A stretch of DNA of 64,000 bases from Ceratodon purpureus (taxonomy: Eukaryota; Streptophyta; Bryopsida; Pseudoditrichales; Ditrichaceae): assembly GCA_014871385.1 (NCBI GenBank), contig CM026428.1, positions 11,236,815-11,300,814 of the forward strand, in the 5' to 3' direction. The position numbers and the translations under genes are program-made. Of the stretch, positions 1-64,000 are shown piece by piece. The notes under the pieces are model-generated. The model did no database searches. It saw only the letters and a list, made by a program, of their open reading frames with translations, and was not told where the DNA came from. Each line of letters starts with the position of its first letter. The stretch's first letter is position 1.

Positions 1-294
1 TTAACGGATCATATTGGATCAGCCCTGGACATCTCAGACAACCCTGACAACACCGAAGAAGAGGATGAAAGGATGCAGGAGATAGAAATGATCAAGGAAG
101 CCAGGGTAGCTGGAGCAGTGTATGTCCTTGGGCGGTCGGAGTTCAAGGTCGATAATAGCACATCCTACATCGACAGCCTGTTTGCTGGAATGCTCTACCC
201 TTTTCTTAACAGCATCTGCCGATCCCCTGTTTCATCTATGCATATCCCACCAGCGAGCTTTCTTGAAGTAGGAATGTACTACGACCTTCTATGA
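1..294 (+). CDS. HAK/KUP/KT potassium transporter, C-terminal exon (5' end outside window)
   Basis: The frame is open from base 1 to the TGA ending at 294, about 97 residues. The last 70 residues match the soluble C-terminus of plant HAK/KUP/KT K+ transporters: a V-Y-V-L-G-R-S stretch, then Y-P-F-L, N-S-I-C-R-S-P, I-P-P-A-S and the final L-E-V-G-M-Y-Y. That ending is characteristic of the family, whose members carry K+ across the plasma or vacuolar membrane. The membrane-spanning part lies upstream of the window. The segment just before the conserved tail is acidic (T-E-E-E-D-E-R), as is usual in the cytosolic linker. I see no lesion. Family assignment is secure; the paralogue cannot be told. 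Confidence 0.85.
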   Translation, partial: LTDHIGSALDISDNPDNTEEEDERMQEIEMIKEARVAGAVYVLGRSEFKVDNSTSYIDSLFAGMLYPFLNSICRSPVSSMHIPPASFLEVGMYYDLL

Positions 295-1722
295 GCTTCA
301 ATATTGCTGACCCACCTGCTTCAGATGCCATGCCCAGCGTTCACAAGGTAAACATTTAAAACTGTCTATCTAGTGGTGGCAGCATCTTGTCATGAGGAGT
401 TTGTCACTAGAACAATCGTCTTGTATTCAGTTAGTTATTTAGAATCTGATCTATTGATGAGAACGCCTTTCACACTCGTATTAAATTCAATACTTCAATG
501 AAATGGGTACGCTATACTTCCTGACAAACTCAAAAAATAGACAGGAAAAGGAGGAGACTGATGATCTCCCATTGCAACAAGCTCATGAGGTGGTGCTGCA
601 TGAAGACTTGAATCCCTGTTCTTGAAGGCTCCAATCCAGTATCATCATAATGTTCCAGGTCTTTTTCTATGGTGAGCTGAACCTGCTTCTGAAGCAGATC
701 GCCAGTTTAATTCGATTTAATCGGCTAACGATGTGAATGGTGAGAAATTTGTGTTGGCACTTGGTTCATTAAGTCCTTTGGAGGTTGGTTCGAAAGGGCT
801 TCGGACCAACAATCTTGACGGTCTTACAAAGCACAACCAGAATGTATGCGTGATCTGTTCTATCAATTAAATAGCAGTGACCATTTCATCTTTCAAATTA
901 TAGCTGAATCGTCGTTGAAGATACTAGTATTGATCTCCGTAGACAATGCGCTCAACGGTCATTGCTGTCGAAAGACGTGCGAGTAAAAGGATCCTTTATC
1001 CAATTGAGCCTCACTTAAACAGTCCAAAAAGACCCTTAGAACCCTAGCCGGCCCGTGGCGTAAGTGCAATCTGTCATGTGCCGTGTTTGTGACAGCAAAC
1101 TCCATACTCAATTTTGAATACTCAATCTAGAAACAGGTGACATATGTTAGCAGCTATATGATACATGACATCAATTTCCAGCATTATAGCACAGAGTCCA
1201 TGACACAACTTGTGCAAGGCTTTACCAATTTCAACAGAACCTACTTCGATAGGAAGTCCCAACTGTTGTGGGCTCCGAACCGAGAAGTTCACTGCTTTCC
1301 GCCGTAGATTTCCCGCCTGATGGGAAGACCTAAAGGTTTGGATAAATCAAAAGTAATTTATGCATACCAAGAACCAATTTATTTTTATTTTTTATGTAGT
1401 ATTAATAATTCCACTAAGGTTGCTACGTTAATTTGTTTTGTGTATCATGGAGTGATGTACTCCCCCATGCAGTTCCCTACCCAATGAATGGCGGCTTCAA
1501 AATTATTCAAATCAGCACCCACAATTGACAGCAAGAGCAAGATTAAAAAAAGAAAGCCAACACTGTCAATTAGAATGTTGATGTTTTATCTGTAAACTAC
1601 AGCCTTCACCTCCAATGAACTCAATGTTAATCAAGCCTGTACTACTCAGATGCCCTCAATTCTACCAAAAACACCTCCAACTGCTATCCCCTAGATATCC
1701 TAAAACCTCACCTGGAGCTGCT
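295..1722. other. Intergenic/3'UTR stretch between two convergent genes
   Basis: No ORF here resembles a known protein. The stretch lies between the 3' ends of the potassium transporter (+) and the CPP1 gene (-), so it must hold both 3' UTRs. It is moderately AT-rich. An ORF at 1615-2004 (+) is antisense to CPP1 and is a shadow. Confidence 0.5.
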
Positions 1723-2586
1723 CTACTTCAAAAATGTGCACGAAAACCACAAGAATACGTAGGAAATGAGAGCTGTGGTAAGCTCCAGAGACCAAGTCCT
1801 AGGAATGAGCTGTGGAGGAATGACAGGAATCAACACAGATCCGAACACCCAGCCGACCACCAAAGCGCCCAAACCGAGAACAAAAGCTCTGCCGAGGCTC
1901 TTGAGCCGGTCGTTGATGAAATACACACAAGCAGCGAGAGAAACAGCTACCTGGAAAGCTGGGCCGCCCTCTGCAGGGTTGAAGACGCTCCACACACCGA
2001 GTAGGAAGAAGAGAGCAGCGCGTTGGCCGATGATGGTCTTGTTCGGGACTTCCACCATGCTGAGGTATGCCCGGACCCATGGTGGGGAATCCTCCACCTT
2101 CTTCTTCAGATTGCTCTTGAGGTTGATCTTAGACGCCTTGCGCACTCGGAAGCTCTGCATGATGATCTTCTCGTATGCTGCCTCGATTGACTCGCGGCTC
2201 CTCTCGTGGTTGTGGTACTGCTCAGATAAGTAGTTCTTCGCTTCACGAATCTCTTCCTCGGATGCATCTGGGCTCACTCCCAGGCGCTTGTATGGGTCGC
2301 GTACGTTAACCCTGGGGAATACTGCCTGTGGCTCTCCGAATGAAGCATCCGCCGCTCGACATACCAGTCCCTTCGGCATTGGCTGTCGAAATGGAAGTTG
2401 CCTCCCAGCAGGAGCATGCGATATTCTATTAAGTTGAAGATTGGGTAACCTCAAGGACAGCAAAGAATTCGATGCTCTTAGAGTACTCATCTTATTTAGC
2501 ATGCAAGTAGTGGTCACAGATGGGATATTACAAGTTCTCACAACCACCGACTGGTTGATACGCATCATTTCACATGCTGTGGCCAT
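1723..2586 (-). CDS. CPP1: CPP1-like chaperone-like protein of POR1 (plastid J-like, DUF3353)
   Basis: This is a 287-residue protein. I chose the ATG at 2586 because it starts a Ser/Thr/Arg-rich, plastid-type transit region (residues 1 to ~78). An in-frame codon 126 bases upstream would add an unrelated hydrophobic leader that a 5'UTR intron acceptor interrupts. Residues ~97-160 form a J-like domain beginning D-P-Y-K-R-L-G-V that lacks the HPD motif, as expected for this family. Hydrophobic segments follow at about 188-205, 211-225, 234-256 and 268-286, ending near the C-terminus. CPP1 proteins sit in plastid membranes and stabilise protochlorophyllide oxidoreductase. The coding region has no intron. 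It is convergent with the upstream transporter gene. Confidence 0.85.
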
Positions 2587-2682
2587 CTTGGAAGATGAGG
2601 GAGTCAGGGAGAGGGAGAAGGCGAGGCTCAACCAGTCTCCTCCTCGCAATGAGGGTGAGCAAGCTGTATGGTCATAAGTCCC

Positions 2683-3385
2683 CTGCTCACAACAAAGAAG
2701 GAGCCAAAACAATGCATTAGATAGCGTACAGAATCAAGTCGCCGTGAAATTGCAATTTCCTGGGAGAACCAATATCCAGCAGCTCATAAAACATGCTGCA
2801 CTACCACAGAATTCCAGAATTCCAGAATTCGGGCCCTAGTGATTACATAAGTCGGACCCTAATTTTCCTCTGCCAAAGGAGGTTACTTCCAAATAAGCGA
2901 CGCAGAGAGTGGAAAGAGTGAACCAATCTCAACCACCGCAGAAACAGAAACGCTCACTGATTCTACAAAATGCTCATTCTACATGTCGCCAAAACCTAAT
3001 TCTGCTTCTTGCAAACAACCAACTGAATCCTTGCTTCTGATAGACTAAAAGTCTCACCGCAACGAACTCCAGAACAACCCACACAAGAAACGACCACGCA
3101 CGCAATAGAACAAACTGGACGCAAGTCACTGAGAATCCCTAATTCACGTCAAAATTCATACAGGCCACTTGACCCTGAATCCCAAAAACCCAAAACCCAC
3201 TCAAAATACACCACCAAAAATCCTCACACCGGATTACGCGCCAGCCCCAATGCTGCAAACCCATTCACCACTCAGGCATTCTATGATCACCTTCCGCAAA
3301 ACCCACTAACTGGAGCTTCGAGCTTCGTGGAATTCGCCTAAAACATCACCAGGATAAGCTAAACAGGGGACGGGGTTCAACATAC
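2683..3385 (-). other. Probable 5'UTR intron of the CPP1-like gene
   Basis: On the minus strand the donor reads CAG|GTATG with GT at 3385-3384. A pyrimidine-rich acceptor ends GAGCAG at 2683, about 100 bases upstream of the chosen start codon. This gives a leader intron of about 700 bases and a leader exon in 3386 to ~3570. Leader introns are common in plant housekeeping and plastid-protein genes. No cDNA is available to confirm it. Confidence 0.55.
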
Positions 3386-3570
3386 CTGTGAGAACGCAAG
3401 TAGCTGTCCCTGGAACTGCTGAGAGATGCGGAAGAAGCTCGTGTGCGCAACCAATCTCCTCGTCCTCGCTCGCCCAGCGACAGCAGCCGTGTCGAGACTG
3501 CGCGCGAGCGCGCGAATGGATAAAGCTTCGGAATTCTTCGTCGGAGAGACCTCTTCACAGTGATGCTTGC

Positions 3571-4185
3571 CGTGTGAACGAGGTTTTCTTATGTTACTGG
3601 AGCAACTTTTTTACCTGATTTTTTTTGGGGGGGAGTCTTCAATGGTAAGAACCTCCAGATTTTCGAGGAGAATGAAGCACTACTTAATTTGTGGGCATTT
3701 ATGATTTCGGCATTCGAATGATGTAGAAACAGTTGGGATTTGTTGCTTACAAATTGTTGTTATGTTCGGATGTTAGGACTTCTCTCCGGACATATCGCTG
3801 TTCAGCAACCTGTGTATCCATCATCCATGGCAATCAAGCTGCCACCCATTTGAATGATCCCTACGTTAGAGTCTCTAGTGAAATGGTGGCTGAATGCCAA
3901 CATGGTGTTATATAAATATTACTTGTGAGAGCCACATTTTCATGTTTTTTTGTTGTACACATTCTTGTGTCGACGACGGTTTCAAAGTCTTACAGCGGGC
4001 ACTGAGCTGAGTGCTAGGCTTTCTGACGAGGTGTAGGACATGAATTCAGTTGCAATATTGGAAGAGAATGGGATGAACTAGCCATGCACTGATATATACA
4101 AACGATGTTGAAAAGAATCATATATGTCAGAGAGTGTTGTCTAGTAACAAAAGAATCATGCAAGGTCATGTCTAAGTATTTCCAC
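3571..4185. other. Gene-free spacer upstream of CPP1 and downstream of the oxidase gene
   Basis: No supported coding region. The spacer must contain the CPP1 promoter (reading left) and the 3'UTR of the oxidase gene (also on the minus strand). I see no convincing repeat or RNA gene. Confidence 0.4.
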
Positions 4186-6721
4186 TTATGTGAGTCGGAT
4201 CCAGGCAGCTTTGCTGGGAGTTTTTTGGTTCACCACCCAGCACATGTAGTACGCATTCGGTGCCACATTTGCGTTCGGAGGAGCAGTAACCGTGACCTCA
4301 AACAGACCACCTGCCACAGCCTTCGGTGCCGTTGTCTGCAGCTTCAGCATCCGCAACCCCTGGGAATACGAGTGCGTCGTGAACGGGGAGTTGTTGATGA
4401 TCACATCCACATTCCCAATCACTGTCTTCGGATCCGTGACTGCGAACCGCACCAGGAACGTCAACCCCAGCTTCACAGATCCTGGCGACAGCGTGATGGT
4501 TGGTCGCTTAGGGTTCTGTGATGCTGCCAAGTAGGGCGGCGAGAACGCATCCAGTCTTAATTCGGTGGGGAATGGCACCTTGGAGTACTTGTGTACACGG
4601 TTGGAGTTGCTCCCCGCCGGCATCACTCGCCCATCCTGCAACAAAAGATCCATATCTTAGCCCTGAAAGGTCCTCCAATATCAAGAGATCTCAATTGATG
4701 AAAATGAGGATTATATATAATTTGCTTCATACCGGTAGGAGATTCGCGGTGGAATGGTACATGCGAGGAATCGTTGAAGCTGCCATGGTGACAAATCTTC
4801 CAGATGGAGTGTTGGTTTGGTATAGTACTGGAGTCAGAACTGGAGTGGTAGCTCGGCCCTCGCTTTGGGAGCCTGTGAATCCAAAAACATTGACAGAGGT
4901 TATGAGATTCTTGAGCTGGAACAGGCTGAGCATTCAAACACATAAACACAGGTTGAATATTCAATCACATGAACAGGTAACTCAAACAATATCCAAGCAC
5001 ACGAATACAGGTAACTCAAACATTCAATCGCATGAACACAGGCAACTCAAACAATATTCAATCACGTGAGCACGGACAACTCAAACATTCAATCACATGA
5101 ACACAGGTAGCTTAAACATTCAATCCCATGAACAGAGGTTGAGCATTCCATCACATGACCACAGGTTGAGGGAATGAGATTCTTGAGATGGACGAGGATC
5201 AGGATTCAAGCAATGCAAATGGGGTATGGCCAAGGAACTCACCGAACTCGGCACCGTTGATGATGAGGACATTCTGGTCCGGCAGGAGGAGCATGTCCCC
5301 CATGCATCGCTTCACGGGCATGGTCTCCACGCTCCACTTGGGCGCAGCATCGGTGACTCTCATGCGCCCACACGTCTGTTGACATGCAAGGAACTTCGTC
5401 CGCCCCTCAGCAATTGTGAAGGCGCCAGCGGCGGCACCTCCACAGACCAGCACCTCGACCGACTTGAATCCGTCCACGAAGCTTAAGGGCAGCATCACTG
5501 AGGAGCCTCCAGAGGGGTAGTTGCGAGGTCCGCCGGGGAGAATCGGATACTCCTTCACTACCTGGTTGGTGACGAAGTTCAGCTTGATGGACTTCGTGTT
5601 GGCGAAGATGAAGAGCGTGCCGTCCGGCAGCAGGTGCACATATGGGTACCAGTTGTCGGCTTGCCCGTTCTTGTCCGTCGTCAGTGTGTCTTTCAGGAAT
5701 TGCAGCGGCTGCACCTTCAAGCCCTTTGCGGGTATGAATTCGTAGCTGGGGACTGTTCTTCCACCGATTACAATGACGCGCTGGTCGGGTAGGAGCTGCG
5801 TGGTTGAGTACCATCGATCCACTTGCGTCTTTGTGGCCGTTTCAACCCAATCACATTTCCCAGTTGCTGGGCATGGCGTGAATGTTCTGAAAGATGATTA
5901 AACCCTAATCTGGTTTAGAATCGATTTTCAGCAAATTTGGCATGTTACTGGTAATGTTTGGATAAGTGTGGATTTGTTTTTTTGATAGAAATCAATGGGG
6001 GTCAGTTCAAACATACCTGACACCTCGAATGCCGTTGAAGTTGCCGCCAATTTGTTGCAGATCTCCATCAGCCATGAACTGGCCAGCCGAGCACTGAGTG
6101 TCGGTGAGGATCATCAGTGGCCTAATTGCATTGTTGGCCAGGTTCATCACGGAGGAATGTGCATAGCAGTCCTTCTTCAAGTACTGGTCAGACGGGTCAT
6201 TTCGGCACTTCCCATCTGTATACAATCATATTTAAGTAGCCATGTGCGAAGGAGGGGGCAAACACTGCTCAACCTGACGCCATTTTGGTGCAAGTACTTG
6301 TGCTGAATTGACAACTTTAACGTGAATCTCTGTGTAGCTTGCTACTGCCAGGTCGGTGCTCTACACATTCTAGCCTTACTCTTCAACTTGCAGGCTAGTC
6401 ACATCAGCAAGTTACACATTGCTGGAAGGAAAACGAGACAACGCATAGAGATGGCAGAGTGTTCACATGGCCATGACGAAGATCGAAGTGACTCGCTCTG
6501 AATGTGAGAAAGCGCGTACCTGGCAATAGCAAGCTGGTTGCCCCCTGGTTCGTTCTCTCCAGAAACACAACCGTATTCATGTGCGTCACGGCAGTGTGCA
6601 TTGATGAAAGCCCAGAGTTTTTCACCAGCACTTGCCAAGTACCGGTTTGAGCAAGGACCGTCTGTCCTTCACGGGCCACGACACCCATTAACAGGAGTGC
6701 GACCGCAAGCCGTATCGACAT
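4186..6721 (-). CDS. Glyoxal/galactose oxidase-like copper radical oxidase (AA5 family)
   Basis: Five exons join cleanly: 6721-6520, 6215-6017, 5886-5243, 4872-4733 and 4635-4186. All have GT-AG borders, and together they give 544 residues. The start at 6721 opens a hydrophobic signal peptide (residues ~1-25), so the protein is probably secreted. All expected copper/radical ligands are present: Cys109 in D-T-Q-C-S-A-G (thioether partner), Tyr160 in D-R-W-Y-S-T, Tyr387-His388 in R-M-Y-H-S, and His483 in T-T-H-S-Y-S-Q. The Kelch-like glyoxal-oxidase domain fills the N-terminal two thirds, with a DUF1929 domain at the C-terminus. Family members oxidise aldehydes or primary alcohols to produce H2O2 in the cell wall. 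The third intron carries a minisatellite. The gene appears intact. Confidence 0.88.
4930..5172. repeat. Minisatellite (~30-36 bp unit) inside intron 3 of the oxidase gene
   Basis: About seven imperfect copies of a unit built on ACTCAAACATTCAATCACAT followed by GAACACAGGTA run head to tail. The intron (4873-5242) consists almost entirely of this repeat, which stops short of both splice sites. Confidence 0.8.
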
Positions 6722-8160
6722 GCTCGGAAGTGGACATCGCACACTTGAACGGAGCAGAGTATGATCATGGCCCATTTTGCAGATCTGTAACCAAATGGGT
6801 TCAGAAGATGTCAGACGTCACAAATCCAACGACTCTTCACACCATTCTGCAAGTAAATGCAAATGCACATCAGCTCCGTAAGTAAATATCCTCCGAACGA
6901 AACCAGCGCAACGCCGCAGACTCAAGACGTGTTGGAGCGATTTGTCAACGACGTTGCGTGATCCACCTCTAAAACACTCCACAACCCAAAAGTCAGCACC
7001 TGAATCCTAAATCTACAAACTAGAATCCAAGTTAGCCACCATGAACTACAAATCGTAATGCTGACGGTGAAGATCTGAGCAGCCTGATCCGAGAACACCC
7101 GGCTTTGTCAAACTGCTGCCACTCCACGGCACCTCGTTTCCTCTTCCATACTCTCCAGTACAACATTCTCTAACAATCAGTTATTATCCGAATGCAAGTT
7201 GCAATTCTCGCACCACTGAAGAAGAGGACAGAAGTGAAATCGTCCTGAAGAGCCCATATTTAGATTGCGGGAGATGAAAATTGCTGAGATTCACCTGCAA
7301 ACCTTCAGCTGTTACCTATCCGTACACCTACCAGATGATTCAACTGTAGCCAGGTGCGCGGGAATGCCATTGCTCCACGAGGTCGACCTGAATTTTTTAA
7401 GCATTTTTTTCATAAGTATGGATCCTAATATAGAAGTCATAGCTACTAAAGGCATTTATTTCCTAGCAAAACACTGTAGAGCTCACCCTGTTGACTTTCA
7501 GGTGCATCCATGATCCAACTAAGCTTACACTACAAAAATCAGGGTGAAGAGCTGGAGTGCCTTTGCTGCGACTTCGTATCTCAATGTCTTCAAAGCTCCG
7601 CGCATAATAGGAATGTGAGGATTCAGGTTCATAATTCTTACCGGTAGGAATTTGAGGAGTAAGGAATTATTACATCAGAGTTGAACAGATTGTGGCACAT
7701 TATGGTTGGCTTGAGCCTTGTGTAAGTCATGTCCAACTTTGGATTCTAAAATCTGATTCTCCGAAAGAAGGCCAACTCTGGTGGAAGACCAGGATGAGCC
7801 TGTGTGATTTTGCATGCGAAGAAAACATTTCCAGAAACACTAATGGTTATTTCGAACGAATTATCTTTTTTCTGCTGAAGGACGTGCTGCGTTATTCAAA
7901 CATGCATAGCCATACTTGCAAAATGGTGATTTATACCAGAAAAATGAACACTGTAACCAAACATCACAAAGGCCACACTTAACAGCAAGTCATAAATTTT
8001 TAGCATATAATTAGGTACAAATTGTCATATACATGATGCTTCAAAAGGCCAGGGTACTCTGTTCTGGCAATAGTTACAAAACCAACAGGAAAGTTCATCC
8101 TGCAATATTTATCTATTTACAACTGCGCCAGCTAACTTAATCCACATGCAAACAGATAGC
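6722..8160. other. Oxidase promoter side and gene-free DNA
   Basis: The bases just right of 6721 must include the oxidase promoter and leader. Beyond that, the short ORFs (for example 7265-7513 and 7692-7982 on +) show no recognisable domain, and I do not support them as genes. Bases 7527-7539 contain a CACTACAAAAATC string resembling a CACTA terminus, but no partner was found. Confidence 0.4.
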
Positions 8161-8161
8161 C

Positions 8162-8440
8162 TTAGTGATAACGTCGATCACGAAGCTCCAACAAGTCTAA
8201 GTATCGATCCTCCAGATTCTTCAATTGTTTCTTGAACTCTCGAGCATCATGCTTGGAGATAACCTTGGGTGTTAGTGGAGAGTGTCGCATATTGAGTTGC
8301 AAGTGAGGAGGGAGATGAGTAGGACCAAGTTGCTTGTTGTTTGAAAAGTGAGATCTAAGTTTACACCCTATTATTTGAATTTCATGGCCTACGTCCAGGT
8401 TGCAAGTTCCATATTTTGGTACAACTTTCACCTTGAGCAA
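8162..8440 (-). repeat. Decayed coding-like fragment, copy 1 of a dispersed repeat
   Basis: The minus strand reads 92 codons with a charged, helix-like end containing A-R-E-F-K-K-Q-L-K-N-L-E-D-R. A diverged second copy of the last ~110 bases lies at 10734-10840, where the same peptide is recognisable (A-R-E-F-E-K, L-K-D-L-E-D-R-F) but carries stops. Two copies of a coding-like piece in gene-poor DNA suggest a remnant of an older transposon ORF. I cannot name the family. Confidence 0.45.
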
Positions 8441-8659
8441 TATGACGAACCTGATGTGAATGATTATACCAAGAGCACATGTATTATCAACTCAGGTGTC
8501 ATTTTCTTATTTTAAAAAATTCCATCTTATTTATCCTCCAACAATTAGGAAATTATGGTCTCATCATTCTTTTTTCATTCAACGAATTTTGGTAATGCTA
8601 ATGATAATTTTATATAAAAAAAATCTTACTCTTATCACTCTTTTATATGTTAAAAAAAA

Positions 8660-9440
8660 TTAGTATGTTTCTATTTAGAGGATTTTGATCTTGTCAATAC
8701 CTCAAAAGATTCACAATCTTTTTGCTTTTTGAGAGAATCATGGTCATGTTTGAGCATCCTTATCAAGTCATTGAAAGGAACTTGATCTTCTTTGAGTAAT
8801 TAAACTCATTGACAAAAAATTATAGTCTTGTCACTAAGAAGATCTTGGTCTTTACTGAGCATTGTCATCATGTCGTTGAGAGGATCCAAGTCTTGCCTGA
8901 GCCTCATGTTCTTATTACTCACAAATATCTTAGTCTTGACACTAAAAGAATCTTGGTCTCGTTTTAGCGCTTAGGATATGTCATTCAAAGGATCTTATGC
9001 TTGTCTGAGCCTCTACATCATGTTGGTACTAAGAGAATCATGCTTTTATCTGAGCCTTTTCATCATGCTGATCAGAGGATCTTGGTCTTGTATGAATCTC
9101 TTAGTCTTATCATTGAAAAGGATCTCGCCTTAGCACGGAGAGGATTTTGGTCTTCGTCAAGTCTCATTGTCTTGGTCATGCCGTTGACAGGATCTTGGTC
9201 TTGTCTCACCCGTGACCCTTCTTCATTAAGTTTTGAAAGAATTTTGGTCTTGTCAAAGCCTCATGGTCTTATCAAAGCCTCATGGTCTCCTCATTGAAAA
9301 AGATCCTAGTCTTATCACTACCTTGAAATATCTTAGTCTTTTAGTGCTTGAAAAGATCTTGGTTTTGTCAAAGCTTCAAAGAATCTTGGTTTAGTCACTA
9401 GAGATGATATTGATTTTGTCATTGATTCTTCACACAATCT
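8660..9440. repeat. Degenerate tandem repeat, ~45-50 bp period
   Basis: Variants of GAGGATCTTGGTCTTGTC, then TGAGCCTCAT, then a TCATTGA-like link recur roughly every 45-50 bases over about 780 bp. The copies are strongly diverged, so the array is old. Reading frames through it are broken, so a repetitive protein is unlikely. Confidence 0.7.
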
Positions 9441-10510
9441 TAATCTTGTAAGAACTCCTAACTAATTACTTTCTTAAAAAGAATTCTTGTACTGTAATTA
9501 CTAAATTTACTATATTGTAGGATGAACCTTAGTTTCTAGTCTTGTTGCATTTTCTGCAAGTAATTGTCAAAAAATCATGATCCTAGTATTAACTTATCAT
9601 TCAAAAAAATTGAATCATGTAGACCTTTATTTTTGTTTACAAACATGAAAATTCTAGTCTTCTCAATCACTTCTCATTCTCAAAAATATATCATGATTTT
9701 CTCATGCATCTATGCATGACCGAAAAAATGCCGATCGAAGTATTTCCTTTCTTGAGTATTAAAACGGATTCTCAATTCTCAATTTAATCCAGAAAATTTC
9801 AATTTGATTTTTTGGGACACTTTCCATGTACCCAAGCTTTACTGTTTGTTTTGCACAAAATTAAAAACCAATCTAAGATGGATAGAAAGTAACGCACCAT
9901 GAACATAGTCCAATTTACTAATATTAATCTCAATTCAGGTTATTCTATTTTATTTTAAATTCCTTTTCCAATGATCTAAGTAAAGAAATTGTTTCCAAGA
10001 ATTCTAAATATAATCTAGAAATTCTGGTTCTTAGAATAAAACATCAACATTTTATTTCTGAATCTCAACAATCAACTTCTATTTTTAGAAAGATCAAATT
10101 CATTGTGGAAAAAACAATCACTAAACAAGAATATATTTCTCTATGATTTTGAATATTTACATATATTGAAATTTTTGTAAAGCAAAGGGCCAAAGGCTGA
10201 AGGTTTACATTTTATAAAGCATTACAAACTTAAATTTGGAATCAACTTTGCAAAAGACTCTATTATCTTAATACGAATTGCAAATATGAGGAATCCACGA
10301 TGGTTGTAATTTAGAGTGGTAGTGTATTACTAATGTAATTCAAGCATTGGATGAATTTTACTTTGGAACAGTGAAATAATTTTTTGAGATGCAATTATTT
10401 TTTGGCTAATATTTGTAAATTTGAATGCCCAAAACGATTGTTCCATAATAACAAACCAAATACTTATAATAAATCAAATTTTCACATACTTGAATATTGA
10501 CTTTCAAAAT
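9441..10510. other. AT-rich gene-free stretch
   Basis: This is strongly AT-rich DNA with poly-A and poly-T tracts and no supported ORF. I see no terminal repeats that would define an element. Confidence 0.4.
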
Positions 10511-10540
10511 CAGATAGATAGATAGATAGATAGATAGAAA
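10511..10540. repeat. (GATA)n microsatellite
   Basis: About seven uninterrupted TAGA/GATA units. An ordinary simple repeat. Confidence 0.9.
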
Positions 10541-10733
10541 CTCCGGACCCAAAATATGGTCAACGTGAATATAGTGTCTGTTCATATGGTTAATGAACCA
10601 ATGCCCACCAGACAAAGGGCCACTAATACCAAACTACTCCTTTCAAAATCACAAATAAGGCATTCAATTGTGAATTTGGACAATAGAGTTCCCTTACAAC
10701 ATCTGTATATGTCCGCCTACAGCTAATCAATTG

Positions 10734-10840
10734 TGATTACGATAATGACGCTGCATCAAGCCTATGAATCGATCTTCCAAATCCTTCAATTATTTCTCAA
10801 ACTCTCGGGCCTCATGCTAAGAGATAATCTTGAATCGCCT
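10734..10840 (-). repeat. Copy 2 of the dispersed fragment seen at 8162-8440
   Basis: It matches the 3' part of the 8.2-8.4 kb fragment in the same orientation, with many substitutions and stop codons in the peptide frame. The two copies bracket the degenerate repeat and the AT-rich block. Confidence 0.5.
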
Positions 10841-10865
10841 AGCCCTGGAATCTGATGCCGGAATT

Positions 10866-10943
10866 GTTGTGGGCTTCGAGTACATTGGGCTTCCTTTTCC
10901 AGAACCTGTCAAAAGGAAGCCCGATGTACTCGAAAGCCAGAAC
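10866..10943. repeat. Inverted-repeat foldback 1 (candidate MIRNA-type hairpin)
   Basis: The arms 10866-10898 and 10911-10943 pair over 33 positions with about 29 matches, most differences lying at the base, around a 12-base loop. The perfect core includes TTCGAGTACAT and GGGCTTCCTTTT. Arm length and near-perfect pairing are compatible with a Dicer-like substrate. I recognise no known miRNA. Confidence 0.6.
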
Positions 10944-10988
10944 AAACCTGCTTGATTCTGCATGGAAAGGATATGTAGGAAGAAAAAT

Positions 10989-11115
10989 ATTCTAGAACTA
11001 GAAATTTAATTCTCACAGTCACCGGTATTTTGAAAGGCATTTAAAGGCATTTTAATGTCTTACAGTTGCTTCAAGCACCGGTGTATGTGAGAACTAAAAT
11101 TCTAGTGCTTAGAAT
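10989..11115. repeat. Inverted-repeat foldback 2 (candidate MIRNA-type hairpin)
   Basis: The arms 10989-11026 and 11077-11115 pair imperfectly over ~38 bases. Shared blocks are ATTCTA, ACTAGAA, TTCTCACA and CACCGGT. The loop is about 50 bases. The mismatches are scattered, as in plant miRNA precursors. The sequence is unrelated to foldback 1. Confidence 0.55.
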
Positions 11116-11180
11116 GCCTTAAAATCAAAACTGGTATTTATCTCCAAGGGCCGGCATGATATTCACTACGGAGTCTGTAG

Positions 11181-11272
11181 TTATCATGTTAGCAAAAGAC
11201 GGTGATTACATCTTTGCCATCCTTACTTCGTAAATGACAAAAACGTAATCACTGTCTTTTGCTACGTGATAA
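11181..11272. repeat. Inverted-repeat foldback 3 (candidate MIRNA-type hairpin)
   Basis: The arms 11181-11209 and 11245-11272 pair over 28 positions. AGCAAAAGAC and GTGATTAC cores are perfect, two further positions are G.U-compatible, and there is one bulged base. The loop is 35 bases. Of the five foldbacks this stem is among the best, with foldback 1. Confidence 0.6.
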
Positions 11273-11595
11273 ATATACATAAGACGAAGATACAAGCTGG
11301 AAACATGCAGGAATCCGATACTACAGTATTGCGTTAGCTTCCAAGTAAAATGAGGATGGTGAGACGTTGGGGGCGGCGCAAGAGGGACGCAGAGAACAAC
11401 TCAAGAAGAACGTTCAACGCAGCTGCACATGAACTACAGATCCAAAGGCAGCAGTGTTGACATCCTCCCTGTGCTGCTCTCGGTGCCCCACTTGACCCGC
11501 CAACAACGCAGGAATATTGGACCGTACTCATAGCTCTACAATGACAAGATCAAGAGAGCATATGTGTACATGGAAGGGGTTCGGAACCAAACTCC

Positions 11596-11678
11596 ATGAT
11601 GACAAAGTTTGACAATTTGAGCGCTCAGAATTGGCTAGTTCCAACAAGAACGCTCAAACTGCTAGAACTCGTCATACT
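11596..11678. repeat. Inverted-repeat foldback 4 (weaker)
   Basis: The arms 11596-11623 and 11651-11678 share ATGAC at the base and TTTGAGCG at the top, with several mismatches between them and a 27-base loop. A smaller hairpin (11569-11598, CATGGA against TCCATG with GGTTC/GAACC inside) abuts it. It is the least certain of the set. Confidence 0.4.
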
Positions 11679-11773
11679 AAGAGAAAACACCGTTCCAGTA
11701 TGGGAGTACCATGGGAAGTCTCTGCGGAACTCTACAAGTTCCCTCTCCAAGTAAACTCAGTGCAACGGACTAA

Positions 11774-11845
11774 GATCAGAGGACATGGAGATTGAGACCA
11801 ACAGCCTGCAGGCCGGAAGGCTCAATCTGCCACTATCCTCTGATC
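11774..11845. repeat. Inverted-repeat foldback 5 (candidate MIRNA-type hairpin)
   Basis: The arms 11774-11796 and 11821-11845 pair through GATCAGAGGA at the base and AGATTGAG at the top, with a short asymmetric internal loop and a 24-base terminal loop. A direct repeat flanks it (11711-11736 and 11864-11890, sharing TCTCTGCGGAACTCTACA), so a larger duplicated unit may surround the hairpin. Confidence 0.5.
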
Positions 11846-11899
11846 ATAATCCCATGGCACTATATGGGAAGTTCTCTGCGGAACTCTACAGGATACCTC

Positions 11900-13852
11900 C
11901 AAGGCGCTTGATTGTGAAGACATGAGTAGCTAAAAGAGGAAACGAGCAGCTCCAAGTTCCAACTGTGTGAGGATAGCAAGAAGGTTCACATAAGGCTCGC
12001 TTGCTTTCTCTCTTGCTGCGTCCCCTTTTATGGCCAGCTCCTACAAGGTTTCTTACCCGCCCCAGAACCTGCTTGGGAGAGTACCAACCTGGTCCACCGC
12101 AAAGATCCTTAAAGATCCAGCGTAACTTGCTGCGAGGAAGTCAGTCTGATCCACCACCTACTCATGTCATCGTGCCACTCGCACATGGGTCAAGAGCCCA
12201 TCGCTTGCTTTTCCACTTCCACACAGACAGACTGATGAACACACACATAATTGTGATTGCGACGTCTCACCCATCCGCGACCAGTGGACAAGAAGATTGG
12301 AGCTGAAATGCATTATCGTGTGTGTACTACACCACTAAGATATATATTCTCATTAGATGAATGCATGCAGCCGCGAAATTATTCAATAGAAGAAATTAAA
12401 ACTGATCCAAATCTACAATGTCTCTAGACTAACTGATTCAAATCTAGAATGTCTTCAGACTAACCTTCACCGGTGGACATTTCAAACGGTTTGAACACCA
12501 TTGACGAGGGCATTCGTCTAAGTCCACTTTAATTGGATACCAACACCTCGTTGTGAGAGGCTCACAGAATAATCCTTGAGCTTGCTAGCATCATCTGATT
12601 GTTTTGCAAAAGTTGGCAAGTGGACAGAATCATGTTTCAGTGGGAGACGTAAGTAAGTTGGCCCATGGGTGTGAAGAAAGGATTCAAGTGGGTGAGTGAG
12701 ATGTCGCTCTCACTGCAATGAATTGCGAGCAAAGTGAGTTGACAGACTGTGGAGAAATCCTTACAACTCACAAGCGTGGCCTCAGTTTCCAAATTATCAG
12801 TCTGGACCCATGTGCAGTACTTGACCGAGTGCACGATCATAACTGACCAGCGGAAAGGCCTCGCATAAGTTACTGGTGTTTTAGTAACACCTGGGTACTG
12901 TAACATATTACGTAATTTAATGAGTAATTATTGATATAAAATGTACATTAAAAATCAGAAGTAGAAATTATGAGCTTCACCTGTTTACATAGTATCTATA
13001 TGCTATAACTCTAGTTTTATTTTGTTCAAAGCCCTCTTTTGCTTTTAGAAATTTGTAGTAATTTATCACCTAAATTTTAGATTTAGAATTTTGATAATAC
13101 AGACATGACCACATTCTTAGGTCAATTTATTAGTGTACATTTTCAGGATAACTTCAATCATCGAATGTTATTTTACCATCAGACCATATGGCTAGCTTGC
13201 TTATAAATGAGTATTACAGTAGAAATAGGAAATTCAATATTCATTAGGGCTCGAAACAAAAATAGAGTACATTTTTTTAATGCTGATATTTTGCTATTTT
13301 TAAGCCATTTGGACATGTTTATTTTTAGAGCTTTTCAAAATATTCAAATATCAAACAAAATTTTTTATAAAGAATTCCACTAAGTTATTTAATTTTTTTA
13401 AACTTTCAAGACCCAAGTTGTCAGTGTGGGGGGGAGAAACTTGGTCTCCAATTGCATCCAAACATTTTGGCCCCAAAATAGTGTCACTTAGGGTGGCACG
13501 TAGGATAACTTGAATTTCTAGTTGTGCACTAGTATAAAACCCTCTTGGGCTTGATTTGTAAAAATTGAGGGATTCTATTGTATGGTCAAAATTTAGAGGA
13601 ATTTGGGTTGTATGTCAATTTATTTTTTTGATGTAATAGTCTTGCTTTAGTTACTCCAACTCTTCAAAAGCTCACAATTTGGTGATGTGATACTCAATGT
13701 GGAGAATCCTTTAGAAGTCAAAAATTGAAAGATTGATTCAGATGTGATTTCGTATTCAGGATCTATATTCGAAGAGAATCTGGAGAAGAAAAGGACACTT
13801 ATATATGAGACAGATAGAAAATTGACAGTTTCGTTATATGAAGGCCTAGTAC
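11900..13852. other. Gene-free DNA between the foldback cluster and the candidate CACTA end
   Basis: Short ORFs (12001-12306 +, 12637-12906 -, 13647-13964 -) show no recognisable domain. The right half is AT-rich. A run of eight G lies near 13427. No repeat structure was noted. Confidence 0.4.
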
Positions 13853-13876
13853 CACTAGTAGAAATCCCGGTCCGGG
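13853..13876. mobile_element. Candidate left terminus of a CACTA-type transposon
   Basis: The string CACTAGTAGAAATCCCGGTC has the form of plant CACTA terminal repeats (CACTA, then a TAGAAA block). It is preceded by the trinucleotide TAC, a possible 3-bp target duplication. The accessory ORFs and TNP2-type transposase lie to its right, consistent with an element end. No inverted partner was found in the window, so the other end may lie outside. Confidence 0.4.
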
Positions 13877-15157
13877 ATGATGAGCAGGCGATTTCGATTT
13901 GGTCCCATATGACAAGAAAATGGCGCCAGGGAGATTTAGGGCACAATGTTGACTCACGTGGCAATTGTCGTCCATGGTGACTCAGTCATTTCGGACAAAT
14001 AGTCAATTCACTCATCATAATGGACTGCACCGTCATGTGCACAATTCAAAACTCGTAGATTTTTGTGATATGTTCATCCTAGCCGCATTAACAAATCTAT
14101 TAGTAATTATTGGGACATGTTCTGCTCATATTGATTTTTATAACTTCCACAGAATATAGATTTTACACGGTTTGCGGAGTTGTCAACATTTTCACGTGGG
14201 AACTGGTTCAGGTGATTGTTTCTATAGTGCTTCATCTTAGAAATAAATGATAAATTTTTTGATAACCAGTTAGTTCATTTGCCACAACAATACATGTTCA
14301 CCACAATTCAGACCAATGTTAACACCAATTCCCACCTACAGCACCAGAAGTTGCAACCTCGTAAACTCAAAATACACTTAGCATCAAGGAATTCTTTGTA
14401 AACTTTCAGTTTTATTGGAACTAAATACTCAACGTCAGAACATATCCACAAGCTGTATCCTAAACTTAAGAGCTGGAAGAACAAATTACAACAGCCTAAC
14501 CAAAAGCAGAATATCGAAAAATGTGAACTAGAATATCGAGCTCAACCAGGATACACTTAGAGCAACTTCCAGGTCGAGAATGAGAAACAATAAAGAAAAC
14601 AATCCACTCTATTTTCTGCGACCGCTTTCACTGGGTAAGAGGAGAGAGACATAGATAGGTGTTCATAGTGTGGGCGAGAAAGATGCTAGCTTTGACCAAG
14701 CATAGCAGGAGCGATTCCACACTCTATCTCTCTCACAGCCTAGGCAACTCTCCATGTTACCGCACCCGGAACAACTTCAATACAACGATAGATCACCTAT
14801 TTTCAAACTGCATATTAACCACAGATCACACATCCAACCAGTACACATTCTCAAAGTACAAATCAGGGATACATAGTTATCAATTTTAAAATGGCGTTTC
14901 AGATTATCCTGGCCCTTGATCAATGACTGTAAACTCCCAAAATGTTGCATTTAAACGTCTCCCTATCCGGTATCAGCGGATCAAAACCAAAATAAAAACG
15001 TCTTCAAAACTGATAGTCTTCAAAAACTGATTCAATACTGATCGTCTTCAAAACCTTAGAGCTATCTCATTGAATATCGTGCATACTATGAACTACTCCC
15101 TGTAGGTGTAAGATATTGAGAGTATAATCACAAAGCTTGTACCAGACGCAGTACCAC
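13877..15157. other. Subterminal gene-free region of the putative CACTA element
   Basis: No supported gene. Short ORFs at 13965-14159 and 14659-14889 (+) are not recognised. This region could contain subterminal transposase-binding repeats, but I did not identify a clear repeated motif. Confidence 0.35.
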
Positions 15158-15832
15158 TTAGTCTCGAGGAGGAGGGGAATACATTTGAGAATCAGAGTCT
15201 TCACCATTTGAACTTTTCTCACCGCGATCACTCTTGGTAGAGTTCTGGATTGTCACGTTCGCCAACATAAAGAGCAAATTGGAGGCAACGTCTTCACTAC
15301 CTCCAACTCCCCCAACCGCTCCATTGACCTCAGGTTCCGGAGCATTCCTTTCCAGCAGCTCCTCGGCCATGTCCGCCAACACCAGATCATCGAGAGTCAA
15401 CTCCTCCAACGCTTCGACCACGCACGGTGAGGCAATCGCAGTGGCACATATTGAGCAACTTGGAGCGCTGCCACAGCTCGTTGCTCCGTCTTGATCGACC
15501 ATCGCCCCCTGCGAAACAACCTCTGAACACCATGAAGACCCTTTCGTCCAACACAAGGAAAGAGGGGACGAGTCTAGAACAGACGTAGCATCAGTGTACT
15601 CGTCAACGACGATAGGATTAGCCGCTGAGCTCCCAATCGCCTGTACAGGTGTATGATAATGTGCCAAATACTCTGCAAATGTGAAGTTCGCGGCACTGCC
15701 CAACATGCGAATCTCGCGATTGCACTGCTCTGTTAGGACATAGTTATCAGAATTCTCTAGGAGACGTCCAAGGTGAGGCAAATCCGGCAGCCATGGTTTA
15801 AGAACTTCACCACCTACGGCACCTCGACGCAT
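15158..15832 (-). CDS. Transposon-associated hypothetical protein, W-L-P family, member 1
   Basis: This 224-residue ORF starts at an ATG. I do not recognise its function. Residues ~10-75 align with the ORF at 16912-17421: K-P-W-L-P-D-L-P-H-L against K-R-W-L-P-N-V-P-H-L, then T-E-Q-C against T-E-K-C, F-x-E-Y/F-L, and A-A-N-P-I with a following D-E and D-x-T-S. The rest is acidic and Ser-rich, with Cys-containing patches and a low-complexity end rich in Asp, Ser and Pro. It lies distal to the CACTA transposase on the same strand, so it is probably an accessory gene of that element. Upstream exons are possible. Confidence 0.55.
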   Translation of the reverse strand: MRRGAVGGEVLKPWLPDLPHLGRLLENSDNYVLTEQCNREIRMLGSAANFTFAEYLAHYHTPVQAIGSSAANPIVVDEYTDATSVLDSSPLSLCWTKGSSWCSEVVSQGAMVDQDGATSCGSAPSCSICATAIASPCVVEALEELTLDDLVLADMAEELLERNAPEPEVNGAVGGVGGSEDVASNLLFMLANVTIQNSTKSDRGEKSSNGEDSDSQMYSPPPRD

Positions 15833-16911
15833 AAAGAGTCAAGACCAACCCCATCCATGCTAGCAGTGCCCCTTTTTCCGAATCCATTTCTACGTACAAG
15901 CTACCTTACTGAAAACCCCGCAGCAACAGCAAACTCCCAAAATCTAACTCCACAAAACACATAACTCCCAACCCCACTGGATTTCTCTATTAGTTGGCTA
16001 CTAATACACCTGACTCCCACATTCTATGCGAAGTAGCACAAAAAAAATTAGGTCAGCATTCATAACCTTTGTCGTCCTGCATCTCCCAGAACCATCAGAA
16101 GCCGCCCTTGATTACCCCAAGATGTCCAATCCCCATATTCGGGTTAATAGCATACAATGATCGGCAACAAAGAAGACGTCAAACTCAAAGTCAGGAGAAA
16201 TCCTAGCTTGGCGTGGTACAATGATCAAAGAAGACAACACAGATAATAGATAAGCTAACATCCCATCATTGTCTCGACAACCTCCACAGACTATTTGACG
16301 ACACAAACTCATCGACTATGACATAAACGAGGCAGTAATCAACACATTGGATACGTTTTAGTAATCCATTACATTCTCACAAAGGGTTATCTGGAACACT
16401 ACATCATTACGCTTTCCCTGCAAGGTAATTATACAACAGGACTGTGAAGACCAAACCACACCTTCACAGCTATGTGTTCACAGAGTATGCATCGAAATTC
16501 TACAACCAACAACAAAAAAATTTAAACAACATCAGTTGCTCTGTCAGTGTGTAAATCCGGATAAAGCGTTATCTCTGTTCTTGTATGTGGTCAGTCTCTA
16601 TGTAACAAAAATGTGACTGTGTGCTGAACGTCTCGGAATTGGAATAGAAATTCAATGCTCGAGCTATTGTAATATTTCTAACATAGTAATGAACGTAAAA
16701 CTCTGAAATCCCTCCACTCTCATACGGCGTCCTCAGAACAATATCAATCACGTCGCTGCAGCACCACTATGTAGGAAACAGTACGTGAAAACCCAAAAAA
16801 GATGACTCTTCCATCCTGCCGCAGAAAACCGAAATAGTCCCAAAAAAAAATTCTGCAAACACTGAACAGTGCGTTCCTCACAACTTCCTCTGAACACGGT
16901 GGAAACAAGTT
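15833..16911. other. Spacer between two paralogous accessory ORFs
   Basis: No supported gene. It probably contains the promoter of the 15158-15832 ORF or an intron of a larger minus-strand transcript. AT-rich, with no obvious repeats. Confidence 0.35.
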
Positions 16912-17421
16912 TTACTCGCACGAACAGTACTCCACGCTCTCCGCCACATCACAGACGCAGTGGTCTCCGCTGTGTCCTCCATCCTCGACGCTTCCACTCT
17001 CCGCGCCTCCTTGAACAGTGGTGGTCACCCCATCGGATGCATCGGACATAGATAGTCCGACATCAAGGCTTCGGCGATCAGACCCAATGTCCGAGCTACT
17101 GTAGTTCGTTGCAGAAAGGTCGGAGGTGTCATCGGAAGATTCATCAAGGTTGATTGGATTTGCTGCGCAAAAACCTCGAGTCTCCCCTGGTACGTCCAAG
17201 TGCCGCAGAAATTCGTCATATGTGTATCCGGCTACACGTCCAAGATACACCACCTCCTGGTAGCATTTCTCTGTGAATGGAAACGCGTTAGAAATTCGAA
17301 CAAGGTTGGCAAGGTGAGGGACATTTGGGAGCCAACGCTTCTTCGCCCATCTGTCCTTCGCGTTCCGATTGAAGAAAACGACGGACATCCATGCCAGTAG
17401 ACACCCTTTCTCAATGTCCAT
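16912..17421 (-). CDS. Transposon-associated hypothetical protein, W-L-P family, member 2
   Basis: This is a 169-residue ORF from the ATG at 17421. The frame stays open 180 bases further upstream, but that part shows no conservation with the paralogue. Residues ~30-105 are homologous to the 15158-15832 product: conserved W-L-P, P-H-L, T-E-K-C, Y-D-E-F-L and C-A-A-N-P-I-N-L-D-E. The C-terminal half is Ser/Asp/Glu-rich and ends Y-C-S-C-E. Two neighbouring paralogues on one strand imply a local duplication. Function is unknown. Confidence 0.5.
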   Translation of the reverse strand: MDIEKGCLLAWMSVVFFNRNAKDRWAKKRWLPNVPHLANLVRISNAFPFTEKCYQEVVYLGRVAGYTYDEFLRHLDVPGETRGFCAANPINLDESSDDTSDLSATNYSSSDIGSDRRSLDVGLSMSDASDGVTTTVQGGAESGSVEDGGHSGDHCVCDVAESVEYCSCE

Positions 17422-20400
17422 ATTGTGAGAAATCCGTGTGCACCGACTTTCGAATAGAGAGTGAATACAAAATGAAAACTCACACCTACTATGCAACACA
17501 AAATGGGAATCCTCTGCAGGCCACATTGGCAATGTGTTCTGAGAGAGATGATCATGGAGACGCAAGGCATGAATTGACAACCCCGACTGCGGACAGGACA
17601 ACTCCGAAAGACATCATGCCAGGCGAAATGGGCAACTAAGTACCATGATTTCTTTTGCCACCATTTTGCCACATAGATGTCAAGTCGTCTGTCCAATCTG
17701 GCCCTTAACCGCGCGTCACAGTCTCACTCGTTACTGATAACCGTGGCTCCCACTCATAACATTGACATATGTAGAAACCAGCCAGTAAGTGGAGAATAAC
17801 TAAAAAAAAAATTGAATACTTGTAGACCAACACAGAATTGTCGTTTGAATGTACATTATACTGTCGCCTGATACTGCTCCTCGGATTTCCATGAACAACA
17901 TGTTCAGTCAGCGATCACATTCCTCAAATGGAGCAATACATTTCCACATCATTTTTTTCGGAGAAGAAATATAACCATAACCTGAGAGATAAAACCAGCA
18001 ATACAATCGACTGTTTTCAACATCATACCATTTGTATTTTGGGAAAAAAAAAAAAAAAAAAAGGCGACTCCTGCCACTCCGTCTCTCGACGAGAACTGTG
18101 AAATTCATATTAATGAAGATGATCCGGATCACTTTAATAAACTAACACATGCTGTGTATAAAACGTACAGACACTCCTCTTCGAGTTCGTTTGTTGAATG
18201 TTTATCTTGTTACAAGAAGAGCCTTATATACACTAAGCTTGTTCTTTTTCTCAGCCAGAGTGGGAGAAGCAGCGAAGGGAATCATGACATCTTGTAATTG
18301 AACTATCCTGTACCCTGCATCCACAGTCCATGGTTGAATAGCTTCTCCTTCATAGATGCAATCACTGGAGCAGAAGTACTATCCTTCGTCATTCCAATGT
18401 ACATAGGCTGAAAACATGTCCAGGTTCTACGGACAGAAGCTGATAATCCATGCAAATACCACTCAGGATCTTGTACCATACCTTTCCAGATGATGTAGGT
18501 GAAGGTGTTCCCAGAAGCAAGTTCTGCCCCTGTATGAAATTGAGGCCCGAAGGTTTGATGTCATCTGTAACAAGTTACAACCGTGGTAGTCTCACAAATT
18601 CTTGTGGAATGGTGTTCAACCCTCATGACGTACATGAAATGGTTTCAAAAAAGCTCCTATCAAATGTGATGCAAGGAGACGAGCAACCACCATCCCATAT
18701 CTAGAAATCATTCTTGAGAAAGAATCTTGATGAGAAGACTAGGCTAGCCGTTGCCTTTCTGAGAAGCAGCTGTACAACCAAAGTCGCTCGAAGGTGCATC
18801 ATAGTTGAGAAACTGAGATGCTAGTCGGCCATTGATTATCACCCTCTTCCTTCGTGAACAAAAAGCTCAATGCTGACCTTCAATCCAGAGACATGGATAA
18901 CAACGGGTTAACAACTGAGAGATCAATAGTCCACCAGGATACCCTCATCTAAAACACATGATTGTTGAATCAATGAAAAAGTAAGAGTGTAATTGGAAAA
19001 CAGTATGCTCCACAGGCACACTTAAGGATAAAAACTTGGAGACTTACAAGGTTATGTGTGTCCACTCTCATGAGTATCCAAGTGTAGTAAGTAGCGACAT
19101 GAAGAAATACAAAAAGAACACAGTTTAAAAAGTTGAAAGTAGTACGAAAACACTCACCAGAAGTATCTTGGGGCGCTGAGAATAATGAGCCGGAGCATGA
19201 TGCGAACAAACTTCGTTAACGCCACATACACAACAGCAGACCGACGCTCCTGGAGAGCAATCAAGTTGACCATGCACACTTTGATGCCCACCATTTTGCT
19301 GCTACGTGCTGTCTAGACCTTTTTAGTCTGCATCAATATGAGCCCCCCTCAATTGAATGCAAGAATACCAGAGTGTGTAGGTTATTATGTTATAACCCCC
19401 GCATTGGGAAGGATCGACGGCAAACAAAAGACTTGTCATCAACTTGTTCATACTCCTTGACTGCCTTAAGTGTGTTAGGGATTACTCAATCACTCAAAAA
19501 TGTTAAAAACGAATGTCTCAAAAACTCTCACGGAATTGATTGAGAAATCAGATGGGTCATGAACTGATGTTCAACAACTGGACATGCGTAGGCGCATATC
19601 AGAAGTAGATTGGACCCGAAATAAGATCTGTAGCACAAAACCTCTGACCCTAAATGGAGGCATCTTCTCGATGTGCTGGGAAAAACAGAGTACTCCAGTT
19701 AAGCAACCAAAAAATCTTGTAAATTGTACAAATCAAGCAGTAGGCGGATGAAGAATTGGTGCTTGAAGCTACCTCAAAGCAAAAGCTTCAATAAATTGTC
19801 GCCGAGAACCAGCCTTCGTAGAGCTACACTGTGTGAAGAGATGAACACGAATCTAGTCAAGAAATAGAGGAAGCCTCTACTAAGCTCCGGTAAGGTGGGT
19901 CCAGAAGGAAGCTTTTACAATGAAACGGCATAGAAGACCCGTCATCAATCTGAAAAAAACGAAACTGCTAAGCTAGAACGTCAAGGTCCGCAACTCCTAG
20001 AGGACTTTGCAGCTATTGACCGACTTCACGTTGAGGATGACACCACGACACTTTAGCCGAAAACTATGTCCCTGCTTCTCACCACAGCACCAGAATGTCT
20101 CCAAACTCACTCCCAGTGCACAAAAACCATCCTAAGTGCGATTCAAAAACTCCCACACGAAAACAAACAAGCGCCAAACCAATCCCAAAAGCCCTCTCTC
20201 AGACGATGCCACCAACACAGTGACACACCTACAACTCTTCGCAATATTGTACCACAACAGAGGCCACGGACAGGGACACGGACACTCGAGTCTACAGTGC
20301 ACCCATGCAACTTATAAAAAAAACTAATAAAATACGTCAACGTCCAATACTCCTGGCACAAGTGGACACCGGCGAGGAGTTCCAAGCTAGTTAACAGAAT

Positions 20401-20833
20401 GGGTCGCAAACGTCATATCACCTCGAGATCACAACCGTGACAAGAGTGACCTCTGTGTCACTTCCAGTATGTACTTCCAAGTTTCACCTTTCCTAGACAC
20501 ATGAGAGGAAAACGAAGCACCTAAGCTATATCCACGGCTACGTGTTTTTAGGAAATTTGGAGAGAAAACATAGAATGAGTAAAAAAAACTTGTTTCCAGC
20601 AGTGCATAATCAGAAGTCGGTATTTAAAACACTGGAAGAAGAATCGGTAAGGTATATTTCCGTGCGCCATAGGAAAATCCAGAATTACATGAATTTCTTC
20701 TGAGACTGGCTATATCTTGAGAGAATCACTACAAAATCACATAGTTCCGACCTGGATTGTTCGGAGGCAAATAGTCGTGTGGATAACCAATACCAGAACA
20801 GCGCTGTCTGCCAATCATCAGACTCAGTCGGTG
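17422..20833. other. Gene-poor interval within the left arm of the CACTA-like element
   Basis: It has a run of 19 A (18044-18062) and scattered short ORFs without recognisable domains (for example 18450-18704 +, 18970-19209 -, 20066-20317 +). It may hold introns or minor exons of minus-strand transcripts. I can support no coding exon. Confidence 0.35.
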
Positions 20834-21343
20834 TTACTTATTCTGCTTCCGGCCAGGACTATCGCTTTCCTCGACTGGAGCATCTCCTTCAATCTTCCGC
20901 GAAGTAACCACCTCCAATTTCGCTTTCTTCGACTTCCAAACTGGCCATTCCGCTGTAGTGACATTTTGTCTGCGACGCTCCTTCGTGTCGGAAGAGTCAG
21001 AGTCACTTGGTGAACCTGGTGCGGTTTGACGTATCTTCCTCTTGAACGAAGGAGCTCTTACCCTAGGTCCTTTCAGCCCTCTACGAGGCTTCGATTTTTC
21101 CCCAGAAGATCCTCGACGTGGTTCACCACTCTGGACATGCATGACGGTAGAAGGGGTATCTCCACTGTTGAAACTCGACACTGTTGTCCTGAGATTGGGA
21201 ATGCTGTCATCTTCCGATACTAGCCTTTTCCCTCGCCTGTCACTCCCCTGGTATGTACTGGCCACATCTTGGCGACGCTCCTCTAAAGGTTGTGTTTCCC
21301 TGTCTACATTGTCTTTCAGCTTTCTCTCTTCCTCGGTAGCCAT
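20834..21343 (-). CDS. Basic, disordered hypothetical protein with nuclear-localisation-like patches
   Basis: This is a 169-residue ORF from the ATG at 21343; an in-frame stop lies just upstream. It is rich in Arg, Lys, Ser and Asp. Basic patches include K-P-R-R-G-L-K-G-P-R-V-R, F-K-R-K-I-R and K-S-K-K-A-K, with an S-D-S-D-S-S-D-T run between them. No catalytic domain is visible. It is likely a nuclear accessory protein of the element, possibly DNA-binding. Its composition resembles the tail of the right-arm gene ending at 60,535, but I see no alignable homology. Confidence 0.45.
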   Translation of the reverse strand: MATEEERKLKDNVDRETQPLEERRQDVASTYQGSDRRGKRLVSEDDSIPNLRTTVSSFNSGDTPSTVMHVQSGEPRRGSSGEKSKPRRGLKGPRVRAPSFKRKIRQTAPGSPSDSDSSDTKERRRQNVTTAEWPVWKSKKAKLEVVTSRKIEGDAPVEESDSPGRKQNK

Positions 21344-21968
21344 AGAATTAGTTGACCCCTCCCTTCCCTCTCTTCACAGGAGTCGCTGGAGAACTAAACC
21401 AACAATTGAAAAACAAACTAATCCTTCGGCAAACTATATTCTATGAGACATTCCTCAATGAACCATATGGATGCAGGAGAGAAGGAAGATATTTCACAAA
21501 AATCATGGGAGAGAGGTTAGTACTTGTCACCTCTGAAACAGAGACTTCGAGAGTGCCTTTTGCGTGATACTCCAATGGCGGTAACTCCCAACTCTTAGTG
21601 AAGCATGCAGGAGTATAGAGCTCTGCATTGGAAACTAAATGATAAAAGTGTAAGATAACTCTAGTTTCGTGAAACCGTCCACTCTTTAAAAATTGAAAGG
21701 TATGCAATGGAAACTAAATTCCGAACTTCCCAACAGTGGTCATACGGCGCCACACATCAGCAGACGATAGTAATGTTGTCAACACATGGAGCTCCATTTA
21801 TAAAATAATTCAAGCATATGAACAGATTGTGCATGATTGCACGTATGTTTTCCATGCTCATTAAACTCAAATTCTGGAAAATCGAAACTTTTACAGCATC
21901 AGTAGAACAAATTATCAGTCATGTCAAGGCAGTGCACATAGTATACTGCCTTACAAATACGTTTCCCT
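21344..21968. other. Spacer between two left-arm ORFs
   Basis: No supported gene. It could be an intron joining the two flanking minus-strand ORFs into one transcript. A plausible donor (AGG|GTAGAT) lies near the end of the upstream ORF, but I found no convincing matching acceptor. Confidence 0.3.
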
Positions 21969-22445
21969 TCAACCCACGCTGACATCTACCCTACATCTAG
22001 TCCAGACACGGGCCAATTCAACAATTGGCGCATGACACTCTTCTCGGGCTTTCTGCTCCAGTGCTTCCACAGCCGCAAGTTCTTCTTCAGTTTTTTTTAT
22101 CATACCCCGCAAATGCTGAACTCGCTGAGTACCCCGCCACCACAGGTTAAATGATCTGTCCTTGTCCACTCGTGCGTTCATGACGTCTTGTAGCTGATTA
22201 CCCACTGATCTGTCCACATCCACTTGGGCTCGCCTAAAACGTGCCGTCTTGACCAAAACAAGTAGATTTGCCAAGACATCAAGTTTGGCATCGTAAGCCT
22301 CTTGTCTAATCCTGAAGTCTGATCTAAGTTGAGGGACATCTATAAAATCAACCTCGGCCCGTAAGTTTTGAAGCTCAAGTCTCGTGATCAGAGAACCCAT
22401 TTCGGCGTTCTCTAACTTCCTAACGCTATCAATCAGCTCGTCCAT
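21969..22445 (-). CDS. Coiled-coil hypothetical protein of the left arm
   Basis: This is a 158-residue ORF from the ATG at 22445. It is almost wholly helical and charged. A heptad-like region starts at M-D-E-L-I-D-S-V-R-K-L-E, and a second runs through M-I-K-K-T-E-E-E-L-A-A-V-E-A-L-E. This suggests a coiled-coil oligomerisation or scaffold protein. I do not recognise a family. It lies about 2.3 kb downstream of the transposase on the same strand. A coiled-coil is also found in the right-arm gene (57,650-58,160), which may mean a comparable role. Confidence 0.45.
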   Translation of the reverse strand: MDELIDSVRKLENAEMGSLITRLELQNLRAEVDFIDVPQLRSDFRIRQEAYDAKLDVLANLLVLVKTARFRRAQVDVDRSVGNQLQDVMNARVDKDRSFNLWWRGTQRVQHLRGMIKKTEEELAAVEALEQKAREECHAPIVELARVWTRCRVDVSVG

Positions 22446-24729
22446 CTTTCAAAACCTCGCAGAAAAACTCACACCTCTCTATGCTGTACTACTCCTTCTA
22501 TGTGATCGGAGACTTTATTACCGAGATAGTTCAACAGTTCATTGCTGTGCACGACGAAAGCCACGAAAGGAAAGTCCACAATGTCTATCGTGAACATGAC
22601 TAATAGACTCATAGTTGGGACAGTGCATGCCCATGCCCTCCAACGGCGTTGCATGCTTGATCTAAAAAATAAAATAAATAAAAAAGCACGGAAAGAACAG
22701 TTTTAAAAAAAAAAAAAACAAGATTGTAAAACACGGCTACTTACAGAAATGAAAAAATAGAATAAAGGAATACAAAGAAGAAGGAAACCTCCACGTCAAG
22801 CTGCCACGACTCTGTTGGTGTCGCTTACTTCAGAACAAGCGCCATGGCTTTCTAAAGCGCAATAGCGTAAAATTACCACAGACCATGCATGTAGTTTACC
22901 AAAGGCCCGCACTGATTTCAATAAATGCACCAGCAACATTGTAATTTTTAAATAACAAACTTACCTGAAGAGACTGATCGCCCATTCAGATGCAGAACGC
23001 TTTTGAACACGCACTAGCCGAGTTCTTTGAGAAATAAAATGAGTCACCTCAACCTAACGCATGACATGAACTGTAAATAATGAAATCCCTCCCACACCTA
23101 ACTCTCTTTACAATTCAGTGTGCACCTAAATCTCTTTATGTTCACAACTGTTGAAGAAATACATATACTGATGCAGCAAATGATCAGAACAGGGAAAGAG
23201 AAGGCCAGATATTAGTACCTTGTGGTTCGGCGATATTTCGACATGGTAAAAAATGCAACCGTGTTCCCACAGAATCCTCTTAGTTATGGGTCCAAAGACA
23301 CTCAACTCACATCTTAAACCCTAAGCCCCTACATCTGAAGCTCGTGTCTTAAACCCTGAACCCTCAAGCCCTGCGTATCGTATACACGAAATCCATAAAA
23401 TATTGTGAACAACATATTATCATACCTGAAGTTTTGACTCCTTCATCTGCGAATTTCCGCAAAAAACTCCATTATAAGGCCTATGCGGTCGATGTTTGGT
23501 TTGCCCCTCGCGGCCTGCAAAACCACCACAGATCACCAGCTGACAATGAACACGAAGACCAGGCATGATAATCAATGGAGAATATTACATTCGAATTAAC
23601 AATTGCGAAATGGAAGACGCTTGGTGTTTATAAAACAGAGATTGTGAAAACAAAAAAAATAAAAAATAAAACGTAAAAGGCATGGTGGGGGATGTGGCGG
23701 TGAGTGGCGTGGTGGGGTGAGTGGCGTGGGGACCGTTTGAAGCCCGGCACAAGCACCCGGAGGTTGCCACGGCAGCTTCGAACGATAGCCCACGAGCACT
23801 AAGCCACCAAGGCCTGATCTGGAAGACATCTAGAGTTAGAGTGTATATATATCATACCAGGCGAATTTCAACAAACGATATGGTATATCAGTCTCTCCTC
23901 ACCAGTGCCTCGATATCACAATCAGAGATCCCAGTTCCTATTGCTATTGTTCATCAGTTCTTCATATAATTTCCTCGAATGGAATGTGGGATAGATGTGT
24001 GCAACTGTCAAAGAGTGCAAAACCGAGATTGTAAGAACAAAAAAATTGTAAATAATCTATATCAGTCCACCTAAATTTCTACTTCAGCTGTTTAATGTAC
24101 TTGAGAAGCATCGTGAGTAGTTATAACTTAGATTTAAAATTTGGGACTCGGTTTTCCAACACATGCCATAAGTACTGCATACCATAAGACCAAATACATG
24201 CCATTTAAGACCCAACACAATCATACGTAATCAAATACAGCAAATCTCTTACTGAGCAGAGAGCGCCCTTTCACTTGACTCACGAAACTATTACAGACAT
24301 TGGGAAACGTTTTTTCAAGAAGTTATAAAATGAAATCACTAACCCTCTCATGACTCTAATTTCCCAGTTAATCGTTTCCAATTTTCGCCACTTGTTCAAC
24401 AGAAGACATGAAACATAACTGTGAATTAATTTGCACTCGAATTCCATCACCCTCCTACTAATCTCAGAGCCTCCAACACAACAGTCACTTAATTCTACGA
24501 AATGACAGATCAGAAAACTTCGCCACAACACGTTCACCTAAAAATAACCCCGACCTCAAGTCTTTCCGACTCGTCCATTAGAGTGGTCTATCATAGGCTA
24601 TTGACAGTGAATCAATCTTGCCATGTACTGATTCCTGCCAAAAAAACATGAATTGAAAAACTGTAGAAAATTATGCTTCAAATTTCATAAAAGATATTTC
24701 GCGCATCCCTTCAATACAGATCACTACAT
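22446..24729. other. Gene-poor interval downstream of the CACTA transposase
   Basis: No supported gene. It has A-rich runs (22705-22718, 23653-23671). Short blocks resembling AAACCCTAA (23315-23375) lie where a leader of the minus-strand genes would be. Confidence 0.35.
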
Positions 24730-27700
24730 TTAAGTAGAATCTCGAAAATCTGCCATCGCAAGTCTGTTTTCCTCATCAGTCAGCTCCATTCCAACAGACG
24801 CCCCCCTGGGGGGAGGTATGTGATCGATGGATGGTGGTTTCAGACCCGGGGCTTCGATAGACGTTGTGATTATTTCCTCGTCCTGTACTTCCTGCATCAC
24901 TCGACGTGATCGAGACTCTGTCCTCATCACAACCTTCCACCCCTTGCGATCTCTTTCATCCGAGAAAAACACCTGCGAGCATTGTTCTGGAAATATAAAA
25001 GGATCGTGGTCCCTTTTTTCCCTATGTTTGAAGTTGACAATGAGAAATCCATCTCTATCCCTCATGTATGTGGGATTCCCCCGGTTGTCCGTAGCCTTCA
25101 CCCAGCTACACTTGAATAATACAATGGGTGTAAACATTTTTCCATAATCCAAACGTAGGATATCCGTGATCTCACCGACTGTGTACCTCTTCATAACCTC
25201 ACCGTTGTCCGTGATCCACTCATGAAGACAAACTACACCGCAGTCATAAGAATCCAATGTCTCAGTGCGGTCGTCTTTGACTCTGTAGTGGTTTCCGAAA
25301 GCTTTCATCCTGCAAAATCACTCTGCTTTCATGCTTGGCTTACTACAGAGCTTCACCGCGTCCAAGTCGTCCCCGCTAGGATTATCAACATTTCGTCTAA
25401 AAATAACCTCCCGAATCCATTTCTCAAACGGTGCAATTGTATTGTCCTGATTTTGCATGTCCTCCCATTGCCTACAATAAACAAATGGAGATCATCATTA
25501 GAATTAATATATGACACTCCATGTGAATAGAAAAGTGCGCACACCACACTTTTAACTGCATGAATACATAAATCTCACAAGTACAGTGTGGAGGGGGGGG
25601 GGGGGGGGTTGTGATATATGTGAACGAATATGCCAAAGGTGACATGTATTACATTTAGAGAGTCGGGTAATTATACTGTTCAATAGACTGTACATAAGAT
25701 ATATATCTGAGAAGTCAACCTTGTACAATAGAGAAAAGAGAGCCGTAGAAGTTGTGTTCAAGACAGCCTAATGAGAGTGTTGCCTTCTTAACCGGTCAGA
25801 ATTTATACCATAACAATCAGCGTTATCTCATACACCTCACTCACCGGAAAAATGATGACATGATTGTGGAATTTCTGATTACGTAGTTGTGGGCGACACG
25901 TCGTAACGATTCTGAAAACTCCCAAGGCGACGATGCTCCTTCTAACTTTTCATACGTGTCTTCGTCGTCATCGTCTGGATCCCAGAGTCTGTTTGTGACG
26001 GCCTTCATGCCGTGCAGATACTCCGTGACGAATCCATTGCACTGATCTTGTACATACCCTCGCGCAATAGAGCCTTCCGGTCGGGCCATGTTCTTCACAT
26101 ATTTCTTTAGTGTTTTGTTAAAACGTTCTACCGGGTACATCCACCTGTTAGATACCGGCCCACAGAGGTCTAGTTGTTCTACTAATTCTAATGGGAAATG
26201 AGTCATAACATCAAAAAACGAACGAGGAAATACTATCTCCAACAAACAAGAGGTAACTGCTACGTCCCTTCTCAGTGAATCGATCTGTGAAGGATCCCAA
26301 ATTTTACAACATATACGTCGGAAAACTCTGCATATTCTCATAATGGCCAACCTCGGAATCGGTTGCATGAGGCCCCTCAACGCAAGCGGGAGCAAACCTT
26401 GCATCAGTTTATGGAAGTCGTGACATTTCAGTGATCCCCATTTTTTCTTCCTGATGTTGTCTGGTAAATTGGCTCCCATGTACTTGGAAGGAGTTTTAAG
26501 CGCCTCCAAGGTTGAACAGAATTTATCGAATTCTGCAGGTGTCAAGACGTAAGGGGCACTGGGTTTGATCATCCTACCTGGTCTTCGTGGATGCGGTTGC
26601 AAAAACAGGTGTTTCCTCTGTTCCAATCCCATCCGCTGCATATCTCTCCGAACTTGAACAGTGTCTTTGTCTCCAGATATTGTTCGCATTATATTGTCGG
26701 CCAAGTTTTTTTCCGAATGCATTACATCAATTGTATTCCTAATTTCCAGGTGCTGTATGAAACATGACCACGTATGTTACGAAACTTTATTTAATTTTGC
26801 TATTACTCAAGACAAATTAGAAGTACCAAATAAAACCACGTAGTGCTGAATCTGTGACGAATGCTACGACATGTAAACTCGGTTTCTAAATTATGAAGTT
26901 GACGGCGTTTCATGCAAGTGATGTTACATACATTATGTGACCTCATGGAGTACAGTAGAAAAATAAAGTGCTGACGGAGGCTCACCTTCCAATATGGCAA
27001 TCTGAAAAGAATGCTTTTTCTTTTCATGCCGTGGCTCTTTGAAGGATCTGGAGGGTCATGTTTACTTCGATAACCATGTTGTTTCCATTCTTCGTACTCT
27101 GCTGCACCTGCTAACTGAGCTTCAGCCGTAACATGAGTTGGTCTAGATCGAGTTTCCACCACTCCATCAAAAAACTTCGCAGCTGCAGCTGATCGGTAGG
27201 GGTGGTCATCTTCTAACCAGCGTCTCGCACAGGGGTACACGAATTTACCAAGCTCATGTGCCCATATCCCTTTCATCTGTGGACCACATGGGGGACACGC
27301 AATGGTACCTGAGTGGGCGGTGCCTGCCACCATGCCGTACCCTGGGAGATCATGAAGTGTCCATAAAACCATAGCTCGTAGTCTGAACTGTTGCTCCATA
27401 GCATCTTGGTGCGCATTGTACGTTGGAACTCCCTCCCACAGATCTAGCAGTTCCTCCACTAAAGGCTCAAGGTAGACATCGAAGCAATCATCCTTCACAG
27501 CCTCTTTTCCCGGAATAAGCAACGCAAGAATCACAAAGAATTTTTTTGTAGCTAACCAAGGAGGAATATTATAGTTAAAAAGAAGAACAGGGGTGGTAGA
27601 CCAAGAGGATCTATATAGTTTAAAAGGTGTCATTCCGTCTGCACTTAGAGCCAAAGTCACGTTTTTGGGATCACTATGGAAATCTGGCATATCTGGAAAA

Positions 27701-28770
27701 ACGCGGGGCAGTCTCTCGGCTGCTATCTTCCAAGCCTTGCAATCCGCAGGGAAACGCACCTTCCCGTCAGTGCTCTTATACTTCTCATGCCAAAGTTGAA
27801 GTTCGGAAAGAGACGGAGACCTGTAGGTCCTCTGCAAATGCGGTATAACTGGGAACTGCCTGAGAATCTTCCGAGGACATATCCGGCGCTTCATATCCCT
27901 GAACCGTGGCTCCTGACAGCGAGGGCAGCGATCTAGTCCCGATAAATCCACCCCAGCCTTGTTTTTCCGGAAAAGTACACATCCATTTACGCATGCATCA
28001 ATGTTGATATAATCTAGTCCAAAAGTGCTTAGCAGGTTTGTAAGACCGTAGTTAGTCTTTGGAAGGGAGTTGTTAGCAGGTAAGAAATACTTGTGCAAAC
28101 CTGCAAGTAAGTCGGCGATGAACCTTGACGTTATGCTGTGAACGGAGAACAAGTTCTTTAAAAAAATAGTGGCCCCCAACTGAGTGGAAGGTGCACCGTC
28201 GTACAGATCGCGGACAGCCTCCTCCATTGCAGCGGGATCAAATGTCTCTTCGTCCCGAAAATCTGGACCTTCACGGTCGTAACGCTGGAACTGTCCCCTC
28301 AGATTACGCGTTTGGTGACTGTCTTCCATGTTGCCCTCATTCTCAGGATCATACCCTCCAGCAATGTCGTCTGCATCGTCCAGTGCATTAACAACAATGT
28401 CGACCACTCTGTCTTCTATGTCGACATGCTCTCGTTGAAAACGGTTTTGGATCATGGGCCTCAAATTAATGCCTTCGTCTCGCTCGGGATGTATGGGCTG
28501 TGATCTGGAGGCACTCTCCCACTCCGCATCAGAAGAATCGTATTCCCCAGGTCCCTTCCAGACTCTGTACCGGGGATGCCGTCTGTTCCGTAGAAGGTGT
28601 GTTCGGATTTCCCTGAGCTTCATGGATACCTTGCCATTGCAATCCACGCAAGGGCAAGGCATTTTTCGAAGCCCATACATGCGGTATCGCATACATTCGC
28701 GACGGAACAGACGGTCGTCTCGATGCCTCTGTCGGATGGGGTGGTCCAAGGGGAGCTTGCAATGCTCCAT
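24730..28770 (-). CDS. CACTA (En/Spm) transposase, TNP2/Transposase_21 type with DUF4218 and DUF4216
   Basis: Exon 1 (28770-26986, 595 codons) has the transposase-associated Cys motif (C-P-C-V-D-C), then the TNP2 core. The core shows L-S-A-D-G-M-T-P-F, Y-N-I-P-P-W-L, L-L-I-P-G, D-V-Y-L-E-P-L and A-C-P-P-C. Exon 2 (26752-25845) begins in I-D-V-M-H-S-E-K-N and contains DUF4218 (K-C-H-D-F-H-K-L-M, L-C-G-P-V-S-N-R-W-M-Y-P-V-E-R-F, R-P-E-G-S-I-A). Exon 3 starts at 25471 in phase. The last exon (25308-24730) is DUF4216 (L-D-Y-G-K-M-F, V-L-F-K-C-S-W, D-P-F-I-F-P-E-Q). The exon 3 to 4 junction does not resolve in frame, so a missed splice or a lesion exists near 25,300. Such proteins cut and join element ends. 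Confidence 0.8.
25593..25608. repeat. Poly-G run (16 G) in a transposase intron
   Basis: An uninterrupted G homopolymer. It may be a sequencing-sensitive site and could form a G-quadruplex, but I see no further structure. Confidence 0.85.
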
Positions 28771-29477
28771 TCCCCTGTCAGATACCGTGCGCTGTGTTAA
28801 TACGAGGTGATAGGAGTAGAGTTCTCGGAAGGGAAGCCGGAGTTGCACCGTATACATCAAAACAATTCAGACTAATCAGCAACAAGAGCAAGAGTAACAC
28901 CATCCTTAAAAAGAATGGAACATCAGAACAGCGACATACCTTTGCAATGTAGCACCAACAATCCCCCAAATCGGTCTTTGTAAAACTCTCCAATTATTCA
29001 CCAACAGCGTGCCTTAGAGTACAAATTCAGAATAAAAAAGGACGACAATCAATCCAAACGATGTTTACAATCAAACTGTGCTAACAAGGAGTCTCTATGA
29101 AAAAGACCACGGAAAAGGAAGTGAAAAATAATAAAGTATGACGAAAAAGTGAAGACGACAAGGTGAAAAGGAAGAAGACGCAGAGAGAGGCACAGTGTCG
29201 TCTCATATGCATGCGTTCAAGGCACAGTGCCCAACATCAACAACGTAGAAGAAGAGAGTATATGATTGTAAGTCCCCAGGTAGCGATAGTGTAATAAATA
29301 TAGGGGGAGGGCGCTCACTCACTTAGTAATGATGTGGGTGACGAGTTGATTCATTTGGAACTGCCAGGACGTGACTCGTTCGGGAGAACTGATTGATGTA
29401 GGGTTTAAGAAGCAAAGTCTCTGTCAGTCGCAATTGGAGCTTGCCCTCCTTAGAGCCTATCGTTAAGTGCATCCATC
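28771..29477. promoter_or_regulatory. Probable bidirectional promoter region of the outer element
   Basis: The CACTA transposase reads left from 28770 and the disrupted Pro-rich gene reads right from 29478. These ~700 bases are the only DNA available for both promoters. They may include a 5' exon or leader intron of the transposase: a TCTGACAG acceptor-like site lies near 28,777. No defined TATA box is claimed. Confidence 0.4.
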
Positions 29478-29501
29478 ATGTCTGACTCAGACCAGGACCG
29501 A
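29478..29501 (+). pseudogene. First eight codons of an outer-element gene, cut off by MULE insertion
   Basis: The ATG at 29478 opens M-S-D-S-D-Q-D-R. The MULE begins immediately after. The frame resumes exactly at 47788 with G-D-S-S-R-S-S on the other side of the insertion, the last three codons (Q-D-R) being duplicated as the 9-bp target site. This fragment is the displaced start of the gene described at 47779-49593. Confidence 0.75.
29493..29501. repeat. Target-site duplication, left copy
   Basis: CAGGACCGA abuts the left MULE terminus and is repeated exactly at 47779-47787 beyond the right terminus. Nine bases is the usual target duplication length of Mutator-like elements. Perfect identity suggests a recent insertion. 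Confidence 0.85.
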
Positions 29502-29708
29502 GGGACGTAGCTTGTACGTGAGCGGAGAGCGTAGAGCGGAGAGCGGTGAGCGCAGATTTGGAGAGCGGAGAGCACAGAGTGGGTGACAGAACCTAAAAAT
29601 AGCACTTTTTTACTAAAAATAAAATATAAAATTAGAAGATTCGAATATTCTCAGTATATTTTTGGAAAAATACTAATTTTAGTAATTTTATTGACCCTAT
29701 AACCGTGG
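29502..29708. repeat. Left terminal inverted repeat of the MULE
   Basis: It contains the GC-rich block of GAGAGCGGAGAGC-type short repeats (29520-29580) and the inner block GACCCTATAACCGTGG (29693-29708). Both recur inverted at the right end in the mirror order. The left arm is about 90 bases longer than the right because of an AT-rich internal stretch. Confidence 0.75.
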
Positions 29709-30017
29709 AATAATTACAGTGTTTTCATTGAATTTGTAGTTCGTTTTCTTTTTTTTTTGATGATTAATTTTTTAACGTGCACCAATTACTATGCTCCAGC
29801 TCCTTCTAACTAGTTTAGGCATACATTAATTCCCTTTATCTCCTCAAATTTATATGCAAATTACCGCATAAAATGTATTGGTATTAAAGCTCTTAAGAGG
29901 GATAAAGTAACATTTAATATCGTAACAATTTCTTAACATTGTTAGAAATCATCCGCCATGGTCTACATGGTTTATTTCTTTTATTCTTCATATTAACTTC
30001 CATTACTCTATCTATCT

Positions 30018-30394
30018 TTCCTTTCCTTTAATTCTCTTTCATTTTCTTTTCTCTTTCATTTTATTCTCTCTTTCATTTTATTTTTTCTTTCATTTTATTT
30101 TCTAGTTCCTTTTATTTTCTCTTTCATTTTATTCTCTCTTTCATTTTATTGTCTCATTCATTTTATTTTCTCATTCATTTTATTATCTCATTCATTTTAT
30201 TTTCCTTTTCATTTTATTTTCTCTTTCATTTTATTTTGTCTTTCATTTGATTCTCTCTTTCATTTTATTGTCTCATTCATTTTATTTTCTCATTCATTTT
30301 ATTTTCTCATTCATTTTATTTTCTCATTCATTTTATTTTCTCTTTCATTTTATTTTGTCTTTCATTTTATTTTCTCTTTCATTTTCTTAGTCGC
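30018..30394. repeat. Pyrimidine-rich minisatellite (TTTCATTTTATTTTCTC-like)
   Basis: About twenty imperfect copies of a ~16-17 bp T/C-rich unit lie just inside the left MULE terminus. The strand is almost purine-free. It could act as a non-B-DNA or nucleosome-excluding segment. A T-rich tail continues to ~30,500. Confidence 0.8.
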
Positions 30395-30691
30395 CTTCAT
30401 ATTATTTTCAATCTTAATATTTATTTTTGCTTTTTTTCCTTTTTGCTTTTATTATTTTTTTTTTTAATTTTTTTTATTATTTTTTAATTTTAAAAGCTAA
30501 ATGACTTCTGCTCAACCCTCATCCTTTTTCATTCAGTTGAGGAAGATGCAACTTCCAAATGAATGAATATCCGATTTTCAAGGGCGCCAAGCATCTCCTT
30601 CACGGATATTTAAGTTAGGATTATGGAATGTCTCTTCCTCTTTTCTGTTGGTGTTTTGTGAAGCTGTTTTCTGTAGTGCGGGACAGCAGTT

Positions 30692-31144
30692 ATGGAAGAC
30701 GTCAGAGATATTGTTGTTTCACTTGCTGACGATGTTTGTCCATTTCAACCATATGTTGAGGTGGAGGACGAAGAAGAGGTGATGGCCAGCAGCCAAGGGC
30801 GTCCTTTAACAACGGATGTTGACGTGCAACCGGATGTTAGAGCTGACCCTCCACGTTCAGAAAATTCGGATGATATCAGAGTGCTGGAGGAGGACGCAGA
30901 TGTGCCTTTGCAACCTCATGCATACTCCAAGGTTGGAAAGATCCCAAGGGGAACCTATTCCAGGGAATCAGTGAATCGGAGGCGGGGAGGTGGGCCATTG
31001 CTGAAACGATCATACCAAGGACACGCTCCAAGTGTGGGAACGAAAGTGAATGCGAATGTAGTTTGTCCTGTAGTACAGTCAGAGGTTCGCAATCCTGCTG
31101 ATAGTGTAGTGGGCAACCCTAAACGTGTTAGGTTCGAAGATTAG
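30692..31144 (+). CDS. MULE-encoded hypothetical protein, left TIR-proximal
   Basis: This is a 150-residue ORF from the ATG at 30692. The N-terminal half is acidic (V-E-V-E-D-E-E-E-V, V-L-E-E-D-A-D-V). The C-terminal half is basic, with S-V-N-R-R-R-G-G-G and the ending P-K-R-V-R-F-E-D, which resembles a nuclear localisation signal. No domain is recognised. It is transcribed inward from the left terminus, convergent with the transposase. The MULE terminal repeat may supply its promoter. Confidence 0.5.
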   Translation: MEDVRDIVVSLADDVCPFQPYVEVEDEEEVMASSQGRPLTTDVDVQPDVRADPPRSENSDDIRVLEEDADVPLQPHAYSKVGKIPRGTYSRESVNRRRGGGPLLKRSYQGHAPSVGTKVNANVVCPVVQSEVRNPADSVVGNPKRVRFED

Positions 31145-31398
31145 GACATCTAATAACAAGTATATGTTTGCTGTAATAAAGGGTACATGTCAGAGGATAC
31201 GAGGTATATAGTGCACTTCTTTAAGATAGAATGTATTGAAATAGAATGCAATCAATGTGAACGACAAAGCCTTTAATATAATGAAAAAGTCAATACAGCT
31301 TCTGAATAGCTGACTTAGTACATGGTATATTACTAAAATCATTCACTACGTGACAAATGGCCATTGTGGAAATGGCAGTTCTAAAGTAGGAGGGCTAC

Positions 31399-34300
31399 CT
31401 ACTTCTTCGCCAAGGGGTGACGCAAGATTCCACTCTCTAGGAGAAGCTTGACCTCGTTGAAGCTAAAGGTAGGCGCATGGATGAAAAGCTCGGCTTCGGG
31501 ATCACGGTTGCAGACCTTCAAGAGTATGTAGTAAAGGTGCTTACAATACGTGAACTGAGTCCTGCCTTTGAACGTAGTCATCGTCTTCTTGAATGCTGGG
31601 CAAGTGCAACCAGGGTAAGAACTGATGGTAATCTGGTAACGTGTGATGTGAGGAGCGACGCCCGAATCCAGCCCAATGATGCAACCGTGGCCCGGCTCAG
31701 GTATCATGGTGACGGAACGGAGGCGCGCTTTGAGAGACTCGGAGGAGCCCATGGATAGTCGCTGCGCCGGATTGGGACGAGTGGCAGTGCGCTTCACCAT
31801 CTTGCCGTCTCTCTTGCCTGGGTAGCGGTCAGCGTCTGCAGGGACTGGCACAGAGTTGAGATTCGCAGGGGGCGGGGCAGAGGAGAAGAGGCGTCTTGGG
31901 GAGACCGGCTTTTTAGGCGGAAGTTGAAAGCCTGCTGCTTCGAGGGCAAGAATCTCAGTCAGTTTTAGATTAGTACCTAGTTTCACTGGCCAGACCTCTG
32001 GAATGGAGGGGAATTCCTGGTCCTTTGAGTAGTGCGCTACCCACTTCCGCTTAGAGCCTTTCACGCAGCGCTCAATATCGTCGGAGCAGAAGAAGAACTC
32101 TGTCTTCTCAACAGTGTTCCTGCGATAGTTAGTCCAGAGCCCAGTGTAGGTCGGTGCAGCTGTGCAATGGGGCCCCCTCACGATTCTCTCAGTGCACTTC
32201 TTCTTCGTTTCAGCTCTCTGGGCCCAGCAGCACTTTGCAGAAAGTTTGTGAAGTCTCGAGATGTGCCACTCCTTCACGTCCACCTTGGTTTCTTCAACCG
32301 CGTTGACATGGCGAATGCCGCTCTTGTTCAGAGGTGAAGGTACAGGGGAATCAGCATTCTGGGTAGGAGGTTGGGTACATTGTACCTCGGTGTCGTGTTC
32401 GGAGTCGTCTTCCACAATGACTGGCATCTGCATAGGGCGAGCCCTGACGGCACGTCTTGGGCCTCTTGGGCGTGAGAAGTTTGTCTTGTCCGGGCGATGA
32501 GACTCCTCGTCAGCTCCGATGGGGACGTCGGCTTTTCGCTTCTGTGAACCGAAGACTTCCGCTCCAGGCATGATAGGCTGACGGGTGCAGAACTCATCCG
32601 CGCCTGGCATATCGAGCATGGGCTTATCAAGCAGTGTAGGATTTCCCCATTTCTTCGCGTTGCGTTCAGCCATCCGGAGTCTGAGTTCCTTTTTGGACGG
32701 TCCTGTTCCGCCGACGTCACCTTTGAGGAATTGGTAGTAGTTAACAACTTGAAGAAAAGCCCGAACGAAATCGTCCACGGTAGCAACGTAGAGGTCGTTC
32801 CCGTTGTTTCCAGAAGCCTGGAGCCACTTGTTGTGAACTGTTTCGGCGAGGTTACAGGTGGGCATCTCTGTGAGTTCTTCTTCCGTGAATTTCTGCAATT
32901 TTGACAGTAGGTGCCATTAGATTCACGGATTAGAGTTTTGTAGGTTAGTGCTAGGAAACCAATATGAAAAACATCAAAACAGAGTTCAGAGATAATACCT
33001 CGGTCATGAATCCCCCCCATTGGCGGAAGCGGTGGTGCCAGAATGACAGCCACTGATCGAGTTTGATGAGCCCGCTTTCGCCAACGACCCCGGTGGATGC
33101 CCACCATGCTCGCAACGCGTGGTACAGAGTTTCCGCCTCTGCCATGCTGGTCGCATTCTTGTACTGAGTGCACATCTTCTTGTGCTGTTCCCAGAGTTCT
33201 TCGGGGAAGTGCTTCTGCGTATACGCCACCATGTTCTGAGTCCAGTGGAACAAGCACGACCTCTCCCGGTCCTCCATTGGGTCCTCTTTGTTGCCATTGC
33301 CGTAAAGGATTCGCACTGCATTCCAATTCGCCTGTGCGTTATCCGCCATGAACCCCTTGAAGTTCGGCGCTGCAACGCCATTGATCTCCATGACCAGGTT
33401 CAGGTTTTTCCAGAAGACGAGCTGGGCGTCCGTGTCCTCGGACTGCATGTCGCAAGTGGCGATTGTCATCACGCGGCAGTAGGTGGCGTCGTACACATGG
33501 CACGCCATGGTCGACCAGTCTTTGACGCGTTTTACATGGTCGAACATGATCCATGCGTTCTCCAAGTCGCCACCAGCTTGCATTCGGCTGACCAAGTCGA
33601 CACCACTTCCCGGCCCAACCTCCGACATCTTGAAGAGGAAGACTTTGTCACGCATCGATCCCTGACCAGGAAACCTATTTTCCTGGACATACGCCCAGAG
33701 ACTGTTACCACGGAGCTTGGTGATACCGTCCATGATTCCGTACCTTTTGAATCTTTTGAAGGTGGCGACTTTGTTGCGGATGTTCGGCGATGCCATATCT
33801 TTGCATCGATCCAGAACAGGAACCAGCTCCTCCATCGTCAGCTTCCTCGGTGGTGCATCCTCGGGCTGTAGAAGGTAGCTGCCGATGAGGAGTTTGCTCG
33901 CCTCCAGGACAACGGCGCTCTTTGTTGCTTTGTTGTTCATCTCTACCTGCTCTTCTATTAAGCTACTAATCTCTGCTTTAGAGTCTCTGTAGTCTCCTAC
34001 TTTCACTGGATGATCATGTGTTCCTATGTGAATACAAGCTCTAGTCTGATTCGGTTTGCCCACAACGTAATAAATCTTAGCCTCGCATGTAGCTACACAT
34101 GATGGAGGTTCTTTACATACCTTGCACACTAGCGTGGAGTCAGATGGAGGAGGCTGGTCCATGACAAAAGCTTGCAGGGTACAGCCTTCGAACTCAGTCT
34201 CGTTGACCTCGAAGATCTTGGGAACACGCTTCAGGAAGTCACAATCCTCGTTCGTGCAACGCAGCCATCCGACGCAGGTGGAACTTCGAAAAGAGAGTCC

Positions 34301-35080
34301 GAAGTCGTTTTTGATGTTTGTTGTGATGGTCTTGGTCCACAAGTGTCCGTCGTATCGTTTGTCCATTCCCTGCATAGACTTGGCGGCGAGCTTAGAGGAA
34401 CCTGCAGCAGCTGGGGGCAACTCAAAAAGAACCGGACCATCAAACTTCGCAGGCAAGTACTCTACTCTCTCGTGTCTAATAGTGGAATAGTCTATCTTCT
34501 TCAAAATGTTTTTGGACCCACGCGTCTTAGCAATCTCTTTAAGGAGCGGAACAATGCTAACTGTGACCTGGGACAATGGAGGAGAGACATTGGAAGGAGG
34601 AGCATCTGCATGGATCTTAGGCACCAACTTCACGGGACTGACTTCGTCATCAGAAGAGAGAGAAATGACTGTCGGAGGAGGAGGTTTTTCTACATCTGAA
34701 GTCTCAGTACCAGGCTCGACTTTGACCTTGACATCACGAGGTAAGGGAGTCTGAATTGTGCAAGTAGAAGAGCGACGGGGGGTTAGTATCTCAGTGGATG
34801 CAGCCATCAGAGAATCAGTAAGACCGTAGACTCTATAGGATCCAGGGAGGAGTCGCCACTGCAACATATTATTCTCATCTCTCATTGAAGGTTGCCCGAG
34901 GGTGTGGGTAACCTCGGCAGTAACGTCATCAAAGATCTCCTCCTCTATACTGATGGAATCCTCACGAAAATGGAATCTGAGACTGAGGCGAAGAGAGGAG
35001 ACTGTAGCAAGACCATCGTCATCTACACGAAACCTAAGAGGGATGCCCATGCCTTGGGCGTACAGGCAGACCATTCCCAT
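31399..35080 (-). CDS. Mutator-like (MULE) transposase with zinc-finger N-terminus and SWIM domain
   Basis: Two exons (35080-32999 and 32892-31399, GT-AG, phase 0) give 1,191 residues. I used the ATG at 35080; the frame is open further upstream only through a TTG. The N-terminal half has a Cys/His cluster (C-V-G-W-L-R-C, C-K-V-C-K, ending H-I-G-T-H-D-H) like WRKY/GCM-type fingers. The DDE core shows an Asp in Y-D-A-T, an Asp in F-M-A-D-N-A-Q (~residue 577), the C-L-F-H-W motif and a Glu in N-L-A-E-T-V-H just after the intron. A SWIM finger (C-T-C ... C-K-H) lies at ~1122-1146. It catalyses cut-and-paste transposition of the surrounding element. I see no lesion. Confidence 0.85.
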
Positions 35081-35702
35081 GTTTGCAGACGCAGAGACTA
35101 GAAGAGTGTGTGAACTAGCGAAGCGATAACGAGAGAGCAAAGTGAGAGGAATGATTCATTGCTGTTGATCATTTTATTCAGGTTGGAATGCCCATGTTAA
35201 CAGCTGGAGAATGATTCATTCTGTTAGGTAACGAATGTACGATTTAAGAGAGACGGCGCTAACTAATTACAATGCCACTTTTTGCAGGTCTAAGTATATG
35301 AGGTCAGAATTTTAGAACTATACTTTATTAATTTGAATCGTGAAGAGGATTCTATTTGTTATGATGTATTATAATAGTAGAATGAGCCGTCTTTTATATT
35401 CTACATTTAAGACAATGAATAAAAAAAGGAGCATGCATTGAAGTGCTTGATTCAAATCTTTTAATTTTTAGTGTGCTTGGATTTTTTCTTGGTAATTAAA
35501 GGATGATATTTTAAATTGTACTTTAATTATAGAGTTGTTAATGGTACTCTTAATATAAAGACTGTAGAAAATGTTTAAGTGGTTAATATTTTATATGTAT
35601 TTAGGGTTGTATTAAATTAGTTGTGCGATATAGGTATTTAAGCAGGTAGGAAGTTCTCCAGAGAGCCTTTTTTTTGAGTGAGTCATTCTTTTGGTTAGAC
35701 AC
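35081..35702. promoter_or_regulatory. Probable divergent promoter region of the MULE
   Basis: It lies between the transposase start (reading left) and the CTD-like gene start (reading right). AT-rich, with two copies of GAATGATTCATT (35150-35161 and 35209-35220), which could be transcription-factor sites. The sequence shows this much only. Confidence 0.4.
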
Positions 35703-38700
35703 ATGAAGCAGAGTGGAGGTCCATCTCCCTCTACTTATGTCACTCCTAAACCTAGAAGAAAACCAGGTCGAACAGATTTTACGGATAGAAGAGCGAGGAA
35801 GAGGAGAGAGTCACGTAAGAAGGTATGTTTGAAAGTTGACCATTTGAATGCACCCGTTAAAGGGAGAGGAGCAGGACTGCCTGTAGCTTTGAAGTTCTCT
35901 AGCATTCGCAAAGTTATTCTAGACTCAATAGAGGAGGAGAAGGAACAGTTCTTTGAGAGCAACGTAATCGGTAATCACGAGCAGGAAATGGAGGTACTTG
36001 GAAGTAGAGATGCACGTGAGGCCATGACGGAAGAATTAGTCTTTAATTGTAGTCAAAGAGTAGAGTCTCCGCAACCTTCTATTTCATTCAATGAATTTTC
36101 GACAGGGGAGCCGGATTCTCAATCAGATCTATATGTCGACTCCGAGCAGGTAAGCTTTTCTACACCGACTTGACTGCACTTCATTCGTTCAATTAATTAA
36201 GTGTTCTAAAGAGTAGAAGCAATACTAATTACAAAATGTATATTAATTTTGGGAATGTACCGAATGATCTGCCTTATCTCACGTAAATGCCGCGGAACTA
36301 AAATGGTTGAAAATTTCGTATAAATATTTGTAGAATAACCAGAGGATAAGGGTGTTGGGAAAGTCGAGTAGAGGTTCAGTGGGTGCCGAGCTCGACCATC
36401 TGCTGAAAATTGCGAGGAGGGCGAGGAGTGACATTCTGGGAGCAGGAGACGGAGGCGAGGCTATGGCTGCGAGGGAGGAGGAAGTGAGGGACATGCCGGT
36501 ACAGGTGGACGGAGAGGAGGCCGCAAGGCAGGAGGAGGTCGGAGAAGAGATGGCGGCGGAGGAGGTCGGAGAAGAGATGGAGCAGCTCGAGCTTCCTATG
36601 GACTCGAATGAGGAGCAGGAGAGGACAGACGGGGACAACGGGGAGGAAGACCGCGAGGAGGAGGTACGGAGCTTGTGACAGAACTTTATGTAGATCTTGA
36701 GTTATGAGTTGAGGCTGTACGGATCTTGGGTTACGAGTTGAGGCTGTACGGATCTCGTTGTACGGGTCGTTTGGGTTTGACTTGGAGTCAGTCCATGTTG
36801 ATAGAATGCGTAATCAAGTGTTGGGTGATTATGGATTGGGGGTTTGCTTGTCTGGGTTTCTAAGGGTTTGCTTGGATTTCTCATGGCTTGCGAAGTTTAG
36901 TTGGTTGGGGGTTGGAGGTTGAGAGAGTGGGGGAAGAAGTGAGGAGTGAGATGAAGTGAGGAAGAGCTGATCCGCATGCACTGATGAAGAGGCATGTTGG
37001 ATTAAATTGAGTTTTCGGTATTCGGGATTGCGTGCGGATTGGATGGGTGTTGGTGTGCTTGCCTGCCCTCATGCATTTCGGCTTCTGTGCAATGGAGAGC
37101 TGCTTGCCGCCGCGTAGAGAGCATGTTTGCTTGCTCTTGGATTTCTTGGAGCTTTTTGTTTGGGATTTAAAAGTGTTCCGGTCGTACTACAGTTGCTCAA
37201 CATTGGGAATGGACTTGTGCCGATTCTGTGACGAGTTGTGTGAATGGAATGCTTCGGTATTCACTTAACATGAATTAAATGTGAAGCTGCTTGAGAGCTT
37301 TCGGTTTTTTATTTGTTTTTTTTTTAATTTTCCAAATTTTAAAAACCGGCCCGCCTACTGTCGTGAACGACAGTAGGCCGCGACCTTGGTGTCATGTTTG
37401 GGGATTTTGATATTGCTTCTTTTTTTTTTTTAATTTTGTGAGGAGTTGTGTGAATGGAATGCTTCGGTATTCACTTAACATGAATTAAATGTGAAGCTGC
37501 TTGAGAGCTTTGGAGTTTTTATTTGTTTTTTTTTTAATTTTCCAAATTTTAAAAATCGGCCCGCCTACTGTCGTGCACGACAGTAGGCCGCGACCTTGGT
37601 GTCATGTTTGGGGATTTTGATATTGCTTCTTTTTTTTTTTTAATTTTGTGACGAGTTGTGTGAATGGAATGCTTCGGTATTCACTTAACATGAATTAAAT
37701 GTGAAGCTGCTTGAGAGCTTTCGGATTTTTATTTGTTTTTTTTTTAATTTTCCAAATTTTAAAAATCGGCCCGCCTACTGTCGTGAACGACAGTAGGCCG
37801 CGACCTTGGTGTCATGTTTGGGGATTTTGATATTGCTTCTTTTTTTTTTTTAATTTTGTGAGGAGTTGTGTGAATGGAATGCTTCGGTATTCACTTAACA
37901 TGAATTAAATGTGAAGCTGCTTGAGAGCTTTGGAGTTATTATTTGTTTTTTTTTAATTTTCCAAATTTTAAACACGGGCCCGCCTACTGTCGTGAACGAC
38001 AGTAGGCCGCGACCTTGGTGTCATGTTTGGGGATTTTGATATTGCTTCTTTTTTTTTTTTAATTTTGTGAGGAGTTGTGTGAATGGAATGCTTCGGTATT
38101 CACTTAACATGAATTAAATGTGAAGCTGCTTGAGAGCTTTGGAGTTATTATTTGTTTTTTTTTAATTTTCCAAATTTTAAACACGGGCCCGCCTACTGTC
38201 GTGAACGACAGTAGGCCGCGACCTTGGTGTCATGTTTGGGGATTTTGATATTGCTTCTTTTTTTTTTTTAATTTTGTGAGGAGTTGTGTGAATGGAATGC
38301 TTCGGTATTCACTTAACATGAATTAAATGTGAAGCTGCTTGAGAGCTTTGGAGTTTTTATTTGTTTTTTTTTTAATTTTCCAAATTTTAAACACCGGCCC
38401 GCCTACTGTCGTCAACGACAGTAGGCCGCGACCTTGGTGTCATGTTTGGGGATTTTGATATTGCTTCTTTTTTTTTTTTAATTTTGTGAGGAGTTGTGTG
38501 AATGGAATGCTTCGGTATTCACTTAACATGAATTAAATGTGAAGCTGCTTGAGAGCTTTGGAGTTATTATTTGTTTTTTTTTAATTTTCCAAATTTTAAA
38601 CACGGGCCCGCCTACTGTCGTGAACGACAGTAGGCCGCGACCTTGGTGTCATGTTTGGGGATTTTGATATTGCTTCTTTTTTTTTTTTAATTTTGTGAGG

Positions 38701-41700
38701 AGTTGTGTGAATGGAATGCTTCGGTATTCACTTAACATGAATTAAATGTGAAGCTGCTTGAGAGCTTTGGAGTTTTTATTTGTTTTTTTTTTAATTTTCC
38801 AAATTTTAAACACCGGCCCGCCTACTGTCGTCAACGACAGTAGGCCGCGACCTTGGTGTCATGTTTGGGGATTTTGATATTGCTTCTTTTTTTTTTTTAA
38901 TTTTGTGAGGAGTTGTGTGAATGGAATGCTTCGGTATTCACTTAACATGAATTAAATGTGAAGCTGCTTGAGAGCTTTGGAGTTATTATTTGTTTTTTTT
39001 TAATTTTCCAAATTTTAAACACGGGCCCGCCTACTGTCGTGAACGACAGTAGGCCGCGACCTTGGTGTCATGTTTGGGGATTTTGATATTGCTTCTTTTT
39101 TTTTTTTAATTTTGTGAGGAGTTGTGTGAATGGAATGCTTCGGTATTCACTTAACATGAATTAAATGTGAAGCTGCTTGAGAGCTTTGGAGTTTTTATTT
39201 GTTTTTTTTTTAATTTTCCAAATTTTAAACACCGGCCCGCCTACTGTCGTCAACGACAGTAGGCCGGGAGGGTATGGACGGATTTGGGGATTTTATCGAT
39301 TTATTTTTTATTCTCTTTATTCTTTGATTTTTGGTGTTATAAGAATTGCATTTTGCTCCCAAAATCTGAATATTCTTTACATTTTATTCAATTTTCAATG
39401 GTTTTATTATAATTTTTAATAGGAATGTCAAGCTTTTGAAGTTTTTTACATATTTGAATGATAATTTCAGTTTTTTAAATTTTTTGAAAAATTCTAGACC
39501 TACTGTCGTCAACGACAGTAGGCCGAGGGAGGGGCATGGAGTTTGGGGATTTTTGAATTGTTTTTTTTTTAAATTTTTTTGGAGTTCTTTTGTGTAATAA
39601 AATAGCATGAAAGCTTAGAGAAAATTAATAGGAAATAAAAGCTTTTCAAGTTGTATACTTAGTTGAATGTTATTATTTTTTTTTTAAAATATTTTGAAAT
39701 TCCCCAGACCTACTGTCGTCAACGACAGTAGGCCGAGGGAGGGGCATGGAGTTTGGGGATTTCTGAAGTGTTTTTGTTTTTAATTTTGTTGGAGTTATTT
39801 TGTGTGATAAAATAGCACGAAAGCTCAGAAAAAATTAAAAGGAAATGGAAGTTGTATACTTATTTAAATGATATTATTTTATTTTTAAATTTTTTTGAAA
39901 AACCCCAGACCTACTGTCGTCAACGACAGTAGGCCGAGGGAGGGGCATGGACTTTTGGGATTTTTGAAGTGTTTTGTTTTTTAATTTTTTTGGAGTTCTT
40001 TTGTGTAATAAAATAGCATGAAAGCTTAGAGAAAATTAATAGGAAATTAAAGCTTTTCAATTTGTATACTTCGTTGAATGTTATTATTTTTTTTTAAAAT
40101 ATTTTGAAAAACCCCAGACCTACTGTCGTCAACGACAGTAGGCCGAGGGAGGGGCATGGAGTTTGGGGATTTCTGATGTGTTTTTGTTTTTAATTTTGTT
40201 GGAGTTATTTTGTGTGAGAAGCTGCTTGAGAGCTTTCGGATTTTTATTTGTTTTTTTTTTAATTTTCCAAATTTTAAACACGGGCCCGCCTACTGTCGTG
40301 AACGACAGTAGGCCGCGACCTTGGTGTCATGTTTGGGGATTTTGATATTGCTTCTTTTTTTTTTTTAATTTTGTGAGGAGTTGTGTGAATGGAATGCTTC
40401 GGTATTCACTTAACATGAATTAAATGTGAAGCTGCTTGAGAGCTTTCGGATTTTTATTTGTTTTTTTTTTAATTTTCCAAATTTTAAACACGGGCCCGCC
40501 TACTGTCGTGAACGACAGTAGGCCGCGACCTTGGTGTCATGTTTGGGGATTTTGATATTGCTTCTTTTTTTTTTTTAATTTTGTGAGGAGTTGTGTGAAT
40601 GGAATGCTTCGGTATTCACTTAACATGAATTAAATGTGAAGCTGCTTGAGAGCTTTGGAGTTTTTATTTGTTTTTTTTTTAATTTTCCAAATTTTAAACA
40701 CGGGCCCGCCTACTGTCGTGAACGACAGTAGGCCGCGACCTTGGTGTCATGTTTGGGGATTTTGATATTGCTTCTTTTTTTTTTTTAATTTTGTGAGGAG
40801 TTGTGTGAATGGAATGCTTCGGTATTCACTTAACATGAATTAAATGTGAAGCTGCTTGAGAGCTTTCGGATTTTTATTTGTTTTTTTTTTAATTTTCCAA
40901 ATTTTAAAAATCGGCCCGCCTACTGTCGTGCACGACAGTAGGCCGCGACCTTGGTGTCATGTTTGGGGATTTTGATATTGCTTCTTTTTTTTTTTTAATT
41001 TTGTGAGGAGTTGTGTGAATGGAATGCTTCGGTATTCACTTAACATGAATTAAATGTGAAGCTGCTTGAGAGCTTTGGAGTTTTTATTTGTTTTTTTTTA
41101 ATTTTCCAAATTTTAAACACGGGCCCGCCTACTGTCGTGAACGACAGTAGGCCGCGACCTTGGTGTCATGTTTGGGGATTTTGATATTGCTTCTTTTTTT
41201 TGAGTTCCTTTTTGTGTAAAGTCAATGCATGGTTGATAAAATAGTTTTAATTGAATGGTAAAAGTCTTGATGAGTGTTGATGAGTTCTTAAGGTTTTTTT
41301 GGGAGCTTCTCGAGGTTGTGGTTTGTTTCATTATAGTTGCTGTTTTTTCTAATAATTAAAAAATTGTTTATGATTAAGGACTCTGATGGAGATCATCTGG
41401 GTAGCGAGCGTCAAGACCCGACTCCAGCAGAAACTGAGGTATTTCATTCAATTTTCAATTTATATTGTTTTCTTATGTGTTTGATTTTGAGTTCTATTCG
41501 CCTCAAACACATGTTCGTTTCCTTCATTTTAAAAAATTGAAGTTAATCCTCACTTCATTTCTGCTACTCTAGGTATCATCCGATGCTCCTGAGATGTCTG
41601 CTACTTCCCCCATTTCTGTGATCAATGTTTCCGATCTTTCGGATTCATTTGATCAGCCTTATTGTACCTGTGATGTAGCCAACCCTGTAGGTGTGGAAAG

Positions 41701-42025
41701 TGGACCTCTCGAGGTCCACTCTCCTCAATACATGCCTACCTCGCCAGTGTACATGCCTACCTCTCCAGTGTACATGCCTACATCCCCGGTGTATGAGCCA
41801 ACCTCCCCGGGCTATATGCCCACGTCTCCTGCACAGGGCTCCCCGCCGATGTCTCCACCCTCTCCTTCGTCGCCGATTAGAGTCAGGAGGCCAGCCCATG
41901 TGGTCTTTGCTCTGCCGGCTATTTTGCCGTGCCCTGTCCAACAGACCAGGCGATTTTGGAGGAGGCGCCGTCACTGGAACTGTAGACAGTCTAAGGAGTA
42001 CTATAGTCGATCCTCACGTAGATAG
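35703..42025 (+). CDS. Acidic MULE protein ending in RNA polymerase II CTD-like heptads
   Basis: My exon model is 35703-36149, 36343-36663, 41379-41438 and 41573-42025. All junctions are GT-AG and phase 0, giving about 426 residues. Exon 1 is Lys/Arg-rich ([16 protein letters not shown]). Exon 2 is very acidic (repeated V-G-E-E-M). Exon 4 encodes five tandem heptads at 41729-41833: YMPTSPV three times, then YEPTSPG and YMPTSPA. These match the Pol II CTD consensus YSPTSPS at five of seven positions and keep the Ser5-Pro6 pair. An Arg-rich tail follows. The 4.7-kb intron 2 contains the satellite array. The 3' end may instead splice into the next gene; no strong in-phase donor was found. Confidence 0.55.
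36692..36750. repeat. Two-copy tandem repeat, 29 bp
   Basis: Two adjacent copies of GATCTTGGGTTACGAGTTGA followed by GGCTGTACG, with few differences, lie at the start of the long intron just before the satellite region. Confidence 0.7.
37231..41195. repeat. 209-210 bp satellite array with 19 copies of an invariant palindrome
   Basis: Units repeat every 209-210 bases, with only four irregular steps (259, 201, 170 and a 209 after the 201). Each carries arms CCTACTGTCGT and ACGACAGTAGG separated by two bases. Palindrome starts: 37354, 37564, 37774, 37983, 38192, 38402, 38611, 38821, 39030, 39240, 39499, 39709, 39910, 40119, 40289, 40499, 40709, 40919, 41128. The centre is GA (10), CA (7) or GC (2); the arms do not vary. 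Units at 39.3-40.2 kb have largely different flanks but keep the palindrome. Long T-tracts and AATTTT blocks flank each site. The array lies inside the long intron of the CTD-like gene. Confidence 0.95.
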
Positions 42026-42170
42026 TTTTATCAATCACAGATGATGATTGAGTTGTTAAAAGAGAGGTTACAGTATGAAGATATATTGTTACTTTCTTTT
42101 ACATAATTGTCTACTTTGCATGACCTTCTTCGATTGTGCTTGTTTTCCTAATTTGCGCACCTTCTCGCAG

Positions 42171-45100
42171 GTTACGCAAACACAAGATCTGTTGGTGAAA
42201 CCATCTTGTCCGTTAAACTTGAAGACTGCCACAGAAGGGGAATTGGAACATCAAACCAAATACAAGGTGAACACCAACGCCGTCATCAACAAGCTCAGGA
42301 TCAAGCCATCGCAGAAGTCCCGAATGTCGGTGCCCCTGTGCAGGATGATTCCAATGGCAAAGGTCAGACCAGTGGGCGAAGTGGGTGTGCAGCATTTGGA
42401 GCGGGAGTTCGTCAAGGGGTATAGAGATGGCGACCGCGTCATGTACATCTCCATGTACAACAACGAAGAGCAGACACGAGATGTTACGGATGAGGTCATG
42501 GCTAAATGGAGCCCATTATGGAGGGACGCGAATGATGCCTTTGAATTTGAGCTTCAAAGTGACGAGGACTGGTCGCATTTCTCGGGGAAGATGTTTTTTG
42601 TCTGGGAAGGTAACCATCGCCTCTCAGCATGGCTTCGGCATATCAACAAGCATCATGCAGAGGACCCGTCATGGCACATATCAGTGAACTGCATAGTACT
42701 CGATCCCCGTGGCCATGTTGGCAATCTTCTTCACGCAATGCATGACATCAACTGGTAAGTACTTGTTTCTTTTCTCCTGTTTTTCATTTGTTACTTAATC
42801 TCATCTCTTTTATTCATCATACGTATTTTGGTTTCTTTTCAGGTCGACTGAGAATGACCACGTGAAGAGTAATCTCCCTGCAAAACTATTTCGAATCCGC
42901 TCTTTTGGAATGATGAAGCTTGAGGAATTCAAAGACCTCCTAAGTCCTGAAGAGTATGACGCATGTTTGAAGAACAAGCCACCTAATCCCTCCTGGTTTC
43001 CCTTGACAACTAAAGTTTTCATCGCATTTCTCTACCGAGTAAGTCCTACCTCCTCTCTCTATTTGCTTTTTATTCTTCAATACTCATGGAATTTCCTAAG
43101 CCTGAATTATCTATCTACAGCGGGAACTTGCTGCGGCCTCCGATGAAGCAGCAAATGCCTACCGCATGAAGACACCCGTGGAAGAGCAGTCTGCAAGTGC
43201 AGTTTGGGACGTCATGAATGAGGCATCAGAGAGAATGGTCGAAGCCATCAAGAAGAAGGACTTCACCAAGTACTTGGCCATTGCAAATCCCAAGAATGGT
43301 GACGACTTCCTCAATGAGGTGACTCACTGATCATTGTTCAATTCACAATTTCGTACGACTTCATTAATTTTTGTATTTATCTTTTTCAAACTTCCTTGCT
43401 TCTTGCAGATTAATCGCCATTTCAGTCTCAACAATAAGCCTGAGATGTCAGTCGATAAGCTTCAGAAGGTTGTTCCTGCGGCCGTTGAGCCCAAATACAA
43501 GGCTCGTTGGTTGAAGTGGTGGAACTCATCCCCGACTGCTCGAACATCTTACAGATTTCTGCCATCTGAATTCAAAGACACCGAATTCGACCCATGGTTG
43601 AACAAAGCTTCATTCTGGGCTGGGGTAATTTTCATTAAAAATTTCTTTCGATTTCCTTGTTCCTTTATTTTTTTACTGTATTCCTTCTTCGCTGCTACTT
43701 ATATGAATTCTGTATTACAGTTGGAGGAAGCCGTCATCCACGAAGTCGAGGACATATTCAAGTCTGAGAACCTCGATATCAATTGGATGGCATTTCCTGA
43801 TGTCCAACAGCCGGGCGATTTTGTGGAAAGTTCACGTATTCTCTTGTGGGAGAAGGCCTTCCCTACGTTCATAGGAAAAAAAGCTGTGAAGCACTTCGAC
43901 AAGAAGTCCAACTTCGCTAAATTCCCTGGAACCGCTCAAGTTGTCAAGCGGGTTATTTACCGGTACATTACCAAACTTAATCGCATTTCCATTTCATAGT
44001 TCTCATTGTAATTATTTCTTATACTTACCTCCTTTGTGTCTTCCCATAGGTACTTCAAGCGAGAGCTTCTTTTGAAGGGGGCCATCAGCGTTCAGCAACT
44101 CCCCATGTACTTCAAGCTTTGGACGCAGACAACCTCGGACCAGTGTATCTATTCTCCCCAGCAGATAAAAAGGTACAAAGCTGCTCACCTAGACGCTGGA
44201 TGCTGGTATCTTGATTGTATTGGTGGTTTCACCATTGACTCCGAGGCGGAAGTCAAGATGCTGCACGATGGAGGTGCAGTTGTCGTGGAGGACTCCGTGG
44301 ATGATGCAGAACGTCCTGAAGGAGAGCAGGATCAGTCTTCTGCTCCTCCACCGAAGAGAGGGAGAGGAAGGCGACTAAAATCTCTGGGTTCTCGGTCAGA
44401 GGCATCACAGCAAACTGGTGCGGAGTCTTCCGCGCCAAGTGAGAAGGCACCAGAGCCCTCTCCGGGTATTGTCGTTACGAACCCTTCTCCAGCTTCTTCA
44501 CCGGCTCCTTCCTCGATCAGTGCTTCGGAGATCACCAGAGGTCTCCTTCAGCAGAGGAAGGCCAAACTATATCCTCAAACAACTTCTTCCGCTGGAGCTT
44601 CGATTTCCACACATGTCTCAGTCTTCAACTCATCTGTGGATTCCATGTTACGGCGAAATAGGAGACAGGAGAGAAAAGGTGGCGACCCGGATTGGATCAA
44701 GACTCAAGACTTCATTCGCAAGGTTTGTTCCTATATTTTGACATTTCCTGGATTCTGCCACCTTTACTCGCTAAGCAGTTACTAACTCTGCTTTCTTGTT
44801 TCCTCAAGTTTGGAGCAGGCCGCGAAAACATAGTTGGGGACCGTTGCAAACAAGAGGACCATCTGGGAGTCGACTTGATCATTGCCGACATCCCTGAGAA
44901 TCTTCCCGTCCCATCCGTTTCCGTTCCCCCCACGAGTATTCCGCCTTGGAACTCTCGCTACAAGGATTATTTGTACGACATCTTCCATTTTGCAGATGAT
45001 TTCCTGCAGAAAGATGGTGCCATCTGCCTCATCTACAACACTGATCAGAAGCTGGCTGAGGATATCGAGGTAGAAGCTGCTGGTGGTGGATACGTGCTGT

Positions 45101-46124
45101 TCAAGGACTGGTGGGGTGTCAATGTACTCGGCCTGACTTCTCCTACGAACCCCGAGAACTTGGTACTTTTCCTGAACATGCCCTTCTCTTTGCTTACTGA
45201 TAACCCTTCCGCTTCATTTTTCTCACTAGTTTTGCTTGACTGCAGACTATGCGGTTCTGGATTCGCGTCTACGTTCGTAGTGGCAGTACTTTCTCCTTCC
45301 AGACGAAGAAGGAAGACCTGATACATGGGCTCCTCAACATTACCGAGAGTGATGCCATTTTCAACTTCACCGATGCCGACTCTCAGCTCATGAATGGGGA
45401 GGTGCCGTGGAGAGGCCCAAGGGAGAAATCCCCTGAGATGATGCAGAGCATCATTGAGGAGCTGTCGAAGCCCGGCGACATAGTCTTTGACTGGAATGCT
45501 GGGACAGGTAACTCTCTTACATATCTCTGCTTCATTTTTCCTCTCGTTTTTTCCAAAGTTTCTCATTTCTTTGTTTCTCTTCGAGTTTCAGGGGCCTCCA
45601 TCAAGGCCGCCCAGGCTGTTGGTCGTCACATTCTCGCTTTTGAGGATGACGAAGCCATATTCAACGCCCTTCTCAAACCATCCGCCATGGGCCCTCCTAA
45701 ACATCCAAGGCCGGCAGCAACAGGCGAAGCGCCTCCAAAGAGAGCAAGACCTGACAAGTGGTGTACGTCTTCTATTCTTCGTTCACATTATCCAAGCATT
45801 TCTTCTCTTTCCAGCTCTACGTACAAGATCTAACCACAATCGGTTCTCTATTCCAGAGTAGTTTCTGCATCACCGCCACGTGTGCCAAGAGCAGTGTCCA
45901 CTCCGTCGTGGCGTCTTCATTCCAGCCCGATTCAGCCTTTCATACTTCCGGACTACGCAGAGGGCTTAGCACAGGCGTTTCAATCTCGAGCCCTTACATA
46001 TGTTCCTAGTCGGCCAACTACTTTTGATCCCAGGGCCCTTCAATTCGTCGATGACGAGGCGGTAGAAGGAGATACGGAGTCATCTAGTTCTGAGAGTGAA
46101 AGTAGCGACTGTAGCATGTTGTGA
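42171..46124 (+). CDS. ParB/Srx-like plus permuted amino-methyltransferase-like protein of the MULE
   Basis: My exon model is 42171-42754, 42843-43038, 43121-43318, 43409-43624, 43721-43962, 44050-44722, 44809-45162, 45246-45507, 45592-~45762 and ~45859-46124. The frame is kept throughout, about 1,000 residues if the ATG at 42324 is the start. V-W-E-G-N-H-R-L-S-A-W (42600-42632) fits the ParB/sulfiredoxin G-x-H-R-x-x-A box. The middle is unrecognised; a Pro/Ser-rich basic linker follows (44.3-44.6 kb). The C-terminal part has D-L-I-I-A-D-I-P (motif IV position) and later K-P-G-D-I-V-F-D-W-N-A-G-T-G (motif I position), the order seen in beta-class N6A/N4C DNA methyltransferases. Motif IV lacks the usual PPY/PPW. 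It ends in an acidic Ser-rich tail. The last junction is uncertain, and fusion to the upstream CTD-like exons is possible. Confidence 0.6.
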
Positions 46125-46638
46125 GGTTGAAGGACGCTTCGGTCTATTGTTGTTTTCATTTGATTTGATTTGATTTAATTGGAGTTCATTGGGTAATCCT
46201 TCGTCTACTCTACTTCACTGAACCTAAACTTGTTATAATTCTCATGTCCAATTTGTCTCCGTGTTTGTAAAGGATGAAATGTCACAACTGTAATGCTCAA
46301 AATATAATATGAAGAATGAAATGTTACAAAAGAAAAGCTCAAATGTAATATTGTGCTGTTATTTATATTTTACTCATTCAAAATCCCACATTTGCATAGC
46401 CATGTTACCTATTCTTGACTTGGTGTACATCTTGGTTTCTGCTACTCCATTATTGTACACGAACTCTGAAATTATCCACGACCTTTTAAGACCATTTCTT
46501 TTAGTTGGTTTCGAGTTCTCTTATTTCTAGAATCATCTATATTATCTTAAACCATCATGCTGGAATACTCGTATCTAGATCCAATGAATGACCAAATCTT
46601 AAGGATTGTATTCGAACACCCCACTAGACTTCACTGTA
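46125..46638. other. MULE spacer between convergent genes
   Basis: No supported gene. It must include the 3' ends of the ParB/methyltransferase-like gene (+) and the 123-aa gene (-). AT-rich. Confidence 0.4.
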
Positions 46639-47010
46639 CTAATCCTTCGAAGGATATACAGTCCAACTCTTGTCCATATCAAACCAGCAAGTTTCGCCAT
46701 CCGATATGATCACTTCGGGCAGCTGAACAACTGGATTCTCATCGACGTTCGATAGCAAGGGATACGGGATTAGGGATAACTCCATAATACGGAGAAGCTC
46801 ATTGGTACAAAGCACTGTCCAACGCCATTCACCTTCACCAACATGGAGGCTTCCGATGTGCCTAAACGGTGGCAGGTCCATGCCTCGTTCCCTGGCGCGC
46901 TCCACCTCCAGCAGCCACGGCCGCAGCTCCTCATAACTCGCCGGTGCCTTTGGGGGCAAACATACAGCCGCTCTCGTCCTCCTGGATCTCGCATTACACA
47001 CCTTCGGCAT
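46639..47010 (-). CDS. 123-aa transposon protein, R-P-W-L-L-E-V-E-R-A-R family (MULE copy)
   Basis: From the ATG at 47010 this ORF gives exactly 123 residues. Its central 75 residues match the ORF at 62864-63235: E-E-L-R-P-W-L-L-E-V-E-R-A-R is identical, then a G-x-x-W-R-W-T-V core, E-L-(L/M)-x-x-M and Y-P-L. It begins with a basic segment (S-R-R-T-R) and ends acidic and aromatic (C-W-F-D-M-D-K-S-W). The family is unknown to me. It sits next to the right MULE terminus and reads inward. It looks intact; equal length and conservation in two elements argue that it is a real gene. Confidence 0.65.
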   Translation of the reverse strand: MPKVCNARSRRTRAAVCLPPKAPASYEELRPWLLEVERARERGMDLPPFRHIGSLHVGEGEWRWTVLCTNELLRIMELSLIPYPLLSNVDENPVVQLPEVIISDGETCWFDMDKSWTVYPSKD

Positions 47011-47660
47011 CGCGCAACACACTGAATTCTCGTAGTCTTCAAACGTTACAGGCAAGCTTGCAGATTGACATCCCCGAACTCCTACGCTACCTTCGCAGAC
47101 AGCACAGCATGCCAAGGACTGTGTCCATTCTAATACGCCACCTAAGAACAAGCTATAGAAACCAAGAGTGACCTCCTTCTCTGGAACCCAGCTTACCAAG
47201 TGCTGTTTGATGATGAAAATCTCCTACTTGTATCACTCAAATGAAGATGCTTTGCTGCCTACGAAGAGAGAGTACTCTTCGATGAAGACAAGGACTCTAA
47301 CAAGGTATATCTTGGTTTCAGCAGTTAAGATATTATACACAAATTTTGAAATATTCCAGGAAGTTTTCAAACCTTGCCTCCTTCATGTTCTGTGAAAGTT
47401 TTTTTTTTCCTTGTGCATTTACATAACCCTATGAAAGAATTATTTGTTTGATCTGAAACTCAACGCCTGATCATTGTATCTTGCCCAAACTCATGACAAA
47501 TGTAAAGGACTGTATGCATGACGTCATCATGACATCAGCCCTAATTTGTATCTAAGAGAACAAACGTAACAAATTCTTACCAGAGATAACCCTGATTTCC
47601 ACGGTAATATACTCTTTTCCTAAAAAAAGTGTCAAAATCAAGCCTTAATTTAGTAATTTT
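47011..47660. other. Right MULE subterminal region
   Basis: No supported gene. AT-rich; it probably holds the promoter of the 123-aa gene. Confidence 0.35.
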
Positions 47661-47778
47661 CCACGGTTATAGGGTCTACTTTGCTTTTGAAAATTTTGCT
47701 AATTGTCAAATCTGTGCTCTCCATTCTGTGCTCTCCGCTCTCCGCTCTACGCTCTCCGCTCACATACGAACTTTCCCC
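47661..47778. repeat. Right terminal inverted repeat of the MULE
   Basis: It starts with CCACGGTTATAGGGTC (47661-47676), the inverse of 29693-29708. It contains the CTCTCCGCTCTACGCTCTCC block and ends CTTTCCCC next to the TSD. It is shorter than the left arm. Confidence 0.75.
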
Positions 47779-47787
47779 CAGGACCGA
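47779..47787. repeat. Target-site duplication, right copy
   Basis: CAGGACCGA is identical to 29493-29501. In the interrupted gene it encodes Q-D-R, in the same frame on both sides. Confidence 0.85.
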
Positions 47788-49593
47788 GGGGACTCGTCCC
47801 GCAGCTCAAGTTCAGATGAAGATGTCCACGAAGAGGAGGAGGAAAACGAGTACCTACGATTGCGGAACGAGAGGGTGGCGGAGTTGCGCGCAAGAATGCT
47901 TCCCCTCGAGGAGGCTGCCAAAAATTTGTAAGTTCCTTCAGTGCTCACCCTAATTGCGAAACATCAGTTCACTCTACTGCCACGTGCCGCTTTAGACGGC
48001 AGAGATTTATCATATTGCAGTCTTTCTCGTTTGCACCGTAGCTAGAGCGCTTCTGAACATGGTAATTAGATAGTATGTGCTAGAACACGGCATTGGGAGT
48101 GTCGCGACTCTGACTTTATAGGGTTTCTGTCCTGCAGACGAGACTCGTATCGCCCCCCAAGGCGCAGCACAATTGGCGAAACAGAGCCGTCGTCTCCCAA
48201 AGGAGATACTGCACCTCGTAGAAGCTCGAGGTTGCTTGGAGCTGGGGGAACGACTCCGTCTGATGCAAGAGTGATACGAAGCATGAGCACGACTAGTGCG
48301 TCGTCGGACCAAGAGCGAACAATACATGATCGCAACTCCGTCCCAGGTACGTTTCGAACATATCTTCTTTCAATTCGGTATTATGGAGCGTACCGTGAAC
48401 TTGCAGGAAAGTCGACAGTTTTGTCTGTTTGTTGCGTTTTCTATGTGGTCAACTGCATGGTCATGTATATGTCGCGATCGAAACCCTAAACTGATGTTGA
48501 TGGCGCTCAGTGTGCAAGTCTGTGTGATGTTGACCATGTGTTTAATTCTACCATGTAACGCAGTTTCTGGAGTAATGAATCGTGCACGGTATGATGCCTG
48601 AATTGGTGATTCATACAATACAAAACTTTGTTTATGTCTTCTAGATGAGGAGAGCCGGTGGTGGAATAGGATAATGGGTTCGGAGTTAGGGTTTAGGTTA
48701 CCGCAGATTCTTGACCGTCTCGGTTATTCTCATTTTTATCAGTAAAGTTTTATTGTTTCCCATATCACTGTAGCAGTGTTTGACATCTCACCATGTTGCA
48801 ATATGTTTATGTGTTCGCAGTTTTCGAAGAGAACCAAAAATCATACGAAGAAGCATCGAGGGGAACGAACTCCGAACTGAATCGCACACACAGAAAGGCG
48901 AAGCAACAGCTTGGACCGTCTCCAGAAGGTGTATCACCGTGGGCGCCAAACTCTGCTTTTGCAACCCCTGGACGCGGGTCCACAGACTCTCCTGCATCTC
49001 AGGCGCCGGCGGCCTCTCAAGGCAGTGATTCCAGTCGTAGGCAGCAACCACTGGCAGGGCAGTGGCAATACACACCACAAGGATGGAGTTGGAACCCGTC
49101 TTGGAGCTACCCACCGACTCAAGTTCCATGGAACCCCCCAGCACCTTCTATGCCACAAGACGCACCGTGGCCAATGCCTCCCCCTCCGCAGGGTCCTCCT
49201 CCATGGATACCTACTCATCCACCCCCTCAATTCCAACATCAGCAACATCTGAACTCGCAGCCGTGGACATCTGCCGCAGGAGTTGGGCGTCCACCAGGAG
49301 GTCCCTCAACTCCCATGGGGGGGACTTCATACGCTGGCTTTGTTCCCATGACACGACCAAACTTCGAATCGCAGTGGCCAAATACACATGAATCCGGTGG
49401 AGTTGCTCCAACACATAGCCAAGTCAACATGGATGGAGCAGGGCATGCAGTTGAGAGAGAAGTGCGACAGGAGGAGACCCGGAAACAGGACTCGATAAAG
49501 CGGGCTTCCAGGAGGTCCTACAGAAAGCAGATTGTGCAACAGGCGAAGGAGGGGGGAAGCACAATAAAGTGGACCACAAAGTGCAAAATGTGA
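47779..49593 (+). pseudogene. Outer-element Pro/Trp-rich protein gene, separated from its start codon by the MULE
   Basis: Exon 1 (rest) ends at 47927, exon 2 is 48138-48346 and exon 3 is 48821-49593. Borders are GT-AG and phases are consistent. Together with 29478-29501 the unbroken gene would encode 381 residues. The N-terminus is acidic (D-E-D-V-H-E-E-E-E-N-E-Y) with a short helical run. The middle is Ser/Arg-rich. The C-terminal half is rich in Pro, Trp and Gln (many P-P-x and W-x-P motifs) and ends basic (K-R-A-S-R-R-S-Y-R-K). It is probably a disordered accessory protein of the outer transposon. No mutations beyond the insertion are evident. Function is unknown. Confidence 0.7.
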
Positions 49594-50278
49594 CCAATTT
49601 ACAGTGAATTCAAAGTGCCCTGTTTTTGTACTGTGGGAACGTTTGGGAACGCGATGGGCTGTTCAACTGCCACAGAAGCTAGTAGGGTTTAGGGTGACAC
49701 TTGTTGGAAGGGTTTAAGGGTGGACACAGGAGTCGAGTTAAACGTCTTCATTGTGGAGGATCCCGGAAGGAAGTGTTGTGAATGCTCCGCAGCCAATTCT
49801 ACCCTTCAACCGGATCAACACCTTTTCCCAAGGCAGGGGAGTTGATGCATGCAGGTGCGTTGCGGCGTCATTTATGTTGGAGAGGGTCTACGGAGTCAGC
49901 TTGAGGATAGGTCAAGCGAAATAGAACCTTCACAGTCAGTTATGGTGCACTTCACTGTCTTGACACTTTGGAGTCCGAGAGTAAGTGAGTTGCATCGAGA
50001 TAGTCTGGTTGGTCGATTACGTTGCCTGCGAGGCTTTGGGAGAAAGTGCGAAATTTTTCTTTCCGAAAGTTTGTTGATCCTGTGTCTGAGGGGGTGAGTG
50101 GCCGGGGATTTAGTTTGCGAGGGAATTCTGTTGGAGCAGACCTTGCTTCGAGGGTTTAGGGTGTCAAATTTCCAAGCATTCGACAGAACAGGGTTCAGGG
50201 TCCTTAGGTTTAGGGCTTCGCGATTGCACAGGTGGACTTGCTGTTACAGAGTAACCTGATCGTAGGACTTGCGTGTGG
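49594..50278. other. Spacer and leader with TTTAGGG-like blocks
   Basis: No supported gene. Several GGGTTTAGGG or AGGGTTTAAGGG blocks (49685-49725, 50150-50215) lie just upstream of the next start codon. Such telo-box-like sites are frequent in plant promoters and leaders. Confidence 0.4.
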
Positions 50279-53200
50279 ATGGATTCTGCAAAGGCTGAGG
50301 TGGTGGGCGTGCTCACGAAACCTGATCCTGAATTGAACAGGAAAAATGTTGAGAGGATCAAGTTCGCAAAAGGGCTCCACCAACGGTGTCGGTGGACTGT
50401 TGAAGACTTTGCCGAGAACCTGAAGTTAGAGGACAGCGGCATCTGTGCAAAGACAGAATGCGGGACGTCACATGTTAGCGAGGCTCACTTCAAGAGAGTG
50501 TTTCCAAACAAAGGAGGCAGTGGGATCCGAGTTGTGGCAAATGAGTTTATCACAGAGAAGGAGTGTGGAGAAATCTGGCAGCAGTACCATGCTATGTACA
50601 ACCATGCACCTCCGAACAAGGAATTTGCGCGCTTTTTTCTAAGGAGTTGGTTGGCGGAGAGGGACGGGAAGGCCAAGATCAATTGGGCAAAATTTGCACA
50701 CGACGTCTGTCGGAAACAGTACATTTCGTGGCAGAAGGACGGCAGAGTGGAGGAGGCTCTACACACGAAGTGGGAAGAGCTTCAGGGAATTCACTGTCCG
50801 GGACAGGTAGGGCACGGTGCAAACCTTTGTGTAGACCGACGTCAAGGTGGAGCAACCTGTGAGCGAACTTCGTGGTCGGAGGATCAGAGCATGGCGGTGG
50901 TTGAGATGCTAGGAGATGCCGAGACTGATTGCGCCGGGATAGGTCCGAAGCTGTGAGTGCCTGACTTTACCTATTTTTCTGAACCTGGGTCTTCATATTT
51001 GTACCATGGGGTTAGGATGTTCGGAAGTTGCTCGGTATGGTTACAGTGCACCTTAGGACAGTCAGTCGATGTTGGTTTCAAGGTTCCACAACCATGCAGA
51101 TTCGTTGTGGTGAATGTGGCATACGTTCCTGCATCGCCAACGTTACTACGTTTAGGGTTTGTTTTTTTTTGGTGTCCCCTCGCGTACCTTGGTCTGAAGT
51201 TATTGAGTATGCAAATTCTATGTTCTACTTTCTAGATTGACTGCTTCAGTGATCATTTTCGGGCGATATAAGTGCACTGATTAACTGCACATGTCTTAAC
51301 GACGCTGAAGAAGTCCCCTGTGAAGCTTAAGGAATGAGAGCAGGGTTACTGTCATGCCTACTATGGATGGATGGTTCATACGGGAGTAGGACTTGCGGTG
51401 GAACTGTAGTCCTCTATGAATTGAAAACATGTGCTGTGGAGGTTACGAATGTCTATCTATTTGGTTTCGGGTGGCTTCTGTTTTTGTGGTCGCCGTGTTC
51501 AGTTCTTGAGCGACGTTAAAGGTCCAAAGAAACCCTTAAATATATTCGGCTTCGTGCCACGATGCTTGGTTTGAATAAGACCACATTCCCCGAAGTATTC
51601 TCTTTAGTTCAAAGGTACGGTGTATGAAGACAACGCCTGCACAGACACCCATCAATGAATTCGCCGGCCGCGTCACAAACTCCCTGATCTACTTTAAAAT
51701 CCGGAGGCTCTTCTCCTAAGTTCACAAGGACTTCCACCTCAACCTCCCCTTCACCCGGGAAGGGGCGAAATTTAACTTCCACCTATGGAAGTAGTCGAGG
51801 ATCACCTGCAATCTTCAATGTCAAAGACTTACCATCTCAGCTAGGATCTGCTCGCCAAGTACGATGCCGGAGACAACGTCAAATTCGGGTTGCCAATGGC
51901 TTTTACCATCACTACCCTTGCCTGGAATGTTGTGGAATCCGGCGATAATTTCCAGTCAACCGGCCAGCTGCAAGATGCATTGAACAATATGTGCTGGGGG
52001 ACAGATTATCGCACTGAAGGCCTACACCGCCGCGAACGAAATCTGGGTGCAGGTCAGTCTCTATGTTGGTTTCATGAACGATGCCTTACAATTATGCTAG
52101 AATTTCACTGCTAGAATTATATAGATTATCAATATAAAACAAGACAGTCCCGGGTCTGGTTTCGATCGGCACCTGACAGAAGTGTCTGGAGGTTGTATTA
52201 CAGAAGCAGAAATATGCAGACAGATGAAGGATGATCAATGAAATACTATACTCCATGACGAATATAGAGCACTGTTTGGTGTGTCTTAACTCAGGTCGGG
52301 GAACCAAATGCTGATCATAGTTGCTGGGAAAGGCCTGAGGATATGGAAAGCGCCTCGCACCACCTACAAAGTGGATGCCAAAAATCCAGGATCTGATGTC
52401 GCGGCAGAGACTGCTGCAGCGTTTGCCGCAGCTTCCATTGCTTTCCGCCGTGTTGATACTGAATACTCCAACAAACTTCTGAGGAGCGCGAGGAGAGTAA
52501 GTGGTCCGGACGTCCTTCCTCATTCAGCTCATTCCATGGTTGAATTCTCGTTCCAGTCTAGTGCAAACATGCAGACGAGCATTTAGAAACAGAAAATAAC
52601 ATTTTTAAGATAGTTCAATGTCCATAAACTTTCTAAACTTTGCCTAATGTTGAGAATGAAAATGATTGGATTGCTGTTCGCAGATTTTCGATTTTGCTGA
52701 CCAGTATCGAGGCAAGTATAGTGACAGCCTCGCTGCAGCTGTATGCCCCTTCTACTGTTCCTACTCTGGATTCAACGTAAGCCAAGCACTCATCCTACAA
52801 CCCCCTTCATTTTGACAAGATTCTGTAAACCTTCCAAAAGTATCTGTTTATTTGTTTTTGCACCATGGACTAGTTCCTGCTGATTCTACAAACTTGAATT
52901 CTGACAAACTTGAATTCTTGGGGTGTGACTCTCAGGATGAAATACTTTGGGGAGCCGCATGGTTGTACAAGGCTCCCAAAATGGATCGTTATCTCCAGTT
53001 TCTTACCAACAATGCTAAACCTTAGGGGGCGCAACTGTCACAGTAAATTCGTTCAACTGGGATAACAAGTACGCAGGAGCTCAAATCAACAGTGCTCAGG
53101 TTAGAATGCCTTACTATGCTTCATATATATGCAAAATGGTTCGGCTCTTGCATGAAGATCTATGTCCAGGTCAGGCTGTGACATCGCAACTACATATGAA

Positions 53201-56200
53201 GTGCAGATTGAGAAAGAAAATAAACCCCAAATATATCTGTCAGCACCTCTCAACAGGAATACAAGGGCTCCAAGGTTACAAAGATCGTGCAGACGGCTAT
53301 ATTTGTCAAGTATGGCCTTCTTCCATTAGTCCGACTTCGACAACTCCCTATACTCCAGGTACGGGACTCATGGTTTTGCAGCCTGACAAAAAAAAAGTGT
53401 TATTTGCTTGCTACATAAAAAGAAGCGGAAAAGTCAAGTTCATATTTCCAGCGAGTCTCAACTCTTTGCTCTAATTTCAGGTTTTGCAACGTTTATTTAA
53501 GCCACTAGTCATTGCATTTCGCAGTCGACAGTACATGATAACTACATTTCTTCGCAGATAGATTCTAACAACATTGAGGAAAATTTGTTATGCCGTGTTC
53601 AGGAGGGCTCCAGATGCAGACTCCGGCCACTAACATGCAGGCTGTATCGTCAGCTGCTTTTCTGCTCACAAGCTACGCCAGATCTATAGGTAGAGCACAA
53701 GCAAGTGTCACTTTTGGATACAAGAAGATCACGCCCTCCCAGCTTGTCACAATTGCACAAAAACAGGTATAAGAGGAAACACTCTTCAAGGCTCACTCTG
53801 TTGTTTAGGGCTGTGCGTAATCACCAACTAGTCTTGTTCAGGGACATTTCTTGCATGCCCTGTTTGAGTTAAACGGTGATGAGTGGCACGCCTTTGTTAC
53901 CGTTTTCTGACCAAATTCACTTGGAGTGCACAGTATCTAGAACGGTGATGATGTGGGAAGTGGTTGGATTTTTCCAGCCCAGTAGAAGTTTTTATTCTGC
54001 TACATCTAAGTGCATAGAAAAAATGATACTGCTTGCATCTCTGTTGTTATGGGAAACAGATGCATGGGTTCACTTGTGGATTTGGAGACCTCCGTTTAAT
54101 TCCTAAGGCTGAGAAAGCGAGGCGCCAGAAGTTGACAGAAACTGACAATCTAGGGGACAAAATGAATGCGCGTTTCGCATGTGTTGACGAGGAAGGAGGT
54201 AAACTCTTCATCCGTGTCTTAATCATATCTTTGATAAAACGCCACAAATCTTCATGGTTACAGAAGTTTAGCGAACTGTATGGTACAGATGCTTCAATCG
54301 TCTTTTGTATTGGATTTATTCAACGAGGATCTTACTCTGGAAGTATTTACATAGTTACACAGCAATGCTATCATGTGTGCCTTTCTATAACATTTGATGG
54401 TTTGATAGAAGCAGAGTTTAATATGGAGGAGATCAGGGATGAAGTGGAAAAGCGAATGCAAAGTAAATTAGGAGAGGCTGCTACCAAACGGCTTGATATG
54501 CTTCTGACGAGTGCCCTCAAGCTCATTACTTTGGATATCAACAGTACGATCTTCCCTCCGGGCCTGATGAAACCTTTCCCCGCGAATTGTCTTTCTCTGA
54601 TGACCATTACCGGTGCCAAGGGAGGGCTGGTAAGGCCCTGAGCCTCTAATGTATTCTGTCTCTTGCAGCTACTGTTGCCGATCGCGCGTATGCAATTCTC
54701 CACTATGTGATCGTGTTTACATATTTCTGGCTATTCCGTAATGACTGTTACGGTCTAGCTTCTATTTCTTCCTGCGTTTCTATGTTACTCTGGATGTTCA
54801 ACTGTTAACTCACGCATCATCGTGATTTTGTTGCAGGTCAACTTCACACAATTCCCATCATTGCTTGGACAACAGGAGCTTGAAGGCAAGCGTGTGCCTC
54901 GTATGAGTTCAGGGAAGAGTTTGCCGTGTTTTCCTCCTTGGGACGCAAGTGCACGTGCTGGTGGCTTTATTGGAGAGCGGTTTTTGAGTGGTCTTCGTCC
55001 ACAGGAATATAAATTCCATTCTGTGGCAGACCGAGATGGGTACTGAACATTGCCTCCCCCCTTCTTTCAGATACTATTCATTTTGATGCAATGCTTTTGA
55101 ATTTGTGGTTTTTCTATTTGTCCATATGTCTTCGTAGTGGTCTGGAATTCTATATCAGACCAAACTCACGAACGCATGAGCGAACAATAGCGTCAGCAGA
55201 TTGGTTGAAAGGCGTATCTATGTTCAGTATATAGTTTGCGTACTGGGCTTCAGACGCTGGCCGATTGCAATTTCCAGATTCGCACAAGTGTTAACAAATT
55301 TTTGGTAATATTGTTTGAATACTTATGGTCTAATGCTAACTCTTTGTGATACAGACTGAAGGATACGGCTGTCAAAACCTCTCGAAGTGGTTACAACTTA
55401 CTTACAGAGATGCCTTATGAAAAATTTGAAATTTTTGAATGTACACTACGATTATACTGTCCGTGACTCTGACGGTTCAATAGTGCAGTTCCGTTACGGA
55501 GAGGATGGTGTTGATGTGACAAAGACAGGCCATCTGTTGAAATTTCAGCTCCTAGCAGTTGTAAGCACAACACTCCCGATTTCTTTTAGCAGAGTAGTTC
55601 GAATAGTTATTCGCTATCTTTGGGAATATCCAAGCTTTGAGAAAACCCAGTTAGAGTACAGAAATGATTTGATGTGCTTTTGCAATTATTTAATACCGCC
55701 TTTTTCCAAAGCAGGTAGAAATCTTACATGCTATTAAGCAATCATGTATAGATGTACCGAATGTCATATCAATTTCGCAGTTTCCTTGATGCAATTGGTG
55801 TGTTTATGCACATTTTGCAGAAGAAAGACCTCGTCTCGTTACGGCTTGGCAAAGATTAGATGGAACGGCCTAGAAAACGTAACAAGAAACACAGACACAA
55901 AGATGTTGAACATGACGATGATAACAAGCCAGGAGGAGGATCACTTGCGGGTATGTCTATGGCTTTCGATGACAAGGCAGAAGGATTCATTGCCAGCAGT
56001 AAGTCATCTGAGGAAGAGAAGAAGAGATTGCACCTAATAAAGCACAAAGAAAGGGAGGACTTCAGATACTTGATGTCGCTAAAATATGCTTCTAGTCTTG
56101 CGCAACTTGGTGAACCCGTTGGATGTCTTGCTCCACAGTCAATTGGCGAACCCTCGACTCAGATGACGTACGTATCTGAGTCTCATCTTCTTCTCTTGTA

Positions 56201-59200
56201 TTAAAAGCTGCTAGGATTTAAAGATTAGAGATGCGAAGCCCTCAGTGCTATTCTCGCATTTTTAGTGCGATCATATGACGAAGTTCTTGTTGTTGTCTAA
56301 AGGTTTTGTTTTCCCTGGTAGACTTGGCCATCTTGTTACTTGAATACTCTTATGCTATTCTCAGGTTCTTAGTCCTCTTCATTTATGAAGTATCATAAAC
56401 GAAGTTGGATTTCTTCTTTTAAACATGATGTACAGATTGAATACTTTTCATTTTGCAGGGCGAGGAGAAATGAATGTGACACTTGGTATTCCTCGATTGC
56501 GAGAAATTTTAATGACAGCCTCAGCAGATATCTCTACGCCTATCATGACCTGCCCTCTGCTTCCTGGAAAAACCAGGTGAGTTTTTAGTACAACTTGACA
56601 CTGATTGGTGCGGAAATTTCTTGTTAAATCTCATTAGCTATTATACACTGCAACTCTCGCTAAACATCTATTTAAGAGTCCTTGCTGTATTGATGGTGTC
56701 CGCAGATTCTTATCCACATCAGCGATTAGCATCGACCTATACACACCAGCATCGACACGACGTGCTCCACTCAAAGCCCGTATGAAGAGAACATCTGGGA
56801 AGAGCCAAGTGACAGCGGTAGATATGGATATCCAATGTCAAGTGGTAACCTCAGGCACAAAGTTTCTCGGATAAGCTCGATGCACACAGAGAGCCGAGAG
56901 CCTCAGAAGGTGGAAGGTCCATGCTGCATGGAAATTGAAGCCCAGGAGCGGATCTATGACTGCGATCTGGAGAAGCTTGCAGACTACATTCGAAGCGCCA
57001 GTGTAAATGCCCGGAAGGATCAAGAGCATCGGGGACGTCGACTGAATCAGATCATTCCAAGAATAGTTTATCTGCAAAGGAGCTCCATTGGATTATTTTG
57101 TGGATTTCTTGGACAAACAGAGACGACTCTTGACTCTTGCTGACCGGGCAGTGCCTGATCTCCTTGTTTCTTGGTCAGAGAACGAATTTTTTTTGATTGG
57201 GACATGTATTCTATCAAGAGCTTCCAATCAGACCACGAAGATACATGTCGGTCTCTCTTGCACTGTTAGAGGCACAACAAACTTTAATTCGGTTTAGGTG
57301 GTTATTGGTGACTTTAACTGTTAACGACGTCGGAGCGACGTTGGGCCGTTGGCGCTTGAATTCTAGAGGACAATAAGTGAGGAAAATCGTGTAAATCTAC
57401 GTCAAGGGTTCCACTCGTTGTGTGCACTCCACAGGCTCGCCTGCGGACTTGTTGATGGCTAATACGGTGACCTCGTGAGAATGAACATCAATAACAATGA
57501 TGAACTGTCGTGGGTTCGGGTTTTAATCTAATCTGGGGGCCTGGGACGGAAGGTCAGGGGGGCACTGGTTATGTGTGATCTTACAAAAGATGCGACTTCT
57601 GTGCAATTAAGCGAGTTTCTAATCTGTATGACTGGCATTTGACTTGTAGAGACGTGCTAGAACACCGATGCAAGGAGCTCCAGCAGCAGTGCAAGAGCAT
57701 CGACGGAGCGCTAGCTGAACGTCAGAAGTCTCTACGAGAGGAGGAGCTAAGCTGCGCCAACATCAGAAGCCGTCGTGACAGTCTGGTGGAGCATTTCAAT
57801 TCCATTAAAATGGCTGCGGATTCAGGGGAAAATGAAGACGTGGTCATTGGAGAGACTAGTGCAGTGGAGGACGAGCAGCTCAGGGTGCTTGATAAGGATT
57901 TGGAATTTGGACTTCACATATTGAGCAGGGAGAGTGCCCGGACAGAGCAGCTGAAACTAGAACAGGAGGGGATTCAGAGTGATCTCCGGAAGGTAGAGCG
58001 TGAAATCCACCTCAGAGGAGTGGCATCCACTCGCCTGGAGACGTGGGTGGCAAAGTTGACTGAGCAGGTGCCGATGATGGCTGCAGGATCTGGCATGGGG
58101 ACCACACCCATCCCACTTCGGAATCCCAGTGTTCCTGCGGTGGGGCGAAGTCAGGTTATCTACATATCGAATTGTCCAGTTTGTGACTTCAACTTCCAGT
58201 GTCACAACATCTCCGTTGCGGACTGTGGATGTTGCTATCACCACTTCTGTCTTGCTGCTTGGTTGAGTGACGGGAGAAGAAGGTGTGCCAGCTATGCTTG
58301 TGGGCTCGAATTCTGCCAGGACTGGTTGGATAGCTTTGGAGCGAATCAGGTGCGGTTACCTTTACGGCGGGTTCCAAAGATGGAGGGCCATGCGAGTCGA
58401 AGCAATAGGCATGACGCTGGTCATGTGTCTCATGCCGCATCTACTAACTGTAAGTTCCGATGTCTGCCCTGGTCAAGTGTGTTCTAGCTTCAAGTTCGGA
58501 GGTTTAGGGTTCCTACGAAATGGCTGCAGTAATTTATTTGTATTACTTCTGTCTTAGTTATTGGGATGTTTGTGTCCTTAATGTGATGGTGTTCTTTGCC
58601 GTCTTCTGATTCCAGTTCTGGAAGACACTGTTCCTGGAGATTTTAGAATTGTATGTCCCCGTAGTCACTTTCACTGAGCGCGAGGTCTTACAGGAGGTTC
58701 TGAATTTATGCGTGCGACTTTCGTAGCAGTGAAAGGTTGAAAGTACTGTTAATTTGGTGTTCAATTTAACTTTCTTATTTTCCGCGTAGACAATGGCCTG
58801 TGGCACTTAGTTTTACCTTTCGTTGCTGAATGGTGCGGATGTGATATTCCAAGGACGTCCTATGTACTGCTCGAGGGATTCAGTGCTTTGCCAGTGCGTC
58901 CTCGGATGTTCATCCTCTGGTTTTCTCGGTTCAGTAACCATACATCACCGCAGGCTATCTCAAGTACTTCATTCGTCACTTACATGGTGGGGACAGCTGA
59001 AGGGAAGGTGCAGTGGTTCATATGTGCAGCTTATGAGGCCACTGCCGTGGCAAGGACTTCCATGGGGGAAGCTTGTACTGATGCAGCCCGTGCTTGGCAC
59101 TTTACTCGTGTAGAAGTGCTTTGCAGAGTGCCCTCCTTAGGCGAAGGGTTGCCCGGGCCTGAATACCACTGGCATTGGGTGTGAGCGACACTTCGCTTCG

Positions 59201-60535
59201 TGATCTTTCCAGTAAACTGTTACTTGTCCAGCACTTTTACGTAGTAATCGCTTCCGGGGTACCGCTCCAACTTCACTGTCTACCACGACGCACTTGCTCT
59301 TCACGGTGACTTCTAATGAATTAGAGTAGCGAAACTGTACATGTACTTCGACTAACTTTGGGAACTGCCCGATTACTGTACGTGATTGCTGAAGCACTTT
59401 CAACGTGCTGTCACTGCGGAAGCACTGGGGATGAACTTGAAGGTGGACCTTTCGGTGGTCCACTTTAATAACCGTTTTTTCTCACTAATTCACTTTCACA
59501 TACCCGAGAGAATGTGAATTGCCCTTTTCCTTGAGTAGATCTAGGTTGTATCATTTGTAATTGTGATAAGGACAGCGAACTGAACATGTATAAACATTTT
59601 GTGTGATTGCGTGTGTAGTTAATGTGGAGTCCGCTTCTGGGACTCCAACTTCGATGAAACAGAAGAGTGTATTGACGCCGTCTTCAGGGCATGTGAAAGC
59701 ACGTGTTTTGGGAAGTTGGAAGACGCCTTCGTCAAGTGCTGGAAGGGTACCCATTGAAGGCCCAGGAGTACGTTCGGGTGGTGTGGCGTACAGAACCCCA
59801 GCGGCGGTAAGTAAGTCTGGGAGTCCCCCGAGGGCAGTGGTTGGGGGGGCAAACACATTTGATGAGAGCCTACTCTTCGCGGAGACTGAGGAGGTGTGCT
59901 TCACCCAGGCGCAGAAGGCTTCCCATGCAACACCTGAAGGTGGAGCTGATAAGGCTGTGACCACTTCACTTCCCGAGACGGTATTCCTTGACAGCTCGGA
60001 GGGGGTTCCTGAGGTGCAGGAGATTCAACCACCGTGGACTGGGAAAATGCCTGTGGACACTACTATAAGTCAGGAAATTCAACGGGCCACGTCGTCTTCT
60101 ACCGACGGAGGTCCAGAGCACGAAATTGCGATTACAACGGATTCCCTTGGACTTGACAAGGACATGGTGCAGTCAGAAAGTCAGGCTGTGCCTCCAGAAC
60201 CTCCAGCTACTAAGAAGTCCTCAACTCAAGATGTGATCTCTCTGAGAACGTCCAGGAAAGCGGCCCTGCGGAATACAATGTGTCCAGCGCCGGCTTCTCA
60301 AGCGGGGACTCGAAGTGAAGATGTGGGTGTGGCAGGAGCGAAGAAGGTAGTTTCAGGGCGTGGGCGAGCCACGCAGGGCGTGGCAAGGGTCGACAAGGTA
60401 AGCAACATGAAGCCGTTGGCATTAATTGGCGTGCAGGAGAAATTCCGGGCACCAGCTGCGGTCGCAGATGCAGGGAAGGGGAGAGGTCGCGGAGGCAAGC
60501 ATGCCAAGCGCAAGCGCGATGGGAGTACATCGTAA
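50279..60535 (+). CDS. Transposon-associated coiled-coil/RING-like protein with a very long first intron
   Basis: Exons 50279-50952, 57650-58449 and 59619-60535 join with matching phases and total 796 codons before the stop. Exon 1 encodes ~225 residues with conserved-looking Trp/Cys positions (R-C-R-W-T-V, W-L-A-E-R-D, R-K-Q-Y-I-S-W). Exon 2 is a long coiled-coil (57,650-58,060) followed by a RING-like Cys/His cluster (C-P-V-C ... C-G-C-C-Y-H-H-F-C ... C-A-S-Y-A-C, about 58,174-58,310), perhaps an E3 or chromatin-binding module. Exon 3 is disordered and ends in a basic [13 protein letters not shown] tail. The direct splice from 50952 to 57650 is inferred from phase only; a coding-like stretch at 56.75-57.09 kb could be an extra exon. 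Intron 1 holds captured gene fragments. Confidence 0.5.
51860..53766 (+). pseudogene. Decayed GH9 endoglucanase (cellulase) fragment with introns
   Basis: Six exon-like blocks (51860-52052, 52295-52496, 52684-52776, 52936-53099, 53257-53359, 53602-53766) match plant glycosyl hydrolase family 9. They show [38 protein letters not shown], the W-G-A-A-W-L-Y block and S-A-A-F-L-L-T. The catalytic Asp pair of D-A-G-D is retained. Frameshifts occur near 52,010 and 52,346, and a stop lies in the A-K-P block near 53,023. The N-terminus and the C-terminal catalytic part are missing. Introns are kept, so the piece was copied from genomic DNA. It is not functional. Confidence 0.8.
54060..56576 (+). pseudogene. 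NRPA1: Decayed internal fragment of RNA polymerase I largest subunit
   Basis: Exon blocks 54060-54198, 54409-54629, 54837-55039, 55355-55560, ~55822-56167 and 56455-56576 match the Pol I largest subunit. They show [12 protein letters not shown]-x-N-C-L-S-L-M-T, [38 protein letters not shown] and [17 protein letters not shown]. Lesions: an insertion breaking the frame near 55,395, a stop near 55,857, and an absent exon between the S-T-Q-M-T and G-R-G-E blocks. Only the central part (pore to bridge-helix/trigger-loop neighbourhood) is present. It follows the GH9 fragment in the same orientation. Confidence 0.85.
56715..57140 (+). other. Coding-like stretch of uncertain status
   Basis: One frame stays open from ~56,727 to 57,143, with charged, helix-rich sequence (for example [13 protein letters not shown]). 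It follows the Pol I fragment and precedes the coiled-coil exon. It may be an extra exon of the 50,279-60,535 gene, but I found no in-phase donor. Confidence 0.3.
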
Positions 60536-62863
60536 AGCACATTGGAGGTGGCTAGGGCCGTGAGATCAGTGGCAGATTTTGATATCAAATTTTGAGCGCA
60601 TTCGTGCGTGTCCAACGATGCGGGTGATATTTAGACTGTTCACTTTGCGTGGCGAATTTTGGACCTAGGATATTCTGAGGGGTGTTTGTCCCCTTCAATG
60701 GTAACAGTACATATCTGTGTGGGTTATGGCCACACGGCTGACTGCTATTGTGTATGTACGGAACTATGCTTAATTTTGAGATGTGTAAATATGATCATTG
60801 GGAAGTTTTTACGATATGAGTAATGAGTGTGCTGTGTACGACGTGCCACCCGCGTGGTTATGTCTGATTGTAACCCTTTCTATCGCGCTGGATGTCCGCA
60901 GAAACATCGGTAGTTCCTGCATCACTTCAATGTCTGGGCACCTGACATAGGTGTGTCCTGTAGACGGACTTGGAAATTGAAATGAAGAGTATGAAGAAGC
61001 CCCGAGTTCAATAGGGATGCTCACTGATGCTCTCCATGTGCCACAACATGGAGCATGGTACATCCCTTAGGTGTGTCAATTTGCAATGAATGAGACCATC
61101 TATTAGTTTTGGCTGCCAGGTGCGGGTTGGCTAACGAGGAAGTGAGTTCCTGTATGCCCCATCGACTGGGCTGTAGCCTGTGGAGCCTGCTCACGACGGC
61201 AAGTTCACTACGTATGTTTCTGTTTTCAGTGGGTTATTTTTTCGGATATAGAAAGACGGATTTGTTTTTATTTCTGTGCAAACCAGGCATTCATCAGTTT
61301 GTGAAGGATCCTTCGACTACTGACAATTGTCTTCTAGTCGTCCTCTGCTAGGCCTACAGAAATCGCAGGTAGGTCTTGCGAGTAGTGTTCAACTGGATTC
61401 GGAGGAGCGTCCTTTAGGAAGTCCGTCGCCGTCGAGAGTGACACAGCCAGACTTTCTTCACGTCATTCTATGGAGGACTCAGAGGCTGGGAATTTGATGT
61501 TCGGAAATGACTTACAGGCTTGGTTTTCATTGTTGATTCGAGGCGAATTCACAGCTTTCTGGTATATCATTTGACTGCAGAAACTCCTCTGTTCATGCTT
61601 ATTCAGAAATCTGTGCAATGGAAGTGAGCGAACAATGAATTGCCATAGAACGCCACCCTAATGTGAGGGAGGGAGTTAGAGCAGACGTCCCGTCGGAATA
61701 TCTCAAGGAAGAGCCTGGCATCGAGCTCCGTGTAGAGGTGATTCCCTGGCCATTTCTGTTGGAAGTCTGATCCGCATCTTCGAATGCTTTTTCATTGAAT
61801 ATGATAGTGCAGGTCGGGTTGAACTCATTCTCTGAACGAAGCCCTGTGATTGTATTCAGTCATGCTTTACATTTGTGCAGGAGTTTGTTCAATTCAATAT
61901 AAGAGAGTCGTGTTGGGTGCGTAATCTGTGAGTTCATGTGGACGCCATTTGTTCTGGATGAGTACATTACATGACCCTCAACGTTTCTGGTTTGCAGACA
62001 GAGGCTTCAGCCCTTCATGTGGCAGATAAAGACGCATTCACGAGGGGCATCCAGCCATCTCCCACTGTCATTGCTAGATTCTCTTAGGTACAGAATGCTT
62101 AGGGTATTTGCTGCATGTTCAGGAAGCCACGGAAGATACTTGAATTTCCATGAGTTGGGTTATCAATTCATGACGTCCACGTTCGGACAGCCAGAATGCG
62201 GTCGCATTCGTGGAGGAGTTTTCACAGAAGGACAAGATCTGACGTGGCGTCAAGTTAAAGAAGTAAGTATGGATCTTCAGTGTTTTCTGCAACACTGTTA
62301 TTGCAGCATTGACAATATTGTCGAACGGATTTAATGTGGTCGTCTGTACTATAATAAGAACTTCTCACTTTTCGCTATTCCCTTCTCGGAAACAGATGAA
62401 AGAAGGAAAAACTCAGTTACTCTGCATTGGGGGGTAATTAGGAATGTGACCGTTTGATAAGATTTGCAACCTCTATGAATTGCAGACAGTACCAAGACTG
62501 CTGAAGTCAGCGGAATCGGTGTGGTCCAGGAAGTGCTTGTGACCGCGTACAGTGAACGCCATATCTACACATTGGGAAATGTGTACGGGGTATCTAGCCT
62601 GAAGAGGGCCCTCACGAGAATGGATGTACGCTTCCCACGCGCGATTAGTACTTACCTGCATGATAGATCTTTTGCACTTGCCAGTGTTTTTCTTGAGATA
62701 CGGAGCAAGTGAGGACGCTTATTCAAGGTTGTCCCTTTTTCTCTGCGGTGAGGTGCTACGACGGACACGCCCAGTGAACGCAACGCTTGGGTTTCGTGGG
62801 CGCAGTAGTAGTCATATCAGACGAGCTTCAGTTGGGGTGTGGGATCAGGAATCCTCAGTCCGG
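60536..62863. other. Gene-poor interval in the right arm
   Basis: Short ORFs (for example 61109-61351, 62017-62334 on +) have no recognisable domain. Introns or leader exons of the following 123-aa gene could lie here. No repeat structure was noted. Confidence 0.35.
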
Positions 62864-63235
62864 ATGGGTAGGTTGCGTCAGGCGCGATCCAAGAGGACCA
62901 CGGCGGTTGTGTGCTTAGTCTCCGTCGCACCACAGAGCCCGGAGGAGCTGCGGCCATGGCTTCTAGAAGTTGAGCGTGCTAGGCGCCGCGGCTTCTACAT
63001 TCGGAAGAGTACACATATAACAGGTCTGACGAAGCCCGGTGCGGCCTGGCGGTGGACCGTGGCATGTAGCGTGGAGCTCATGAACCTCATGGCGGATTCC
63101 CGCGTGCCTTATCCCCTGATATACACGCCCGTGACGACCTCGGGTCCGCAATCAAATTCTGCTGCCCTTCCTAATGCATCGAGCCAGGGTACATGGCACA
63201 AGAGTTGGATTGGTGGGGCTGCAGAACAGGGATAG
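62864..63235 (+). CDS. 123-aa transposon protein, R-P-W-L-L-E-V-E-R-A-R family (outer copy)
   Basis: From the ATG at 62864 this ORF encodes exactly 123 residues, the same length as the MULE copy at 46639-47010. It is homologous over the centre: E-E-L-R-P-W-L-L-E-V-E-R-A-R, H-I-x-G/S-L, W-R-W-T-V, E-L-M-N-L-M, Y-P-L. It starts with a basic segment (R-L-R-Q-A-R-S-K-R). The C-terminal 35 residues are unrelated to the MULE copy except for a Trp-Lys-Ser-Trp-like end. The frame is open upstream, so earlier exons are possible. Function is unknown. Confidence 0.6.
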   Translation: MGRLRQARSKRTTAVVCLVSVAPQSPEELRPWLLEVERARRRGFYIRKSTHITGLTKPGAAWRWTVACSVELMNLMADSRVPYPLIYTPVTTSGPQSNSAALPNASSQGTWHKSWIGGAAEQG

Positions 63236-63486
63236 GAAGGACACGGCTTCGGTGCCAGAACTATGGAGCTTCTAGACGCGCTTCTGAATGCTAGAACGTG
63301 GTGGTGACCCTAACACTCTTCTTCAGATATGGTGTTCATTTCTGTAAATTATATGGCTTTTAAAAATGTTTCCTCTGATAGGAACTCTTACGTGGGCATC
63401 CTGTTGGTGATGAATGGGTGCGTGAGTGGTTTGTAACTTACAGTGTTTCATTCCTGAAAGCGTGTTCACTGTCTGATTAGTTTAAT

Positions 63487-63597
63487 GGTTATTTGTGCTT
63501 GCTAGGAATTTGTAGAGGGCTCTTCGAGTTGAATCCTGAAGTCACGAATAGAAATAGTTCATCTTTGATGCCCCCATGTCTGTGAGCACACTATGAT
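63487..63597 (+). repeat. Direct repeat, copy A
   Basis: A block starting GGTTATTTGTGCTTGCTAGG and including GAGCACACTATGATTC is repeated at 63,862-63,968 with small indels. It may be part of a subterminal or 3'UTR repeat of the element. Confidence 0.75.
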
Positions 63598-63861
63598 TCT
63601 GTTACTCTGCCTTGTACTGTCTGCTGAGGTGGAGATGTAGTTGACACCGTCTTGATTTGAACATGGGTTTCACTTCATCACAATTCTGTAACTGCGTTAT
63701 TGCAAAAACGAGAAGATGACTATTTGTGCATACTTGTTCTGTTTTGAATATTCTTGGCCTCCGTGTGTATGTTTGTTTGCTCACTCGTATAAGCAAGCTC
63801 AATACTGTCCTAGGTCTGAAGCTTTGTCTGTTCTGGGATTCGCCGTGATGCATTCGCGGGC

Positions 63862-63968
63862 TATTTGTGCTTGCTAGGAATTTGTAGAGGGCTCTTCAAG
63901 TTGAATCCTCAAAGTCAGGTTAATCTAATGTTGCTGCCCCCATGTTCGTGAGCACACTATGATTCGGT
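63862..63968 (+). repeat. Direct repeat, copy B
   Basis: This is the second copy of the block at 63,487-63,597, with the same order of motifs (TTTGTGCTTGCTAGGAATTT, GAGGGCTCTTC, CCCCCATGT, GAGCACACTATGATTC). The repeat may continue beyond the window. Confidence 0.75.
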
Positions 63969-64000
63969 TTATTGCCTTTTGTGTGTGCTGATGGTGTAGT

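Follow-up and report, generated by a model that had tools for sequence, protein, structure and literature searches.

A palindrome array in a predicted intron of a moss MULE-like transposon: co-segregation with the N-terminal half of the surrounding gene

In the moss Ceratodon purpureus, the type of a 24-bp palindrome that is tandemly repeated within a MULE-like transposon tracks the N-terminal half of the gene harbouring the array, and not its methylase-like C-terminal half. This new observation started from a window of 64,000 nucleotides (the whole stretch of DNA analysed; GenBank assembly GCA_014871385.1, contig CM026428.1, positions 11,236,815 to 11,300,814) and extends to related loci elsewhere in the genome. 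At a rough probability of 55%, we favour the reading that the palindrome is a site, probably dimeric, for the protein of the array-bearing gene, that the N-terminal half of this protein would read it, and that site and reader would change together and serve self-recognition.

The element, its array and the second gene

The array is enclosed by a single bounded transposon and lies within a predicted intron (Table 1), a setting that the earlier note on this DNA had missed. MULEs are defined by long terminal inverted repeats and a target duplication of 8-11 bp; the element has long inverted ends, which are 90% complementary between 29509-29556 and 47725-47772, and a duplication of 10 bp. Its leftward transposase-like ORFs contain what we take to be DDE-like and SWIM-like motifs, while Pfam (E<=1) yielded no convincing family for them, the sole match being DUF6301 (E=0.092). 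Among the best candidates genome-wide, 61 copies of the first ORF were scored, with identities of 96-100%. The window had no match in Rfam at the gathering cut-off or in a tRNA search.

Table 1. Features of the element and of its array-bearing gene (positions within the window)
Feature	Position	Strand	Basis
MULE-like DNA transposon, 18,276 bp	29504..47779		inverted ends and 10-bp target duplication
Left target-site duplication, AGGACCGAGG	29494..29503		sequence read directly; same as 47780-47789
Right target-site duplication, AGGACCGAGG	47780..47789		same as left copy
Left terminal inverted repeat	29504..29556	+	inverted-repeat search
Right terminal inverted repeat	47725..47779	-	inverted-repeat search
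Transposase-like ORFs	32951-35140 and 31399-32898	- (leftward)	ORF list
Predicted exon A, basic, upstream; donor GTAAGC	35694..36149	+	comparison of 21 sequences
Predicted exon B, acidic, ending GAGGAG/GTACGG (slash: exon end)	36334..36663	+	sequence comparison
Predicted intron containing the array	36664..41377	+	sequence comparison
Tandem array, three blocks: 210 bp 37223-39266; 201 bp 39416-40215; 210 bp 40218-41201	37223..41201 (about)	+
Palindrome CCTACTGTCGTNNACGACAGTAGG, 19 exact copies	37354..41151		motif search
Exon C, immediately 3' of the array	41378..41437	+	sequence comparison
Exon with five RNA-polymerase-II-CTD-like heptads (YMPTSPV x3 among them)	41573..41998	+	Pfam
Exon P, 195 aa, marker of palindrome class	42171..42755	+	sequence comparison
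Exons "mid" and "mid2", N-terminal half	43409..43939	+	sequence comparison
Exon with PPKRGRGRR	44117..44722	+	sequence comparison
Methylase-like C-terminal half, three exons	44809..45758	+	Pfam, PHROG

The array is predicted to be intronic within a multi-exon gene, the second of the element, on the basis of a comparison between the window and 20 further loci. Exon A is present in 12 of these 21 sequences, each time with a GT donor, and several of the 20 loci begin downstream of it; the donor position of exon B varies in diverged copies. On the far side of the array, AG precedes the exon at 41378 in all 18 sequences in which blastn located that exon (21 searched). The heptad exon matches the Pfam Rpb1 repeat with E=0.00096 and 19.7 bits, below the cut-off of 20.3, and three to five CTD-like heptads occur in 20 of the 21 sequences, L022 having none.

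Exon P is putatively ParB-like, solely by the motif EGNHRLSAW. Exon P, or the ORF containing it, had no significant match in Pfam, NCBIfam, PHROGs, PDB sequences or phages, the profile libraries searched recognised no DNA-binding domain in it, and a search of viral contigs found no relatives. The exon is under purifying selection, with dN/dS values of 0.14-0.34 in seven of eight comparisons, the eighth giving no value. Further downstream, PPKRGRGRR is what we take to be an AT-hook-like motif. The C-terminal half matches a PHROG DNA methyltransferase (E=2.6e-7) over part of the domain only, and Pfam N6_N4_Mtase with E=1e-4, under the gathering score. In N6/N4 DNA methylases the catalytic motif IV is of the DPPY type; at the presumed position, chosen by inspection, the methylase-like half departs from it, with DIPE in all 21 copies examined. 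DUF1985 and DUF287 were absent among the Pfam matches (E<=1) of 20 window ORFs; a search with PF09331 (DUF1985) gave 0 matches in the genome and likewise 0 in control genomes, and is thus uninformative on absence.

Conservation of the palindrome and its spacing

The earlier note had described nineteen invariant palindromes at 209-210 bp spacing. The invariance holds: with up to three mismatches permitted, all 19 copies of CCTACTGTCGT-NN-ACGACAGTAGG, starting between 37354 and 41128, are perfect, while 100 dinucleotide shuffles gave none (mean 0.00, maximum 0). The central dinucleotide is GA in ten copies, CA in seven and GC in two. The spacing applies to 15 of 18 intervals; the remaining three (259, 201 and 170 bp) border or lie within the diverged block at 39.3-40.2 kb, where the description "nearly the same" was slightly generous. 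The diverged flanks of these units are genuine, and Tandem Repeats Finder calls a separate 201-bp array at 39416-40215. A constraint by nucleosome repeat or twenty helical turns is rejected as a rule, because array periods within this gene family vary from 117 to 242 bp (117, 128, 171, 190, 201, 209-219 and 242 bp).

Throughout the genome, 1802 palindrome sites are exact and 4408 have up to three mismatches, 2606 of the latter being inexact; a reversed control gave 0. Eighteen arrays, some of them near-copies of one another, contain 254 sites, of which 240 are exact, 13 have one mismatch and one has two (up to six permitted). Across 39 flank types, flank identity drops to 20-40% but that of the palindrome remains at about 99%, and the mean palindrome identity per flank-identity bin from 0.1 to 0.9 is 0.966-1.000, the lowest single pair being 0.864. 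Within array families, where units lack independence, palindrome positions differ in 11 of 4752 cases (0.23%) and the +-30-bp flanks in 334 of 12960 (2.6%), i.e., differences are 11-fold rarer in the palindrome. These comparisons support the proposal that selection acts on the palindrome, as would be expected for the site of a dimeric protein. A search with flanks only regained all 254 palindrome-bearing sites and made 227 extra predictions without a palindrome; among those listed, most were judged to stem from array edges and from r31_L034, a single chimeric flank. In L028, at least three units appear to be true palindrome losses.

Palindrome classes and the two halves of the gene

All 17 class I palindrome loci fetched have an exon P that is 94-100% identical to that of the window. 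Two loci whose exon P is 73% and 77% identical have other palindromes, despite an identity of 96-98% in the three methylase exons. A tree of the N-terminal half splits the palindrome classes (100/99), while in a tree of the C-terminal half both class II loci and 12 class I rows make up one group of 14 rows (100/99). Methylase halves at about 70% identity accompany class I palindromes at C1:12157557 and class III palindromes at C1:28240172, and at both loci the palindrome class agrees with exon P.

Four of five class I exon-P matches on C1 below 18.45 Mb have an exact class I palindrome next to them, against none of three matches from other clades. The fifth match has the variant of L036, a locus with an altered palindrome despite an exon P at 94%. 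On C1, the exact sites listed number 50 and form five clusters, every one of which lies near an exon-P match. The class III palindrome has 1078 sites in the genome (control 0); on the whole of C1 and on C2 to 8.55 Mb it adjoins eight of ten class III exon-P loci, its exact form missing at two, versus none of 20 loci of the window's clade, class I (Fisher 7.7e-6). The class IV pattern, which was derived from L037, has five exact sites, four of them within L037's own array and the fifth adjoining another exon-P match of 86%. A core common to all classes, TCG-N4-CGA, suits L021, L022, L033 and L037 post hoc; it was dropped as universal since it failed in L040, the one prospective test.

A candidate self-recognition system and its rivals

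Since the palindrome type goes with the protein type of the gene, the protein is suggested to be the means by which the element recognises its own copies. We infer that it binds the palindrome sequence-specifically, probably as a dimer, and that exon P and its neighbours in the N-terminal half are the reader. Tandem amplification would raise the number of sites, and palindrome and reader would change jointly while element lineages diverge. The most likely purpose would be anti-silencing, by which the element would keep its own copies active much as VANC does for the VANDAL elements of Arabidopsis, and the site-bound protein may carry its CTD-like heptads and methylase-like domain to the element. 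Support for a link with a MULE-encoded protein, raised in the earlier note, comes via the second gene of the element and not via its transposase.

On the best reading, the palindrome-reader system works like VANC/VANDAL with an unrelated protein. In the excerpts available of the two reports, VANDAL21 (Hi) with VANC21 is likewise a MULE-type element (PMC5735166, PMC10398659), and motif-bearing repeats lie in the introns of VANC21 and VANB21, i.e., within the element's own genes (PMC5735166). Common to both systems, as far as these excerpts go, are a short motif multiplied in tandem in non-coding parts, own-gene introns included (here a predicted intron), and a motif and protein that diverge between related lineages while the transposase is far more conserved. 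In contrast, VANC has DUF1985/DUF287, whereas the moss protein combines CTD-like heptads, exon P and a methylase-like half; the VANC motif is the 9-bp YAGTATTAY, nowhere termed palindromic in the excerpts of PMC5735166, whereas the moss site is a 24-bp palindrome. Binding and hypomethylation are demonstrated for VANC, whereas for the moss protein they are predictions.

If the preferred reading is true, a plant-MULE self-recognition system arose in a moss apart from VANC, with a long palindrome and a different protein, and reader-target coevolution of a selfish element can be traced within a single genome, across no fewer than four palindrome types. The natural recombinants indicate that specificity resides in one half of a single protein, and the pairs of site and protein are open to direct testing. 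Among the titles listed in searches of the open-licence PMC literature, none names the element or the palindrome.

It is possible, although rather unlikely, that the same protein binds for another purpose, the array serving autoregulation of the gene as an intronic enhancer or repressor, and not as an anti-silencing target. The location within the gene's own predicted intron and the heptads, which suggest contact with the transcription machinery, are in line with autoregulation; the class I arrays fetched contain between 4 and 21 exact sites each, seemingly too many for it, a point that is not decisive. Less probable still is linkage only, whereby the array and the N-terminal exons pass on together as one block with no functional contact and the palindrome is kept for other reasons. 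The array is about 1 kb from exon P and about 4 kb from the last methylase exons, and L023 has an aberrant (70%) exon between array and exon P. Yet linkage leaves unexplained why the palindrome persists amid changing flanks that are more closely linked; given the distance of about 1 kb, it could alone account for the co-segregation, not for the conservation. The aberrant exon of L023 resembles a local change more than a clean recombinant.

We give little credence to a host protein (CENP-B-like or another factor) common to all elements. The CENP-B box of alpha-satellite is a short conserved protein site amid variable satellite bases, and its conservation resembles that of the palindrome. However, CENP-B is a host protein of centromeres, whereas the moss palindromes lie in dispersed transposons, differ among element lineages of one genome and track an element-encoded exon, and the listed C1 clusters all accompany exon P. 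Quite improbable, too, is an elaborate version of the preferred reading, in which the protein would load on parS-like intron palindromes and coat the element, while heptads and a dead methylase would mimic elongating polymerase and keep the copies transcribed; the coexistence of several separate palindrome-reader pairs in one moss genome would be part of it. ParB binds the palindromic parS, and phage ParB-methylase proteins join ParB and methylase, much as a GNHR-like motif and a methylase-like half occur in a single protein here; unlike ParB, exon P is not recognised as such by any profile library searched.

That the palindrome serves recognition or synapsis by the MULE-like transposase is very doubtful: many elements have transposases that bind internal repeats, but this array sits about 6.5-8 kb from either element end, and in one case the transposase at C7:2525871 (assigned by distance to L033's element) is 97% identical to that of the window, yet the L033 palindrome differs. 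The cruciform that the earlier note had offered beside a dimeric site is disfavoured, and it is highly improbable that selection favours a DNA cruciform or an RNA hairpin, as not one of 15 class I substitutions has a matching change at the dyad position, arm changes are uncompensated in five of five L036 units seen, the class III sites listed have lost the two inner pairs, and the adjoining dyad pairs -1..-7/24..30 show no covariation above column composition (pair -8/31: 0.36 versus 0.20 expected). On the other side, a 221-nt stretch folds better as RNA than its shuffles (z -4.9), and class IV differs from class I by parallel changes on both arms that preserve pairing; such parallel alteration between palindrome types is compatible with a protein site as well as with a cruciform.

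Conservation of the palindrome within changing flanks

The earlier note had described nineteen copies of a palindrome in the window, and a search with CCTACTGTCGTNNACGACAGTAGG, allowing up to three mismatches, indeed retrieved 19 matches, all of them exact (19/19), while 100 shuffled sequences yielded none. The proposed spacing of 209-210 bp holds for 15 of the 18 intervals, but not for the remaining three of 259, 201 and 170 bp; the diverged block at 39.3-40.2 kb exists.

To extend the comparison, 20 loci of 10 kb each, lying upstream of the methylase exon, were taken from 150 scored matches (all of ranks 2-12 and nine of ranks 13-37). Some of these loci begin within their array, and several are near-copies (L016 and L019 of the window, L017 of L018, L024 of L026). 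The exact class I palindrome, i.e., the type found in the window, is present in 17/20 loci with 4 to 21 copies each. Together with the window, these 18 arrays comprise 254 sites (240 exact, 13 with one mismatch and one with two) that fall into 39 flank clusters, between which the palindrome is on average about 99% identical, even where the ±30-bp flanks are only 20-40% identical. In clusters of at least four units the inside/outside comparison proposed in the earlier note revealed far fewer differences inside the palindrome (11/4752) than outside (334/12960; p = 4e-32, not to be read literally, since neighbouring units share ancestry). As the sites were collected via the palindrome itself, losses could be hidden. 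A search by flanks only recovered 254/254 sites and made 227 predictions without a palindrome, judged mostly artefacts without a count, yet with at least three likely true losses in locus L028. Around the 22 fixed bases, class I sites show a pattern of CCCC at -7 to -4 and GGGG at 27 to 30, as well as TTTGGGGATTTT about 43 bases further on, on a single side.

In the genome searched (G000) the class I pattern has 1802 exact sites and 4408 sites at up to three mismatches, and the backward-read pattern has none. Since 2606 of the 4408 sites (59%) differ, the supposed invariance applies to the window and, largely, to the 18 arrays, but not to the whole genome. The class III pattern, two positions away from class I, has 1078 sites (control 0); other non-exact sites may represent further types or decay.

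Host element and position of the array

The inverted ends and their identical borders define a MULE-like element of 18,276 bp. The array lies between predicted exons B and C of its rightward gene, and as exon C is preceded by AG in all 18 sequences where blastn detected it, we place the array in a predicted intron; among the 21 sequences searched, blastn found no exon C in L021, L022 and L033. Three to five CTD-like heptads per sequence occur in 20/21 sequences examined.

Features of the window and of related loci
Feature	Location	Strand	Description
Inverted ends	29509-29556 and 47725-47772		Bounded by identical 10 bases AGGACCGAGG
Transposase-like gene	In element	Leftward	
Multi-exon gene	In element	Rightward	Encodes CTD-like heptads, exon P (195 aa), AT-hook-like stretch, methylase-like C-terminal half
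CTD-like heptads	41573-41998	+	Five heptads (YxPTSPx) resembling the RNA polymerase II CTD, in transposon-encoded protein
T-rich repeat	30032-30409		17 bp, 22 copies, close to element's left end
ORF in element	46639-47199	-	Near right end; shares EELRPWLLEVERAR...WRWTV with next ORF
ORF outside element	62624-63235	+	About 15 kb outside
Neighbouring ORFs	15158-15832 and 16912-17601	-	Resemble diverged copies of one protein (WLPxxPHLxxL...ANPI)
CACTA-type element	24730-28860	-	Pfam Transposase_21, DUF4218, DUF4216; separate from MULE-like element
L033 array			128-bp units, 29 copies of ATTCGGCCCCGAAT
L021 array			117-bp units, 17 copies of ATTCG-N4-CGAAT
L022 repeats	L022:4692-5152		107 bp, with CCTCGGTGCCGAGG, between two transposase-coding stretches; perhaps within a transposase intron
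L036			Exon P 94%; variant CCTACATTCGT..ACGACARTAGG in 5 units
L037			Exon P 84%; mostly GCCAYTGTCGGCAACGACAATGGC
L038			Exon P 85%; one class I-like site, one mismatch
L039			Exon P 89%; class I kept, 2 exact sites, 1 with one mismatch
Class III array	G000:C2:1067484-1079012		Very long, at least tens of sites across 11.5 kb

Palindrome type and the N-terminal half

The three loci without the class I palindrome (L021, L022 and L033) carry other arrays instead. The chimeric L022 lacks exon P, an exon of the N-terminal half, and was excluded from the N-half tree. Exon P of L033 and L021 is 77% and 73% identical to that of the window, compared to 94-100% in the other 17 loci, whereas in L033 and L021 all three methylase exons reach 96-98% identity, and a transposase match adjoining L033, by distance in the same element, is 97% identical. 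The N-half tree separates classes I and II (support 100/99), and the C-half tree places both class II loci in a 14-row group alongside 12 class I rows; with two class II loci, label shuffles give this split in 28-32 of 500 cases. The motif of the class II loci L021 and L033, CATTCGGNNNCGAATSC, has 358 genome matches (control 2), largely in arrays among the matches listed. Among these there is none at C1:14798803, which bears a 94% L033-like exon P, and thus class II does not correspond to a single fixed sequence.

In L040, of the third exon-P clade, a 230-bp piece from the predicted place contained a palindrome where expected, CCCTACTGTC-GTCACA-GACAGTAGGG; the predicted core TCG-N4-CGA was absent from it. 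Class III palindromes adjoin 8/10 class III exon-P loci versus 0/20 class I loci (Fisher 7.7e-6), tallied by hand over C1 and C2 to 8.55 Mb, the stretch listed in full, with class III loci defined as 80-84% identical to L033 and lacking a match in the window's exon-P list (each exon-P list holds the best 150 of about 1900 candidates). At C1:6066109 an isolated class III site has no exon-P match in these lists. A scan for the L037 type returned five sites, four at L037 and one adjoining the exon-P match C4:16545541 (86%). Of the class I exon-P matches on C1 below 18.45 Mb, 4/5 have the exact class I palindrome next to them, compared with 0/3 of the other exon-P matches there. The 50 exact sites among the matches listed, all on C1 up to 18.45 Mb, form five clusters. 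Four of these have their closest site 1.05-1.2 kb away from an exon-P match of 93-94%, and the fifth, truncated where the listed matches end, starts 3 kb from a 94% match. The family is apparently very large, with 2758 methylase-exon, 2782 transposase and 1908 exon-P candidates at first look, the best 150, 61 and 150 of which were scored.

A possible element-encoded reader

An element-encoded protein reading the palindrome through its N-terminal half would account jointly for conservation and co-segregation. Linkage alone explains why palindrome type travels with exon P, but leaves the conservation of the palindrome unexplained. Base pairing, as in the cruciform that the earlier note offered beside a dimeric protein, fares less well within class I. 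There, dyad partners at -1 to -7 show no excess of complementarity over that expected from column composition (the pair -8/31 shows some, 0.36 versus 0.20 expected), and 0/15 substitutions are matched by the dyad partner, which favours sequence recognition. Between types, both arms change in parallel, which fits both a dimer and pairing. The RNA of an array unit folds more strongly than shuffles, as expected of any palindrome.

With respect to the protein, dN/dS of exon P against the window is 0.14-0.34 in the seven comparisons (of eight) that yielded a value. For the first methylase exon, dS values are very low and dN/dS scatters erratically from 0 to 3.5, suggesting that the methylase half was recently exchanged. 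The presumed motif IV position reads DIPE in 21/21 copies; judged by the DPPY-type motif IV of active enzymes, the methylase is unlikely to be active.

Among known systems, VANC/VANDAL comes closest; there, tandem repeats bearing a motif in introns of the MULE's own genes are read by an element-encoded anti-silencing protein (PMC5735166; PMC10398659). The moss element likewise has motif-bearing tandem repeats in a predicted intron of its own gene. VANC, however, contains DUF1985, which was not found in Pfam searches of the window ORFs or in a scan of the genome, where the control genomes gave no match either. Membership is therefore not claimed, and by likeness the moss protein would at most work like VANC, in an anti-silencing role.
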